From: Crocinitomicaceae bacterium | GTDB lineage: Bacteria; Bacteroidota; Bacteroidia; Flavobacteriales_D; Crocinitomicaceae | NCBI GenBank assembly: GCA_029254025.1 | Contig: JAQWYK010000014.1 | Coordinates: 1-57,319 of the forward strand | Length of the DNA: 57,319 bases | Direction of reading: 5' to 3' | In this document: positions 1 through 57,319 of the stretch, one piece after another | Numbering within the stretch: position 1 is the first letter of the stretch | How the letters are laid out: each line of letters begins with the position of its first letter | Notes under the pieces: generated by a model | Seen by the model: the letters and a program-made list of their open reading frames with translations, nothing else | What the model was told of the DNA's origin: nothing | The model's database searches: none | Position numbers and translations under genes: made by a program

Positions 1-452
1 ACGACGCCAACGCATTGACTCCCGGAGAAGTTCACCACGACATCCAACAACTGGAGCGCGAAGGCCTCGACATTTTACTCATCGCCAATAAAGTGGATCA
101 ACTCCCTGAAGGAGCCGTACTTCCGTCCACTGATGTGAAGTATACCACCGTACCCATCTCTGCCAAACAACAGGAAGGACTCGATGCCTTGCGCACGGCA
201 CTCTCCAGCTCGGTAAATGCCCTCGGCTCCGAAAGTGACACCATCGTGGTCAACGCCCGCCATTATGCGGCATTCTCAAAAGCCCTCGAAGACATCGGCA
301 AAGTAGAGCAGGGGCTCGCCGCACACATCCCCGGCGATTTATTGGCGATGGACATCCGCAGCGCGATTCGGAATCTTTCGAGCATTACGGGGGAGATTAC
401 CACCGATGACCTGTTGGGGAACATTTTTGCCAATTTCTGTATCGGGAAGTAG
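1..452 (+). CDS. mnmE: tRNA modification GTPase MnmE, C-terminal part (5' end outside window)
   Basis: This is the 3' end of mnmE (trmE). With MnmG, MnmE installs the 5-carboxymethylaminomethyl group on the wobble uridine of several tRNAs in the cytoplasm. The reading frame is open from base 3; the TTG at 15 is an internal leucine codon, not a start. Seen in the sequence: the G4 guanine-specificity motif NKVD near base 90, an SAK (G5) motif near base 164, and the C-terminal helical domain ending in FCIGK, the family signature whose cysteine is thought to take part in the chemistry. Only about 150 of the usual 450-470 residues are present. The stretch is visibly richer in G+C, with many C-ending codons, than the genes that follow. 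Identification is firm; the rest of the gene lies upstream. Confidence 0.95.
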   Translation, partial: DANALTPGEVHHDIQQLEREGLDILLIANKVDQLPEGAVLPSTDVKYTTVPISAKQQEGLDALRTALSSSVNALGSESDTIVVNARHYAAFSKALEDIGKVEQGLAAHIPGDLLAMDIRSAIRNLSSITGEITTDDLLGNIFANFCIGK

Positions 453-833
453 GGGGAAAAGTCGAAAGTGGAAAAGTTGGGAAGGGTTGATAGCCCGAGA
501 ATAGGAACTTGGGCAAGAAGTGACGAACATTGCTGTCTGGTTAATCCAATGAACTTCTTTATTTCAGGAAAATTAATTATGTTTGGCTTACTATAAACAA
601 GGTATATGCCATTAGAAAAACAATAAGCCAAGGCAAGATCAAGCACATTGCAATCCTCCTTCCTACGGTTACCGCAGCGCTTTCTCGCTAACGCTAAAAA
701 CGAAATGAATAAAATAATAACGGCATACAACAATGTGTATAGTGCATAGCACCCTTCGGGATGCTACGTCACCATACACGGAACGTTGTAGACAATTAAA
801 AGTCAATACCATCATATCTTTTAAATTAGACAG
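453..833. other. Gene-free stretch between mnmE and the lipoprotein gene
   Basis: I see no convincing gene here. The minus-strand open frame running from about 733 back into mnmE has no family resemblance and is antisense to a real gene. The only structured element is the inverted repeat at 726-790. Composition falls sharply from the G+C-rich mnmE end to AT-rich sequence across this stretch. Confidence 0.6.
726..790. repeat. Imperfect palindrome with UUCG-type loop upstream of the island gene
   Basis: The outer arms tacaac (726-731) and gttgta (785-790) pair perfectly. An inner arm at 735-744 pairs with 770-779 with one mismatch, and tagca (747-751) pairs with tgcta (762-766). The tip cccttcggg (752-760) can form a C(UUCG)G tetraloop. 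No T-tract follows, so it does not look like a rho-independent terminator. Similar palindromes near accessory genes of Bacteroidota are familiar to me, but I cannot verify a family here. It could be a mobile repeat unit or a folded recombination site; it does not match the integron attC core GTTRRRY. Confidence 0.7.
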
Positions 834-1685
834 ATGATAAATAAAATTTTACAACTAAATATTTTATTACTGAACCTATTAGTAATATCATCTTGCAAAA
901 ACATAGAAAATCTGTCAAAACAAATTTGTATAGGAAATGATCCCAACTTCAAAATAGTTGCTCATTCAGATAGTGGATTTTCAAGTTTTAACCGAAAAGT
1001 AGTCGTTTTTGGAATTGATATATATGCTGTTGCCGCTGTAGAGGATGTCAAACTTTTGCACGCAGCAAATGTGATGGCTCAGTATCTTGACAATGATGAA
1101 GATAGAATTATAGACAACCAGTTAGTTTTGGAAAAAATGCTTGATAACAAAGCCTTTTTAGTTATGTGGAAAAAGGAAAGCGACTTAAATATTAATCCTC
1201 CCTCTGACAGACTTGGTCAAGATTTAGGCAACGATGAAACCAACCCTTCCTTTGTTTCAAATGGTAGAATAGGGCAATTTGATGCAGCACTGGAAGAGGT
1301 TTTACATATAATAAACAACGCGGGTCATTCTTATGCCTATCCTCAATATTTTGGCCTACATGGAGAATCTCAACTTGCAAATGCGATGGATATAGCAAGA
1401 GGTGGAAAGTTCTTAAATATCCCTAATTCTTATCCTGATAATGCATGGTATACCTATGATGATCAAACTTGTGATTACGCAGATTGTCAAACTATCGAAT
1501 ATTTATATTGGGCATTAACGTCAATGATGGGTGCTCAAGAGAATAGATTAAGTGATATTGGGCATGAATGGAAATTAAACACTAAATATTTAGTTGAAAG
1601 TACAGATTCTACAATCTTCTCGTTGTTAACTAATACTGCCTATAAAATGCCTAAAGTTTTACCCGATGGAACTTATAGACATTAA
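834..1685 (+). CDS. Putative lipoprotein of unknown function, possible metallohydrolase
   Basis: 283 residues. The N-terminus has a short hydrophobic stretch followed by a lipobox-like LVISSC, so it is probably lipidated at Cys21 and held in the envelope. The body has an acidic segment DNDEDRIIDN (about 87-96), a DLGNDETNPS segment, and EEVLHIINNAGH (about 154-165). That last segment has the glutamate/histidine spacing of a possible metal site but is not a canonical HExxH. I recognise a conserved, functionally unassigned family through the MDIARGG, WYTYDDQTCDY and QENRL blocks, but know no established role. The gene is clearly AT-rich compared with mnmE before it, and stands alone between a palindrome and a gene on the opposite strand. 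That suggests horizontal gain (inference). Confidence 0.7.
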   Translation: MINKILQLNILLLNLLVISSCKNIENLSKQICIGNDPNFKIVAHSDSGFSSFNRKVVVFGIDIYAVAAVEDVKLLHAANVMAQYLDNDEDRIIDNQLVLEKMLDNKAFLVMWKKESDLNINPPSDRLGQDLGNDETNPSFVSNGRIGQFDAALEEVLHIINNAGHSYAYPQYFGLHGESQLANAMDIARGGKFLNIPNSYPDNAWYTYDDQTCDYADCQTIEYLYWALTSMMGAQENRLSDIGHEWKLNTKYLVESTDSTIFSLLTNTAYKMPKVLPDGTYRH

Positions 1686-1834
1686 ATTAATGTGTTAACA
1701 ATACTATTCTCTTCGAGAAAACAAACTTTGTAACCCCGCACGGTGGGTAGCTTCAATCCGTTGATGTAGGTTTTTATGAGCTCAAGGTATAAATAAAAGG
1801 ATTCAAACAAAAACATACTTGACCCATCGCTTGC

Positions 1835-2626
1835 CTAATCTCCCCAAATTAATTCTACAAATTCGGGATGGTCTATAAAGGGATTACGATTCTTTTGATA
1901 ATGGAAGTAAATGATGTCGTTTCTTCTCCGTTCCCAATCATCTACGGGGTCTTCTTGGTGCCATTTATACAAATCGGAAAGCTTCGCATGAATCGGTAGA
2001 TTTGTTTTGTTATCCGAGGGAATAGAGTCAATGACTTCAAGATCGACTTCACCATTTTCGCCTTCATAGCGTGTTGCCATATAAAAAATCATTCGTGCTA
2101 CATCTCCTTTAACTTCGTCGCGCGGCTTCCACACCCATTGTGAAGAACTCCGGTAAGACCCAGTAGCGCCATCTCCATCTACATATTCCTCGTTGCATTC
2201 TGCGAACCAACGGTTATTTCGTGCGGAATTTACTGTGACATCTGCAGGACGAAGCGCATGTGCATCTGTTCCAGGGCCAGGTTTCGTACCAAATGCTCCC
2301 CTCGATTTGGCCCAAACATGCTCCCGGCTCCAACCATTTCCACCATCGTATTCCAAGGCGCCATTCTTAGACCAACCAGAATAGAGCAAGATTACGTTAT
2401 TCGTATCAATCGTATCCTGATCCGTATGCTTCAAGATATCCCATATATCCGTATCCCTACTGGTATATGGGAACTGCACATGCCCTTGAATGATATCATT
2501 GAGTGCTGCTTTCAATTCGGTTCCACTCAAACCAGCAGCATGATCATAATATCCCGGAGGAATTTGCCCATATCCGAGAAAATGAATGACCACAATGGCA
2601 CTGACTACTATTAGTTTGTTTAGCAT
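1835..2626 (-). CDS. Secreted endonuclease I family protein
   Basis: 263 residues with an N-terminal signal peptide ending near GYGQ (about 20). It belongs to the EndA/Vvn endonuclease I family, periplasmic or extracellular metal-dependent nucleases that cut DNA and often RNA without sequence specificity. Visible landmarks are NGWSREHVWAKS (about 97-108, with E102-H103 as the general-base region), DAHALRPADVTVNSARNN (about 121-138, with the metal-binding asparagine region), KGDVARMIFYMATRYEG, and the family-typical C-terminal NRNPFIDHPEFVELIW. The length fits a single-domain member; no T9SS tail is present, so export is probably to the periplasm. Transcribed alone. A likely role is nutrient scavenging from DNA. 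Confidence 0.92.
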   Translation of the reverse strand: MLNKLIVVSAIVVIHFLGYGQIPPGYYDHAAGLSGTELKAALNDIIQGHVQFPYTSRDTDIWDILKHTDQDTIDTNNVILLYSGWSKNGALEYDGGNGWSREHVWAKSRGAFGTKPGPGTDAHALRPADVTVNSARNNRWFAECNEEYVDGDGATGSYRSSSQWVWKPRDEVKGDVARMIFYMATRYEGENGEVDLEVIDSIPSDNKTNLPIHAKLSDLYKWHQEDPVDDWERRRNDIIYFHYQKNRNPFIDHPEFVELIWGD

Positions 2627-2742
2627 AACGGAAGTTCAAGTTCGAATATACGGAATTTTAGTACTCATTCTCCTTTGAAATAAATTGCGCTCTTCATTTA
2701 CGCCAATTTTCTAAAGGTATCTTTTAGCAGTAACACCAATGC

Positions 2743-3780
2743 TTATGCCTGCAACGAAAGTGCTGATATTCGGTTATGCATTACTTTGAACCATAGGGGT
2801 GGAACTAAAGCTAAGAGCATCATTCCAGGGTATCCAGTGGGCATTTGTGGGCTGTTGTTATGGTGGCGAAGAACTTGGTATTTTCGGCTAGAAATATAGT
2901 GGTGATCGGAATGTCTTGATAATTCGAATAACACAATACGTCCTAATGGATGATTAGAGTTCCATGAATGAATAGGCAGTGTTCGTTCATATTTCCCATT
3001 GACCAGTTTGCGCCGTAAACCATAATGTTCAATGTAATTCACGGTTTCAAGCAATAATATCCCAATAAAGGCGGAGGCAATAAAGAAACACATGATTTGC
3101 CATCCAAAAAATAGAAAGATTGTAATCAATAAAGTCGCTTGAATCAGTTGAAAGCGGATCATTTCATTCCTTACTGAAAAGAACGATTTCTTTTGAATGG
3201 ATAACCGTTTTTTCTCCAGTTTCCAGGCAGAAAGGTATGAGAAAAGAATGGAGCGACACCAGAATACATAAATCGGTTCTCCATATTTACTCGAAGCTGG
3301 ATCATCTGGTGTGCTCACACGTGTGTGATGTCCTCTATTATGCTCAATAAAGAAATGCATGTACAAGCTGGAAAGTAAAAGCAGTTTACTCAATACGTGT
3401 TCAAAGATACTGTTTCTATGCCCGAGTTCATGTGCTGCGTTGATTCCAATAATTCCACAGGCTAAGCCCATGCTTAAAATCATTCCGAACCGCTCCCAAC
3501 TTGGCATGTCATAGGTCATTTGAAAGAGAAAAAAAACAAGTAATGCATATTGCATCGGCACCAATAAATAGATGATGAGGTCATACACCCCACGTTTTTC
3601 TGAAATAAGTTGTTCTTCTTGGGATAAGTTTTTAATGGAAGGACGTAAAAATAATTCGAGAATTGGAAATATCACGAATAACACCACAACAGGTAAAAAG
3701 ACCCAATAGCTGCCTAAAAGCAATGCAGTAAAAACAAGTGCTACAGGGATATATGCAGCAAGATATTTGAATGCGTTCAT
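2743..3780 (-). CDS. alkB: AlkB-type alkane 1-monooxygenase
   Basis: 345-residue integral membrane non-heme diiron hydroxylase that oxidises medium-chain n-alkanes to 1-alkanols at the inner membrane. The histidine boxes are all present in order: HELGH (117-121), EHNRGHH (146-152), the AlkB-specific NYIEHYG (248-254) and RHSDHH (289-294). The NYIEHYG block separates it from fatty-acid desaturases and xylene monooxygenase-only relatives. Several hydrophobic spans lie at about 8-45, 66-90, 100-115 and 215-245. It is a little shorter than many AlkB proteins (370-410). No rubredoxin or rubredoxin reductase gene is nearby and none is fused, so electron partners must be encoded elsewhere. The 200 bp upstream is shared with the divergent PAP2 gene. 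Confidence 0.93.
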   Translation of the reverse strand: MNAFKYLAAYIPVALVFTALLLGSYWVFLPVVVLFVIFPILELFLRPSIKNLSQEEQLISEKRGVYDLIIYLLVPMQYALLVFFLFQMTYDMPSWERFGMILSMGLACGIIGINAAHELGHRNSIFEHVLSKLLLLSSLYMHFFIEHNRGHHTRVSTPDDPASSKYGEPIYVFWCRSILFSYLSAWKLEKKRLSIQKKSFFSVRNEMIRFQLIQATLLITIFLFFGWQIMCFFIASAFIGILLLETVNYIEHYGLRRKLVNGKYERTLPIHSWNSNHPLGRIVLFELSRHSDHHYISSRKYQVLRHHNNSPQMPTGYPGMMLLALVPPLWFKVMHNRISALSLQA

Positions 3781-3980
3781 AGTCTAAAAAGATTGAACTA
3801 ATTTAGAAATTATTTTTTAACCTGTGAAGATGATGAACAAGTTTTAGTGGGTGCAAAATAATGGAGGTCCATCCTCTTTGTAGAACTGATATTGGAATAA
3901 TTAGCATAATAATTTAGTTTTTAACGTGAAATGAGTTTTACCTCAACCTATAGTAGTGACTTTTTTGGTAGTATTGTGGC

Positions 3981-4589
3981 ATGAAATGTATCCTATTCAT
4001 AGTAGCCGCTCTTCTAATTCATCTTAGTCTAATGGCACAGCAATTTGATATTGATGTGCTGCGCAAGGCGAACTTGGAGAGAAATACCCGGCTCGATCGT
4101 CCATTTTTGTTCATTACGCATTCAGCATCCGTTATTGAGTTTGGTGCACCTGTGATTTTATTAAGTGCAGGTTTTATTCAGAAAGATAGTATTCTGAAAC
4201 AGCAGGGGTGCATGCTATTTGGTGCATTGGCCGTCACAGGAGGGATTACTTTAGGTATGAAGTATGCTATCAATCGTCCGCGCCCCTTTGTTACTTACCC
4301 AGACATTCTGCAATTAACAGATGCGGGGAGTCCTGCGTTTCCTTCAGGGCATACATCCATGGCATTTAGTGCAGCCACATCGTGGTCGCTGGCGTGTCCA
4401 AAATGGTACGTCATCGCACCATCGATGCTATGGGCCAGTGCTGTGGGCTATTCACGGATGCATTTAGGCGTACATTATCCTTCCGACGTGTTTGTAGGCG
4501 CCCTTGTAGGAGCTGGTAGTGCTTGGTTGAGTAAAGTATTGACAGAAAAGATTCAGTATCGAAGAAAAGTTGGAAGGGCTAAAGCCTGA
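3981..4589 (+). CDS. PAP2-family membrane phosphatase
   Basis: 202 residues, with an N-terminal signal-like segment (1-20, ending LSLMAQ). The three phosphatase motifs of the PAP2 superfamily are complete: K94...R101P102 (KX6RP), PSGH at 121-124, and SRMHLGVHYPSD at 158-169 (SRX5HX3D). Such enzymes remove phosphate from lipid or isoprenoid phosphates, for example phosphatidate, undecaprenyl pyrophosphate or lipid A, with the active site facing the periplasm. The substrate cannot be told from sequence. It is divergent from alkB and convergent with the MBOAT gene, with a possible terminator just downstream. Confidence 0.9.
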   Translation: MKCILFIVAALLIHLSLMAQQFDIDVLRKANLERNTRLDRPFLFITHSASVIEFGAPVILLSAGFIQKDSILKQQGCMLFGALAVTGGITLGMKYAINRPRPFVTYPDILQLTDAGSPAFPSGHTSMAFSAATSWSLACPKWYVIAPSMLWASAVGYSRMHLGVHYPSDVFVGALVGAGSAWLSKVLTEKIQYRRKVGRAKA

Positions 4590-4644
4590 AAGTCGGTTAC
4601 CTTGGATTAACGTCGTTGACCGAGTGATTTTGTGGCGACCAAAG

Positions 4645-4674
4645 GAGCCATAGCATCGGACTGAAGGCTCTTTT
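4645..4674 (+). terminator. Possible terminator after the PAP2 gene
   Basis: gagcc (4645-4649) can pair with ggctc (4666-4670), followed directly by tttt. An alternative pairing of agcatcg (4652-4658) with cgatgct (4675-4681) competes with it, so two mutually exclusive hairpins are possible. The stem is short and the loop long, so this is tentative. Confidence 0.4.
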
Positions 4675-4682
4675 CGATGCTC

Positions 4683-6365
4683 CTAGAACTGGAAATAAAT
4701 AAATGGTTGCAGGTCGCTGGAAATAAATTGCAGGATCACAAAAACGGTAGCCACAGCTACGAGTGCTTTTATTGGAAGTGGAGCTTTAATGAAAAGCTCT
4801 TGGTACCATGTCTTTGTTTTCGAAGGAAGCCAGTGGATGACAAATCCAAAAAGCATGGCGATGAACACCCATTTGTAGTTGAGTAGGATTTCCCAAGCGA
4901 GATTGAGTTGGAAATTCGTTTGTATGCTGTGCCACATTTGCTGGACTACGTCTAGATCTCGTGCACGGAAGAAGATCCGGGTAAACGTGATAAAAATAAA
5001 GGTGAAACCAATCGCATAGATGCGTACCAGCCATCCGTTTTTATTCTTAAAGGGGCTGATTTTCGCCCAGTATTTATGCCAAACAACTCCAAACCCGTTC
5101 AATCCTCCCCAGATGATGAAGTTCCATGATGCGCCGTGCCATAGTCCGCCGTAAAGCATGGTGATCATAAGATTGATGTCACGAATGATTTTTTTCTTGA
5201 GCCCACTGAAGATTTGAGCTAATGTAAACAATAGTAATACAGAGCCACCAATAATAAATAGAGCACGTATGCTGCCGATCAGGAGCAAAATCACGGATAG
5301 AATCAATACCACAGAAATCCAAGTTCCCCACGTGGCCCGCCGGTTCCCACCTAAGGGGATGTATAAATAATCTTTGAGCCAAGTGGATAAAGATATGTGC
5401 CAACGTCCCCAAAACTCTGAAGTGGACTGCGCTTTATACGGAGAGTTAAAGTTGGTTGGTAAATAAAACCCCATGAGCATCGCAACACCAATCGCGATGT
5501 CAGTATATCCCGAGAAGTCGCAATAGACTTGCAATGAGTAACCAAAGAGTGCCATCACACTTTCAAAGCCGGTGTACATTCCTGGGTTGTCAAATACACG
5601 GTCAATGAAGTTTACTGCAATAAAATCGCCGAGTACCATCTTCTTTACTAATCCATTGAGAATTAAAAATACAGCTAAGCCAAACGTACGTTGTGAAATA
5701 GAGTAGGGTTTATAGATTTGAGGTACGAACTCATTCGCACGTACAATTGGTCCTGCTACTAACTGTGGGAAGAAGGACACGTAAAACCCGAAGTCTATGA
5801 GGTTCTTTACGGGTTCAATGCGCTCCCGATAGATGTCTACTGTGTAACTGATGGTTTGAAAGGTAAAGAACGATATTCCGACAGGCAGAATGATACGGTT
5901 GATGTCGAAGCCAGTTCCGAGCCATTCATTCGACCAATAAGCAAGGTGGTTTAAGACTTCGTAATCTGTTTGGAAGATTTGATTGTAGCTGTCTGTGAAG
6001 AAATACGCGTATTTGAAGTAGACCAAGACTCCGAGGTTTATGGTAACGCTCAGCACCACTAGCCAGAGGCGTTTGGTTTTGGATAAACTCTTGAAAACTG
6101 CCTTGCCGATATAATAATCGGTGACGGTGGAGAAGAGCAGCAAGAAGAAAAATAGTTCGCTCGTCTTGTAATAAAAGAATAAACTGATTAAAAAGAGATA
6201 CCCATTGCGCAGCGCAATTTTCTTATAGATAATCGCATAGATGGTATAAGCAATGAGAAAGAATCCCCAGAAATTGAAACGGGTAAAAATCATCGGAGAC
6301 AGCGGATTGTAGGTCAACGCTTGCTCCAAGTATGTCCAGATCATCGCTACATCGAACTCGCCCAT
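4683..6365 (-). CDS. MBOAT-family O-acyltransferase (AlgI/PatA-like)
   Basis: 560-residue polytopic membrane protein of the MBOAT superfamily, which moves acyl groups (usually acetyl) across the inner membrane to surface polysaccharides, peptidoglycan or alginate. Seen: many transmembrane segments, the motif KDYLYIPLGGNRR typical of the bacterial AlgI/DltB branch, and GLWHGASWNFIIWGGLNG with the catalytic histidine near residue 410. It is the last gene of a four-gene minus-strand cluster. Its ATG overlaps the stop of the upstream SGNH gene by one base, so translational coupling is likely. An MBOAT transporter plus SGNH enzymes is the layout of PatA/PatB and AlgI/J/X-type O-acetylation systems. 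The acyl acceptor is not proven; the LysM protein at the head of the cluster favours peptidoglycan. Confidence 0.93.
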   Translation of the reverse strand: MGEFDVAMIWTYLEQALTYNPLSPMIFTRFNFWGFFLIAYTIYAIIYKKIALRNGYLFLISLFFYYKTSELFFFLLLFSTVTDYYIGKAVFKSLSKTKRLWLVVLSVTINLGVLVYFKYAYFFTDSYNQIFQTDYEVLNHLAYWSNEWLGTGFDINRIILPVGISFFTFQTISYTVDIYRERIEPVKNLIDFGFYVSFFPQLVAGPIVRANEFVPQIYKPYSISQRTFGLAVFLILNGLVKKMVLGDFIAVNFIDRVFDNPGMYTGFESVMALFGYSLQVYCDFSGYTDIAIGVAMLMGFYLPTNFNSPYKAQSTSEFWGRWHISLSTWLKDYLYIPLGGNRRATWGTWISVVLILSVILLLIGSIRALFIIGGSVLLLFTLAQIFSGLKKKIIRDINLMITMLYGGLWHGASWNFIIWGGLNGFGVVWHKYWAKISPFKNKNGWLVRIYAIGFTFIFITFTRIFFRARDLDVVQQMWHSIQTNFQLNLAWEILLNYKWVFIAMLFGFVIHWLPSKTKTWYQELFIKAPLPIKALVAVATVFVILQFISSDLQPFIYFQF

Positions 6366-7597
6366 CAGTTTTCTCGCATTAAATAATTTTCATACCCTTC
6401 CATCAAGGCATTGAACAGTAAGTCCCCCACCAAATAGTATCCATCGAAGGTAAAGTGGATACGGTCTTTTTTGAGCAGGCCTCGCGCCATCCAAATGTTC
6501 GCGCTCTTCAGACCTCCCATCACTGCGAATAAGTCCCATACGGCACCGTCGTATTTCTTGGCTAAGTCGTACATCGCTTCTTGCACGATAACGCCATTGG
6601 TATTTAGTCGCTTGTTGTATCCGTAGCTATCGTTATTCGTAAGGAATACAAAAAACGTATTCGGATTCACGCGCGTGATTTGAGCAATGATACTGTCGTA
6701 GTTTTGAATGAAGCTTGCTTTGGTGAAATTTCCACCGTGAGCGTCATTGATTCCAATTCCGAAGAATACGATGTCGGGTTGTAGGACGTGCATCTGTTCC
6801 TCAAAGAGCGCACATTTCAAGTATGACCCTGTGCTTGCTCCGTTCACGCCAATAGAGTTGTAGGTGATGCCTGACTCGTCGTTCTCCAAGTAGAGGCCAT
6901 ACAGAATAAAGCGTTCTTGCAAAGAGTCGGTTTTGATAAACCCGAATTCTAAGGTGTCGGTTGTTGTGAACAATTCAATGATGGAATAGCCCGCTGCGGA
7001 ATCATGGTGAATCACTGCGTTGGTATCTCGACCGAGCCATTGAAGCTGAAAAGATAAGCTGTCGGCTTCGTGTAATACTTTAATACGCCTGAATGTGTGC
7101 GGTAGGTTTTTCGTTCGGTCGAAGGCGATTCGCACAGTTGCGCTGGTATCAGCGGTAAAGACGCTAATCCCTGAAGCTCCCAGTTTCGTATCCAACGTTC
7201 TGTCTACGTTGCGTACTTTGTCCCAATTCCCTTGGTAGTCTACTTTGTAATCGTAGGGTCCGTTGGTTTTCGCAATTCTAAACGGAAAAACCAATCCACG
7301 CGCACCTTGCTGATTGGGAGCATATGACCCCAATAATTGCCGCATGCGATTCGAGTATATATCTGCTTGAATGTGGGAACCTCCAAAATGAACTACATTC
7401 ACATTTCCTTCCCCCCAAAAAAGGAGGTCTTCCATCTTTTTGTAGAATGTATTGGCATATTTCATTTCTCCCGGAAAAGAAAGGGAGGAACGGTCCAAGT
7501 GGATGTAATCAGCACTGGGTATTTCAGCACGGATAGGTTGAGCGAACGCATTCAGCTGCCACAGTATTCCAAGAAGTAGGAGCGAGGTGTATCTCAT
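6365..7597 (-). CDS. SGNH/GDSL-family hydrolase, exported
   Basis: 410 residues with a signal peptide (1-19, ending AFA|Q). The SGNH blocks are complete: block I FGGSHIQAD with nucleophile S74, block II around VNGAS (G253), block III GIGIND with N284, and block V DRIH with D378 and H381. Such enzymes are esterases or transacylases; next to an MBOAT protein they usually transfer or remove O-acetyl groups in the periplasm. It shares the VMGG...W...D-x-I-HF tail with the neighbouring 500-residue SGNH protein, so the two are probably paralogues. Six bases separate it from that gene, and it overlaps the MBOAT gene by one base. Whether it is the transferase (PatB-like) or the esterase (Ape1-like) cannot be decided from sequence. 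Confidence 0.85.
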   Translation of the reverse strand: MRYTSLLLLGILWQLNAFAQPIRAEIPSADYIHLDRSSLSFPGEMKYANTFYKKMEDLLFWGEGNVNVVHFGGSHIQADIYSNRMRQLLGSYAPNQQGARGLVFPFRIAKTNGPYDYKVDYQGNWDKVRNVDRTLDTKLGASGISVFTADTSATVRIAFDRTKNLPHTFRRIKVLHEADSLSFQLQWLGRDTNAVIHHDSAAGYSIIELFTTTDTLEFGFIKTDSLQERFILYGLYLENDESGITYNSIGVNGASTGSYLKCALFEEQMHVLQPDIVFFGIGINDAHGGNFTKASFIQNYDSIIAQITRVNPNTFFVFLTNNDSYGYNKRLNTNGVIVQEAMYDLAKKYDGAVWDLFAVMGGLKSANIWMARGLLKKDRIHFTFDGYYLVGDLLFNALMEGYENYLMREN

Positions 7598-7603
7598 CGT
7601 GCG

Positions 7604-9106
7604 TCAGTCTTTTTTCAATTTTATCCGCTGGAGGTACTGTTCGTAGTCCAATAGCAAGGATTCGTAAAATATTTCAGCAATTTTTTCAGCTCCACGCGAA
7701 GAAAAGTGGATGTAGTCTTTCGCTGCCAATGGGGGATTGGCTTCAACCCAACTCGGCATGGAATTTTCTCCTCCCATCACTTCGTACATATCAAAGTATG
7801 CACCTCCCATTTCAAACACCGCATTTTTAAGTGCATCTCGCACATGTGGCAAGTTTGGATAGGTTTGCATTTTACCATTGATGTTCGTAGACATATCAGA
7901 AGGACCAATCACCAGGAAGGACGCATTCGGACATAGGCTTTTGATGCGTTGCATGTTCGCCAAGAATTCTTTCCCATAGCTTTCCGCCTTTTCTTTGGAT
8001 TTAATGTAGGGCATAACGTTTCCTCCGTATTGCAGGATAATCAGTTTTGGATTAAGCGCAGCGTACATCTGTCGAGAAATGTCCTTGTTTAACTTACGAA
8101 AGATAGTTCCTGAGGATCCACGCATAGAAATATTATCCATATGCACACCATTCGGTGTTTCCATGGATATTCCATAGACTTCGGGACTGGATTTTCCGGA
8201 AAATGTAACTTTAAGCTTACTGGGAGATTTCTCTAAGTCGAATGTGACGATTTGTAACATTTGATTGCTGTCCACCACTTGTGTGGATTCGACACCGTCA
8301 TAATCCAGCTTCACTTCCGAAGGGGCTTTGTTGTGTCCCATAAAAATGCGGACGCGCGTAAAGTTCCGTACAGAAGAATGTGCTTTTGATCGTGGGGTAA
8401 ATGTGGTAAATCCGCTGTTGAATGATTTCTCTACAAGAACACTGTCGATGCTGTCGGAAACGTGATGTACAAACTTACACATGATTGCCGTAGCTCCGTA
8501 GCGGCCATCTGTAGCTCTTCCCGATTTTCCAAATGCTGTGTATCGTGACCAGTTTTCTGATGTATATTGAGCAACAGATCTACTTTGTGTAATACCTTTC
8601 GGGGCCATAATTCCCACGCCAGCACCACCAAATTTCGCTTGTAGTCGCTGACGCACATACGATGTGATACGATCTTCTTCTATTTGAGAATCGCCGTAGT
8701 GTAGGATACGGATTGATGGATTATTAGAAGACGCATTGGCCAAAGCCTTGAAAAACATATCTAGTCCATCACGGTCGTCGTTTCCGTATTGCAAGCGTGT
8801 AGGATCAGCAGCCGCGATTTGCGCAGCAGCTTCTAGACTATCTTGTTCGGATTGAAGCTTCAATTCTTTAAGGCGTGTTTGGTAAGCCTCTAGACTATCT
8901 TTTCTCGCCTGGATTAAAGCTTCTACGTCAATTTTATCTTCATCAGCATGGAGGATGTCGTTTACAGAAACGAAGTAAAACGTTTTTCCGCCAACCGTAA
9001 AACCAGTTTCCGGAATTACCACTGCGAAGATGGTCAATACACCGATTACAGCAGCGATGAAGAGTGCTATTTTCGCAGGGTGGAATATGGGCTGCTGTTC
9101 TTCCAT
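7604..9106 (-). CDS. Membrane-anchored SGNH/GDSL-family protein
   Basis: 500 residues. A cytoplasmic tip is followed by one transmembrane helix (about 13-32). A predicted coiled coil (about 60-98, rich in E, K, Q and L) then leads to an SGNH domain (about 130-490). Block I is HYGDSQIEED with S140, block II is near SMRGSSG (G330), block III QYGGN ends in N363, and block V DYIHF gives D464 and H467. A roughly 150-residue insert, probably beta-rich, lies between blocks I and II. The signal-anchor topology places the catalytic domain in the periplasm, as expected for a partner of an MBOAT transporter. The start codon follows the stop of the LysM gene with no gap, so the two are surely co-transcribed. 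Confidence 0.85.
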   Translation of the reverse strand: MEEQQPIFHPAKIALFIAAVIGVLTIFAVVIPETGFTVGGKTFYFVSVNDILHADEDKIDVEALIQARKDSLEAYQTRLKELKLQSEQDSLEAAAQIAAADPTRLQYGNDDRDGLDMFFKALANASSNNPSIRILHYGDSQIEEDRITSYVRQRLQAKFGGAGVGIMAPKGITQSRSVAQYTSENWSRYTAFGKSGRATDGRYGATAIMCKFVHHVSDSIDSVLVEKSFNSGFTTFTPRSKAHSSVRNFTRVRIFMGHNKAPSEVKLDYDGVESTQVVDSNQMLQIVTFDLEKSPSKLKVTFSGKSSPEVYGISMETPNGVHMDNISMRGSSGTIFRKLNKDISRQMYAALNPKLIILQYGGNVMPYIKSKEKAESYGKEFLANMQRIKSLCPNASFLVIGPSDMSTNINGKMQTYPNLPHVRDALKNAVFEMGGAYFDMYEVMGGENSMPSWVEANPPLAAKDYIHFSSRGAEKIAEIFYESLLLDYEQYLQRIKLKKD

Positions 9107-10570
9107 TTAAGGCAAATATATGGTAAGTTTTTGACCGGGTTGAATATTCGTTCCAATCTTATTCCACTTCATGATGTCTGAATCTTTTACCTTGTATTTT
9201 CTTCCTATGTCCCAAAGGGTGTCCCCAGATTTTACGGTATAGGATATTTTCTTTCCAGTAGGTATCTCTGTTGGCGTATTCACGCGCGGTTCTTCGCTAG
9301 GTGTGACAGGTGCAGGTGTTTCAACGGTCACCTTCACACCGCGGGCAGCAGCATCACGTTGACTTCTGCTCAATTGTTCAAACTGAGCGAAAGAAGCACT
9401 GTCGCTACACGGAACTTTAAAGAAAACATCCCATCCTTTGGGGAGGGTGTTGCTGGTGAATCCGTTCAGTTGCTTGATTTCGTGCAAGCTGGGTCCAAAC
9501 CAATACGTGAGGTCGCGGAAATATTCACCCCTTTCCGTACAGTAAAAGACATAGCAGCTGTCGTGAGTATTCGGGAAGTAGCGGGCACGAAGATGTGCAT
9601 AAATTGAATCCTTAAGTAGGGCATACGACATTTCTTTCTCTGCCGGAATCAAAATTGGCGCTCCTGGAGGCACAACCTGGTTGAAGTATCGGGCATTCAT
9701 GAGTCGAAATGTTGGTAGATTCAACTCAAGAACAGATGCTATTTGTTCTGCATGTAAGGTATCGCTTGTTAGAATAGTTGTTGTTTCCCACTTCGGTTGA
9801 AGGGCAAAGCCTTTTACTCCCCACGCTTCCCGTCGATGATGGATGAAGGCCATTGCTAAGAGTGCAGGGTAGAAATCCCGATCGCGGTGTTGAAGATGTG
9901 CATAGCGCTCCCAGTAGTTGGTCGCCTCAGGTGCTGATTGGTTAGCCTTTCGAACGGTGCTGGCACCAAGCATGAGCGCACTTAATTGTTCACTGGGTTG
10001 TTCGAATTTCTGTCTAAGATCACTGAAGTAAAGAGTTGTAGCCTTTATTAATGAAGAGAAATTAACCCGATCATCCGTGTATTCGTTCAATTCAACGTCG
10101 TAATTCAGTGCTATCATGGCATTCAACCCAATCGAAAAGAAGTCGTTTTTATTTTTAGTTGTAGGCATTAAATGAATGCGCGATAGGAATAGGTATTGCA
10201 TCCATGAAGGAGTTGTTTCAGTAAAAGCACCGTTCTCCTGTTGAAGATGTTCAAACAACCCAAAGAGTACACGGTAATTTACCGTTGGTTGACTGGTAAA
10301 AAAATCAATGTATTCATCAATGAGCGGATCGTAACCATCATAGAGTACGCCGAATTGTTTTTTTAAATATGTATCTAACTCTAATTGTGTGTAGGAAGGA
10401 AAGTCTTTGTATTTTTTCTCCTTGGCAGTTTGAGGAGTGAAAGTATACAAGTTTTTAACTTGCTGTGCTTGTTGTGCGAGCGCATTCTTGAGCAGGGCTT
10501 GATACTGATCATCCACAGCAAAGGCGCTGGGAAGCATATAATAAACTAAAACGAACAGAACGTACTTCAT
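9107..10570 (-). CDS. LysM protein with a degenerate MltD-like lytic transglycosylase core
   Basis: 487 residues with a signal peptide (about 1-18). The C-terminus (441-486) is a clear LysM domain with VKSGDTLWDIGRKY, and 341-387 looks like a second, weaker LysM. Residues about 95-250 follow the layout of MltD: MLGASTVRKANQSAP (200-214) sits where MltD has its YNAGPGNVRKA segment, and NYWERYAHLQ...DFYPALLAMAF (218-242) matches the FWE-Y-LP-ETR-YVP-LA region. The segment that should carry the catalytic glutamate (ESxFxPxAxSxxGAxGLWQ) reads LSRIHLMPTTKNKN (129-142) and keeps almost none of it. I therefore read it as a non-catalytic murein-binding protein. It heads the SGNH-SGNH-MBOAT cluster and may tether or direct that machinery to peptidoglycan (inference). 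Confidence 0.8.
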   Translation of the reverse strand: MKYVLFVLVYYMLPSAFAVDDQYQALLKNALAQQAQQVKNLYTFTPQTAKEKKYKDFPSYTQLELDTYLKKQFGVLYDGYDPLIDEYIDFFTSQPTVNYRVLFGLFEHLQQENGAFTETTPSWMQYLFLSRIHLMPTTKNKNDFFSIGLNAMIALNYDVELNEYTDDRVNFSSLIKATTLYFSDLRQKFEQPSEQLSALMLGASTVRKANQSAPEATNYWERYAHLQHRDRDFYPALLAMAFIHHRREAWGVKGFALQPKWETTTILTSDTLHAEQIASVLELNLPTFRLMNARYFNQVVPPGAPILIPAEKEMSYALLKDSIYAHLRARYFPNTHDSCYVFYCTERGEYFRDLTYWFGPSLHEIKQLNGFTSNTLPKGWDVFFKVPCSDSASFAQFEQLSRSQRDAAARGVKVTVETPAPVTPSEEPRVNTPTEIPTGKKISYTVKSGDTLWDIGRKYKVKDSDIMKWNKIGTNIQPGQKLTIYLP

Positions 10571-10694
10571 GCTACAAAAATAAACAGAAAGGATTCCCTA
10601 CATTGGTCAACGAACGGATGTTTTAAACATTTTACTGTAGAGAAAAAGGTATACCGATGAACGATGAATAATTAAAGCTCTACTGACTAAATCG

Positions 10695-10725
10695 TTGGTT
10701 AATTTGAACGTTCTGTGTAAATTAG
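10695..10725 (+). promoter_or_regulatory. Bacteroidota-type promoter candidate (TTG-N20-TAAATTAG)
   Basis: TTG at 10695-10697 and TAAATTAG at 10718-10725, twenty bases apart, against the phylum consensus TTG / TAnnTTTG (one mismatch in the -7 box). The box ends only 14 bases before the chosen ATG at 10740, so the leader would be very short; moderate support. Confidence 0.4.
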
Positions 10726-10739
10726 CAAAAAAAAACGCT

Positions 10740-11789
10740 ATGAAAAAACAACTACTTGTAGGTCTTTCCTTGTTGACAGTGGGAGCAAGCTTTGCTCAGA
10801 TCACCATCAATGCGAATGATATCATTGGATTTGGGGAATTTGTTGAATTAACAACGGATACGATTCCGACGATCATACACACTGCGAATGGTCCGGATCA
10901 AACATGGAACTATACTTCGTTAAATAGTCATGTTGTATCTGAATTTGGATTCGGTGCACCAAGTTGGTACGACGGAGATTTAGAATTTCCGAATGCAACC
11001 TTGGCATGGTTTGACATTGAAACGAATACCACAGCGTTTTTCAATAAATCGATAGATGCATTAGATGTACTAGGGATTTACGGAGATTTTCTAGAAACGG
11101 GTACTCCGCAAGCACTTAAATTCGATCAATTTGACAGACAATTGAGCTTTCCTTCTACGTATCAAACGGAATTTTTCAATACCTATACGTTCGGTTTTAC
11201 GCTGGACGGGGCAGCATTTAGTTTAGACTCTGTAGTCATCGATGGCACTTCTGATAAGACTTCATTGGCGGATGCATGGGGAACGTTGACAACTCCGTTT
11301 GGAACGTTCGATGTGATTCGTCAAGCTGTATACGAAGCAACAACGACAGTTGTGGATGGCTACTTATTTGGTGCTTCAGTGTTTAATGACACTCAAGTGG
11401 ATGAAACGTATACGTATACGTTTTGGACGAATGATGCAGGATCGCGTTATGCTGTATTGGAATACACATATGATCCAGCAATTTCAGCGATTACTGAAGT
11501 GACTTGGCAGAGTGGTGCTCCAACGCTTTCTATTCAAGAAGCAGTAGAAATAGCGAACATAGTGAACGTTTTCCCAAACCCAGCAAATGATCAATTAACG
11601 CTTGAAGTAGCTGAAGGGAATTATGAGGTAGCGATTATTGATGCGATGGGAAGAGAAGTATCTACATTACACATCGATGCATCAAATAACCGTATCGCGA
11701 CAACTAACTTATCCAATGGAGTATATTCATTGCGTATTTCCAGCGAAACAGGAGTAGTTGATGTTCAACGTTTTGTTGTGCAGCATTAG
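10740..11789 (+). CDS. T9SS type A sorting-domain secreted protein of unknown function
   Basis: 349 residues from the ATG at 10740. An upstream in-frame TTG (10695) lies inside the promoter candidate and would put 15 polar residues before the signal peptide, so I reject it. The signal peptide MKKQLLVGLSLLTVGASFAQ is typical. The central part is a beta-rich, Thr- and Asp-rich domain without a family I recognise. The last 75 residues form the type A Por-secretion domain: VFPNPAND, then VAIIDAMGREV, NLSNGVYSLRIS and a basic end. This predicts export across the outer membrane by the type IX system and attachment to the surface or release. Transcribed alone or with the small membrane gene 31 bp downstream. 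Confidence 0.85.
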   Translation: MKKQLLVGLSLLTVGASFAQITINANDIIGFGEFVELTTDTIPTIIHTANGPDQTWNYTSLNSHVVSEFGFGAPSWYDGDLEFPNATLAWFDIETNTTAFFNKSIDALDVLGIYGDFLETGTPQALKFDQFDRQLSFPSTYQTEFFNTYTFGFTLDGAAFSLDSVVIDGTSDKTSLADAWGTLTTPFGTFDVIRQAVYEATTTVVDGYLFGASVFNDTQVDETYTYTFWTNDAGSRYAVLEYTYDPAISAITEVTWQSGAPTLSIQEAVEIANIVNVFPNPANDQLTLEVAEGNYEVAIIDAMGREVSTLHIDASNNRIATTNLSNGVYSLRISSETGVVDVQRFVVQH

Positions 11790-11820
11790 GTCAAAGTTAT
11801 TTCTAAAATTTAATAAATAA

Positions 11821-12132
11821 ATGGAGGCACGTTCGAAGGTTGTATTTAACTCAAAAAATCGATTTATTATTTTATTGTTGGCCAGTATGAGTTTATTGCT
11901 CGTTCCTGCGGTTGCAATGCTTTTTTCAAGCGAAGTAGTTTGGACTCCCTATGATTTTGCTATTGCGACTGTGGTATTGCTCGGAACGGTGTTGCTTGCG
12001 GAGCTGATATTGCGCATGTTTCCAAGAAAGAAACAACGGATCTACTTAATCGCACTCTTGTTTATTTTATTTGGAGTGCTCTGGACTGAGATGGCGGTGG
12101 GTGTGTTTGGATCTCCTATTGCGGGAACCTAA
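11821..12132 (+). CDS. Small three-helix membrane protein, function unknown
   Basis: 103 residues with three hydrophobic segments at about 15-35, 44-66 and 75-95. The pattern EVVWTPYDFAIATVVLLGT followed by an ELILR segment, a basic loop and a final AVGVFGSP belongs to a family of short inner-membrane proteins common in Bacteroidota, with no assigned role. Located 31 bp after the T9SS gene. Its stop codon overlaps the stop of the convergent hydroxylase gene by four bases, leaving no room for a terminator between them. Confidence 0.7.
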   Translation: MEARSKVVFNSKNRFIILLLASMSLLLVPAVAMLFSSEVVWTPYDFAIATVVLLGTVLLAELILRMFPRKKQRIYLIALLFILFGVLWTEMAVGVFGSPIAGT

Positions 12133-12980
12133 TTATTTAGTTTTTCCCTCCAAGCTGGTCCTTTAAGGATACATCCAATCTTTTGTCTAATCGAATAATT
12201 CGGGTTCATGACATCTTTACCTATCGAAACCCATTCGTGAAATGCAATATACAGAGGATTAAAGGTTTGTATGTTTTTAGTTAAACCATATTTTACCTTT
12301 TCTTCACGTAGTTCAGGTTGAAATGTTCCGAAGATTTTGTCCCAGATGATAAAGATGCCTGCGTAGTTTTTATCCAAGTAGATTGGGTTAGATCCATGGT
12401 GAACACGGTGATGCGAAGGAGTGTTCATAATAGCCTCAAACCACCGCGGAAGTTTATCGATGAGCTCGGTGTGGATCCAATATTGATACAATAAACTTAT
12501 CGCCATTTGTGTAAAAATCATCACTGGATGAAACCCGAGTAGTGGAAGAATCAAATAAAAGATAAAAGTGAAAAAGCCACCTGTCCAAGTTTGGCGCAGT
12601 GCTGTGCTTAAGTTATAACGTTCGGAGGAGTGGTGTACCACATGCGAAGCCCAAAACAAGCGACTTTCATGCCCTAACCGATGCGCCCAGTAATAGCAGA
12701 AATCATCTGCAAAGAGAATGATTAACCAGGTCCACCATGCAAATGGGAGTGTGGTAATACGTATGTTTTCATAGATGAATGTAATGACAAATGCAACGAT
12801 TAATTTGCTAATAAACCCAATGGCTACGTTACCTAAGCCCATGGTTATAGAGGTAGCGGCATCTTTGACCAAGTAGCTCCCCGGTTTTTTTCGGGAAATG
12901 ATGATTCCTTCAATGATAACGGTTGTTGCGAAAATGGGAATCGCATAAAGGATTAAATCAGGTATGTTGGGAATTTCCAT
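12129..12980 (-). CDS. Sterol desaturase / fatty acid hydroxylase superfamily membrane enzyme
   Basis: 283-residue integral membrane diiron enzyme. Histidine motifs in order: HRLGH (100-104), HVVHH (113-117), a lone H170 and HHRVHH (190-195), the superfamily pattern. Four or so transmembrane segments lie at about 8-28, 55-75, 80-97 and 140-170. The HESRLFWASHVVHHSSERYN block and the C-terminal NYAGIFIIWDKIFGTF block resemble bacterial alkylglycerol-monooxygenase-like or carotenoid/lipid hydroxylase members. The substrate cannot be assigned; a membrane lipid is the safest guess. It lies 15 bp downstream of the nucleoside phosphorylase gene and may share its transcript. Confidence 0.88.
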   Translation of the reverse strand: MEIPNIPDLILYAIPIFATTVIIEGIIISRKKPGSYLVKDAATSITMGLGNVAIGFISKLIVAFVITFIYENIRITTLPFAWWTWLIILFADDFCYYWAHRLGHESRLFWASHVVHHSSERYNLSTALRQTWTGGFFTFIFYLILPLLGFHPVMIFTQMAISLLYQYWIHTELIDKLPRWFEAIMNTPSHHRVHHGSNPIYLDKNYAGIFIIWDKIFGTFQPELREEKVKYGLTKNIQTFNPLYIAFHEWVSIGKDVMNPNYSIRQKIGCILKGPAWREKLNN

Positions 12981-12995
12981 GTTTTTAAAAGCGAA

Positions 12996-13862
12996 TTAGA
13001 TGCAATCCAACACGTATTCGATTAAGGTACGGATACGTGCTTCATAATTACTGGAGAACTCCTTTTTCCTTCGGTTAGCTAGACCCAAGCAAATGGCTGC
13101 TGCTTTATGGCCCAAGCTCTTAGACAAGGCGAAAAGCGCAGAGCATTCCATTTCTAAATTCGTAAAACGGTGTTCCCCTAAACGAAAATCAGAAAAGGAG
13201 TTCAGCATGTTCTCCTCCGCCAAGGGTAGACGAAGCTTTCTACCTTGTGGCCCGTAAAATCCGGATGCGGTAATCGTGATTCCTTTGACGACTTCTGTCG
13301 ACGCTAATCGTGCTACAAGCTCTGTGTTTGCGGCTGTTAGATAGGGGTGGATTTTTTCCGGAAGCGCTGTCGTTTTCTCAATTTCCTCAAGTAATGCAGC
13401 GTCTTCTTGATCAATATTAAGTTGATAAAAATGACCGAGATTATCGATTCCCATGGCGTGGGAGGAAAGAATGAAACTATCAATTGGAATATCGTCTTGG
13501 AGGATGCCACAGGTTCCTATACGCACGATTTCCAAAACTACTTTCTCCTTTTTCTCTTGGCGTTGATTGAAGTTGATGTTTACCAGCGCATCTAACTCAT
13601 TCAATACGATATCAATATTGTCAGTACCAATTCCTGTTGAAACAACGGATAGGTGTTTTCCTTTGTAAGTTCCTGTATGACAGCTGAATTCGCGGTGTTG
13701 GCTTTTGTGGTTAACCTCATCGAAGTAATTCGAAACAACTTCAACCCTAGCTTGATCACCGACAACTATAATTTTATGGGCCAATTCATCTGGGGTTATT
13801 CCAAGGTGATAGATTTGACCTTCTTGCGTCAAAATTAATTCGGAGGGTAAAAATTCTTCCAT
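12996..13862 (-). CDS. Nucleoside phosphorylase (PNP/UDP family)
   Basis: 288 residues, a cytoplasmic enzyme of purine or pyrimidine salvage that splits nucleosides with phosphate into base and ribose-1-phosphate. The PNP_UDP_1 fold is shown by the N-terminal IIVVGDQARVE phosphate-binding stretch, STGIGTDNIDIVLNEL, RIGTCGILQ, and the ribose-binding NLEMECSALFAL near 235-246. The ITASGFYGPQGRKLRL segment resembles the uridine-phosphorylase-like branch of Bacteroidota. I would not fix the base specificity from sequence alone. Its start is followed upstream by a terminator hairpin that closes the DUF4197 gene, so it probably has its own promoter in 13900-13977. Confidence 0.88.
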   Translation of the reverse strand: MEEFLPSELILTQEGQIYHLGITPDELAHKIIVVGDQARVEVVSNYFDEVNHKSQHREFSCHTGTYKGKHLSVVSTGIGTDNIDIVLNELDALVNINFNQRQEKKEKVVLEIVRIGTCGILQDDIPIDSFILSSHAMGIDNLGHFYQLNIDQEDAALLEEIEKTTALPEKIHPYLTAANTELVARLASTEVVKGITITASGFYGPQGRKLRLPLAEENMLNSFSDFRLGEHRFTNLEMECSALFALSKSLGHKAAAICLGLANRRKKEFSSNYEARIRTLIEYVLDCI

Positions 13863-13870
13863 GCTTCAAC

Positions 13871-13898
13871 AAAAAACCACCTACAACATTTTAGGTGG
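13871..13898 (-). terminator. Rho-independent terminator of the DUF4197 gene
   Basis: Read on the minus strand: a seven-base perfect stem (13892-13898 with 13877-13883), an eight-base loop, then six Ts (13871-13876). It lies downstream of the DUF4197 stop and ends nine bases before the next start codon. Confidence 0.8.
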
Positions 13899-13977
13899 CT
13901 TTAAAGATATAAAATCTGTTTAATTATCGCCGTAAAGTCAGTGACATGTACTCATAAAAACGTGTGATTTGTTCGTA

Positions 13978-14724
13978 TTAGTTAGTCAAGGAACCAAATA
14001 CTTTTGAAAGTAAATCTGTAACACGGGCCGCAGGGTCTTTTCGAATTTTGTTTTCTTCTTTCTCAACCATTAGGAATAAACCACTAATCGCACGCTCTGT
14101 AACATATTTGTTCAAATCCGTGTCTACCTTGTCACCACCTGTAAAGGTCATCGCTTGATTGTATTTGGTCATTACAGGATTCCAGTAATCGGTTAATTTT
14201 ACTTTTTCAATTGAGGCTTGCACTTTTGGTGAAAAAGCCGCTACCAATTGACTCGTCGTGTTGTCTTTCAGGAATTTAGTCGCTGCTCCTTCACCGCCAT
14301 TTAGTATGGCAAACCCATCACTAATGGACATGTTTTTGATTGCGTTTATGAAGATTGGAGTAGCCTCTTTTGCAGCGTCCTCAGCGGCTCTGTTTAAGGT
14401 TTCTGTGATTTTTACTACTTGGTCACTCAAAATAGGTTTATCTTGTGCCCATTCTTTCATTTTGATAGCACTCTCCGGGAAAGGCAACTTGATTTCTTGA
14501 TTCCCTAAAAATCCATCTGTTACTGAGGTGAAGTCAACAGCGTTGGTGATCCCTACGGTCAGCGCTTCTTTTAATCCGCTGATTACCTCGCCGTTGGTAA
14601 GCTTGTTTGTTTCTCCCTCAGTTGTTGGGGTCAATAGGATGTTAGCAGTTTCATTGAGCACATCGCAGGCAGTAAGTGTCACAATCAACGAACCAGCCAA
14701 GATGTTTTTAATAATATTTCTCAT
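13978..14724 (-). CDS. DUF4197 lipoprotein
   Basis: 248 residues from the ATG at 14724. An upstream in-frame start (14748) would add eight residues ahead of the signal sequence and is less likely. The signal peptide ends in a lipobox VTLTAC (Cys about 20), so the protein is a lipoprotein. The DUF4197 family, widespread in Proteobacteria and Bacteroidota, is recognised by GLKEALTVGITNAV, the FLGNQEIKLPFP block, MKNMSISDGFAILNGGEGAATKFLK and the alternating Arg/Glu helices at the end. No biochemical role is established. Divergent from cinA with about 67 bp between starts. Confidence 0.88.
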   Translation of the reverse strand: MRNIIKNILAGSLIVTLTACDVLNETANILLTPTTEGETNKLTNGEVISGLKEALTVGITNAVDFTSVTDGFLGNQEIKLPFPESAIKMKEWAQDKPILSDQVVKITETLNRAAEDAAKEATPIFINAIKNMSISDGFAILNGGEGAATKFLKDNTTSQLVAAFSPKVQASIEKVKLTDYWNPVMTKYNQAMTFTGGDKVDTDLNKYVTERAISGLFLMVEKEENKIRKDPAARVTDLLSKVFGSLTN

Positions 14725-14791
14725 GTCAATTAGTTTTTTTTCAAACATACGAATAAATTTACCGCATCAAATCAAAAGTAATACCAAATTC

Positions 14792-16033
14792 ATGCAAGCA
14801 GATATAATCACTATCGGAGACGAATTACTGATCGGTCAAACGATTAACACGAACGCGGCATGGATTGGTCAACAATTGTCTCTTTCTGGAATAGCCATCG
14901 GCCGGTCCACAACTATTTCAGATGGAAAACAAGAAATTTTGGATTGTTTTTCCGAGGCCTTAAATCGCAGTGAGTTGGTTATAGTAACTGGAGGTCTGGG
15001 TCCTACAAAGGATGATATTACCAAGCAGACGTTGTGCGAGTATTTCGGAACAGAACTAGAGTTAAAGCAGGATGTGTTAGTCCGTATTGAGGAGTTTTTT
15101 GCAAAGCGTGGTAAAGAGATGCTTCCTTCGAACTATCAGCAGGCTGAATTACCGAAATCGTGCATAGTCTTAGATAATTTTGTAGGAACGGCTTCTGGCA
15201 TGTGGTTCGAGAAAGATGGACGTATTTTGGTCTCTATTCCCGGGGTGCCCTATGAAATGAAGGCGTTAATGACGGAAGAGGTACTCCCGCGCGCGCTGGC
15301 TTACTTTAGCGTAAAAGGAATGTATCACCAGACCTTAATGACGCAAGGAATAGGTGAATCCTTTCTTGCTCAAAAGATAGAAGACTGGGAAAATAGAATT
15401 TATGCGGACGGATTGGCATTAGCGTATTTACCTTCTCCCGGTGTAGTAAAGTTACGGCTAACCAGTAAGAAAGGGGTGGAGGATGCTGAACGCATTGATC
15501 GCTATTTTCGGGAGTTAGAGGAGGCATATCCCAATTATGTTTACGGGAGAAACGGAGTTTCGATTTTTGAGGTCGTTGGACAATTATTGCGAGAAAAGAG
15601 ACAAACCCTAAGTACCGTCGAGAGCTGCACTGGCGGTGGAATTTCAGCAGCTTTTGTAGCGCAGCCTGGGGCTTCTGATTTTTTGCAAGGAGGAATTGTA
15701 AGTTACTCTAATGAAGTGAAGGAACTTGAAGTAGGAGTGTATTCAGCTACGCTGGCTCAATTTGGTGCGGTCAGTGAACAAACGGTCGTCGAAATGGCGC
15801 TAGGCGGTCAACGCAAATTTAAAACAGACTATTGTATTGCGGTGTCCGGAATAGCTGGTCCCGATGGTGGGACAGAGGAGAAGCCTGTAGGTCTCGTCTG
15901 GTGTGCGGTAGCCCATCCAATTGGTGTGGTAGCCAAGAAGTTTCAGTTTGGAACAGATAGAGGTCGTAATTTAGAAATGACAACCCTTGCAGCGGCAAAC
16001 GTATTAAGAAGAGTTATTTTGTCTATTGAGTAA
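14792..16033 (+). CDS. cinA: CinA family protein: competence/damage-inducible and nicotinamide-nucleotide amidase
   Basis: 413 residues from the ATG at 14792. The frame is open upstream to 14528, but that part is antisense to DUF4197 and has no CinA homology. The N-terminal MoCF-type domain (about 1-170) carries MQADIITIGDELLIGQ and VTGGLGPTKDDITK. The C-terminal PncC domain (about 260-413) carries ESCTGGGISAAF, GGIVSYSNEVK and AVSGIAGPDGGTEEKPVG. Full-length CinA proteins act in the pyridine nucleotide cycle: nicotinamide mononucleotide deamidation by the C-terminal domain and ADP-ribose pyrophosphatase activity by the N-terminal domain. The length is the family norm. It ends at a bidirectional terminator facing clpB. 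Confidence 0.94.
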   Translation: MQADIITIGDELLIGQTINTNAAWIGQQLSLSGIAIGRSTTISDGKQEILDCFSEALNRSELVIVTGGLGPTKDDITKQTLCEYFGTELELKQDVLVRIEEFFAKRGKEMLPSNYQQAELPKSCIVLDNFVGTASGMWFEKDGRILVSIPGVPYEMKALMTEEVLPRALAYFSVKGMYHQTLMTQGIGESFLAQKIEDWENRIYADGLALAYLPSPGVVKLRLTSKKGVEDAERIDRYFRELEEAYPNYVYGRNGVSIFEVVGQLLREKRQTLSTVESCTGGGISAAFVAQPGASDFLQGGIVSYSNEVKELEVGVYSATLAQFGAVSEQTVVEMALGGQRKFKTDYCIAVSGIAGPDGGTEEKPVGLVWCAVAHPIGVVAKKFQFGTDRGRNLEMTTLAAANVLRRVILSIE

Positions 16034-16052
16034 CGAGATCCTTGGCTAAAAC

Positions 16053-16086
16053 AAAAAGCGACTTCCCTGGTGGAAAGTCGCTTTTG
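16053..16086. terminator. Bidirectional terminator between cinA and clpB
   Basis: aaaagcgactt (16054-16064) pairs with aagtcgctttt (16075-16085), with extra cc/gg pairs next to the loop. A-rich and T-rich stem ends give a U-run in both directions. It sits between two convergent stop codons (16033 and 16106). Confidence 0.85.
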
Positions 16087-16105
16087 TCGTTATTCATCCC
16101 GTTAG

Positions 16106-18721
16106 TTAAACCTCTTCTTCCGACAAAATCGGCTTTCTGAAGATGATTTGATCATCTATTAAATCAATGACTACATTTTTAGTTGTGTCAATGGTTTGAC
16201 CCAAAAGCTGTTTCGATAATTGATTCAGTATGGACCGCTGAATCACTCTTTTTACAGGGCGTGCACCAAAATGAGGGTCGTATCCTGTTTCAGCAATCCA
16301 ATTTAAGGCATCTTGTTTAACAACAATTTTTATGTTGTTCTCGGCCAACTGTTCTATTAGTTGATTGAGTTGAATCTCTACGATATCTAGAACATCATTC
16401 TTGGTCAGTGGTGTAAACAATACCGTTTCATCGATGCGATTGAGGAACTCTGGTCTAATTTCTCGTTTCAAGTATTCCATCAATTCCATGACTGTATTTT
16501 CTTTGGTAGCCTCTTCAGTGCCGGGAATGAGTGCGTCATAGTTGGCGTGAATAATATCTGCCCCCATGTTTGAAGTCATAATGATGATGGTGTTTTTAAA
16601 ATTCACCACACGTCCTTTGTTGTCAGTCAAACGACCATCGTCCAATACTTGCAGAAGAACATTGTAAACATCTGGGTGTGCTTTTTCGATTTCATCGAGT
16701 AAAATAATCGAGTAGGGTCTGCGGCGAACCGCTTCAGTTAATTGGCCGCCTTCATCGTATCCTACATATCCTGGAGGAGCCCCTACCAAACGACTCACGC
16801 TATGTTTTTCTTGGTATTCACTCATGTCAATACGCGTCATTGCGTTTTCATCGTTGAAAAGGAATTCTGCCAGTGTTTTTGCAAGTTCAGTTTTTCCAAC
16901 TCCAGTTGTCCCAAGGAAAAGGAAAGAACCAATTGGTTTTCCGGCGTTCTGTAGGCCTGCTCGACTTCGTCTAACGGCATCCGCTACTGCTTCAATTGCT
17001 TCTTCTTGTCCTACTACACGAAGCCTTAATTCATCTTCTAAGCGAAGTAGTTTAGCGCGCTCACTTTCAAGCATTTTGGACACCGGTATACCTGTCCATT
17101 TGGAAATAACATCCGCAATTTCTTCAGCGTCTACCTCCTCCTTGATCATCTTGGTGGATGATTGAAGTTCGGCTAAGTCGTGCTTTCCTTTTTCAATGAG
17201 GTCTTCCACTTCTTTCACCTTTCCGTAACGGATTTCCGCAACTTTTCCGTAGTCTCCAGCGCGCTCTGCTTGTTCTGCTTCTAGCTTCAGTTGCTCGAAT
17301 TGCTCTTTGGCATCCTGTACATTGTCAATTAAGTCTTTTTCTGCTTTCCATTTAGCGAGAAATTCATCCTGCTGCTCGCGCAAGTTGGCAAGTTCAGCGC
17401 TAAGATTGGCCAATTTTTGCTGATCGTTTTCGCGTTTGATGGCTTCTTTCTCAATCTCTAACTGCATGATTTTTCGCTCGATTTCGTCGAGTTCCTCTGG
17501 TTTGGAGTTGATTTCCATTCTCAGTTTAGATGCTGCCTCATCGATCAAGTCAATAGCTTTATCAGGAAGCATTCGGTCAGTGATATATCGTTGAGAAAGT
17601 TCAACAGCGGAGATAATTGCAGCGTCCTTGATTAGTACTTTGTGGTGATTTTCGTATTTCTCCTTGATACCTCTCAGAATAGATATAGCATCTTCGCTGG
17701 AAGGCTCGTCTACCAATACTGTTTGGAATCGCCGAACTAAAGCTTTATCCTTCTCAAAGTATTTTTGATATTCATTCAGGGTTGTGGCGCCGACTGCTCG
17801 CAATTCACCTCTTGCTAACGCTGGCTTTAAAATGTTTGCAGCATCCATGGCTCCTTCACCGCCACCGCCTGCTCCTACAAGGGTGTGTATCTCGTCAATG
17901 AATAGGATAATTTCCCCTTCAGACTTTGTTACTTCGCTTATTACAGATTTCAGACGTTCTTCAAATTCGCCTTTGTATTTTGCTCCCGCAACGAGTGCTC
18001 CCATATCTAGGGAGTATACAATTTTACTTTTAAGGTTTTCAGGAATGTCTCCGTCTACAATTCGGTGAGCAATTCCTTCTGCGATTGCCGTTTTACCCAC
18101 TCCAGGTTCTCCTATGAGGATAGGGTTGTTTTTAGTTCTTCTCGTTAGAATTTGCAGTACGCGCCGAATCTCATCATCGCGTCCAATGATAGGATCTAGC
18201 TTCCCGTTTTTTGCCATTTCGTTCAGGTTGTTGGCAAACTTTTCTAAGGCTTGGTATGTTCCGTCTTTTCCCTGAGAGTCGACAGATTCTCCTTTTCTTA
18301 AATCCATGATTGCTTGTTTTAGGTTGTTTTTGGTAAATCCATTATCTTTTAGAAGTCGCGCAACGCTGTCATTTCCATCAAGTAATGAAAATAAGACAAT
18401 TTCTAAGCTGAGGAATTCATCATTGAAATTGCGCATTTCATTCATTCCGTAGTTTAATACTTTTTGAAGTGTATTGCTTAAATAAGGTTGTCCACCTGAT
18501 ACTTTAGGATAGGAAGCGATAATGCTGTCTAATGCGCGTGTAAAGACGTTAAAGTCTGCATGTAGCACTTTGAAAATAAAGGGGAGTACATTATCGTCTA
18601 CTTTCAACATTCCGCGCAAGAGGTGGCCTGTTTCTATGGCTTGTTGACCATTTCCTGAAGCAATTGATTGCGCTTCTTGCAAGGCTTCTTGTGTTTTAGT
18701 GGTCCATTTATTAAAATCCAT
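16106..18721 (-). CDS. clpB: ATP-dependent disaggregase ClpB
   Basis: 871 residues, the usual length of ClpB (Hsp104 type). It threads aggregated proteins through a hexameric pore in cooperation with DnaK. In order: Clp N-domain repeats (about 1-145), AAA-1 with Walker A GEPGVGKT (204-211), a coiled-coil M domain (about 405-525, with the Glu/Lys/Gln-rich heptads), and AAA-2 with Walker A GTTGVGKT (about 605) and the YVGYDEGG pore loop. The C-terminal domain has ARPVKRVIQ. The second Walker A has Thr where GPTGVGKT is usual, probably harmless. There is no ClpP-binding loop, which fits ClpB rather than ClpA/C. Transcribed alone; the upstream region has a possible stress-control element (18807-18838). 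Confidence 0.97.
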
Positions 18722-18806
18722 TTTTATTTATTAAATTTAACAAAACCTGTGTTTTCAAATTTGTATCCATTCCTAGTTTAGTGCCTTGAACACGTCAATA
18801 AGTCAG

Positions 18807-18838
18807 TCGCAACTTTTGGCTGCAGTCATTTTGTCGCA
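18807..18838 (-). promoter_or_regulatory. Possible heat-shock control element upstream of clpB
   Basis: On the clpB strand this stretch reads TGCGACAAAATGAC, then TGCAG, then CCAAAAGTTGCGA: two GC-CAAAA-GC-like blocks as an imperfect dyad. A perfect 12-base palindrome ACTGTATACAGT lies just beyond at 18847-18858. Position, about 85-140 bp before the clpB start, fits a promoter or operator. No CIRCE element is visible. Function is inference. Confidence 0.35.
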
Positions 18839-18931
18839 GAGTTAACACTGTATACAGTCATTGTTTCCTGAATTTATTCAATCGTCTAAAAAGAAATCTC
18901 CCTCAGGTGATTCGTACACTTAGAAATTAGC

Positions 18932-18939
18932 TAAATTTG
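18932..18939 (+). promoter_or_regulatory. -7 box (TAAATTTG) for the oligopeptidase gene
   Basis: Perfect match to TAnnTTTG, 17 bases before the ATG at 18957. The expected TTG twenty bases upstream reads TTC (18911-18913 or close by), so only the -7 element is firm. Confidence 0.5.
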
Positions 18940-18956
18940 TTTCAAACCTTGAACGA

Positions 18957-21122
18957 ATGAAATCGACTAATTTTTTAATCAGCAGCGCACTTCTTTTTGT
19001 AGCCTGCACTAACGATAATGATTCATTAATGGAACAGCAGGATACCATTCAACCACCCATGGCAGAGAAAGTAGCGTTTGAAATGACCGAGCACGGAAAT
19101 ACGCGAATAGACGACTATTTTTGGATGCGTTTATCGGATGAACAAAAAGAAGCTACTACGCCAGATGAGCAAACTCAAAAAGTATTGGATTATCTCAATG
19201 CTGAGAATGAATACTTAGAAGCTAAAATGGCTCCTCACAAGGCGTTGCGCGAACAGTTATTTGAGGAAATCGTTGGTCGCATTGAACAAAAGGATGAATC
19301 CGTTCCAGTTACGAAAAATGGTTATTCCTATTATTCGACATTTGATGAGGGGGACGATTATCCGCGCTATTTTAGAAAAAACCTTGAATCGGATGAAGTT
19401 CAACTTTTGTTAGATGGACCTGAAATGGGTAAGGGGTTGAGCTACTTTGCAGTGGGTGGTCAAACGGTAAGTCCAGATAATGCGTTGATGGTTTATGGAG
19501 TAGATACGGTTTCGCGTAGACAATATGTGTTGCATTTCAAAGATATTACAACGGGAGAAATGTTGTCAGATAAAATCATCAACACTACTGGATATGCGGT
19601 TTGGGCAAATGACAATAAAACGGTATTCTATACACGACAAGATGAAGTAACCCTTCGGTCATATCGAATTTACAAACACGTGATTGGTACTCCATCCGAG
19701 TCAGATGAGTTGGTGTACGAAGAGAAGGACGAAACCTTTTCTTGCTACGTGTCCAAATCAAAATCGGATGAGTATCTCTTTATAGAGAGTAGTCAAACCT
19801 TAAGTTCGGAAGTTCGCTATATTTCGGCAAATGACGTAAACGGTACTTGGAAGGTAGTGCAGCCACGTGAGCGAAATCTTGAATACAGTGTGAGTCATTT
19901 TGGTGATCACTTTTACATCATTACAAACTTAGAGGCGCGTAACTTTCGTTTGATGAAAACTCCTGTTAATAAGACTTCAAAGGAGAATTGGGAAGAAATC
20001 ATCGCGCACAGATCTGCTACCTTTTTGGAGGGAATTGAGATATTCAAAGACTTTTATGTGCTAGAGGAGCGCACGAATGGGTTAACCAATTTGAGAATTA
20101 AGAGTTGGAACAACAACGACGAACATTATATAGAGTTTAATGATCCTGCCTACATGGCCTATACAAGCTCAAATCCTGAATACAATACAGATGTGGTGAG
20201 ATTCGGATATACTTCGTTGACAACCCCTAATTCTGTGTTCGATTATAATATGAAAACACGTGAAAGAGAATTATTGAAGCAAACGAAAGTATTGGATGAT
20301 AATTTCTCTCCAGACAATTATGTTTCTGAACGTCATTACGCAACAGCGCGAGACGGCGTAAAGGTACCAATCTCACTCGTGTATAAAAAAGGAATGGAGT
20401 TGAATGAAAACAACCCTGTTTTACTTTATGGTTATGGCTCTTACGGAAACAGTATAGATCCGTATTTTAGCTCCGTGCGTTTGAGCTTATTGGACAGAGG
20501 ATTTGTTTTTGCTATAGCACATATTCGTGGTGGACAAGAATTAGGGCGTGAATGGTATGAAGACGGTAAACTGCTGAAAAAGAAAAACACCTTCTATGAT
20601 TTCATCGATTGCGGAGAATACCTCATTGAGAAAGGCTTTACGAAACCAGCGCATTTGTACGCGCAAGGTGGAAGTGCCGGTGGATTATTGATGGGAGCCG
20701 TGATGAACATGCGTCCTGATTTGTGGAATGGAGTAATTGCAGGTGTTCCGTTTGTGGATGTGATATCTACAATGTGGGACGAAACAATTCCGTTAACAAC
20801 AGGTGAGTTTGACGAGTGGGGAAATCCGAAGGACAAAGAATATTATGACTACATGTTGTCGTACTCGCCTTATGATAATATTGAGAAAAAAGACTATCCA
20901 AATACACTAATTACAACAGGATATTGGGATAGCCAAGTACAATATTGGGAACCCGCAAAATGGATTGCAAAGTTACGTGCAAACAAAACAGACGATAACC
21001 TCTTAATGATGTATTGCAATATGGACGTCGGTCACGGCGGTGCTTCTGGTCGTTTTGAGCGTTATAAAGAAGTGGCGTTGGAATACGCTTTCTTGTTGAG
21101 TTTGGAGGGGATTGAGGAATAA
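18957..21122 (+). CDS. S9 family peptidase, oligopeptidase B type, probable lipoprotein
   Basis: 721 residues. The N-terminus has a short hydrophobic core and a lipobox-like LFVAC (Cys17), so it is probably lipidated in the periplasm, unlike cytosolic PtrB. Family S9A: an N-terminal seven-bladed propeller (about 75-430) and an alpha/beta-hydrolase domain (about 440-715). The catalytic triad is visible as S573 in GGSAGG, D658 in YWDSQVQYWEP and H693 in GHGGASGRF. GYGSYG and HIRGGQELGREWYEDGK are standard prolyl-oligopeptidase-fold blocks. Oligopeptidase B cleaves short peptides after Arg or Lys. Convergent with the DEAD-box gene, six bases between stops. Confidence 0.93.
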   Translation: MKSTNFLISSALLFVACTNDNDSLMEQQDTIQPPMAEKVAFEMTEHGNTRIDDYFWMRLSDEQKEATTPDEQTQKVLDYLNAENEYLEAKMAPHKALREQLFEEIVGRIEQKDESVPVTKNGYSYYSTFDEGDDYPRYFRKNLESDEVQLLLDGPEMGKGLSYFAVGGQTVSPDNALMVYGVDTVSRRQYVLHFKDITTGEMLSDKIINTTGYAVWANDNKTVFYTRQDEVTLRSYRIYKHVIGTPSESDELVYEEKDETFSCYVSKSKSDEYLFIESSQTLSSEVRYISANDVNGTWKVVQPRERNLEYSVSHFGDHFYIITNLEARNFRLMKTPVNKTSKENWEEIIAHRSATFLEGIEIFKDFYVLEERTNGLTNLRIKSWNNNDEHYIEFNDPAYMAYTSSNPEYNTDVVRFGYTSLTTPNSVFDYNMKTRERELLKQTKVLDDNFSPDNYVSERHYATARDGVKVPISLVYKKGMELNENNPVLLYGYGSYGNSIDPYFSSVRLSLLDRGFVFAIAHIRGGQELGREWYEDGKLLKKKNTFYDFIDCGEYLIEKGFTKPAHLYAQGGSAGGLLMGAVMNMRPDLWNGVIAGVPFVDVISTMWDETIPLTTGEFDEWGNPKDKEYYDYMLSYSPYDNIEKKDYPNTLITTGYWDSQVQYWEPAKWIAKLRANKTDDNLLMMYCNMDVGHGGASGRFERYKEVALEYAFLLSLEGIEE

Positions 21123-21128
21123 AGATAG

Positions 21129-22424
21129 TTATCTACGTTTCTTCTTCGCATTTTTCTTGGGTGTTTTACCTGAACGTTGTTGAAGTTTTCCTTGACTAGG
21201 AGGTTTTACAACCGTGTAGCGAAAAGACTTTCCTTTGAGTGTAGGAGCATCGTGAATACTGATTGGTTCTTCATCTGCAATCAATTCTTTATTTAATTTG
21301 ACCTCTGTTGGTAAGTCGATAATATCAAAGGAAGTATCCATTAATTCAAATATGCGTTCAATGTTTTCAAGCTCTCCGGCTGTGATCAACGAAATCGTAG
21401 CTCCTTTTTCTTTTTGTCGCCCCGTTCTACCAATTCTATGGATGTATTGCTCCGCCAAATCTGGAATGTCGAAGTTGATGACATGACTCACTAAATCTAC
21501 GTCAATTCCTCTCGATACAACATCGGTTGCAATGATTCCGCGCAATTGGTTCGATTGAAATTCCTCAATCATCCGTAAACGATAGTTTTGAGATTTATTG
21601 GAGTGTACAGCGCCAAATTCATTTGGGAAGTATTTTTCTACCTCAGCGTGAATGGCGTCTGCATATTTCTTCGAACGAACGAATACAAATACCTTTTTGA
21701 ATATTTCTTTATCACCGAGTAGATGAACCAGAAAATTGACTTTTGTATTGAAGTTTGGTACAGCATAAAAGGATTGATTGATTCCTTCGATGGGTTTCCC
21801 AACGCGCGATATTTCAATTTTTTGGGTATTGGAGAAGTACGACTCAATCAGAGCATGCACTTCCTCCGTCATCGTAGCCGAAAACATAAGGTTTTGACGT
21901 TTCGTAGGAAGCAACTCCAAGATTCGCTCGAGCTGTGGTCGAAATCCGAGGTTCAACATTTCATCACATTCGTCAATGACCAACTTCTGAATGGATTTAA
22001 GGCGTAAGATACCGGTCATTACTAAATCATACAAACGACCAGGTGTTGCCACTAAGATATCGCACCCTTCATAAATCTTTTGTTTTTGGGTATTGATATT
22101 TGTTCCTCCATATACACCTAGTGTGCGCACAGACATATAAGTGGTCAGCTTTTCAATTTCCTGTATGACTTGAACGACTAATTCACGTGTAGGCACCAAA
22201 ATCATTACTCTTGGTTGTCGCTGATCCGAGTATTTGAGGTTTTTTAAGATAGGAACTAAATAAGCCAACGTTTTACCTGTACCAGTTTGTGCAATACCAA
22301 TCACGTCTGCCCCTGAAGAGATAACAGGAATAGCCTCTTCTTGAATACCAGTAGGAGAAGAAATTTCTTGCTCATTGAGTGCATTCAATAATGGTTTCGA
22401 TAAATTAAAATCTTCAAAAGTCAT
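21129..22424 (-). CDS. DEAD-box ATP-dependent RNA helicase (DECD variant)
   Basis: 431 residues. All superfamily 2 motifs are present: Q motif near GIQEEAIP, Walker A AQTGTGKT (45-52), PTRELVVQ, GG, TPGRL, motif II DECD (151-154), SAT (182-184), RGIDV and HRIGRTGR. A basic tail (QQRSGKTPKKNAKKKRR) probably binds RNA. It resembles RhlE/DbpA-like helicases used in ribosome assembly and cold growth. The motif II cysteine is as in the eukaryotic DECD helicases and is compatible with ATPase activity. It starts five bases after the tsaC stop, so the two are co-transcribed. Confidence 0.94.
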   Translation of the reverse strand: MTFEDFNLSKPLLNALNEQEISSPTGIQEEAIPVISSGADVIGIAQTGTGKTLAYLVPILKNLKYSDQRQPRVMILVPTRELVVQVIQEIEKLTTYMSVRTLGVYGGTNINTQKQKIYEGCDILVATPGRLYDLVMTGILRLKSIQKLVIDECDEMLNLGFRPQLERILELLPTKRQNLMFSATMTEEVHALIESYFSNTQKIEISRVGKPIEGINQSFYAVPNFNTKVNFLVHLLGDKEIFKKVFVFVRSKKYADAIHAEVEKYFPNEFGAVHSNKSQNYRLRMIEEFQSNQLRGIIATDVVSRGIDVDLVSHVINFDIPDLAEQYIHRIGRTGRQKEKGATISLITAGELENIERIFELMDTSFDIIDLPTEVKLNKELIADEEPISIHDAPTLKGKSFRYTVVKPPSQGKLQQRSGKTPKKNAKKKRR

Positions 22425-22429
22425 ATAGC

Positions 22430-22993
22430 CTATTTTCGAATTATTTTAAAACTACTGTCATTATTGATCTTAATAATCGTAGAGGGTTTTGTCATTTTTT
22501 CTTTGGTACGCTCGTCAAGAATGAAATCAACACCGGATTTGATAACGGGTGAAACATCGTCAAAACAAGTTGGTGAGGAATCTCCACTTAGATTAGCACT
22601 AGTTGAAATCAATGGTTTATTAAGTTGTTGGATAATACGTTGACAAATAGGGTCAGTTGTAACGCGAAATCCCATGGAACCATCCTCTGCAACAGCATTC
22701 TCGGCAATATTTATTGGGTTTTCGTAAACAATGGTGAGCGGCTTGTCTGAATTGTCCAAGAGCTCATAACAGACTTCCGGCATTTGTTTCACATAGCGTT
22801 CTAAGAATGCTACAGAATGTACCAACGCGATTAAACTTTTTTGATCCGACCTCTTTTTAAGGGCAAACACCTTTTCAACGGCCACCGGGTTGGTCGCATC
22901 ACAACCAATCCCCCAGAGCGTATCGGTGGGGTATAAGAGGATGTTTCCTTTTCGTAAATGTTCTATTGTTTGCTTGATTTTTTCAGCACTCAT
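22430..22993 (-). CDS. tsaC: L-threonylcarbamoyladenylate synthase (TsaC/Sua5 family)
   Basis: 187 residues from the ATG at 22993; a TTG five codons upstream (23008) is less likely. Makes threonylcarbamoyl-AMP from threonine, bicarbonate and ATP, the first step of the universal t6A37 modification of ANN-decoding tRNAs. YrdC-fold landmarks: LLYPTDTLWGIGCDATN (about 15-31), FALKKRSDQKSLIALV, and LISTSANLSGDSSPT. The length fits the short TsaC form without the Sua5 C-terminal domain. First gene of a two-gene unit with the DEAD-box helicase. Confidence 0.93.
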   Translation of the reverse strand: MSAEKIKQTIEHLRKGNILLYPTDTLWGIGCDATNPVAVEKVFALKKRSDQKSLIALVHSVAFLERYVKQMPEVCYELLDNSDKPLTIVYENPINIAENAVAEDGSMGFRVTTDPICQRIIQQLNKPLISTSANLSGDSSPTCFDDVSPVIKSGVDFILDERTKEKMTKPSTIIKINNDSSFKIIRK

Positions 22994-23069
22994 AGGTGTG
23001 TAATCCAAAGAATTTGATGCAAAGATACGGTTTAACGGTTAGATTGCAATGAGGTATTTAACAGAGGTT

Positions 23070-23150
23070 ACAGGTTGGGCGCTTCGCGCGTTGCAGGTTG
23101 CAGGTTATCATTTCGAACTTGCAACGAACGCAGTCCATGAAACCTGCAAC
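23070..23150. repeat. Nested inverted repeats between two operons
   Basis: gttgcaggtt occurs twice in tandem (23090-23099, 23097-23106). The first copy has an exact inverted partner at 23141-23150 and the second a one-mismatch partner at 23117-23126. A short gcgc-ttc-gcgc hairpin (23079-23089) precedes them. They lie in 149 bp between the tsaC start and the repeat-protein stop. Probably a dispersed intergenic repeat, possibly acting as a transcription stop for the operon ending at 23158. Confidence 0.6.
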
Positions 23151-23157
23151 AACCAAT

Positions 23158-23646
23158 TTAATCCGAACTCATACGGTGTGTGTCGTTGTGTTCTTCCTCT
23201 ATGCCATCTTTCACTTGCTTGATAATAAGCGTTAGGTAGAAGATTTCTTGTGTACTGTTCATGTTAATCCATTTGAACCCTTCCTCTTCGCCATCAATGG
23301 CTATTGACATGTTATAGAAGAGTAAGTAATTGTTCATTTTTAACCATTGCTGGGCTTGTTCATTCCCTTCGGCACCATTGATCATGGCCATGAGGTGTGG
23401 AAAACCATTCTCCATTAGCCAATCTCGCGCTTCGTCTTTTAGGCGAATGGCATGTGCAGCCATAGTAAGTTCTTTGAATCCATTTTCAAACAAATAATTC
23501 ATTAACTCCGTATTTCCTTCAATGGCCTTTGCCCATGCTAAAATGATTTTTGGATGATAATCAAATGGTTTGGCTTTTACCCGCTTGGTATCATTGATGT
23601 TTACCTTTCTGGTCTGACCTTTATTTTTCTTGAAGAAATTGAACAT
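23158..23646 (-). CDS. Helical-repeat protein of unknown function
   Basis: 162 residues from the ATG at 23646, one base after the stop of the SpmAB gene. An earlier in-frame start at 23673 would overlap that gene and add nothing recognisable. After a basic N-terminus (MFNFFKKNKGQ) come three units of about 30-33 residues with a pattern like AIEGN-ELMNYLFENGFKEL, RLKDEARDWLMENGFPHL and GNEQAQQWLKMNNYLLF. They look like ankyrin- or HEAT-like helical hairpins. Similar uncharacterised proteins occur in other Flavobacteriales. Last gene of the eight-gene run that begins with pyrD. No enzymatic motif is visible; a protein-binding role is only a guess. Confidence 0.65.
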   Translation of the reverse strand: MFNFFKKNKGQTRKVNINDTKRVKAKPFDYHPKIILAWAKAIEGNTELMNYLFENGFKELTMAAHAIRLKDEARDWLMENGFPHLMAMINGAEGNEQAQQWLKMNNYLLFYNMSIAIDGEEEGFKWINMNSTQEIFYLTLIIKQVKDGIEEEHNDTHRMSSD

Positions 23647-23647
23647 C

Positions 23648-24883
23648 TTATGAATGGTAAAATAAATAAGCAATAAAAATCGCGGCTAAAATACCTGCTG
23701 CATCCGCGAGGAGCCCGGCACCAGCTGCATAACGTGTTTTCGTCACGCCAACCGACCCAAAATAAATGGCAAGCACGTAAAAAGTAGTTTCAGTAGAGCC
23801 CTGAAAGGTTGCTGCAAGCTTTCCTACAAACGAATCAACACCATGATTTTCGAAGGTTTCTAACATGAGTCCACGTGCCGCACTTCCACTAAATGGTTTC
23901 ATAAATGCAGTGGGAAGAGCATCGACAAATTCAGTTGTCATAACACCAGCAGCATGAAAGGCATATCGAATTCCATCAAACAACAATTCCATTGCGCCAG
24001 AAGTCCTGAAGACAGCTACTGCTACTAAGATAGCAATTAAATAGGGGACAATTTTTATGGCGACGTCAAAGCCACCTTTCGCGCCTTCGATAAAGCATTC
24101 GTAGACATTTACTTTTTTTCGAATCCCCAATGCTATAAATAAGATGATGACAGAGAAAAGCAACAGGTTTCCACCAATATTGGAAACAGGTTCGATGTAT
24201 TCTGGAGAATAGGTTAACCACGTCAATAATCCAACCATCAGAGCGGTGACGGATCCTAAATAAATGAGTACAGTAGGGTGAAATAAGTTTAGTTTCTGCT
24301 TAATAGATACTGCAATCAATCCAACCATCGAAGCAATGTAGGTTGCAAAGAGAATTGGTAAAAACACTTCTGTAGGCGCAGCTGATCCTGCTGCAGAACG
24401 ATAGGCTAGGATACTCACAGGTATAATCGTTAATCCAGAAGTATTCAGAACAAGAAACATGATTTGGGCATTGGAAGCCGTATCCTTCGTGGGATTCAAC
24501 TCTTGCAATTGATTCATTGCTTTTAGTCCTAATGGAGTAGCTGCGTTGTCTAACCCTAGCATGTTTGCACTGAAATTCATCATCATAGAGCCTTGGGCAG
24601 GATGGTCCTTTGGAACGCCAGGGAAAATATGTCGAAAAAGCGGTGAAAAAGCACGCGTGAGCAATTGAACAGCTCCACCTTTTTCACCTATTTGCATAAT
24701 ACCCATCCAAAGACACAGTGCTCCTGTCAAATAGAGCGCCATTTCAAATGCAGACTTCGCAGATGTGAACAAGGAATCAACGATTTCCTTAAAAATCAAT
24801 TGGTCTCCTAAAAAAAATAATTTGAAGAGTCCCATGATCATGGCTACTCCAAACAATCCGATCCAAAGTCGATTTAATAGCAT
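23648..24883 (-). CDS. Nucleoside-recognition (Gate) domain membrane protein, SpmA-SpmB fusion
   Basis: 411 residues with about eight to ten hydrophobic segments. Two Gate domains are joined: an SpmA-like N-terminal half (about 1-200, with GALCLWMGIMQIGEKGG and NFSANMLGLDNAATPLGLKAM) and an SpmB-like C-terminal half (about 230-411, with PYLIAILVAVAVFRTSGAM and FQGSTETTFYVLAIYFGSVG). In Bacillus the separate proteins SpmA and SpmB are needed for spore core dehydration. The fused form is common in non-sporulating Bacteroidota and its substrate is unknown. Lies 22 bp after the amidotransferase-like gene and one base before the next start. Confidence 0.88.
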   Translation of the reverse strand: MLLNRLWIGLFGVAMIMGLFKLFFLGDQLIFKEIVDSLFTSAKSAFEMALYLTGALCLWMGIMQIGEKGGAVQLLTRAFSPLFRHIFPGVPKDHPAQGSMMMNFSANMLGLDNAATPLGLKAMNQLQELNPTKDTASNAQIMFLVLNTSGLTIIPVSILAYRSAAGSAAPTEVFLPILFATYIASMVGLIAVSIKQKLNLFHPTVLIYLGSVTALMVGLLTWLTYSPEYIEPVSNIGGNLLLFSVIILFIALGIRKKVNVYECFIEGAKGGFDVAIKIVPYLIAILVAVAVFRTSGAMELLFDGIRYAFHAAGVMTTEFVDALPTAFMKPFSGSAARGLMLETFENHGVDSFVGKLAATFQGSTETTFYVLAIYFGSVGVTKTRYAAGAGLLADAAGILAAIFIAYLFYHS

Positions 24884-24905
24884 ACCACGAATATCAGAAA
24901 ATTCC

Positions 24906-25475
24906 CTAAATACTGGGGACTTTCTTTAAGGAGATATTCACAAAGTTTTCAATGATAACAGCTCCATGGTTACCTGATCGTTCGGGTAAAAACTGCACGC
25001 CATAAAGCTGATCTTCAATTTTTTGCATTCCTTCGTTGATGCAATTGTCGGAGGTTGCGATGAGTTCAAATCCGGGTGGAATCGAAATCGACCCTGTATT
25101 GTCTTTAATTAAGCTTAATTCATCGCGTAAACGTAACAATAGAGGAGAAGGGCTAGTTAATGCAATTTCATAACTGTCAGAACCAAAATTTTGCGGAGTA
25201 TAAAAGGCATCAAATGTTACTCCAAGCAGGAGGTGTCCGAAGCCAATACCCAGTATCGGTTTTTTAAAGTTCAGCAAATGGGTGACTTTTTCCTTGTACA
25301 AAGAAATGTTTTGCTCATTAAGTACCATTTGAGCGTTCGAAAGAATGATTCCGTCAAAAGGAGCTTGAATGGAGTCTAAATCGAACAAGCCTACTGTGAA
25401 ATAATCAGTGTAGCGGTCGACGAGGTTTTCCAGTTCATATATGTGCAGGTATCCGCAATCTATTATTAATATCAT
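24906..25475 (-). CDS. Glutamine amidotransferase-like protein lacking catalytic Cys and His
   Basis: 189 residues with the class I GATase fold (GMP synthase subunit A-like). MILIIDCGYL opens the first strand, and the nucleophile elbow region GIGFGHLLLG occupies 76-85. In active relatives that elbow reads GICFGHQ, so the nucleophile cysteine is Gly78 and the oxyanion-side Gln is Leu82. The catalytic His-Glu region, normally VQFHPE, reads VQFLPE, with Leu163 for His and Glu165 kept. The rest of the fold (ISIPPGFELIATSD, SGNHGAVIIENF) is well preserved. The protein therefore cannot hydrolyse glutamine by the known mechanism and probably binds a ligand or partner. It is one base after a lipoprotein gene and is followed by SpmAB. 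Confidence 0.85.
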   Translation of the reverse strand: MILIIDCGYLHIYELENLVDRYTDYFTVGLFDLDSIQAPFDGIILSNAQMVLNEQNISLYKEKVTHLLNFKKPILGIGFGHLLLGVTFDAFYTPQNFGSDSYEIALTSPSPLLLRLRDELSLIKDNTGSISIPPGFELIATSDNCINEGMQKIEDQLYGVQFLPERSGNHGAVIIENFVNISLKKVPSI

Positions 25476-25476
25476 G

Positions 25477-25920
25477 CTAGCTCGGTTTGTTTAACGGAAT
25501 CAGGAACCATTCTTCCTTAATTGAGTCAGAAGGAATGACTTCCAAACGTAATTCTTTATAGCCAATTTCGGTAACTCTAAAAAACCTTTTCCGCGCATTA
25601 GTTTGGTAATAAACGTTCAGCACCGTATCCTTTCCGTGCTGGTCTATTTGCATTGAATAACCGGCGAGCAGACCGTAATTACTGCCGAGGTGTACTATTT
25701 CTTGTTCAAATACTTCCATATTGTCAAAGAATGTAAATACGCGTTTTCGTTCGCGTAATTGAGGGGCTTGCTCTTCACCGTCGACTTGTCTACTTTCAAG
25801 TATCCAAACCTTTGAGCTGTTAGCGTGGAGCACGTGATAAGGAACGATTGGTTTTAGTGTACTCTTTTCAATGCATCCGAGAAGCGAGCAACAAGCAGCT
25901 ATGAAGAGAAATAATCGCAT
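25477..25920 (-). CDS. Small lipoprotein of unknown function
   Basis: 147 residues with a signal peptide and lipobox SLLGC (Cys16). The mature part is a compact, beta-rich domain of about 125 residues with no family I recognise. It includes SKVWILESRQVDGEEQAP and a C-terminal GYKELRLEVIPSD, faintly recalling lipocalin-like DUF proteins of Bacteroidota. Its ATG overlaps the stop of the next lipoprotein gene by one base, so it is translated from the same transcript. Probably periplasmic or outer-membrane anchored. Confidence 0.6.
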   Translation of the reverse strand: MRLFLFIAACCSLLGCIEKSTLKPIVPYHVLHANSSKVWILESRQVDGEEQAPQLRERKRVFTFFDNMEVFEQEIVHLGSNYGLLAGYSMQIDQHGKDTVLNVYYQTNARKRFFRVTEIGYKELRLEVIPSDSIKEEWFLIPLNKPS

Positions 25921-26633
25921 TAGAATATGAGTTCTTTTTCTTCAATACGCTGTTTAATTTGACGGGTCGCCTCTTTCCTTAATTCAACATTATCGAAAGC
26001 CCCTTGTAAATCACCTAGTGCCTCAACAAATTGGTATTTACCATTTTCGTAGCGAATTAAGACATCGTAACGTTCATAATATCCCCCGATATTATCAACC
26101 ACAGCTACTACGAGGTCATCTATTCCAGAAGGAGAGGGGCGTTTCTCTACTAAATAACCTATGATGCCGTTCATTTTGACAAGAATCCCGTTTTCACGAG
26201 TAAAAATCAGTAATCTCCGATATGGAAATCCATTTACTCCCTTTTTAACTTGTAGCATAAAGGCATCTTCAATTTTCCGATGCCTGTTATAACTGTAGAA
26301 TTGAAAATAGTTAGGGCTACAAGGGGCTACGCCATCTCCTTGGAGTTCTTCCAATTGTGGATTGCATATTTTTAGCTCAACGAGAAGTTGTTCTAGGTAG
26401 GCCTCAGGGAATTCATTTTGATTAAATAATGTCGTGATCTCTGTTTCGTATCCGCCATAATAAACAGTGCTATCCGAAGTTAGCACCGAATCTGATGCAT
26501 CAATGGTAAATGCTTCCACATTGTTGGGATCATCCTCCTTCTCAGTAACAGGATTATCTGGTCTATTACAACCGGAAATCATCATCCAGGAGGAAATCAG
26601 AAGCAAAGACCAGTGAAGTTGTGTCTTATTCAT
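25920..26633 (-). CDS. Lipoprotein of unknown function
   Basis: 237 residues. Signal peptide followed by lipobox MISGC (Cys22), then an acidic linker (NRPDNPVTEKEDDPN) such as outer-membrane lipoproteins often carry. The mature domain (about 60-237) is mixed alpha/beta without a motif I can name. Its start overlaps the stop of the upstream DUF2807 gene in an ATGA-type four-base overlap, and its stop overlaps the next start, so three envelope genes in a row are translationally coupled. Function unknown. Confidence 0.6.
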   Translation of the reverse strand: MNKTQLHWSLLLISSWMMISGCNRPDNPVTEKEDDPNNVEAFTIDASDSVLTSDSTVYYGGYETEITTLFNQNEFPEAYLEQLLVELKICNPQLEELQGDGVAPCSPNYFQFYSYNRHRKIEDAFMLQVKKGVNGFPYRRLLIFTRENGILVKMNGIIGYLVEKRPSPSGIDDLVVAVVDNIGGYYERYDVLIRYENGKYQFVEALGDLQGAFDNVELRKEATRQIKQRIEEKELIF

Positions 26634-27322
26634 TCCTTCAATTTTTCAATAGTTCCACCCAACTTTATAGATTCTTTAACTTCAGCTGGGCCAGTATAAC
26701 TGATTGTGCCTCCACCAGATACACTCGCTTTTAAAATTTCTTCAGCATAACACATAATTTCACCTCCTAAATTAATTTGTGCTTCTACTTTTTTCGCGTC
26801 CAAGTTCACAGCACCAATTGTACCTCCTGTTTTGACTTTTGCCTCAAATAGCGTCGCAGAGCCTGTAACCGATACAGAACCACCTTGGCTAACACTTGCT
26901 TCTAGCCATGGCGTATCGACAGTTGCTTTAATTTTTCCGCCTGAGGCGCTGGATAGAACAACTGTTGAGTTATTCAAGATAAATGATTTGTTTACGCGAA
27001 TTTGAGCACCAGAGCGTGCATCTACTTTATGGATATTTGGTGTGTAAATAGTAATATTTAGATCTTTATCATTGATAACACTTGCAATGTATTTAATAGT
27101 TAATTTTTTTCCTGAATAATTGAATTGAACTTTATCTGCGTCTACATCATCGTAGCCGACAGTTAAATTCGCAAAAGGTTCTTCACTATATTTAATGTCA
27201 ACTGTGAATCGTCCGAATACGGAAATTTCTGTAAAATCAGCTAAGCGAATTGTTTCAGTGGTTTGGTTATAACTCAGCGATTGAAATGCGAGTGTGATAA
27301 AAAGTAGAATTCTATATTTCAT
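26630..27322 (-). CDS. DUF2807 (GIN domain) secreted beta-helix-like protein
   Basis: 230 residues from the ATG at 27322. A further-upstream in-frame start would place 32 residues inside the HMG-CoA lyase gene and precede the signal peptide MKYRILLFITLAFQSLS, so I reject it. The family (putative auto-transporter adhesin head GIN domain) is marked by repeating beta strands with the pattern of ARSGAQIRV, SASGGKIKATV, SVSQGGSVSVTGSA and GGGTISYTG. It is probably exported to the periplasm or surface. Starts two bases after the stop of the HMG-CoA lyase gene. No catalytic function expected. Confidence 0.85.
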   Translation of the reverse strand: MKYRILLFITLAFQSLSYNQTTETIRLADFTEISVFGRFTVDIKYSEEPFANLTVGYDDVDADKVQFNYSGKKLTIKYIASVINDKDLNITIYTPNIHKVDARSGAQIRVNKSFILNNSTVVLSSASGGKIKATVDTPWLEASVSQGGSVSVTGSATLFEAKVKTGGTIGAVNLDAKKVEAQINLGGEIMCYAEEILKASVSGGGTISYTGPAEVKESIKLGGTIEKLKE

Positions 27323-27324
27323 TT

Positions 27325-28194
27325 TTAATGTATTGGAAAAACAGTGGAGCTCATTGCAAGTGCCTTGCCAAATTGCTCTATGTCCAAATTTGTAACTATA
27401 CCATTTGATTGAAACCAATTGAGCATGCCTTCGGTGGGCATATTTCCTGTTAAGTCATCTTTTGCCATTGGGCAACCTCCATAACCTTTTATTGCTCCAT
27501 CGAATCTTCTACATCCTGCAGAATAAGCTGCTGCAACTTTACCCTCGAAGTCGTCAGATCGAGCGTGTAGATGTGCACCAAATTCTACGTACGGTAGAGC
27601 AGGGGTAAGTGCTTCAAAAAGATGTGTGATTGTTGCTTCATCTGCAACACCAATCGTATCAGATAATGCAAGGATTTTAATACCAAATAAGTTATTCAGT
27701 CGTTCGGACCAATGGATTACAACATCTGGATTCCATTTATCACCATAAGGATTTCCAAATCCCATGGATAAATAAACGACTAATTGCTTATGATTGTTTT
27801 CGGCGATTGAGCTAATCGCTTCAAGCCGACCTAAACTTTCTTCCAAAGTAGCATTTGTATTGCGCATTTGAAAAGTCTCTGATACGGAAAATGGATATCC
27901 CAAATAATCTATTTCTGAGAACGAAGCAGCATCTTGAGCCCCTCGTTCATTGGCGATGATTGCAAGAAGTTTAGATGAAGCAGAATTCAAATCTAACTGA
28001 TGGAGTACATCGGCGGTATCACGCATTTGTGGAATTGCTTTTGGTGATACGAAACTTCCAAAATCAACCGTGTCGAAACCAACTTTTAATAATTGATTGA
28101 TGTATGCTGCCTTTATTTTGGTAGGAATAAAGTCTACTAATCCTTGCATGGCATCTCTCGGACACTCAATTATTTTTAACGGAGATTCAATCAT
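27325..28194 (-). CDS. mvaB: Hydroxymethylglutaryl-CoA lyase family enzyme
   Basis: 289 residues with an HMGL-like TIM barrel. HMG-CoA lyase splits HMG-CoA to acetoacetate and acetyl-CoA, the last step of leucine breakdown. Seen: an N-terminal ECPRDAMQG (10-18) keeping the catalytic Arg13, Asp14 and Gln17, the metal-binding HLHAR, and the loop GYGGCPMAKDDLTGN with the active-site cysteine (about 240). The usual VEVGPRDGLQ is altered to IIECPRDAMQ, a modest deviation seen in this subfamily. It lies in a run led by pyrD, with 22 bp to pyrD and two bases to DUF2807; the grouping has no obvious metabolic logic. Citramalate-type activities are less likely. Confidence 0.87.
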   Translation of the reverse strand: MIESPLKIIECPRDAMQGLVDFIPTKIKAAYINQLLKVGFDTVDFGSFVSPKAIPQMRDTADVLHQLDLNSASSKLLAIIANERGAQDAASFSEIDYLGYPFSVSETFQMRNTNATLEESLGRLEAISSIAENNHKQLVVYLSMGFGNPYGDKWNPDVVIHWSERLNNLFGIKILALSDTIGVADEATITHLFEALTPALPYVEFGAHLHARSDDFEGKVAAAYSAGCRRFDGAIKGYGGCPMAKDDLTGNMPTEGMLNWFQSNGIVTNLDIEQFGKALAMSSTVFPIH

Positions 28195-28216
28195 TACTTA
28201 AATATACATATTATTT

Positions 28217-29236
28217 CTAATTGAGTATTGCTTGATTGATGCGTTTAACTAGGCCAGGACCCTCGTATATGAACCCAGTGTAAAGCTGTACCAATTTCGC
28301 TCCGGCGGTCAATTTCTCTTGAGCATCTTCTGGGGAGTGAATTCCTCCGACCCCAATTATGTTCAGTTGGTGACCTGATTTTTCGTACAAATATCGGATG
28401 ACTTCAGTGGATCTTGTGGTTAAGGGTTTTCCACTCAAGCCTCCCATTCCAATCTCTTCGACATTTGAAGTTTTTAATCCTTCTCTATTGATGGTCGTGT
28501 TTGTAGCAATGACCCCTGCTATTTTTGTGCTTTCAACAATTTCTATGATATCATCTAATTGTTCGTTTGTTAAGTCGGGAGCAATTTTTAATAATATCGG
28601 TTTTTGAACCTTCTTTGTCCCATTCTCATCCATCAAACGCTGAAGAAGTCGGGTTAATGGCTCTTTATCTTGTAAGTCCCTGAGGTTAGGTGTATTAGGT
28701 GAACTCACATTGACTACAAAATAATCGACATAATCAAAGAGTTTGTTGAAACAGATTAAATAATCATTCGTGGCCTCATCGTTTGGAGTGATTTTATTTT
28801 TTCCAATGTTACCACCAATGATGATTGACGTTTTCCGCTTTTTTAATTTTTCCACGACAACATCAACTCCTGAGTTATTGAATCCCATTCGATTGATTAA
28901 TGCTTCATCTTTAGGTAGTCTAAATAGACGTTTCTTCGGGTTTCCATCTTGTGGTAGTGGGGTAACAGTTCCGATTTCAACGAAGCTAAAACCGCAATAT
29001 GCCAGTTCATTGAACAGTTTAGCGTCTTTATCAAAGCCTGCGGCAAGACCTACTGGATTTCTAAAGGTAAGGCCAAATAATTCGCGCTGAAGATGTTTGT
29101 CATCAATTATGTAACGTTTTTTCCAGATACTCTTCATTCCAGGAATTGCTAAGCTGAAACGAATCATTCTAAAGACTATATGGTGGATTTTCTCGGGATC
29201 AAAGAGAAATAATATGCGTTTGACAACAGGGTACAT
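28217..29236 (-). CDS. pyrD: Quinone-dependent dihydroorotate dehydrogenase (class 2)
   Basis: 339 residues from the ATG at 29236; an upstream TTG (29254) is less likely. Oxidises dihydroorotate to orotate in pyrimidine synthesis, with electrons going to the quinone pool at the inner membrane. The class 2 N-terminal extension (about 1-40, [18 protein letters not shown]) binds the membrane. FMN-binding landmarks are [11 protein letters not shown] and EIGTVTP. The catalytic base serine is in [28 protein letters not shown] and GVGGI complete the barrel. First gene of the minus-strand run; a terminator just upstream isolates it from the PorG-like gene. Confidence 0.95.
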
Positions 29237-29265
29237 GACAAATCTTTTGCACAAAAATAGTAATA

Positions 29266-29295
29266 AAAAAAGGTGAGAAGTAGCTCACCTTTTTT
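29266..29295 (-). terminator. Rho-independent terminator of the PorG-like gene
   Basis: A 12-base perfect stem (29266-29277 with 29284-29295; core ggtgag/ctcacc flanked by six A and six T) and a six-base loop. It directly follows the stop of the gene at 29298. The symmetric A/T ends could also act in the other direction. Confidence 0.88.
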
Positions 29296-29297
29296 CT

Positions 29298-30245
29298 CTA
29301 AAACTTTGTTTTTCCTTTCCACCGCACACGGCTTGAACCTCTTGTTTTGGCGTAAGTAATGTTTCTTAAGAAGGTAATATTTGAAAACAAATAGGCATCA
29401 TTATCTCTTGGATTACCTCTTTGTTGACCTGGAGTAAACCAGTTTAGATTTTCGCTAGCAGTGTTACTGAAATAGGCCGATTCTTGTCCAAATTCATTGG
29501 CAAGGACCGAAGGATCATAATAATTTGTGCTAACGTCATCAATGTAATCGGTAAACGTTTTATTGTAAATAATTTCTAGCCCAACTCTCCAGAATCTACC
29601 AATACCGATCTTAATTCCTAAACCAAATGGAATGGCTAAAGATAATCGTCCATACTCTTCGGGTCCATCAGGAAGTCCCTGTCCTTCTGTTCTTAATGGG
29701 TGTAAATTTACCCAGGTATTATCCACTTTTCCTTGTGGGTTATAATAGATCCCAGAAATACCTGAAAAAATATATATTAATTCTGAATTAGAACGGAAAC
29801 CTCTGAGACCTTGTATTTTATATCGAGCTCCTCTTGTTTCTCGGGCATAGAGTATTGCCTCAATCCTATTTGAGAATTCAATTATTGGAGATCTGAAACT
29901 TAAATTACGACTCCTACGAATTATTTCATTCGTATTTGCATCGTCCCCTCTGAGAAAACCACCATAGAGCTGGGCACTCCAAGCCCACATTGGTCTAAAA
30001 CGATACCTGTAACCCAAACCTCCACCTAAGCGTGACATATTCCAGTCAATATCGACTGGTGATTTTGTTGTACCAATTCTGTCCAATCCTCCTAAGTCAC
30101 CTAAAAAATGAGTACCACCAATTGTGAAGAAGATTTCTTTTTTATTAAGTGACCAGTTTTTAGATGAATTAAAATTGGAAGAGAGCTGCCCTAACAGAGA
30201 CCAGTTTAAAAATAGTGCAACGAAAAGAAACAAATATTTGCTCAT
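29298..30245 (-). CDS. DUF6089 / PorG-like outer membrane beta-barrel protein
   Basis: 315 residues with a signal peptide (1-19). Alternating hydrophobic strands and aromatic girdles fit a small outer-membrane barrel. The N-terminal IFFTIGGTHFLGDLGG and the following GGLGYRYRFRPMWAWSAQLYGGFLRGDD are typical of the DUF6089 family, to which the Porphyromonas T9SS component PorG belongs. Membership in the secretion apparatus is plausible given two T9SS cargoes downstream, but paralogues with other roles exist. It has its own promoter (30276-30306) and terminator, so it is a single-gene unit. Confidence 0.8.
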   Translation of the reverse strand: MSKYLFLFVALFLNWSLLGQLSSNFNSSKNWSLNKKEIFFTIGGTHFLGDLGGLDRIGTTKSPVDIDWNMSRLGGGLGYRYRFRPMWAWSAQLYGGFLRGDDANTNEIIRRSRNLSFRSPIIEFSNRIEAILYARETRGARYKIQGLRGFRSNSELIYIFSGISGIYYNPQGKVDNTWVNLHPLRTEGQGLPDGPEEYGRLSLAIPFGLGIKIGIGRFWRVGLEIIYNKTFTDYIDDVSTNYYDPSVLANEFGQESAYFSNTASENLNWFTPGQQRGNPRDNDAYLFSNITFLRNITYAKTRGSSRVRWKGKTKF

Positions 30246-30275
30246 CAGAGATTCTCTTATTAAACGTTAAAATTA

Positions 30276-30306
30276 CAAAATTAATAACCATTACAAAATT
30301 ATTCAA
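30276..30306 (-). promoter_or_regulatory. Bacteroidota promoter (TTG-N20-TAATTTTG) for the PorG-like gene
   Basis: On the minus strand, TTG (30306-30304), twenty bases, then a perfect TAATTTTG (30283-30276), 30 bases before the start codon. A second TAATTTTG lies inside the spacer, so two start sites are possible. Confidence 0.65.
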
Positions 30307-30400
30307 AAAAAACTTTCTAATCAGCTTATATTTTTTTTGGTATTACAGTAATATTAGCCCTTACAGATATACCCCTCATTTTTTATAATATAATTATTGA

Positions 30401-30424
30401 TTCTTATTCTCATTCTCATTCAGA
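30401..30424. repeat. Short tandem hexamer (ttctca-like, four units)
   Basis: ttctta, ttctca, ttctca, ttcaga in a row just beyond and over the wbqC stop codon. Such a tract can change length by slippage; it would only affect the 3' end of wbqC or its downstream region. Confidence 0.5.
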
Positions 30425-31019
30425 ACAAATACTTATGAGCTAAAGGCCCTTGGTTCATGATAAGGTCGATTATAGATAGGTTCTCACGAAAAGAGAATTT
30501 GTCCGAAAAAACTTGAAAATACGGTTGAAATGGTATGGTTATTTCTTTTTGATTTAGCCAGACACGGGGATCATCTTTACCCTTAATTGGAGGGCATTGA
30601 GTACTGTAAATCATGTTGATTTCTAGGTCTAATAATTTCAATAAAGACGTATTAATGGTCTTATTATACGCTAATAGTGAAATCTCTTTTTGATAGATGA
30701 GATCTTTGAAAATTTCACCGTAGTAGAAAAAAAATGGCGCTTGCTGATAGGCGCTTTCTATGGCTTTCCAATGGTCATTTTGCCAATTTTCAACATAGCT
30801 GATCTCTGCTTGAGAAATGCGCGTATCTTTTCCAAAAGGACGTTTGATAGGAATGCTCAAATGAAGTGGGCCATTGGCAGAAAGTATGCAAGTTCGTGAA
30901 CGCTGCGTTTGTTTTTCATAACGTTCTTCTGTATCAACCAATATCGTTTTCTTATTCGCTAAAGCACAGTAGTAGGGTATACTGCCAAAATAATTCGAGG
31001 AAACGACTAATGGATCCAC
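30420..31019 (-). CDS. WbqC-like family protein
   Basis: 199 residues. The start is a GTG at 31019: a stop codon lies four codons upstream in frame, and the conserved N-terminus (VVSSNYFGSIPYYCALA) begins right after it. It therefore overlaps the 3' end of lepB by 13 bases. The WbqC family is recognised by the opening YFGS-Y-ALA segment, LSIPIKRPFGKDTRISQAEIS and NWQNDHWKAIESAYQQAPFFFYY. WbqC genes occur in O-antigen and other glycan loci, and the activity is undetermined. Its place after lepB is common in Flavobacteriales. Confidence 0.85.
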   Translation of the reverse strand: MDPLVVSSNYFGSIPYYCALANKKTILVDTEERYEKQTQRSRTCILSANGPLHLSIPIKRPFGKDTRISQAEISYVENWQNDHWKAIESAYQQAPFFFYYGEIFKDLIYQKEISLLAYNKTINTSLLKLLDLEINMIYSTQCPPIKGKDDPRVWLNQKEITIPFQPYFQVFSDKFSFRENLSIIDLIMNQGPLAHKYLF

Positions 31020-32899
31020 GTAAAAAGTCTATTCCAACGAATACCTTCGGCAGCGTCTTTTGAAAACCAGACCAAAGAAGCTTTACCCACAATATGGTCT
31101 TTTGGTACAAAGCCCCAAACCCTAGAGTCCGCGGAGTTGTATCGATTGTCTCCCATCATCCAATAATAATTCATCTCAAAAGTATATGAAGTGGTTTCTT
31201 TTTCGTCAATGTACACTTTTCCTTCCTTTTCAATAAGTGAATGTCCTTCATATGCTGTGATTACACGGGTGTACCAATCTAAATTGTGACGATTTAATTC
31301 AATCGTTGCTCCTTTTTTCGGTACCCAAAACTTTTGAAAATTGGATACTGTATTGGAAACGTTAAATTTCTTTGGGTAGTAATCTAAATTTTGAATTTTC
31401 TGTGAATTGGCCATATCGTTTTGGTCAAATGCAGCTGGATTGTATAATGTGAAGGTAGCCTGAGGATAAGCCTCTTGGAGGGATTCTTTTTCCTTTTGCG
31501 TAAGGAACATGACATTCCCCATTACGTCGTTTCCTTCAGCGAGCCCAAAGCGTTTTTTTAATGTTCGCACCGACACATTTTCAAGATTGCTAACCTCGTA
31601 GCGCAAATTTTGAAACTCAAAGATTGGTGCAGCATCGCCATTTACAAATAATTGTGCATCGCGGATTTCCAATGTATCCCCCGCGATTCCTACACATCGT
31701 TTGATGTAGTTTTCGCGTTTGTCCACTGGGCGGTATATGACACCGTAGTGATTAATAAAACCTTCGCTATTCGAAAAAGTACGTTTTTCTGTAGCTATTG
31801 CATGTCTGGCTTTCGCTGTCCAATTTGAATAATTATCAATGAATTGACCCCAATAAGCATCGTACTCGCTGGAAAGTGTTAACCTCAGTTCTTCCATTTT
31901 TCTTTGGTATACACTGTCTTTATAACTTTCTGATTTTTCAGCTAGACGAGACTGAATGAAGTTTCTTATTTTCCGCTCTTGCACGCTAAAATCGGGTGCT
32001 TGGTTTTCTTCTTGAAATAATCGCCTAGCCTCATTAATCACGATTCCATGATAATCATGTCCCATCAAACCATTGGGCATTCTTGGGTCATAAACGGCTG
32101 TATCTCCCGAGGGATAGTTGAAAACTACGACGTCATAGCGTTCAATATCTCTAAAACCAGGAAGCCTTGTATATTCCAAAGTTTCCAAAGACAGGTAAGA
32201 CTTGACGTCAATCCATGGAATAGTATTGTGCACCAATGGAAATGAGAGAGGAGTGACAGGAACTTTAGGGCCGTAGACTGTCTTGTTCACAAATAGAAAG
32301 TCTCCTACAAGTAATGTTTTTTCCATGGATCCAGTTGGTATTTGAAAAGGCTCAAAAATATAGGTGCGAATCCCACTGGCTGCAATTAGCGCAAATAAAA
32401 TGGAGTCTCCCCATTCTTTGATGATTGTCTTTTTTCCTTTTTTCTTTTTTTGAATAAAGCCCAGTGCATATGCAATGATATGACCGAAAATAGGGAGGGA
32501 AAGAAAAAGTACCAGATGGTCCCCTTGAGCCCTTCGCCTCAAGTGTTCTTCGTTTTCCCAATCCGTAGAATAATTGGGTTGTGAGGTGTCGTTAGTAGCT
32601 ACTTTTGCCATTAATAGAAATGGGAAAAACATTCCTTGTATGGTATCTGTTAATGAGAAGAAGCCAAATTTGCGAAGATAGGACACATTAAAAATCATCC
32701 ACATTGGAATGTGAAGCCCAGGGATTAACATGAAAAATGACCACCACCATGGTTGTCCAGCGATTTTAGAGGCAATTGCATAGTTGTAAAATGGGACAAG
32801 TGCTTTCCAGGATGCTTCTCCAGCCTTGGGGAAGCTTTTCCTCCATAATGCGATGTATGGGAAAACAAGAAAAAAGAGGTAGAAATAAATAACTGACAT
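31007..32899 (-). CDS. lepB: Signal peptidase I with N-terminal membrane extension
   Basis: 630 residues from the ATG at 32899, seven bases after dapB ends. A further-upstream in-frame start would overlap dapB. Removes signal peptides from Sec and Tat substrates at the outer face of the inner membrane. Residues 1-150 hold three or four hydrophobic spans (DUF5684-like). The catalytic domain starts near 160 with a transmembrane helix and the Ser box IPTGSMEKTL (S191). The Lys box ENYIKRCVGIAGD gives the general base K400. The roughly 200 residues between Ser and Lys are far more than the 50-60 of Gram-positive enzymes, as usual in Bacteroidota. MGDNRYNSADSR near the end is box E. Confidence 0.95.
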   Translation of the reverse strand: MSVIYFYLFFLVFPYIALWRKSFPKAGEASWKALVPFYNYAIASKIAGQPWWWSFFMLIPGLHIPMWMIFNVSYLRKFGFFSLTDTIQGMFFPFLLMAKVATNDTSQPNYSTDWENEEHLRRRAQGDHLVLFLSLPIFGHIIAYALGFIQKKKKGKKTIIKEWGDSILFALIAASGIRTYIFEPFQIPTGSMEKTLLVGDFLFVNKTVYGPKVPVTPLSFPLVHNTIPWIDVKSYLSLETLEYTRLPGFRDIERYDVVVFNYPSGDTAVYDPRMPNGLMGHDYHGIVINEARRLFQEENQAPDFSVQERKIRNFIQSRLAEKSESYKDSVYQRKMEELRLTLSSEYDAYWGQFIDNYSNWTAKARHAIATEKRTFSNSEGFINHYGVIYRPVDKRENYIKRCVGIAGDTLEIRDAQLFVNGDAAPIFEFQNLRYEVSNLENVSVRTLKKRFGLAEGNDVMGNVMFLTQKEKESLQEAYPQATFTLYNPAAFDQNDMANSQKIQNLDYYPKKFNVSNTVSNFQKFWVPKKGATIELNRHNLDWYTRVITAYEGHSLIEKEGKVYIDEKETTSYTFEMNYYWMMGDNRYNSADSRVWGFVPKDHIVGKASLVWFSKDAAEGIRWNRLFTWIH

Positions 32900-32906
32900 T
32901 GTTTGA

Positions 32907-33632
32907 TTATTTAAGGTTGAGGACGTCACGCATAGTGAAAACGCCTTTTTTGCGGAGTAACCATTCGGCTGCTACTATAGCGCCTGTAGCGAAACCGGTT
33001 CTGTTATGCGCTTCGTGACTAATCGTAATTGTATCTATTGGAGATGTATACCTGATAGTATGCGTGCCAGGTACATCGGGTTCTCTTAGAGCCTCAATGA
33101 GGAGTGAACTATCGGACTTAATTGAGTTCTGGTCTTGAGGACAAAACCAGTCGGTATATCGATCATTGGATGAAACGATTCCTTCAGCTAATGTAATGGC
33201 GGTTCCACTCGGAGCGTCTAGTTTTTGAATATGATGTATTTCTTCTAAACTAGCATGATAAGACGGGTGTTGGGACATGAGTGATGTTAACTGTTCATTG
33301 AGTTTAAAAAAGAGGTTGACACCAATACTAAAGTTAGAAGCATATAAAAACGATCGATTTAATTGTTTTGCTTTGTGAGTTACCTGCTCCAATTCTTTAT
33401 TCCATCCTGTTGTTCCAATGACACATGGGATATCATGGTCTAGAAAAAAATGAATATGCTTCAATGCTAGGTGGGGGACTGAAAACTCGATGGCCACATC
33501 CACATCTTGAAAGTCAGCAGTCTCAATAGGGTTTTCTGAGTTGACCTTCGTGGTAACGGTGTGCCCTGAAGCTAAAGCAATAGATTCTATTGCTTTCCCC
33601 ATTTTTCCATATCCTACAAGCGCAATGTTCAT
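32907..33632 (-). CDS. dapB: 4-hydroxy-tetrahydrodipicolinate reductase
   Basis: 241 residues, the second committed step of lysine and diaminopimelate synthesis, feeding peptidoglycan. Nucleotide-binding VGYGKMGKAIE (about 6-16), AIEFSVPHLAL, IGTTGWN, the substrate motif SNFSIGVNLFF, and EIHHIQKLDAPSGTAI with the catalytic His and Lys region are all present. The length is slightly shorter than the E. coli enzyme, as in other Flavobacteriales. It lies in the conserved run parA-parB-DUF5683-dapB-lepB-wbqC, 54 bp after DUF5683. Confidence 0.95.
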   Translation of the reverse strand: MNIALVGYGKMGKAIESIALASGHTVTTKVNSENPIETADFQDVDVAIEFSVPHLALKHIHFFLDHDIPCVIGTTGWNKELEQVTHKAKQLNRSFLYASNFSIGVNLFFKLNEQLTSLMSQHPSYHASLEEIHHIQKLDAPSGTAITLAEGIVSSNDRYTDWFCPQDQNSIKSDSSLLIEALREPDVPGTHTIRYTSPIDTITISHEAHNRTGFATGAIVAAEWLLRKKGVFTMRDVLNLK

Positions 33633-33686
33633 AATGAAATCAAATCTAGGGTAAAATTACAATTATGAGGTCCATTACAATTTATT

Positions 33687-34250
33687 TTAACGAAATTTAA
33701 GTGCAAGTTGTATTCCTGGTGTATTGATATTTTGCATATTCGGTCGAATGGACAATGTAAGATCTTCACTGACGTCAAATTCTACAAAGTGAGCTTCTAC
33801 AAAAGCATCTAGCACATTAAGTCCATAAACAGCAATGAAGCCAAAGAGCATTAAGTCTCTGTTTCTAGAATGTTGCTGTTGAAGCGTTAAGATACCTTGA
33901 TTGTCATAAATTGAAAACTCAGGAAAATACTCGGTACTGCCAGTGTTATTGTTGACTCTAAGTAAATATTCTTTTTTGAGGTTTCTTTGAATAACATGGT
34001 TCTCAGCAGCAAAAAAAAGTGTTGCACCAAGACCTGCATAGATTAATGGAACTTTCCAAAAGACTTTGTGTTTCCCTTTTTCAGAATGAACGTGGTTATA
34101 AACTTGACCAGCCCCAGGGAGTATAGTGCTCATTAATGCTGCTTTTTTCGGAGAATGAAGCGTGTCGTTTACCTCGATATTCGTTGTATCAGTTTGTGAA
34201 TACACGAATAAAGTTGACAGAAACGCAAACACTATAAGGAGCAACTTCAT
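33687..34250 (-). CDS. DUF5683 membrane/envelope protein
   Basis: 187 residues with a signal peptide ending near VYSQ. KAALMSTILPGAGQVYN followed by a small hydrophobic stretch KVPLIYAGLGATLFFA is the DUF5683 signature (DUF5683 proteins are found next to parB throughout Bacteroidota). A second hydrophobic segment lies near 130-150. Function is unknown; membership in the par-dap-lep run is conserved but unexplained. Confidence 0.85.
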   Translation of the reverse strand: MKLLLIVFAFLSTLFVYSQTDTTNIEVNDTLHSPKKAALMSTILPGAGQVYNHVHSEKGKHKVFWKVPLIYAGLGATLFFAAENHVIQRNLKKEYLLRVNNNTGSTEYFPEFSIYDNQGILTLQQQHSRNRDLMLFGFIAVYGLNVLDAFVEAHFVEFDVSEDLTLSIRPNMQNINTPGIQLALKFR

Positions 34251-34313
34251 GCTGAAAATGTACTAATTGAATTTAACTGTTAACGCCAAAAAAATGTCAA
34301 TAGTTTGTAATAA

Positions 34314-35225
34314 TTATAAACTTATGTTAAGAATTTCGATGATTCTATTTAAATCTACTTCAGAATTAAAGCTAATAGTAAGTCGACCGTTGCCAGATGG
34401 CTGTTTGCGAATTTCAATTTTAGCGGCGACTTTCTCGCCAAATTCTTGCGCAAATTTGACTTGTTGACTTGTTGGTTTGAGACCTTTTTGTGCATCACTT
34501 GAAGTGGTCGATTTTCCGGTGGTAGGTTTTCTTTTGATTAATGCCTCTAGATCGCGCACAGAAAGCTGATCTGCTAGTATTTCATTAAACAACCCCAATT
34601 GTTTTTCTTCCGAACCGGCAGAAACTAGCGCTCGTGCGTGTCCCATGCTCAATTCATTTTCTCGAACAGCCAATTGGATGCGCGGAGGCAATTTAAGCAA
34701 GCGAATATGATTGGTGATCGATGTTCTGCTTTTTGCCAATTTTTTAGAAAGTTCTTCCTGAGTAAGTTTACATTCTTCCAATAAACGCTGATAAGAGAGG
34801 GCCACCTCAATTGCATTTAAATCTTCCCTTTGAATGTTTTCAACGAGCGCCATTTCTAACATGGCTTGGTCATTCGCGAGTCGAATATATGCAGGTACTT
34901 CTTCTAGTCCAGAGAGTTTGGAAGCTTTAAAACGTCGTTCTCCAGAAATCAACTGGTATTTATCCCGACCAAGTTTTCGAACCGTTAATGGTTGAATAAT
35001 TCCGTGTTGAGCAATAGATTCGCTCAGTTCAACTAAAGCTGTTTCGTCAAAGTCGGTTCTTGGATTGAACGGATTGGGTTCAATGTTACTTACTTTAAGC
35101 ATAGCTACAGACCCTAAAACGGATCCGTCGCCTAACTCTTTTGAAGTGATATCTGTTGCCGAACTCTCCAATAAAGCACTTAATCCTTTTCCCAGAGCCG
35201 GTCTCTTTTTGGTGTTAGAGCTCAT
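34314..35225 (-). CDS. parB: Chromosome partitioning protein ParB
   Basis: 303 residues. The N-terminal KRPALGKGLSALL is typical of chromosomal ParB. The CTPase/ParB domain includes NPFNPR and GERRFKASKL. The helix-turn-helix TQEELSKKLAKSRTSITNHIRLL (about 155-180) reads parS, and a dimerisation tail closes the protein. Binds parS near the origin and loads SMC. Its start overlaps the 3' end of parA by 11 bases. I see no TGTTTCACGTGAAACA-type parS in the window. Confidence 0.95.
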   Translation of the reverse strand: MSSNTKKRPALGKGLSALLESSATDITSKELGDGSVLGSVAMLKVSNIEPNPFNPRTDFDETALVELSESIAQHGIIQPLTVRKLGRDKYQLISGERRFKASKLSGLEEVPAYIRLANDQAMLEMALVENIQREDLNAIEVALSYQRLLEECKLTQEELSKKLAKSRTSITNHIRLLKLPPRIQLAVRENELSMGHARALVSAGSEEKQLGLFNEILADQLSVRDLEALIKRKPTTGKSTTSSDAQKGLKPTSQQVKFAQEFGEKVAAKIEIRKQPSGNGRLTISFNSEVDLNRIIEILNISL

Positions 35226-36027
35226 TTTCTAGTGAGATTTTTTTGTCTTCCGAATTAATTTTCGTCGCATTGTTATTTTGTAAAATTTCTCGCGCAAGGT
35301 TGAGGTAATTTACAGATCCTTTGCTAGCAGCGTCATGCATGATAATGGTTTCACCATGACTTGGCGCTTCTCCAAGTTTGGTATTTCGATGAATAATCGT
35401 ATCAAAGACTAATTCTTGAAAATGAGTTTTTACTTCGTCTACAACTTGATTCGCTAAGCGTAAGCGAGTATCGTACATCGTCAATAGGATTCCTTCAATT
35501 TCAAGTTCCGTATTCAATCTTCCTTGAACAATCTTAATGGTATTCAACAGTTTACCTAGTCCTTCCAATGCAAAATATTCGCATTGAACGGGCACAACCA
35601 CACTGTCTGCAGCAGTTAACGCATTCACAGTAATTAACCCTAGAGAAGGGGAGCAATCGATAATGATGAAATCAAAGTTGTCTCTAATTTTTTCCAACGC
35701 CAAACGCATCATATGTTCGCGGCTAGGCAAATTAATCATTTCAAGTTCTGCACCCACCAAATCAATGTGCGAGGGTAAAATATATAAATTTGGATTTTCT
35801 GTTTCAAGAATTAATTCCGAAGGATCAGTACCATTAATTAGACATTCATAAATGTTTTTCGTGTTTTTAGGATCTAACCCCAAACCAGAAGTGGCGTTGG
35901 CTTGAGGATCTGCATCAACAATCAATGTTTTGTATTCCAACACCCCAAGACTACCTCCTAAGTTAATAGCAGTAGTCGTCTTACCAACACCTCCCTTTTG
36001 ATTGGCAATCGCAATTATTTTTCCCAT
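35215..36027 (-). CDS. parA: Chromosome partitioning ATPase ParA (Soj)
   Basis: 270 residues. Deviant Walker A KGGVGKTTTAIN (11-22), Walker A' region DADPQANATSGLG, and Walker B FDFIIIDCSPSLG. DNA-bound ParA-ATP pulls ParB-parS complexes to segregate the origin. The start MGKIIAIANQ is standard. A 20-base gap separates it from the DUF3276 gene upstream on the same strand. Confidence 0.96.
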   Translation of the reverse strand: MGKIIAIANQKGGVGKTTTAINLGGSLGVLEYKTLIVDADPQANATSGLGLDPKNTKNIYECLINGTDPSELILETENPNLYILPSHIDLVGAELEMINLPSREHMMRLALEKIRDNFDFIIIDCSPSLGLITVNALTAADSVVVPVQCEYFALEGLGKLLNTIKIVQGRLNTELEIEGILLTMYDTRLRLANQVVDEVKTHFQELVFDTIIHRNTKLGEAPSHGETIIMHDAASKGSVNYLNLAREILQNNNATKINSEDKKISLENEL

Positions 36028-36047
36028 ATTCTTGTTTGTCGAAATTA

Positions 36048-36362
36048 TTAGCCCAATTCTTCAAATGAAACGGAAGTGTATGTTTCAGCAATAGTTTCCG
36101 AAGTATCTTTTAACTCATCCACTTTTGCCAGTGCATCTTCCAGTCCTTCTCTGAATTTTTCAAAATCCTCTTTATATAAAAAGATTTTGTGCTTTTGGTA
36201 ATTTACTCTCCCGTTGTTGGTCGATTTTTTACTTTCCGTTACCGTAATGTACAAATCATTACCTTTAGTACATTTAACATCAAAAAAGTACGTTCGTTTT
36301 CCTGCTCTTATCGCATTAGAATATAACTCATCCCTTCTGTCTGTGTTTTTCCCTTCTTCCAT
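36048..36362 (-). CDS. DUF3276 PUR-alpha-like nucleic-acid-binding protein
   Basis: 104 residues from the ATG at 36362; a GTG nine codons upstream is less likely. The single PUR repeat is seen as ELYSNAIRAGKRTYFFDVKCTKGNDLYITVTESKK, then NYQKHKIFLYKEDFEKFREGLEDAL. Bacterial PUR-alpha proteins of this type bind single-stranded DNA or RNA and occur in Bacteroidota and Borrelia. Lies just upstream of parA on the same strand. Confidence 0.9.
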   Translation of the reverse strand: MEEGKNTDRRDELYSNAIRAGKRTYFFDVKCTKGNDLYITVTESKKSTNNGRVNYQKHKIFLYKEDFEKFREGLEDALAKVDELKDTSETIAETYTSVSFEELG

Positions 36363-36476
36363 TTCTACTTCATTTACTACACAATACACAAATATTTAGT
36401 TTTTTTTCGGTTTAGGCAAGCATTTTTAACGGGGTGTTAATAACTTCCTTCGAATGGTGATAAAAGGAGTATCTAG

Positions 36477-37139
36477 TTAGGTCGATTCAGTATATATTTG
36501 AATTTGTTCTGATTCAATGTAATGAACACCTTCTAAAGGATTGATAGCTTCCGAAATCATTGCTTGAGCCACTTTTTCAGCAGATATTATTTTATATCTT
36601 TTCAATGCGCCGACGAAGAAAATACTTAGGGCCTTCATGATGAATGTGCCCAGTCTTTCACTGAAACGGAATTCGTCACGCTTACCTCCTAACATAGAAG
36701 GCCTAAAGAAGTATGTATGTTTGAACCCTAATTGACCTATCTTTTGTTCCATTTTTCCTTTTGTTCGATTATAAAAAATGCTGGAATCAACATTTGCTCC
36801 TACGGCGCTCACCACCAACATGGATTGAGCACCTTGTTTTCGGCCTGTCAGACCTAGCGCGACCACAAAATCAACATCAACCAGCTCGAAATTCTCCTTC
36901 GTCTTCGCTTTTTTAATGGTTGTTCCCAAGCAACAAAATACCGATTTAATAGGAGGGAGGACAACCATTTCAAGTTGCCGCATATCAACAATTATTTCTT
37001 TAAATTTAGGATGCGTTAAATGTAATGAACTTCGACCCACCGAAATAACCTCGTCAAATCTTGAAGAGTTTATTAACATTTTAAGTAGTTCTTTGCCTAC
37101 TAATCCACTTGCTCCAGCTACTAAGGCTGTACTTGCCAT
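36477..37139 (-). CDS. NAD(P)H-binding Rossmann protein, HTATIP2/TIP30-like
   Basis: 220 residues. N-terminal dinucleotide-binding ALVAGASGLVGKELL (about 5-19); CCLGTTIKKAKTKENFELVDVDFV (about 69-92) and NRTKGKMEQ are the family blocks of atypical short-chain dehydrogenases related to human HTATIP2. FRPSMLGGKRDEFR is typical of the bacterial group. The substrate is unknown. Divergent from the large T9SS protease gene. Confidence 0.87.
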   Translation of the reverse strand: MASTALVAGASGLVGKELLKMLINSSRFDEVISVGRSSLHLTHPKFKEIIVDMRQLEMVVLPPIKSVFCCLGTTIKKAKTKENFELVDVDFVVALGLTGRKQGAQSMLVVSAVGANVDSSIFYNRTKGKMEQKIGQLGFKHTYFFRPSMLGGKRDEFRFSERLGTFIMKALSIFFVGALKRYKIISAEKVAQAMISEAINPLEGVHYIESEQIQIYTEST

Positions 37140-37240
37140 ATTCTTAATTTTTGCCTGTTAAAATAACAACTTTTATTGGTTCTAACGGCTATGGATTTCA
37201 AGAATGTGTGAAAATATCATTAGATTATAATTCATCATTT

Positions 37241-37271
37241 TTGACATTTCAATTTAAATAGACTAAATTCG
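37241..37271 (+). promoter_or_regulatory. Bacteroidota promoter (TTG-N20-TAAATTCG) for the protease gene
   Basis: TTG (37241-37243), twenty bases, TAAATTCG (37264-37271, one mismatch to TAnnTTTG), 28 bases before the ATG at 37300. Confidence 0.55.
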
Positions 37272-37299
37272 TCCAGCTAAAAATTATAAAATAAATTCT

Positions 37300-40200
37300 A
37301 TGAAAAAAATCCTATTATCTGGGGTACTGCTTTTTTCGTTGTCGCTAATGGCGCAAGTAAAGAACTTCGGCGGACCCAATTCGTGGAATGCCAAGATTTC
37401 GGTGTCAGACATATCACCCATCAATCTTCCTTCCTTTAATCTTCAAGCCTACATAGCGGAAGACGCGATCAATGATGTGACCAAAGATACGCCATGGCGA
37501 TTTGGACATAAACATCAGGTGAATTACTCACTGAATAATTCTGGCTCTTGGACAGATGTGCACAATGGTCGCGTTTGGAGAATTCGTTTTCGTTCTAAAA
37601 ATGCGTTGACGATGAATTTCATATTTGAAGATATGTACATTCCACAAGGAGCACACATACACATGTACAATGCTCAAAAAACGGCATACATTGGTGCATA
37701 CACTGCTCAAAACAATAGTCCTTCTAAGATTTTGGGAACAGACATTTTAGCAGGAGATGACGTTATTATTGAGTACTTCGAACCTTTACACGCTGCAGGA
37801 GAAGGTACATTGACTGTTGCTGAAGTTGTTCATGGTTATCGTTCGATTTCGATTCATGAAAATGAAGTAATGAAAGGACTCAACGATTCCGGTAATTGTA
37901 ATCGTGATGTACGTTGTTTAACGGATAATGAGCCACTGTGGGTGGATGAATCTCATGCAGTAGCTATGATTGTTGTAAATGGTAACGGCTCGTGCACTGG
38001 TACTTTAGTGAACAATACTGCAGAGGATGGAACTCCTTATTTTTTAACTGCGAATCATTGTCTCGGAAATCCAGCAACATGGGCCTTCCGCTTTAAGTGG
38101 ATTTCACCTAACCCTATTTGTGCTCAAAATACGAATTCAAGCAATGTAGCAAACCCGACTCAATATCAAACAATGAATGGATCTGTTTTAAGAGCGTCTA
38201 ATGCAGGTTCAGATTTTGCCTTGGTAGAGATTACCAATTTAGATTTGGCCACAGCAGCTGCATGGGGATTGTTTTACGCAGGTTGGGATAGATCTGGAGA
38301 TCCAGTTACTGCAGCTATCGGTATTCACCATCCGAGTGGAGACATTATGAAATACAGTAGAGAAAATAATGCTCTTGTTCCTGAAGTATGGCAGGGAGCG
38401 CAGTGTTGGAGAGTATCTAACTGGGATGAAGGCGTTACAGAGCCAGGTTCTTCCGGTTCGGCCTTGTTTGATTACAACCATAGAATTATTGGTCAATTAT
38501 TTGGAGGTCAAGCAGCTTGTTCAGGAACAAACGATAACAATACGCCTGACTGGTATGGACGTTTTGATATTTCTTGGGATGGCCCTAATTCAAGCAGCCG
38601 TTTGAGAGATTGGTTGGATCCGTCGAATTCTGCTCCTTTTGTTCTAGATGGGTTTGATCCGAATCAACCATCGGTTGCAGTGGATGCAAGTATTCAATCC
38701 ATTGCATCTCCAGTTGGCTTATATTGCCAAACGGATGAGTTCATTCCGGAAGTGACTTTACGTAATGCAGGTACGGACGATTTGACTTCCGTAACGATTG
38801 AGTATTCTATTGACGGGGGAGCTGTTTCTACGTTTGCTTGGACAGGTTTGTTGATAACAAATCAAACTGAAGTGGTTACCTTACCGTTAATAACTGCAAC
38901 AAATGGTGTACATATGTTCGAGGCGCGTACGGTTGATCCAAATGGTGCGGCAGACGCGAATGCTGTTAACGATGAATCGATTAGCAACTTTACGATTAAC
39001 TTAAACGGTGTTTATGTAGACTTTAATTTAACACTCGACTGTTGGGGAGATGAAATTTCGTGGGAATTAACTGACGGTGCAAGTGCTGTTATTTATTCAG
39101 GTGGCCCATATACTCAAGGATTGCCTGGTGGTGCAGGTACAATTACTGAACAATGGTGTTTAGTTCCAGAAGATTGTTACACGTTTACCATTGATGATGC
39201 TTTTGGTGATGGAATGTTTGGTTCACAATACGGAACATGTGATGTGGACGGAACTTATTCTATTACTCAGAACGGAACTGTTTTAGCTGAACTTCTTGCA
39301 GTGGATGCAGATTTTGGAAACCAAGAAGTAAACCCATTCTGTGTACTGTCTTCAATTCAACCGAATTTCACAGCAACTGCATCAGCGATTTGTGTGGGAG
39401 AAGAAGTAACATTCACAGATGCATCAACGGGTGTAACGACTTGGGATTGGGATTTTGGAGCTGGAGCTGCGCCTGCAACAATTTCAGGCGTTGGTCCACA
39501 CACGGTTACTTATGCTACATCGGGGGTTAAAACTATCACCTTAACAGGAGATGGTGGAACAACTTTCTCTATGCAAGTTACTGTCAATGCATTACCTGCA
39601 AGTCCTACAATAACTACAGATGGACCCACTACATTTTGTGCAGGCGGAAGTGTTACTTTAACAAGTTCAAGCGCTGCTGGGTATGTATGGAGTACGGGTG
39701 CTACGACTGCTGGGATTAACGTAACGACTACTGGTACGTACTCTGTAGTCATTGAAGATGTAAATGGATGTACTGCAACCTCAGCAAATGAAATAGTTAC
39801 AGTAGAATCGATTCCCGTTATAACACTAGGTGCTGTCAACCAACCAACAACGTGTGGAACTGCAACTGGTAGTTTAGAGATATCAGGCTCCGGAACTGGA
39901 GATATTTCTTGGGCTGGAACAGCTTCAGGTACTGATAATGGAATTACCTTGCCATACACCATTCCACAACTTGCTGCTGGTTCATACACAATTACTTTTA
40001 CAAGTGGTGCAGGATGTGTTTCAAATACTTTATCTCAATCAATCTCAGACCCTAACGCACCTAATGCGCCGGTAGTTACTGCTAACGCTGGAACAACGGT
40101 TTGTGATGGTGATGAGGTTATATTAACAAGTTCAGAAGCAACTGGAAATTTCTGGTCGAATGGCGCAACCACACAATCAATTACGGTAAGTACTACTGGC

Positions 40201-40986
40201 ACGTTTACTGTTACAATTACTGACGGGTTCGGTTGTTCTGCAACGTCTGACGCTGTCGATGTAACTGTTAACCCGTTACCATCTGTTCCAACTATTAACC
40301 CAAATGGTCCATTGACGTTCTGTGACGGAGAATCAGTTGTGTTGACGAGTTCAGCACCTGGAGGGAATACCTGGTCGACTGGTGCTACAGGAGTAGCTAT
40401 AACAGCTTCAACTGCAGATTCGTACACTGTTACCGTTGCGAATGAATTCAACTGTACATCGACTTCAGATGCTGTCGTTGTAGCAGTTAATCCACTTCCG
40501 ACAGTTGAGTTAACTGCATTTGATGCTACATGTAATACTGCTGATCCGATTACGTTGTCTGGAGGTTCGCCTGTTGGAGGTGCATTCACTGGAGCTGGAG
40601 TTTCTGGAGGAATATTTGATCCTAGTATTGCAGGAGTAGGTAGCCACTTGATTACGTATACATACACGGATGCAAGTGGGTGTGAAACCTCAGCTTCTCA
40701 GACTATCATAGTTGATGATTGCTTGAACTTAATAGATGAAGTAGAGGTGTTATTCACTGTTTATCCTAACCCAGCATCTCAAGAATTGAACATTGTAGGT
40801 GTTAAAGCATCTGCTGCTTCAGTACATATGCTTGATGCTGCAGGTAGAATTGTACTGACGTTTGATAATTCAGGAAATGCGAATGAAATCTTATTAGATG
40901 TTTCAGCACTATCGAATGGTGTGTATACTGTTTCAATTTTTAATGGAACGAAAACACAACATACACGCTTGATTATTAATAAGTAA
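37300..40986 (+). CDS. Secreted trypsin-like (lysyl endopeptidase-type) protease with PKD/Ig-like repeats and T9SS type A tail
   Basis: 1228 residues. Signal peptide (1-19, ending LMAQ), a propeptide-like region (about 20-195), then an S1-type protease domain (about 196-445). Its triad is H253 in LTANHC, D305 in SDFALV and S385 in PGSSGS, the arrangement of the Achromobacter/Lysobacter lysyl endopeptidase group. After that come beta domains, a PKD-like domain (about 688-765, with TWDWDFGAG) and three Ig-like modules (about 768-848, 925-1005, 1008-1085) sharing the pattern LTSS...W-TGAT...GTY-V...C. A T9SS type A domain (about 1150-1228, VYPNPASQELNI ... SNGVYTVSIF) closes it. The protein is probably surface-bound or released. 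Long open frames on the opposite strand are a by-product of repetitive codons. A strong terminator follows. Confidence 0.92.
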   Translation: MKKILLSGVLLFSLSLMAQVKNFGGPNSWNAKISVSDISPINLPSFNLQAYIAEDAINDVTKDTPWRFGHKHQVNYSLNNSGSWTDVHNGRVWRIRFRSKNALTMNFIFEDMYIPQGAHIHMYNAQKTAYIGAYTAQNNSPSKILGTDILAGDDVIIEYFEPLHAAGEGTLTVAEVVHGYRSISIHENEVMKGLNDSGNCNRDVRCLTDNEPLWVDESHAVAMIVVNGNGSCTGTLVNNTAEDGTPYFLTANHCLGNPATWAFRFKWISPNPICAQNTNSSNVANPTQYQTMNGSVLRASNAGSDFALVEITNLDLATAAAWGLFYAGWDRSGDPVTAAIGIHHPSGDIMKYSRENNALVPEVWQGAQCWRVSNWDEGVTEPGSSGSALFDYNHRIIGQLFGGQAACSGTNDNNTPDWYGRFDISWDGPNSSSRLRDWLDPSNSAPFVLDGFDPNQPSVAVDASIQSIASPVGLYCQTDEFIPEVTLRNAGTDDLTSVTIEYSIDGGAVSTFAWTGLLITNQTEVVTLPLITATNGVHMFEARTVDPNGAADANAVNDESISNFTINLNGVYVDFNLTLDCWGDEISWELTDGASAVIYSGGPYTQGLPGGAGTITEQWCLVPEDCYTFTIDDAFGDGMFGSQYGTCDVDGTYSITQNGTVLAELLAVDADFGNQEVNPFCVLSSIQPNFTATASAICVGEEVTFTDASTGVTTWDWDFGAGAAPATISGVGPHTVTYATSGVKTITLTGDGGTTFSMQVTVNALPASPTITTDGPTTFCAGGSVTLTSSSAAGYVWSTGATTAGINVTTTGTYSVVIEDVNGCTATSANEIVTVESIPVITLGAVNQPTTCGTATGSLEISGSGTGDISWAGTASGTDNGITLPYTIPQLAAGSYTITFTSGAGCVSNTLSQSISDPNAPNAPVVTANAGTTVCDGDEVILTSSEATGNFWSNGATTQSITVSTTGTFTVTITDGFGCSATSDAVDVTVNPLPSVPTINPNGPLTFCDGESVVLTSSAPGGNTWSTGATGVAITASTADSYTVTVANEFNCTSTSDAVVVAVNPLPTVELTAFDATCNTADPITLSGGSPVGGAFTGAGVSGGIFDPSIAGVGSHLITYTYTDASGCETSASQTIIVDDCLNLIDEVEVLFTVYPNPASQELNIVGVKASAASVHMLDAAGRIVLTFDNSGNANEILLDVSALSNGVYTVSIFNGTKTQHTRLIINK

Positions 40987-41491
40987 TTAATAGCTATATG
41001 ACAATGAAATGGTCGTCTCGAAGAGACGACCATTTTTTTATGTACCATGAAAAGGAATTTGTTTAAATCCTTTTTAGTCGAATGAGTATGGTGCTAATCA
41101 ATACGATAGAAATGTGGCTTAACGGCATTAAGTTAGCAGCGAACAAGGGGAGGGGGCAGAACCCATTAAAGCAAACTTCATTCCTCCAGTGTTATACACC
41201 AATGAGAACATCATAAAAACCGATAGCGCAGTTTTTTTTGTATAATGACTAAATGATAAATAACGGTCGAGGCGATTAATTTGGTATCCGTTAATTATAG
41301 GGTCACAACTCGGCGTAAAACGAAATGCATCATCTCTCACACTGATTCTCTGCTAAAATTTGATAAACACTATACAGTCATTGCAGCAAAAGTTTTTGTC
41401 GTTGTATGTCATTTGGTTTTCCAATAACGGCATCCCTACAATGGTAACATTTCATAGACTTCCTGGAAGTTTGATTCCATCGTCAAAAGTA
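40987..41491. other. 505-bp gap between two convergent genes
   Basis: Apart from the terminator at 41008-41038 I find no supported gene or RNA. A 70-codon minus-strand frame (41128-41340) has no recognisable domain, signal peptide or plausible context and is probably chance or a gene relic. The stretch contains a run of Gs (near 41147-41158) and a T-tract (near 41232-41239) but no second stable hairpin. Confidence 0.5.
41008..41038 (+). terminator. Rho-independent terminator of the protease gene
   Basis: tggtcgtctc (41010-41019) pairs perfectly with gagacgacca (41023-41032) over a three-base loop, extended by A-T pairs and followed by seven Ts (41033-41039). Lies 20 bases after the stop at 40986. 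Confidence 0.92.
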
Positions 41492-44005
41492 CTAATATAG
41501 AACATTTACATGTCCATTCCATCTCATATTTTCAGCAGTGTGGCGTTGATTGGCACGAAGTGTCCAAACGTAAGTTCCCTCTCTTACAAGCCCCCCCTTG
41601 TACATTCCATCCCAAGATTCATTCAAGTCATTGGTTTCCCATATGAGCTCTCCCCAACGATTAAAAACTCTTAATTCATAAGCTTCATCACTCACTCCGA
41701 TCAACGATGGCTTCCAGAGATTATTGTGCTTATTGCCATCAGGTGTGAATGTATTTGGAACGTAGATTAAAACATCTGGTTGAACAATAACAACGGCCCT
41801 TGCCGTATCTGAACAACCTAAATCATTAACTGCAATGAGCTCAACAGGGTATTGCCCAGGAGCTTCAGGCGGGAATGTAGTGCTCGGATGTGTGTCAGTA
41901 GAGCTAGAAGGTGTTCCCCCTGCAATGTCCCAGAAATAAAAATCTCCTTGTGAAGTAAGGTTGAAAAAATCGACATCTGTGAAAAATTCACTTACTGGAT
42001 TGTTGGGGGAGAACGCAAAAGCTGCAGTCGGCACGGGAAATACACAAGCAATATTTTCAGCCGCCGATGTGTTCGAACAACCTTCAGCAGAGACAACAGT
42101 AATTGAAACGTCGTAACACCCAGACTGCGTGTAAGTGTGTGAAACGGCCCCACATTGTGTACTTACACTTCCGTCCCCAAAATTCCAGAGACAGCTGGCC
42201 ACCGGACTTGTTTCAACCGAAAAATTCATAGGAAGTGGTGGGCACGCCTCGGCATATGTCGGAGTAAAATTGATAATGGGTAATGGAATGATTTCAAGAT
42301 CGAATTCATCACTATTGTAACATCCAAAATCATCGAATACTTCGTAGTAAATCGTATGTGAACCGATTCCTAAATCTTGTGGATTAAGTGTGGTTGCGGC
42401 GCTACCATTAAGTAGAAAATTACCTCCAGGTGGGTTTCCGATAAGGTCTATTGGAGGGTCATTTACGCACAATGTTGTTGGAACGTTGACAGAGAGTTGA
42501 GGAATTCCGACGACTTCAACTTGAATAGGAATAGAGTTCGAACACCCATTATTATCAGTAAATGAGTAGCTCACGTTATGATTACCAACTCCTGCTTCAT
42601 TTGGATTGAATTGATTACCAGCTGTTGCGATGCCCGAAAGTGCTCCTCCTGTTGGGGTGTAAACGAAATCAGTGGTCAATTCAGATACACAATAAACCCC
42701 ATCATTATTGGTTACACTTAACTCAGGCAAGGGAAATACAATCAACTCGTCTGAAGCGCCATTGCTGCAATCAAACTCATCGCTATAATTATATGTAATT
42801 GTATGAGTGTCAACACCTGCATCAAAGGGATTAAACATTAATCCATTCATGCCTGGACCAGTCAATGTTCCGGTGGCTCCTCCTGATATCGCAGGTGAGA
42901 ATCCACTGAGCTGAACCTCAGGGTCATTTAGGCAGTAGCTTGAAGCTATATTTAGAGATACTGTTGGTTCAAAATCTTCAATTACAACTGTTTCTTGTGT
43001 CGTGTTCCCAGCAGCATCTATGACAATAACCGTATAAGTTCCTGCGCAAAGATCAACAGCGGTCTGCGTTGTTTGAGCTAATGGGTCATTCCAGCTGTAC
43101 GAGTAAGGGGCAATACCTCCTGAAGGAGTAACTGCAGCCGTTCCATCACACGTCGAAAGACCTGGAGGGATGCAAGCAGCATTGCAATTGGCAAAAGTTG
43201 GTTGATCAATATTTGCCCATGTTCCTCCGTCAGGAATTCTCCGAATACTTTGACCTATATGCGTACTTGCATCAGTAGCATTAACTTGAGTTTTTCTATT
43301 TGCTGGGATAGACGCATAACTCGGTAATGAAGCTACTGCACCACAATTTTGTTGAAAGGATATGCAAGGCAACGAGTTTACATCGTTTTGATTCCCAGGC
43401 CCCCATTTTACAGCGTCTTGAGGTATTCCATTCTCATCATAGAATGCGAACCATCCGCCAGCATTTGGGAACCATATACGTGTACCTGTACAGCATACAC
43501 CTGGTCCAGTAATACTATTGGATACGACGACTTCAACTACATTTCCACCATTTTGCACAAGACGGTTAGCTGGCACAGGAGGAGCGGCCACGCCTCGAAT
43601 GAGTGCGAAACCAGAAGGAGGGACTACTGTACCATTTGGAATACGAACGCCACCTGCTCCTTCGTAGGTGTAATTCCCTAGGTAGTAACATGATATATCA
43701 ACAGATTCACATAAGTCAGGGTTGTATAGTTCTATCCATTCTCCCATTCCTCCATTAGGTCCCGGGCCAGATATAGATCCATCTCCATTTGTAGGGGATA
43801 TCATTAATTCATTAATTAATATGGATGGGCCATTGTAATTACAGGGCAATCCATTACACTTAAAGTTTAGAGTTGTGCTAGAGGTAATTGAGATTTGGGT
43901 ATAGGAATTGGAAAAGAAAAACATAAAAAGAACACAGCTCCATAAGGGCAGTAAGAGATCATTCATGAAAGATTTACAATAACTCTTTGTTTTGCTCCAA
44001 CTCAT
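41492..44005 (-). CDS. Secreted lamin-tail/PKD protein with T9SS type B (gliding-type) sorting domain
   Basis: 837 residues from 44005; the ATG at 43966 (14th codon) gives a more compact signal peptide and is an equal alternative. After the hydrophobic leader (to about 38) comes a lamin-tail domain (about 60-260, with ILINELMISPTNGDG, GEWIELYN and PSGFALIRG). Four or so repeat modules of about 75 residues follow (each with PGG or SGG, FNP-AG-G-H and YSF-D-GCSN elements), then a PKD domain near 610-690 (CLWNFGDGS). The C-terminal gliding-motility-associated domain (about 740-837) has YVPNTFTPDGNKHNNLW and VFNRWGELIWETND. Type B cargo are exported by T9SS with a PorP/SprF-type partner, and none is adjacent. 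Confidence 0.9.
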   Translation of the reverse strand: MSWSKTKSYCKSFMNDLLLPLWSCVLFMFFFSNSYTQISITSSTTLNFKCNGLPCNYNGPSILINELMISPTNGDGSISGPGPNGGMGEWIELYNPDLCESVDISCYYLGNYTYEGAGGVRIPNGTVVPPSGFALIRGVAAPPVPANRLVQNGGNVVEVVVSNSITGPGVCCTGTRIWFPNAGGWFAFYDENGIPQDAVKWGPGNQNDVNSLPCISFQQNCGAVASLPSYASIPANRKTQVNATDASTHIGQSIRRIPDGGTWANIDQPTFANCNAACIPPGLSTCDGTAAVTPSGGIAPYSYSWNDPLAQTTQTAVDLCAGTYTVIVIDAAGNTTQETVVIEDFEPTVSLNIASSYCLNDPEVQLSGFSPAISGGATGTLTGPGMNGLMFNPFDAGVDTHTITYNYSDEFDCSNGASDELIVFPLPELSVTNNDGVYCVSELTTDFVYTPTGGALSGIATAGNQFNPNEAGVGNHNVSYSFTDNNGCSNSIPIQVEVVGIPQLSVNVPTTLCVNDPPIDLIGNPPGGNFLLNGSAATTLNPQDLGIGSHTIYYEVFDDFGCYNSDEFDLEIIPLPIINFTPTYAEACPPLPMNFSVETSPVASCLWNFGDGSVSTQCGAVSHTYTQSGCYDVSITVVSAEGCSNTSAAENIACVFPVPTAAFAFSPNNPVSEFFTDVDFFNLTSQGDFYFWDIAGGTPSSSTDTHPSTTFPPEAPGQYPVELIAVNDLGCSDTARAVVIVQPDVLIYVPNTFTPDGNKHNNLWKPSLIGVSDEAYELRVFNRWGELIWETNDLNESWDGMYKGGLVREGTYVWTLRANQRHTAENMRWNGHVNVLY

Positions 44006-44174
44006 AACTGCGAATTTAAATGATTTAGAGAGATTTGCATAAAAAAGTGTTAATAGGTCTAATGATTGAGTATTCGACTAACAACATTTAAACCATTCTG
44101 TTCGATGATCGAATATGGCTTATTTTCACATCGGTAACTATTTGTATCATCGGCCGATTAACGGATTTTCTTTT

Positions 44175-44182
44175 TACTTTTG
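44175..44182 (+). promoter_or_regulatory. -7 box (TACTTTTG) for the WG-repeat gene
   Basis: Perfect TAnnTTTG, 23 bases before the ATG at 44206. No TTG lies at the usual 17-23 base distance upstream, so support is from the -7 element only. Confidence 0.45.
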
Positions 44183-44205
44183 TGGGATGTGAATAATACG
44201 TTGAA

Positions 44206-46329
44206 ATGAGCACAAGGTCATCGCTATACAAAACAATTAGTTGGTTTACTTTCAGTTTACTGATGACAGCATGTAATGTGCTTGAAAAAGGATATGGCGC
44301 TCTCGCGGAATATGATTATTTCACAGCAAAAAAACGATTTGAAAAATCGCTTAAAAAGAACACCTCCCCAGCGGCTTTTGGATTGAGTCAAATATATGGT
44401 AGGAATGATAATCCTTTCTCAAACTTAGATTCTGCTTATCATTATAGCTTGTTGTCTGTAGAAACTTACTTACAATTAGAAGAAAAAAAACGTATAGCAT
44501 ATAAGAGAGACATTGGATTAACGCTAAAACGAATGGAATTGTGGAGAGAAGCTATCAGCGTTCGATTCTTCGAGATGGCTCGATCGAAAAATTCGATTCA
44601 AGGATACATGGAATTTGCATCGAACCATCCTTGGTCTTCTTTAAAAGATTCGTCCATCTATTTGAGAGATTCGTTGGCATTTGATGAAGCCCTCAAGTGG
44701 AATAATTCACGTAGCTATGGACAATTTATTACGCACTATGATGAGAGCGTGTTCATTAGTCAGGCGAGATTAAAACTAGAGGAAGCGCAGTATACAGAAA
44801 CGATTGTAGAGGGGGATATCGATTCCTACATTCGGTTTTTAGAACTTTTTCCTTCGAATCATTTATCCGAAAAGGCACATCGAAACATATATAAGCTTAG
44901 CACCGAAGAGAATACAGAACAAAGTTACAGTGATTTTATTGAGAACTATCCACACAATCCTTATGTGAATGAAGCTTGGCTGAATCTTTATCGAATTGCT
45001 ACGTCAGATTATACGGCCAAAACTATTAATGCGTTCGACCAACGCTATCCGGATTTTCCGTTTCATGATTTAATTATCGCAGACCTCGAGTTGGTCACGA
45101 TGAACTTGATTCCATATAGGTTAAACGATTTATTCGGTTATATGGATGTTGGCGGAATCCCCCTAATTCCTCCGTCCTTTGATTTTGCTGGAGTATTTAG
45201 CAACGGTTTAGCGGTCGTGAGTAAAGATGGTGTTTATGGATATATTGACAAGAATAAAGAATTAGTGATTGATTATCAATTTGATGACGCCGGAGATTTT
45301 GATCAGGGCAGAGCGATTATAGAACAAAATGGTGCACTTGGTGTGATTGATCGGACGGGTAAATACATTTTGCCGCCTGTATACGATGAGATTGGACCAA
45401 TTTCGGACGGACTTATGTATGCGGCACAAGGTGATCATTATGGTTATTATGACACCTACGGTTACAATCGAATTCCTATGAAATATGAGGAAGCATATTC
45501 TTTCAGTAATGGGTTGGCAAAAGTTATATTTGAGGGCCAAACTCAATTGATTGATACCGATGGAGGAACAGTGCTGAGGGCAAAGAATGCTGACTTGCGA
45601 AAATTTTCAGATTCATTGTATATTTATGAGTTAAGGGATTCCGTTAATTTGATTTCATTGACTGGCGATTTTATATTGGATCGATTTGCAGATAGAATTG
45701 GTCCATTGTCTGAGAACAGAGCGCTTATTCAAAAAAATGGGAAGTATGGTTATATCAATCGATACGGCGAAGAAATGATTCCTATCAAATTTTTAGTTTT
45801 CCCGAATTTAAATCAATTTTCATCGTTCGAAAATGGTCACGTTCGCATCCGTAAAGTTGATTTGTACGGTATGATTGATAGTTTGGGGCAACAGATATTT
45901 CCTGCATTATTTGAAGATATTGGAGATTTTGGGGGACTTACTCCTGTCACAAAAGGAAAACAGTGGGGCTATGCTGATCCAAAAGTGAAGTTGCAAATTC
46001 CATATCAATATGATTATGCGTATCCTTTTATAGATGATCGCGCAATCGTTGTTCTTGAAAATCAATACGGAATTATTGATATGAAGGGGGAATGGGTTGC
46101 TACTCCGAATTTTGAAGATATCAAGCAGGTCTCATCAAAATTATTCATTATCAAAAAAAACGGGTTATTCGGGCTGATAAATTCCAGCGGAGAAATACTA
46201 TTACCTGCTATGTATCGTCGTTATTTAACCTTGGACAACGATATGATTCAATTAGAAGCGGAAGATGAAATTAGTTACTTTGTTGTATCTAAACGGCAAT
46301 TAATTTCGTTAAAGAAGGACGATGAATAA
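44206..46329 (+). CDS. WG-repeat lipoprotein with N-terminal helical region
   Basis: 707 residues. Signal peptide and lipobox LMTAC (about Cys23), then a helical, TPR-like region (about 25-290; EYDYFTAKKRFEKSLKKN opens it). From about 300 to 690 come roughly ten KWG/WG repeats of 35-45 residues with the pattern GLA-V-K-G-YGYID--G--VIP-YD. Such repeats form curved beta solenoids and are thought to bind ligands or partners; the role is not known. The last codons overlap the next gene by eight bases, so the pair is a translationally coupled unit. Probably attached to the periplasmic face of the outer or inner membrane. Confidence 0.85.
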   Translation: MSTRSSLYKTISWFTFSLLMTACNVLEKGYGALAEYDYFTAKKRFEKSLKKNTSPAAFGLSQIYGRNDNPFSNLDSAYHYSLLSVETYLQLEEKKRIAYKRDIGLTLKRMELWREAISVRFFEMARSKNSIQGYMEFASNHPWSSLKDSSIYLRDSLAFDEALKWNNSRSYGQFITHYDESVFISQARLKLEEAQYTETIVEGDIDSYIRFLELFPSNHLSEKAHRNIYKLSTEENTEQSYSDFIENYPHNPYVNEAWLNLYRIATSDYTAKTINAFDQRYPDFPFHDLIIADLELVTMNLIPYRLNDLFGYMDVGGIPLIPPSFDFAGVFSNGLAVVSKDGVYGYIDKNKELVIDYQFDDAGDFDQGRAIIEQNGALGVIDRTGKYILPPVYDEIGPISDGLMYAAQGDHYGYYDTYGYNRIPMKYEEAYSFSNGLAKVIFEGQTQLIDTDGGTVLRAKNADLRKFSDSLYIYELRDSVNLISLTGDFILDRFADRIGPLSENRALIQKNGKYGYINRYGEEMIPIKFLVFPNLNQFSSFENGHVRIRKVDLYGMIDSLGQQIFPALFEDIGDFGGLTPVTKGKQWGYADPKVKLQIPYQYDYAYPFIDDRAIVVLENQYGIIDMKGEWVATPNFEDIKQVSSKLFIIKKNGLFGLINSSGEILLPAMYRRYLTLDNDMIQLEAEDEISYFVVSKRQLISLKKDDE

Positions 46330-47113
46330 TATCTTGTACTTCATAGAAAAGCATAAATACGGGATTGTGGTTGCGTTGATTTTGCATCTGGGTGTATTTC
46401 TGTACCTCCAAATGAAGACTTATGAGGAGCGTGTGCCCTTTGAAGCATGGTCTTTTCAAGGAAAAAATATAGAAGCTCCAGATGATATTGAGATAACTCC
46501 GGATCAGATTGAATCTTTTGAAGAAGCACAGCTAGACCCAGAGTTTTTTCGGGAAATTACATCTCATGTGACAAATATTCATGATGAGCGTGAAAAATCA
46601 ACTTCTAAGAATGAATATTATTCGTCCTACAAAGGTAACGCAGAGGAAAATATTCGAGATTTTGAGAAAAGTGTAATCGCAAGTTTACAAGGTCAACGTG
46701 CGAGTGAGGAGGAGACTTCCACTTCAGATATTGAGTCTCAAGATGGAAATGAGAAACATGAAACAACCTCCACCAGCAATCAAACTGGGTCAGATAAAGC
46801 CTATGCCGGTGAAACAATGGTAAGTTATGACTTGAAAAATCGTTATCCTTTGAACAACAATGATTGGCATGTTCGAAATCCAGGATATACATGTGGTAAT
46901 ATCAACGGTAAAGTAGTTGTAAAAGTTCGGGTCGGCAACAGTGGAGATGTTATTTATGCGAAGGTTATTCCTGAATTATCAGTTAACCCTACGGATTGTA
47001 TGATTCGTCAGGCTGAGAAGTACGCTTTACTTTCTCGATTCAACTTTGATGGTAATGCTTCCAAACAGCAAGAAGGTGCAATAACTTATCAATTCGTTTA
47101 TCGCAAGCCATGA
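46322..47113 (+). CDS. TonB-like energy-transducer-type protein
   Basis: 263 residues. One N-terminal transmembrane helix (about 12-30), a long polar acidic, Ser/Thr-rich linker (about 40-165) rather than the Pro-rich linker of classical TonB, and a C-terminal domain (about 175-263). That domain has INGKVVVKVRVGNSGDVIYAKVIPEL, the GxVxVxFxVxxxGxVxxxxV pattern of TonB C-terminal domains. Two cysteines (in GYTCGN and TDCMIR) flank that strand pair. No ExbB/ExbD genes are near. It overlaps the WG-repeat lipoprotein gene and converges on uvrB with nine bases between stops. Whether it binds TonB-dependent receptors or only shares the fold is open. Confidence 0.78.
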   Translation: MNNILYFIEKHKYGIVVALILHLGVFLYLQMKTYEERVPFEAWSFQGKNIEAPDDIEITPDQIESFEEAQLDPEFFREITSHVTNIHDEREKSTSKNEYYSSYKGNAEENIRDFEKSVIASLQGQRASEEETSTSDIESQDGNEKHETTSTSNQTGSDKAYAGETMVSYDLKNRYPLNNNDWHVRNPGYTCGNINGKVVVKVRVGNSGDVIYAKVIPELSVNPTDCMIRQAEKYALLSRFNFDGNASKQQEGAITYQFVYRKP

Positions 47114-47122
47114 CCACTTGTT

Positions 47123-49141
47123 TTAATTTTCCTTACTTTTTAAAAGTTGCTGAAGCGCAAACATTTCGTCTCTTAAGCGTGCTGCCTCGATAAAATCCAA
47201 TTCTTTTGCTGCTTTTTCCATTTCTTTGCGTGTATGCTGAATACTTTTCTCAAGTTGAGCAACATCCATATAGCGCATCACTGGGTCAGCAGCTATTGAC
47301 TCCAAATGCTCTTTTATGGTGTATGCTGCTTTTTCGACAGGTGTTTCTGCTCGGGAAATATACGTTTCATTTGATTTTTTTAGAGGTTGTGGGGTCAATC
47401 CGTGTTCCTCATTGTACTCCATTTGTATAGCTCTTCTGCGCGCCGTTTCGTCTATTGTTTTTTGCATGGAATCCGTCATCTTGTCTGCGTACATGATTAC
47501 TTTTCCATTGACGTTACGTGCAGCTCTTCCAACGGTCTGAACGAGTGATCGTTCGTTTCTTAAGAACCCTTCTTTATCTGCATCTAAAATCGCAACAAGG
47601 CTTACTTCAGGAAGATCGAGTCCTTCTCGTAAAAGATTTACACCAATGAGTACATCAAATGTACCAGCTCTCAATTGTTGTAAAATTTGAATCCTTTCAA
47701 GTGTATCTATTTCACTATGAATGTAGCGACACGCAATGCCCATTCTATCCAAGTATTTTTGAAGTTCTTCTGCCATACGTTTGGTTAAGGTAGTTATAAG
47801 TACTCTCTCTTCTAAAGTGATTCTAGCTTGAATTTCCTCCATTAAATCATCAATCTGATTTGTGCTTGGCTTTACTTCGATAAGCGGATCTAATAAGCCT
47901 GTAGGACGAATGACTTGTTCCACAACAATGCCATCTGATTTTTCAATTTCATAATCGGCGGGAGTTGCTGAAACGTAAATAACATCATTGAGTAAGGTTT
48001 CGAATTCTTCAAACTGCAATGGTCGATTATCCATCGCTGCCTGAAGTCTGAATCCATAATCAACAAGATTAATCTTGCGCGCTCGATCACCACCATACAT
48101 TCCTTTTACTTGCGGGAGTGTCACGTGACTTTCGTCTATTACCATCATGAAGTCCTTCGGAAAATAATCCAATAAACAGAACGGACGAGTTCCAGGTTCT
48201 CGCTTATCAAAATAGCGTGAATAATTTTCAATTCCAGAGCAGTATCCTAACTCTCGAATCATCTCGAGATCGAAGTTAGTGCGTTCTTCTAACCGTTTAG
48301 CCTCTATGATTTTCCCCTCTTTTCTGAAACTTTCAAGTTGGATAACCAAATCATCTTGGATTTGAGTAATTGCCGCTTGAGTAGTTTCTGGAGAACTTAC
48401 AAAAATGTTGGCAGGATAAATATTGATGGCCTCAAAGGTTTCTATTACTTGAGTGGATTCAGGGTCAATGGTTTGTATAGCTTCAATTTCATCCCCCCAA
48501 AATGCGACTCTTAGTGCATAGTCCGAATAAGCTAAAAAAATGTCAATTGTATCACCTTTTACGCGAAACGTTCCTCGTTTAAAATCTTCGCCTGCTCTTG
48601 AATACAGGTTTTCAACCAAACGAAAAAGGAATTTGTTACGACTAATTACTTGATCTTTTTTAATGGGGATGATGCTGTTAGCGAATTCGTTCGGGTTACC
48701 AATACCATAAATACAGGAGACAGAAGAAACCACAATAACATCACGTCGTCCAGATAACAAAGCAGAGGTAGCAGATAACCGTAGCTTTTCTATTTCATCA
48801 TTGATGGCAAGGTCTTTTTCAATGTAGGTATCTGTTACGGGCAGATATGCTTCAGGTTGATAATAGTCGTAGTAGGAAACGAAATATTCGACGGCATTTT
48901 TTGGGAAGAATTGTTTAAACTCTCCGTATAATTGAGCTGCGAGTGTTTTATTGTGCGAAAGTATAAGTGTTGGCTTATTGATTTCCTTAATTACATTCGC
49001 TACTGTGAATGTCTTTCCACTTCCTGTTACTCCTAGAAGAGTTTGGTGTTTGGTTTTTTTGGCAAGTCCTTCAACTAATTGACGTATGGCTTCAGGTTGA
49101 TCACCTGTTGGCTCAAATGGGGATTGCAATTCAAATTCCAT
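47123..49141 (-). CDS. uvrB: UvrABC excision nuclease subunit B
   Basis: 672 residues, the standard UvrB length. Works with UvrA and UvrC in nucleotide excision repair. Walker A GVTGSGKT (about 39-46), the beta-hairpin region YYDYYQPEAYLP that clamps damaged DNA, VIDESHV (Walker B), helicase motifs IGVNLLREGLDLPEVSLVAILDADKEGFLR and QTVGRAARNVNGK, and the C-terminal UVR domain (about 630-672, ELDFIEAARLRDEMFALQQLL) that binds UvrC. Transcribed alone. Confidence 0.97.
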   Translation of the reverse strand: MEFELQSPFEPTGDQPEAIRQLVEGLAKKTKHQTLLGVTGSGKTFTVANVIKEINKPTLILSHNKTLAAQLYGEFKQFFPKNAVEYFVSYYDYYQPEAYLPVTDTYIEKDLAINDEIEKLRLSATSALLSGRRDVIVVSSVSCIYGIGNPNEFANSIIPIKKDQVISRNKFLFRLVENLYSRAGEDFKRGTFRVKGDTIDIFLAYSDYALRVAFWGDEIEAIQTIDPESTQVIETFEAINIYPANIFVSSPETTQAAITQIQDDLVIQLESFRKEGKIIEAKRLEERTNFDLEMIRELGYCSGIENYSRYFDKREPGTRPFCLLDYFPKDFMMVIDESHVTLPQVKGMYGGDRARKINLVDYGFRLQAAMDNRPLQFEEFETLLNDVIYVSATPADYEIEKSDGIVVEQVIRPTGLLDPLIEVKPSTNQIDDLMEEIQARITLEERVLITTLTKRMAEELQKYLDRMGIACRYIHSEIDTLERIQILQQLRAGTFDVLIGVNLLREGLDLPEVSLVAILDADKEGFLRNERSLVQTVGRAARNVNGKVIMYADKMTDSMQKTIDETARRRAIQMEYNEEHGLTPQPLKKSNETYISRAETPVEKAAYTIKEHLESIAADPVMRYMDVAQLEKSIQHTRKEMEKAAKELDFIEAARLRDEMFALQQLLKSKEN

Positions 49142-49182
49142 GGGGTAATATTACGAATTCTTAAGGACTATACTCATTGGAT

Positions 49183-50220
49183 TCATGAGTACGTCACACG
49201 ATATTTTAGGTGTCCTTTTTCAATATAGAGTGGGCTGTTAACATTATTAGTATACAATGCCCCCGTACCAAGTCCTTGAGGCAATGCTACTTCATACTTA
49301 GCTGTAAATTGAGCAATAGCATTCAATCCAATATTAGATTCAAGCGCACTTGTAATCCACCATTTTATGTTTAGATCTTCCGCTATTTCGATCCATTCAA
49401 TGGTTCCTTTAAAGCCCCCAATAAGACTTGGTTTTAAGATGATGTATTGTGGCTGGATGGTTGAAAGTAGATTTTTCTTATCTTTCGTTGTTGCGCATCC
49501 AATGAGTTCTTCATCTAAAGCAATGGGGAGTGGGGATTGTCGACACAACTCTGTCATCTGTCCCACTTGATTCACTGCTATAGGTTGTTCAATTGAATGA
49601 ATGTCTAACGAAGAGAGGATTCTCAATTTTTCATGAGCTTCCTTTGTAGAGAAGGCTCCATTAGCATCTACACGTAATGTAATTTCCTCTTTTGAAAACT
49701 TAGAACGTAGTTTACGAAGGAGTTCTATCTCATGTTCGAAGTCAATCGCCCCAATCTTCATTTTAATACACGTGAAGCCTTGTTTAATTTTTTCTTCAAT
49801 TTGCTCTTGCATAAATTCTGGTGAACCCATCCATATCAGTCCATTGATGGGTATAACACTATTTCCTTCAGTAAACTGAGATGGGAAATATATTTGTTTT
49901 CCATTATTTTTCAAGTCAAGTAAGGCCATCTCTGCACCAAAATAGATGGATGGAAACATCTCCAGCTCCTCCAAATGATTGGCGTAATATTCAATATTTT
50001 CACAAACATCGACGACTTTCTTTTCGTACAGAATATCATCGATATAATCTGGTGATAGTCCTGGGATAATGCTACATTCCCCAATACCAATGGTTTCTGG
50101 TCTATCGGAGTGATGGATGGAAATGAACCAGGCTTTTTTATCTGTTAATATTCCGCGGCTAGTGCCACTCGGGCGTTTAAATTGAAAAATTCTTTTTTCG
50201 TAGGAGGCGATTAGACTCAT
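49183..50220 (-). CDS. menC: o-succinylbenzoate synthase
   Basis: 345 residues of the enolase superfamily, muconate-lactonizing subgroup. It dehydrates SHCHC to o-succinylbenzoate in menaquinone synthesis. Seen: the catalytic lysine pair region IKMKIGAIDFEHE (about 155), LRVDANGAF with the first metal ligand, SIEQPI with the second, DEELIG with the third, and YIILKPSLIGGF with the second catalytic lysine. Its start overlaps the menA stop in an ATGA four-base overlap, so the two menaquinone genes are coupled. A dipeptide epimerase would be the alternative, but the neighbour settles it. Confidence 0.9.
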   Translation of the reverse strand: MSLIASYEKRIFQFKRPSGTSRGILTDKKAWFISIHHSDRPETIGIGECSIIPGLSPDYIDDILYEKKVVDVCENIEYYANHLEELEMFPSIYFGAEMALLDLKNNGKQIYFPSQFTEGNSVIPINGLIWMGSPEFMQEQIEEKIKQGFTCIKMKIGAIDFEHEIELLRKLRSKFSKEEITLRVDANGAFSTKEAHEKLRILSSLDIHSIEQPIAVNQVGQMTELCRQSPLPIALDEELIGCATTKDKKNLLSTIQPQYIILKPSLIGGFKGTIEWIEIAEDLNIKWWITSALESNIGLNAIAQFTAKYEVALPQGLGTGALYTNNVNSPLYIEKGHLKYRVTYS

Positions 50221-51113
50221 ACTAACGAGACAATTAAAAAGATGAGTGAAATGGCGAATGTACCTAATGCAACTTTTTTAAGTTCAGGATCTAAATCCTT
50301 TGGAACAGTCGTATTCCAAACTTTTATCAAATGTGGAATAAGTACGAAAAAGGGGATAGCACTTAACAAGTAGTACGGATTATTCTGCAGAGAATACATC
50401 AGGAGACTACACATAGCTCCTGAAATTAGTATACTATGATAAATTTTGGCTGCTTTAAATCCTATTTTTACAACTAAGGTACGTTTACCAACCGAGGTAT
50501 CATTTTCTTGGTCCCGCATATTGTTTAGGTTGAGCACAGCGACACTTAAAAAGCCAACAGTTAAACTTAGTAGTACAAGTTGTTCATCAAATGACTTGGA
50601 AAAAAGGGGATAGACTCCCAGTACGCTAACTCCTCCAAAGAAAATAAATACGAAAAGATCTCCAAATCCTGAGTATCCATAGGCTCTTTTTCCTACAGTG
50701 TATGTAATTGCTGCAAGAATTGCAGCTATAGTAAGTCCGAAATATGCATAAAGAATACTTGTGGGTAAGTCTTTAACACCAATGAGAATTAATGGAATTG
50801 CTGAACCAATTGATAATATGATAAACAAGATAACAGCAAGCTTCATTTCTGTAACCGAAATTAGTCCTGATTGGACACTGCGCATTGGCCCAACGCGATG
50901 CTCGTTGTCAGCTCCTTTTAGACTATCGCCTAAGTCATTTGCGAGATTCGATAATATTTGAAAAAATAAGGTCGTGAGGACAGCAAGAATAAAGATTGAT
51001 GTATTCCAATACCCTTGAGCCAAAGCACAGCTGCTACCAACAATAATTCCCGAGAGTGATAACGGTAAGGTCCGTAATCGGAAGGCTCGAATCCATGCAA
51101 CAGTTTTCGACAT
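50217..51113 (-). CDS. menA: 1,4-dihydroxy-2-naphthoate polyprenyltransferase
   Basis: 298 residues from the ATG at 51113; an upstream in-frame start (51224) adds 37 residues with no homology and runs into the divergent gene. UbiA-family membrane enzyme, attaching the polyprenyl chain to DHNA in menaquinone synthesis. About eight transmembrane helices. The first Asp-rich site is NLANDLGDSLKGADN (about 69-83) and the second is near LNLNNMRDQENDTSVGKRT (about 175-193), both needed for Mg-diphosphate binding. Followed directly by menC. Confidence 0.93.
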   Translation of the reverse strand: MSKTVAWIRAFRLRTLPLSLSGIIVGSSCALAQGYWNTSIFILAVLTTLFFQILSNLANDLGDSLKGADNEHRVGPMRSVQSGLISVTEMKLAVILFIILSIGSAIPLILIGVKDLPTSILYAYFGLTIAAILAAITYTVGKRAYGYSGFGDLFVFIFFGGVSVLGVYPLFSKSFDEQLVLLSLTVGFLSVAVLNLNNMRDQENDTSVGKRTLVVKIGFKAAKIYHSILISGAMCSLLMYSLQNNPYYLLSAIPFFVLIPHLIKVWNTTVPKDLDPELKKVALGTFAISLIFLIVSLV

Positions 51114-51229
51114 CGTACAAAAATCTGAAAATTTAATGGATGAACACTTAAATGAATGCAAAAGTTTTCGAGAAAGTCGAGGTTTATGCGTTCTTATTAT
51201 TTCAGCTATTTTTGTCAAAAACAAAAATC

Positions 51230-51871
51230 ATGGAATTCATTTCAGAAAAATTAGACGAATACGTGGTCAAGCACACTGCCGACGAACCTCAATTATTGTA
51301 TCAATTAAATCGAGAAACTCATTTAAAGGTGCTACAACCACGTATGCTGAGTGGTCACTTTCAAGGTCGTGTGTTAAGTATGTTTTCTAAAATGATTCAA
51401 CCAAAGAATATTCTGGAAATCGGTACTTATACAGGGTACTCTACATTGTGTTTTTTAGAGGGGTTAGTTGAAGGTGGGAAAATTACCACAATTGACATTA
51501 ATTATGAATTAGAGGACATGGTTCGTCGCTACTTTGACCTATCTGGTAGGAGTGAGGCAATAGATTATAAAATTGGAGATGCCATGGAAATTGTCCCCAC
51601 GCTGCAAGAGGAATTCGACTTAGTATTTATTGATGCCGATAAGGATAATTATTTAAATTACTATCATCAAGTTATCGACAAAGTTAAGCTTGGAGGATTT
51701 ATCATTGCGGATAATGTTTTGTGGTCAGGAAAGGTTACAGGAGAATATGATCAGCTTGATGCGGATACCAAAACACTTGTTGACTTGAATCAGCTTGTGC
51801 ACGATGACAAGCGAGTAGAACATGTCTTATTACCTATTCGAGATGGATTAATGGTTATGCGAAGGGTCTAA
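51230..51871 (+). CDS. SAM-dependent O-methyltransferase (family 3)
   Basis: 213 residues from the ATG at 51230; the upstream in-frame ATG at 51152 adds 26 residues that precede the family N-terminus (MEFISEKLDEYVVKHT). Class I Rossmann methyltransferase of the catechol/caffeoyl-CoA O-methyltransferase type: SAM-binding ILEIGTYTGYSTL (about 64-76), a DINYELE acidic loop and FDLVFIDADKDNY with the metal-binding Asp. NVLWSGKV follows. The natural phenolic substrate is unknown. Divergent from menA and overlapping the stop of the FtsB-like gene by four bases. Confidence 0.9.
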   Translation: MEFISEKLDEYVVKHTADEPQLLYQLNRETHLKVLQPRMLSGHFQGRVLSMFSKMIQPKNILEIGTYTGYSTLCFLEGLVEGGKITTIDINYELEDMVRRYFDLSGRSEAIDYKIGDAMEIVPTLQEEFDLVFIDADKDNYLNYYHQVIDKVKLGGFIIADNVLWSGKVTGEYDQLDADTKTLVDLNQLVHDDKRVEHVLLPIRDGLMVMRRV

Positions 51872-52152
51872 TCCTCTACAATTACAAATATATCTTCATC
51901 ATCCCGTTTGAACATTTTTTCTTCACGCGCGAATTGTTCTATTGATTCGAGATTATTTAGTTGATGAAGGACCTCTTTTGTTTGCTCAAGCTTTTCCTGC
52001 ATTTCAGCTTTTTCAGCAATGATTTTATTATACTTAACTTGTTGACGAATGATAGAGAAAACATCTACATCATCTAAAAACAAGGCGTAGACTCCGAAAA
52101 TGAATAAGGTTAGAATGAATTTATTTCTTAGGTATTTTAAGTATTTAAGCAT
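51868..52152 (-). CDS. FtsB/DivIC family septum formation initiator
   Basis: 94 residues: a short cytoplasmic basic stretch, one transmembrane helix (about 12-27) and a periplasmic coiled coil (about 35-65, with leucine heptads) ending in LNNLESIEQFAREEKMFKRDDEDIFVI, the FtsB/DivIC signature. FtsB links FtsL and FtsQ at the division site and activates septal peptidoglycan synthesis. Stands alone; converges on the O-methyltransferase gene. Confidence 0.88.
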   Translation of the reverse strand: MLKYLKYLRNKFILTLFIFGVYALFLDDVDVFSIIRQQVKYNKIIAEKAEMQEKLEQTKEVLHQLNNLESIEQFAREEKMFKRDDEDIFVIVED

Positions 52153-52264
52153 ATTTCAAAGTTAAACACTTATTAAAGTTCAAACCTCCGAAACTCTTGT
52201 GAATTTTGAAGAACACACTGTTAATAGCGAATAACATATTTTAACGGTGTCCTGGGTAAGTATC

Positions 52265-53011
52265 TTATTCTCTCATTTTTAATTTGATTTCTCCATTTCT
52301 GAAGGTAAGAATTTCGTCCATTTGTTCGATGAGAATGTTTCCCAGTTCGTCTGTTCCTCGTATAATTCCTTCAGTGCTCTTACCTTTATAAAGGTAGCTA
52401 ACAGATTCATTCATATTGCATAAAAACGCGTCGTAGTATCCCTTTATTATTTCCGCAGATGTATTAGTGAAGGCATACAGACGTGCATTTAAGTGATAAA
52501 TAATTTCAAAAAGAACACTTTTCACGTTCACTGATTCACCTGTTATTTCACGAAGAGAGGTTGGCTTCAATTCATCAAAAATAGTTTGATTAATATTCAC
52601 TCCAACACCTATGATTGAGTAGTTTACACTCCCTGATTTAAAGTTGTTTTCAATGAGTATTCCGGCAATTTTTCTTTTGTCAACATAAATATCATTAGGC
52701 CATTTAATGCGTGCATTAATCTTGAAAGTGGCTAAGAAGTCCAACAGGGCTAAACTAACACAATGATTAATTGTTATACTCGATATGTTGTTGACAAATT
52801 GAGGTTCGAGTAGAAAGCTAAATGTGAGGTTTTGAAATGGGTTTGACTGCCATTTATTGGCGCGTTGACCGCGACCATCTGTCTGTATGTCTGACAGAAT
52901 TACCGCACCAGAGCTTATTTTGCCTTCATTTTTTAGCTTGGCAACGTAATTGTTCGTGCTGTCTACAGATTCTAAATGAATAATACGGTGTCCTACGTAA
53001 GTCTTAACCAT
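52265..53011 (-). CDS. birA: Biotin--[acetyl-CoA-carboxylase] ligase
   Basis: 248 residues, a class I biotin protein ligase without the N-terminal DNA-binding domain, so it is not a repressor. Landmarks: SVDSTNNYVAKL, SDIQTDGRGQRANKWQSNP (biotinyl-AMP loop, normally GRGR-R-W), IKWPNDIYVDKRKIAGILIEN and IIGVGVNIN. It biotinylates the acetyl-CoA carboxylase carrier protein. Divergent from rsfS with a 70-bp intergenic region, the usual arrangement in Bacteroidota. Confidence 0.94.
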   Translation of the reverse strand: MVKTYVGHRIIHLESVDSTNNYVAKLKNEGKISSGAVILSDIQTDGRGQRANKWQSNPFQNLTFSFLLEPQFVNNISSITINHCVSLALLDFLATFKINARIKWPNDIYVDKRKIAGILIENNFKSGSVNYSIIGVGVNINQTIFDELKPTSLREITGESVNVKSVLFEIIYHLNARLYAFTNTSAEIIKGYYDAFLCNMNESVSYLYKGKSTEGIIRGTDELGNILIEQMDEILTFRNGEIKLKMRE

Positions 53012-53054
53012 TGTTAAAATGAGTTATGGAAAGGATGTAAAATTAAAATTTAAT

Positions 53055-53062
53055 TAGCTTTG
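53055..53062 (+). promoter_or_regulatory. -7 box (TAGCTTTG) for the rsfS-ftsH run
   Basis: Perfect TAnnTTTG, 19 bases before the rsfS start codon; no good -33 TTG at the usual spacing. Confidence 0.5.
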
Positions 53063-53081
53063 TAAGCTACGATAAAATTGA

Positions 53082-53459
53082 ATGGTTAAAATTAAAAAAC
53101 AAATTGATTCCGAGCTGCTGTGCAATTCAATAGTAGAGGGGATGAAAGATAATAAGGCGAAGAACATTGTTGTTCTTGACTTGCGGAAAATTGAAAATGC
53201 GGTAACAGATTTTTTTGTTATCTGTAGTGGAGATTCAACAACTCAAGTCGAAGGTATTGCGAGCTCTGTAACTCGGTTGGTGCGAAAGGAATTACAAGAG
53301 AAACCTTGGCATCAAGAAGGGAAAGGAAATAATCAATGGATTTTGTTGGATTATGTTAATGTTGTGACGCACATCTTTTTCCATGAGCAACGCGATTATT
53401 ATGAATTAGAAGAATTATGGGCGGATGCCGTTCGAACGGATATTCCAGATGTAGTATAA
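53082..53459 (+). CDS. rsfS: Ribosome silencing factor RsfS
   Basis: 125 residues. Binds ribosomal protein L14 and blocks subunit joining under nutrient limitation. Family blocks: NIVVLDLRKIENAVTDFFVICSGDSTTQVEGIA, KPWHQEGKGNNQWILLDYVNVVTHIF and YYELEELWADA. Length as expected. First gene of the run rsfS-ftsH-DUF2007-cdsA-psd, 18 bp before ftsH. Confidence 0.95.
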   Translation: MVKIKKQIDSELLCNSIVEGMKDNKAKNIVVLDLRKIENAVTDFFVICSGDSTTQVEGIASSVTRLVRKELQEKPWHQEGKGNNQWILLDYVNVVTHIFFHEQRDYYELEELWADAVRTDIPDVV

Positions 53460-53477
53460 GTAGTTAGAAGAAAAATC

Positions 53478-55592
53478 ATGTCAGAGAAAAAAGGAAATAA
53501 AAAAAATCCATATGCAATATATTGGATTTATGCTGCAATTGGTATAGCGATTATTGGTGTTCAGCTCTTTATGAGTCAAACGAGCACCCGTGATCTGCAG
53601 TCGAAAGAAACGTTTAAAGAATTGCTGCGCGAGGGATATGTAGAAGACGTTACCTTGTGGAGAAATGTATTAAGAGTTGATTTTTCTGTGAATGAGGAGG
53701 GTAAAAAAGCCATTGAACAAGGCGATTTAACCGGCAGAGATTACGACATTATAAAGAGAGCTATTACCTCCTCTGCAAAATCTAATTTTGCACAAAGTAA
53801 AATTGTTTTTAGCTACGATATTGAAAGTACGACTGTCTTTAGTGAAGATTTTACGGCCATAAATGATGCTCGGGTAGATGAGGGGTTTGAGAAAATAGAG
53901 TATAAAATTGATGATGAGTATAACTACGTCGGTCAGATTTTCAGCTTTTTACTTCCGATAATTATCATCGTTGCAATTTGGATGTTTATTATGCGTCGTA
54001 TGGCCGGAGGAACAGGTGGAGGTGGTCCTGGAGGCCAAATTTTCAACATTGGAAAATCCAAGGCTAAGGTATTTGAGAAAGGAAAACAAACGAATGTAAC
54101 GTTCAAAGATGTTGCTGGTTTGGAAGGAGCCAAAGAGGAGATTGAAGAAATCGTGGCTTTCCTAAAAAAACCTAAGAAATATACAGAACTTGGAGCTAAA
54201 ATACCGAAAGGTGCCTTGTTAGTAGGTCCTCCTGGTACAGGTAAGACATTGCTAGCCAAAGCTGTTGCAGGTGAAGCCGATGTGCCGTTCTTCTCACTTT
54301 CTGGGTCTGATTTTGTTGAAATGTTTGTCGGTGTAGGAGCGTCACGAGTGCGAGACTTGTTCAAGCAAGCGAAGGAAAAGGCTCCATCGATAATCTTTAT
54401 TGATGAAATTGATGCCATTGGTAGGGCTCGTGGTAAGAATAATGGTTTTAATTCAAATGATGAGCGTGAAAATACGCTCAATCAATTATTGACTGAAATG
54501 GATGGCTTTGGAACTAATTCAGGAGTCATTATTTTAGCAGCAACGAACCGTGCAGATGTATTAGATAAGGCGTTGATGCGTGCAGGACTATTTGATCGTC
54601 AAATATATGTCGACATGCCTGATATTAACGAGCGTAAAGAAATTTTTGAGGTGCATCTCAAACCATTGAAATTGGATAAAGCTATGGATATTGACTTCTT
54701 GGCTCGTCAAACACCTGGTTTTTCCGGAGCAGATATCGCTAATTTGTGTAATGAAGCAGCATTAATAGCTGCACGAAAGGATAAGAAATTCGTAGAGAAA
54801 CAAGACTTTTTGGACGCAGTGGATCGAATTGTGGGTGGTCTGGAGAAAAAGAATAAAATTATTACGCAAGAAGAGAAGCGTTCTATTGCCTACCATGAAG
54901 CAGGTCACGCTACAGTATCTTGGTTGGCACAATATGCACATCCATTGGTAAAAGTAACGATTGTACCGAGAGGAAGATCGTTAGGTGCTGCATGGTATTT
55001 ACCAGAAGAAAGAAGTATCACGACTACGGAGCAAATATTAGATGAAATGTGTATGGCACTGGGAGGACGTGCGGCGGAAGAATTGATTTTTGGAAAAATC
55101 TCAACCGGTGCATTAAGTGACTTGGAAAAAGTAACTAAGCAAGCGTATGCCATGGTCGCAATGTATGGACTGAACAAGAGAGTTGGAAATATTTCGTTTT
55201 ATGATTCTCAGGGGCAACAGACTTTCACAAAGCCATATTCAGAAGATACTGCGCGTGTGATTGATGAAGAGGTTAGTAAAATGGTAGAAGAACAGTATCA
55301 ACGAGCGTTGACACTTCTTAGCGCGAATCGGGATAAGTTAGAAGCTTTGGCGGATAAATTATTAGAAAAAGAAGTCATCTTCAAAGAAGATTTAGTCGCA
55401 ATCTTCGGAGAACGTCCGTGGGATGTAAAGACGGAAGAAGTTTTGCTGACGAAAGATACAGAATCTACTCTTGAGATAAAATCTGAAGATCAGTCGTTTG
55501 AAGAAGATACTAATTCATCAACAACGGAGGGCCATGTGGGACAAGATACGTCACTGGATAGCGAAACTGATTCCCCAAAAGACGGAATTTGA
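53478..55592 (+). CDS. ftsH: ATP-dependent zinc metalloprotease FtsH (SRH arginine replaced)
   Basis: 704 residues, a membrane-bound AAA protease. Two transmembrane helices (about 13-31 and 152-170), AAA domain with Walker A GPPGTGKT (250-257), Walker [12 protein letters not shown], then the M41 protease domain with HEAGH (473-477) and the third zinc ligand in [10 protein letters not shown]. In the second region of homology the usual RPGRFDR or RAGRFDR reads RAGLFDR: Leu371 (codon CTA, 54588-54590) sits where E. coli Arg315, an arginine finger, should be; the first finger R368 is kept. A CGA to CTA change is one base, so a sequencing error is possible. The acidic C-terminal tail overlaps the DUF2007 gene by 59 bases. 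Confidence 0.96.
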
Positions 55593-55785
55593 TGATTTTC
55601 GCTTAATAGCTAGCACGACAGAACAGCACTTGATCGAACTATATCGAATGAAGCTCGATCACGCGCAAATTAACCATAAAGTGATTAATAAGCGTGATTC
55701 GGCCTACAATAATTTTGGGGAAATCGAACTATATGTTAAGTTTGATGATGTAATTCGTGCTAAACACATTTTAGATAATGAGTAA
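55534..55785 (+). CDS. DUF2007 (GlnB-like fold) protein overlapping ftsH
   Basis: 83 residues. The ATG at 55534 lies inside the end of ftsH and is preceded by a good Shine-Dalgarno core ggagg (55526-55530), unusual in a phylum that seldom uses one. An earlier in-frame ATG (55498) is less supported. The DUF2007 core, FRLIASTTEQHLIELYRMKLDHAQINHKVINKRD then GEIELYVKFDDVIRAKHIL, is clear. Such proteins have a ferredoxin-like fold with PII resemblance and unknown function. It overlaps cdsA by eight bases, so translational coupling on both sides is likely. Confidence 0.85.
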   Translation: MWDKIRHWIAKLIPQKTEFDDFRLIASTTEQHLIELYRMKLDHAQINHKVINKRDSAYNNFGEIELYVKFDDVIRAKHILDNE

Positions 55786-56584
55786 TTTGCTAATTCGCGC
55801 TGCCTCTGGTGCAGTATTCGTTTCCCTAATGATTTTTTGCATTTGGCACAGCTTATTGGCTACTGCCATTTTGTTTTCGGTGCTTGTAGCATTAGGTTTA
55901 GATGAGTTTTATAAGATGTCAAATGCCCTTGAAGGCGTTCGAACGAATCGATTACTAGGGATACTGTTGGGTACGTATTCTTTTTTCTCAGCTTATTTAT
56001 TTATTGCTGGACATATCAGTTATCATTGGATATTACTTTCTTTGATTATACTGATGGTAGGACTCCTTCTGGAGTTATTTCGCAAAAGTCAACAACCAAT
56101 AGTGAACAGCGCTTTATTCGTTTTTGCGTTACTCTATGTAGTTGTTCCATTTTACACAATGCTACTGCTTCGAGGAACAGAAGCGGACCAGTGGATGTAT
56201 CTCGTAGGGATGTTTGCCTTGATTTGGACCAATGACAGTTTTGCTTATTTAACGGGACGGTTTTTAGGAAAACATAAGTTGTTCGAGCGTATTTCTCCTA
56301 AGAAAACGTGGGAGGGTACAATCGGAGGAATAGTCTTTGCTGTCCTTGCAGGATATCTGGTGGCAACTTGGATCCAAGATGATGTTATTTTTTGGATGGT
56401 AGCAGCTTTGCTAGTGGCACTTGGATCAATTTTTGGAGATTTGTTTGAATCTATGTTTAAGCGAAATGCTGGGATAAAAGATTCGGGGAATATTATGCCA
56501 GGGCATGGGGGAGTATTGGATCGGTTTGATGCCGCGTTATTCAGTGCGCCGATTTTTTACCTTTGGTTGCTTTTCTACAGTTAA
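55778..56584 (+). CDS. cdsA: Phosphatidate cytidylyltransferase
   Basis: 268 residues with about eight transmembrane helices. Makes CDP-diacylglycerol from phosphatidate and CTP, the branch point to phosphatidylethanolamine and phosphatidylglycerol. Signature KDSGNIMPGHGGVLDRFDA (about 235-253) and ERISPKKTWEGTIGG (about 172-186) are typical. Overlaps the DUF2007 gene by eight bases and is followed by psd 37 bp later. Confidence 0.95.
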   Translation: MSNLLIRAASGAVFVSLMIFCIWHSLLATAILFSVLVALGLDEFYKMSNALEGVRTNRLLGILLGTYSFFSAYLFIAGHISYHWILLSLIILMVGLLLELFRKSQQPIVNSALFVFALLYVVVPFYTMLLLRGTEADQWMYLVGMFALIWTNDSFAYLTGRFLGKHKLFERISPKKTWEGTIGGIVFAVLAGYLVATWIQDDVIFWMVAALLVALGSIFGDLFESMFKRNAGIKDSGNIMPGHGGVLDRFDAALFSAPIFYLWLLFYS

Positions 56585-56621
56585 AAAAATATTGTTTCTT
56601 TGAGGACTTAAAATTCGACAC

Positions 56622-57287
56622 ATGAAGTTGCATAGAGAAGGGTATACGATTATTACAGTCGGCTTATTAATTCTAATAACAATACAATTACTTAATTTTT
56701 GGTTGTTTACACTGCTCAGTTGGATGTGGTTATTTTTACTATTGACTCTGGGAGTAGTTGTAATGGCTTATTTAATCATTCAATTTTTTCGCGTACCCGC
56801 CCGAAAAGTAAGCGCTAGCGAGAAACAAGTTATTTGTCCCGCTGATGGGAAAGTAGTGGTAATTGAAGAAGTTGAAGAGACAGAATACTTTCATGATCGA
56901 AGAATTCAAATTTCAATTTTTATGTCCCCAATGAATGTGCATGCGAACTGGGTTCCTATTAAAGGTATCGTGAATTATGTGAAATACCATAAAGGCTTGT
57001 TTTTAGTAGCTTGGCATCCGAAAAGCTCAACAGATAATGAGCGTTCCACTTTTGTTGTAAAACATCCATCAGGACAGGAAGTTCTCTTTCGTCAAATAGC
57101 AGGTGCTGTTGCCCGTCGAATTTGTTATTACGTTGAAGAAGGACAATCTGTTGAAGCTGGAGATGAGTTCGGGTTTATCAAATTTGGTTCTCGCATAGAT
57201 ATTTTCTTGCCACTTGATACTAAATTGGATGTTCAAATAGGGGATATTGTTAAAGGAAAGTTAACATCCATAGGACATCTAAATTAA
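56622..57287 (+). CDS. psd: Phosphatidylserine decarboxylase family protein
   Basis: 221 residues. Two N-terminal transmembrane segments (about 10-52) anchor the proenzyme. The pyruvoyl-forming cleavage region GFIKFGSRIDIFLP near 188-201 has the GS pair where autocleavage gives the alpha chain, of the short FGSR type rather than the LGST of the E. coli enzyme. MSPMNVHANWVPIKG and RQIAGAVARRICYYV are family blocks. Converts phosphatidylserine to phosphatidylethanolamine. The short form is usual in Bacteroidota. It closes the rsfS run. Confidence 0.93.
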   Translation: MKLHREGYTIITVGLLILITIQLLNFWLFTLLSWMWLFLLLTLGVVVMAYLIIQFFRVPARKVSASEKQVICPADGKVVVIEEVEETEYFHDRRIQISIFMSPMNVHANWVPIKGIVNYVKYHKGLFLVAWHPKSSTDNERSTFVVKHPSGQEVLFRQIAGAVARRICYYVEEGQSVEAGDEFGFIKFGSRIDIFLPLDTKLDVQIGDIVKGKLTSIGHLN

Positions 57288-57319
57288 AATAGTTATATTT
57301 GAATCTAAATACTTGAATT

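Follow-up and report, generated by a model that had tools for sequence, protein, structure and literature searches.

O-acetylation determines which peptidoglycan strands lytic transglycosylases cut, and we know of no explanation for how the transferase and the esterase are aimed at particular strands. The locus described here raises the question of whether a transglycosylase fold without its catalytic residue could do the aiming. It lies in a 57,319-nucleotide stretch of DNA from a Crocinitomicaceae bacterium (the window), where the open reading frame coordinates bear out the original observation of four minus-strand genes (487, 500, 410 and 560 aa) with 0, 6 and -1 bp between them (Table 1). 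The four are presumably co-transcribed; a promoter and terminator scan gave signals no more frequent than in shuffled sequence. The cluster is not a product of chance, because its three downstream genes (SGNHa-SGNHb-MBOAT) recur across many genomes. It is probably a gene set that adds and removes cell-wall acetyl groups, of a kind described in 2005. As far as our searches show, the new element is the MltD-like gene at its head, the three-gene core being already known.

Table 1. Features of the gene cluster, with positions in the window.
Feature	Position	Strand	Basis
Operon head of 487 aa, a degenerate lytic transglycosylase of MltD type with LysM	9107..10570	-	SLT matches of relatives, MltD fold match, lost motifs
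SLT-like domain, residues 88-275, R at the catalytic Glu position	9746..10309	-	alignments with active forms
Pfam LysM, residues 444-484	9119..9241	-	Pfam 3.9e-14
SGNHa, candidate O-acetyltransferase of 500 aa with Ape1 fold and membrane anchor, 'Ape1b' position	7604..9106	-	Ape1 matches and model
SGNHa N-terminal membrane helix, residues 10-30	9017..9079	-	model and hydropathy
SGNHa beta-rich insert, residues about 187-316, between blocks I and II	8159..8548	-	model
SGNHb, 410 aa, secreted Ape1-type, candidate O-acetyl-peptidoglycan esterase, 'Ape1c' position	6365..7597	-	sequence matches
MBOAT, 560 aa, PatA-type acyl carrier	4683..6365	-	Pfam, alignment
MBOAT C-terminal FIYFQF, the PatA FXYXXF acyl-tyrosine motif	4686..4703	-	Tyr conserved

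The order of the core, two Ape1-type SGNH genes and then an MBOAT gene, is that of the ape1b-ape1c-pat OAP cluster. Ape2 is the protein later named PatB. Weadge et al. (2005) described ape1b-ape1c-pat in Bacteroides and Porphyromonas, listed no Ape2 for species of these genera, called both SGNH proteins esterases, and found Ape1c to be without the segment of about 100 residues that follows motif I of Ape1a and Ape1b; their measurements showed peptidoglycan O-acetylation in two Bacteroides, B. fragilis and B. thetaiotaomicron (27.0% and 69.4%) (PMC1199599). We therefore rejected the claim of an undescribed layout for the three downstream genes; within the literature searched, it stands for the MltD-like gene only, which here, without its catalytic Glu, is added at the operon head. 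A search of titles and abstract openings found the gene set in Bacteroidota treated nowhere beyond PMC1199599 and returned no biochemical work on such an operon, and neither "Bacteroid" nor "Porphyromonas" appears in PMC6174289. SGNHb departs from this description of Ape1c, its block I (S74) and block II (G253) being separated by about 180 residues; because the comparison is with the published description and not with the Bacteroides Ape1c sequences, we classify the cluster by its gene order and protein family and do not assign SGNHb to a subfamily.

We surveyed recurrence in 129 genomes of the order, sampled by SGNHa (118 clusters scorable for the head gene, and 3/129 loci labelled by the census script as without SGNHa), in 80 loci that best match the window's MBOAT (67 scorable), and phylum-wide, where SGNHa was found in 54 of 296 genomes. 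These samples are partly redundant: L021/L116, L037/L118 and L047/L117 are the same or nearly the same contigs, and the contig of G492 equals that of L003 in size. Conservation of all four genes, whose absence was originally named as a refutation, holds for the three-gene core and fails for the head gene, present in 28/118 scorable order clusters (which include related genomes and are not independent cases), 21/67 scorable loci of the 80-locus set and 3/30 short phylum loci, window included. Because it is absent from 90/118 order clusters, the acetylation chemistry would be independent of it. SGNHa and MBOAT occur without an adjacent SGNHb in 11/129 order clusters and 6/80 loci; the titles of these six include Capnocytophaga sp. 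twice and Capnocytophaga bilenii once. Among the loci with the full operon is L066 of Maribellus luteus, a culturable species not known to be a pathogen. The reverse is seen once, at L034, where SGNHb and MBOAT have no SGNHa within 3.4 kb upstream, although sampling by SGNHa leaves such clusters under-represented in the order set. In the order the head gene accompanies 0/16 clusters without SGNHb and about 28/102 with it (Fisher p 0.012), an association on which we do not rely because the clusters are phylogenetically non-independent and because L075 contradicts it, carrying a head gene that keeps its Glu in a cluster without SGNHb.

Alignment counts confirm that the catalytic residues of both SGNH proteins and the MBOAT histidine are in place: in SGNHa, S140 is found in 73/74 homologues and N363, D464 and H467 in 74/74; in SGNHb, S74 in 70/71 and N284 and the block V residues D378 and H381 in 71/71; in the MBOAT, H323 and H410 in 82/82. 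Searching the genome for PF03062 brought up no gene besides this MBOAT (Pfam, 1.4e-22). A PF13472 search of the same genome returned SGNHb and two other SGNH proteins, one lipoprotein-like and one of 311 aa that we take to resemble a GSCFA protein; since that search missed SGNHa, it is no proof that the genome is without PatB, which is absent from the cluster itself. The MBOAT has the domain, the catalytic His and the C-terminal FXYXXF of PatA, with the Tyr of the motif kept in 82/82 homologues and in 114/114 of a second set; this tyrosine motif carries the acyl group in PatA (PMC12148441).

In Neisseria and Campylobacter, PatA, PatB and Ape1 form an operon, and PatB has the block II Gly replaced by Ser or Asn and is without a carbohydrate-binding domain (PMC12148441). 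Like the present one, that operon combines an MBOAT ending in the acyl-tyrosine motif with an SGNH protein anchored in the membrane and an Ape1 in the periplasm; the gene order differs, however, and here the anchored protein is itself Ape1-type, with a carbohydrate-binding-like insert and an ordinary block II Gly. SGNHa scores 5.6e-6 against Pfam Lipase_GDSL_2, under the curated cut-off of the family, and matches Ape1 4k3u at 1.1e-17 (8.1e-30 as a profile) as well as C. jejuni Ape1 (8gkd/8gld). Its model fits 4k3u with Z 36.1, rmsd 2.6 over 344 aligned residues and a TM-score on target of 0.81-0.82; Ape1 entries lead the fold ranking (Z 36.1, 31.4 and 31.2, against 15.5 for the first non-Ape1 fold), and the lack of a PatB chain among the best 50 VIA-align fold matches carries no evidential weight. 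The Ser-Asp-His triad and block III Asn of Ape1 are present, and in the model the insert sits where Ape1 carries its carbohydrate-binding module. Block II G330, aligned with the Ape1 Gly, is kept in 74/74 homologues, so SGNHa is without a PatB-like active-site signature that would mark it as a transferase. With PatB it shares a single N-terminal membrane helix (hydropathy 6-39, model helix 10-30) and an MBOAT partner, encoded downstream of SGNHa in 114/129 order clusters.

SGNHb, in which block I reads GGSH instead of GDSH, matches Lipase_GDSL_2 at 2.2e-12 and, by sequence only, Ape1 4k3u at 1.7e-13 and C. jejuni Ape1 8gkd/8gld. Because the cluster holds no PatB, and because SGNHa is anchored and stands beside MBOAT without SGNHb in 11 clusters, we regard SGNHa as the candidate transferase and SGNHb as the candidate esterase. 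Exchanged roles, with SGNHb as the transferase partnering the MBOAT and SGNHa as a membrane-anchored esterase, seem unlikely to us. They would suit the 1-bp overlap by which SGNHb adjoins the MBOAT, the SGNHb-MBOAT pair of L034, the ordinary block II Gly of SGNHa and its closest match, a true esterase. They are at odds with the confinement of the membrane helix to SGNHa and with the single locus of the L034 kind, against 11 order clusters and 6 loci of the converse. Block III of many SGNH esterases reads GxND; this esterase-like pattern is present in 101/110 SGNHb proteins, as opposed to GGNxxP in 100/126 SGNHa proteins, which also speaks against the exchange.

The label "pseudo-MltD" first given to the head protein proves apt by way of its relatives: all 19 other members of its alignment (n=20) match Pfam SLT, and the window's own protein is the sole member without a match at E up to 0.01. 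The best PDB matches of its model are to P. aeruginosa MltD (8rhf/8rhi/8rhe), the nearest fold and sequence family, with the same succession of SLT and LysM; the window model fits MltD only moderately well, with rmsd 7.4-17.7 and a TM-score on target of 0.46-0.60. From the alignment and model we also read two further degenerate LysM-like segments (residues about 265-310 and 338-387) ahead of the Pfam LysM, and by eye both the head protein and SGNHb start with signal-peptide-like segments. Unlike MltD, operon copies other than L043 and L075 are without the catalytic Glu of the ES motif, the window protein having R in FLSRIHLM where active forms read xxIESxLx. The Glu is replaced in all 28 head-gene clusters of the order and retained in the two copies just named, which belong to another sample, in a comparison that excludes L067 (not aligned there); the L043 gene is truncated by the end of its contig. 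The WQF and AYN motifs are altered in most operon copies and gone in the window protein, which is the most degenerate member. Cutting activity has probably been lost. Separate MltD/SLT entries, by contrast, keep the Glu in 20/20, a count in which L083 and L158 are one gene and 16 copies were fetched as best hits of a profile with Glu-bearing sequences in it, a choice that favours intact genes; L138, placed outside the operon class by an overlap limit, is an operon gene. The genome of the window itself has an intact separate MltD on contig C22, with the motifs IESGL, GLWQF and AAYNA.

We slightly favour reading the locus as an O-acetylation and de-O-acetylation operon of the ape1b-ape1c-pat type, with SGNHa as transferase, SGNHb as esterase and the head protein as an added, non-cutting adaptor. 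The MBOAT would move acetyl from acetyl-CoA to the Tyr of its C-terminal FIYFQF; next to it in the inner membrane, the anchored SGNHa would receive the acetyl on Ser140 and hand it on to peptidoglycan, filling the job of PatB despite its Ape1 fold; and SGNHb, exported to the periplasm, would strip acetyl groups off. The head protein, an MltD-type fold without the catalytic Glu that would no longer cut but is maintained by purifying selection, could use its SLT groove and LysM domains to hold glycan strands, and might dock or stimulate the Ape1-type enzymes on the strands so bound. This wall-binding role is suggested by analogy with LtgA of Neisseria meningitidis, a lytic transglycosylase that binds and stimulates the Ape1 esterase. 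To our knowledge, LtgA is not encoded beside ape1. LtgA complexes with Ape1 and boosts its activity on p-nitrophenyl acetate, which is no substrate of LtgA (PMC7083599); it is active and of the Slt70 type, whereas the head protein here is MltD-type, degenerate and operon-encoded.

That the head gene is instead a decaying transglycosylase copy, hitchhiking and without a role, is highly improbable. Its tree (from which L067 and L085 are omitted and in which near-copies over 95% are merged) shows high divergence and long branches, and most scorable order clusters are without it, as decay would have it. However, dN/dS is 0.28, 0.10, 0.11 and 0.11 in four pairs, well under 1, which argues against decay and led us to reject it as the main reading; moreover, the operon copies retain the fold and have lost one and the same catalytic residue. 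In the 80-locus set the gene stands -4 to 44 bp upstream of SGNHa in 20/21 cases (227 bp at L047) as an open frame, a close spacing that also counts against decay. These frames span 367-552 aa, and because the census counts open frames only, so that frameshifted head genes would score as absent, their intactness alone proves little. The head protein could also shield acetylated strands by competing with active MltD for glycan, giving the SGNH enzymes no help, and here an intact MltD is indeed encoded in the same genome and O-acetylation itself blocks transglycosylases (PMC1199599). Nothing specific tells against such shielding; the adaptor model accounts equally well for the linkage to SGNH genes, and we give competition only a small share of the probability.

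AlgI, AlgJ and AlgX O-acetylate alginate, an MBOAT and SGNH proteins together acetylating a polymer. The SGNH proteins here are Ape1-type in contrast to that system, with AlgJ and AlgX not directly compared, and no polysaccharide or alginate genes are among the flanking genes examined (834-16033); with one MBOAT in the genome, we rejected alginate or capsule acetylation as the main reading. It is very unlikely that a capsule, exopolysaccharide or lipopolysaccharide is the acceptor, given the same flanks, two Ape1-type SGNH proteins, an MltD/LysM head gene, and the O-acetyl peptidoglycan of Bacteroides with ape1b-ape1c-pat (PMC1199599). Peptidoglycan as the acceptor, which was the original proposal, is well supported by homology, to which the PatA motif of the MBOAT adds.

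If the adaptor reading is true, a Glu-less transglycosylase fold encoded next to the acetylation genes would physically connect acetylation with cutting, and the LtgA-Ape1 idea would become testable in a system that ties the partners together genetically and has already lost the catalytic residue. Searches of titles and abstract openings, with few subscription papers among them, found no pseudo-transglycosylase tied to O-acetylation. The head gene is possibly a transglycosylase without its catalytic residue that has been retained as a guide for other proteins. More tentatively, and with somewhat less confidence than we place in the operon reading, we suggest that in many Bacteroidota a dedicated pseudo-transglycosylase within the O-acetylation operon, once a wall-cutting enzyme and now a glycan-strand reader, aims the transferase and esterase at chosen strands and so sets where active transglycosylases may cut, with an Ape1-fold protein replacing PatB. 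Transferase and esterase would therefore be paralogues, and the PatB-less gene set raises the question of whether transferase activity is possible on an Ape1 fold. The "PatB" of PMC11300592 is a different protein of the same name.

Four minus-strand genes occupy 4683-10570 with 0, 6 and -1 bp between them, confirming the cluster of the original prediction. In the source genome (2.70 Mb, 50 contigs) PF03062 found a single gene, the two matching stretches falling in the same protein, and a near-identical operon is present in Crocinitomicaceae bacterium DAH.14 (locus L003). We found no polysaccharide locus among the flanking genes examined. The operon is preceded by TATTTTTG, which we take to be similar to the Bacteroidota -7 promoter motif; as a promoter it would mean a nearly leaderless transcript, and the match may be due to chance.

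Features of the operon and its surroundings in the window
Feature	Position	Strand	Length	Remarks
Head gene, LysM protein	9107-10570	minus	487 aa	first in transcription order
SGNHa	7604-9106	minus	500 aa	second in transcription order
SGNHb	6365-7597	minus	410 aa	third in transcription order
MBOAT	4683-6365	minus	560 aa	last in transcription order
TATTTTTG	10575-10582	minus		ends 4 bases upstream of head-gene ATG
Protein with signal-like N-terminal segment	834-1685		283 aa	no Pfam match
Flanking genes examined	834-16033			no-Pfam gene, endonuclease I, fatty-acid desaturase, PAP2 phosphatase; type IX sorting-tail protein; small protein with sub-threshold match; fatty-acid hydroxylase, phosphorylase, DUF4197, CinA

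The prediction had regarded this layout as undescribed, which does not hold for the SGNHa-SGNHb-MBOAT core. That core is already described in Weadge et al. 2005 (PMC1199599), where Bacteroides thetaiotaomicron, B. fragilis and Porphyromonas gingivalis are the species named for ape1b plus ape1c, and O-acetylation is given as 27.0% in B. thetaiotaomicron and 69.4% in B. fragilis. By gene order and family SGNHa corresponds to ape1b and SGNHb to ape1c of that study, although the Ape1c described there has no segment after motif I and SGNHb does not fit that description. The claim of a new layout survives for the pseudo-transglycosylase head: in the literature searched, which included few subscription journals, we found no description of such a head in an O-acetylation operon among the papers listed. 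The proposed role in O-acetylation is well supported by homology.

Both SGNH proteins are Ape1-type, SGNHb as judged from sequence comparison with Ape1. The solved relatives of both by sequence are 4k3u, a peptidoglycan O-acetylesterase (from N. meningitidis), and C. jejuni Ape1 (8gkd, 8gld). The SGNHa profile matches 4k3u at 8.1e-30, and its structure model (mean pLDDT 83.3) superposes on 4k3u with a TM-score on target of 0.81-0.82 and a Z of 36.1 (rmsd 2.6 over 344 residues), compared with a Z of 31 for the C. jejuni Ape1 entries and 15.5 for the best non-Ape1 entry. A beta-rich insert modelled between blocks I and II occupies the location of the Ape1 carbohydrate-binding module. Catalytic residues are kept in 73-74 of 74 SGNHa and 70-71 of 71 SGNHb proteins. 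Pattern counts in our census of the window's order give GDSQ in 119/126 and GGNxxP in 100/126 for SGNHa, and for SGNHb GGSH at block I in 91/110 and GxND in 101/110.

The MBOAT protein is PatA-like. Among solved structures DltB and another teichoic-acid D-alanyltransferase are closest to it, and its score against the DltB equivalog, 144 bits, is under the cut-off of 375 bits. It ends in FIYFQF, the Tyr of which is present in 82/82 relatives and 114/114 census proteins (strict F-x-Y-x-x-F in 103/114). PMC12148441 describes a PatA/PatB acyl-tyrosine relay, in which the equivalent Tyr of C. jejuni PatA is auto-acetylated with acetyl-CoA as donor and N. gonorrhoeae PatB acetylates chitopentaose from an acetylated FIYANF peptide.

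In a cluster without PatB, one Ape1-type protein must transfer the acetyl group, or PatB is encoded elsewhere. The assignment of Ape2 as PatB is later than Weadge et al. 2005. SGNHa was matched in 129 of 199 genomes sampled from the order, and the neighbourhoods of these 129 were scored: 103 have both SGNHb and MBOAT downstream, 11 have MBOAT but no SGNHb, 3 have SGNHb but no MBOAT, and 5 have neither; contig ends truncate another 4, and the remaining 3 were reclassified as having no SGNHa. Of the 80 loci best matching the window's MBOAT, 73 contain SGNHa, 6 are truncated there and one (L034) lacks it; 70 contain SGNHb, 3 are truncated there and 7 lack it, with SGNHa adjoining MBOAT in 6 of the 7. 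SGNHa is thus the more constant MBOAT partner and, as it is also the only one of the two with a membrane helix, is favoured as the transferase. Against this stand L034, a Saprospiraceae MAG with SGNHb and MBOAT at 3420-6356 and no SGNHa in the upstream 3.4 kb, and the block II Gly, retained in SGNHa and missing in PatB; taken together, SGNHa is probably the acetyl transferase. In a phylum-wide sample SGNHa occurs in 54/296 genomes, so the gene set is by no means universal.

The head gene is an MltD without its catalytic residue, a predicted loss of cutting. Pfam detects LysM only, and no SLT, in the window's protein, but SLT in 19/19 other members of its alignment, and the alignment profile (81-406) matches 8rhe at 3.3e-49. 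The six best PDB matches of the model (mean pLDDT 78.0) are all P. aeruginosa MltD, a modest fit (TM-score on target 0.46-0.60, rmsd 7.4-17.7). A second copy in the same genome, on another contig, carries the active-form motifs (SVIESGLR, GLWQF, AAYNA), and L043 (Bacteroides sp. SM23_62_1) and L075 (Bacteroidetes bacterium B13_G6), both operon copies, also have the active form. The window's protein reads FLSRIHLM at the Glu site and has also lost the WQF and AYN motifs. Glu is retained in 2/42 operon head proteins (near-copies counted, L067 unaligned) and in 20/21 non-operon proteins, two of the 20 being the same gene and the exception, L138, an operon gene misfiled by an overlap limit.

Head genes occur in 21 of 67 scorable loci of the 80-locus set (Glu kept in 2, unaligned in 1, replaced in 18). 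In the order census they lie directly upstream of SGNHa in 28 clusters and are absent from 90 (8 cut, 3 without SGNHa), with Glu replaced in 28/28 (L 13, A 6, I 3, T 3, R 1, Q 1, S 1). Within the window's family the window's own is the only one in 68 scorable clusters; the other genome of its genus (G492) has the head gene, probably on the same contig as L003. In the phylum sample 3/30 short loci show it, the window (L086), L088 and L091, with Glu replaced in 3/3. All 199 genomes sampled from the order have proteins with an SLT-like match, so they do not lack the ordinary enzyme.

We built a tree of 50 SLT domains, 34 from operon proteins and 16 from separate MltD proteins. One branch (support 97/86) sets all 16 separate proteins apart; the Glu-bearing L043 and L075 adjoin them and the Glu-less operon copies lie further out, although inner placements are unsure given long branches, the window's being the longest. 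The simplest history is that an active MltD copy joined the operon and lost Glu afterwards. Head-gene dN/dS is 0.28, 0.10, 0.11 and 0.11 in four pairs (Nei-Gojobori), the first value resting on few changes and the last two on synonymous change near saturation. It exceeds that of the neighbours in the three pairs scorable for all four genes, except for SGNHb in the first pair (0.34, from nine changes); the head gene is looser than its neighbours yet constrained.

What is directly observed is the gene set, the protein folds, the conserved catalytic residues in SGNHa, SGNHb and MBOAT, and a head gene that is under constraint and has lost Glu. Peptidoglycan is likely the acetyl acceptor. The head protein would read glycan strands and hold SGNHa or SGNHb there, an adaptor role to which we give an even chance or slightly better. 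According to PMC7083599, LtgA complexes with Ape1 and boosts its activity on p-nitrophenyl acetate, which LtgA itself does not use; a transglycosylase can thus help Ape1 without cutting. A competing reading is that the head protein shields strands from active MltD.

Variants of the locus were also seen. A 217-aa protein, by appearance a HAD phosphatase, lies between SGNHb and MBOAT in L004 (9152-9805), and 0.6-0.9 kb separates these genes in L005-L008, L011 and L017. L154 and L155 (G447, G485) have an SGNHb-like protein of 475-481 aa with a short MBOAT (464 aa) ~1.3 kb off, apparently a different MBOAT-SGNH pair. In Mariniphaga (L072) a DPP-IV type peptidase gene (6364-8499) occupies the head-gene position, 3 bp upstream of SGNHa. 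The complete Bacteroidota-type operon, head gene included, also occurs on a contig labelled Candidatus Competibacteraceae, a proteobacterium (L020), perhaps through binning error or transfer.
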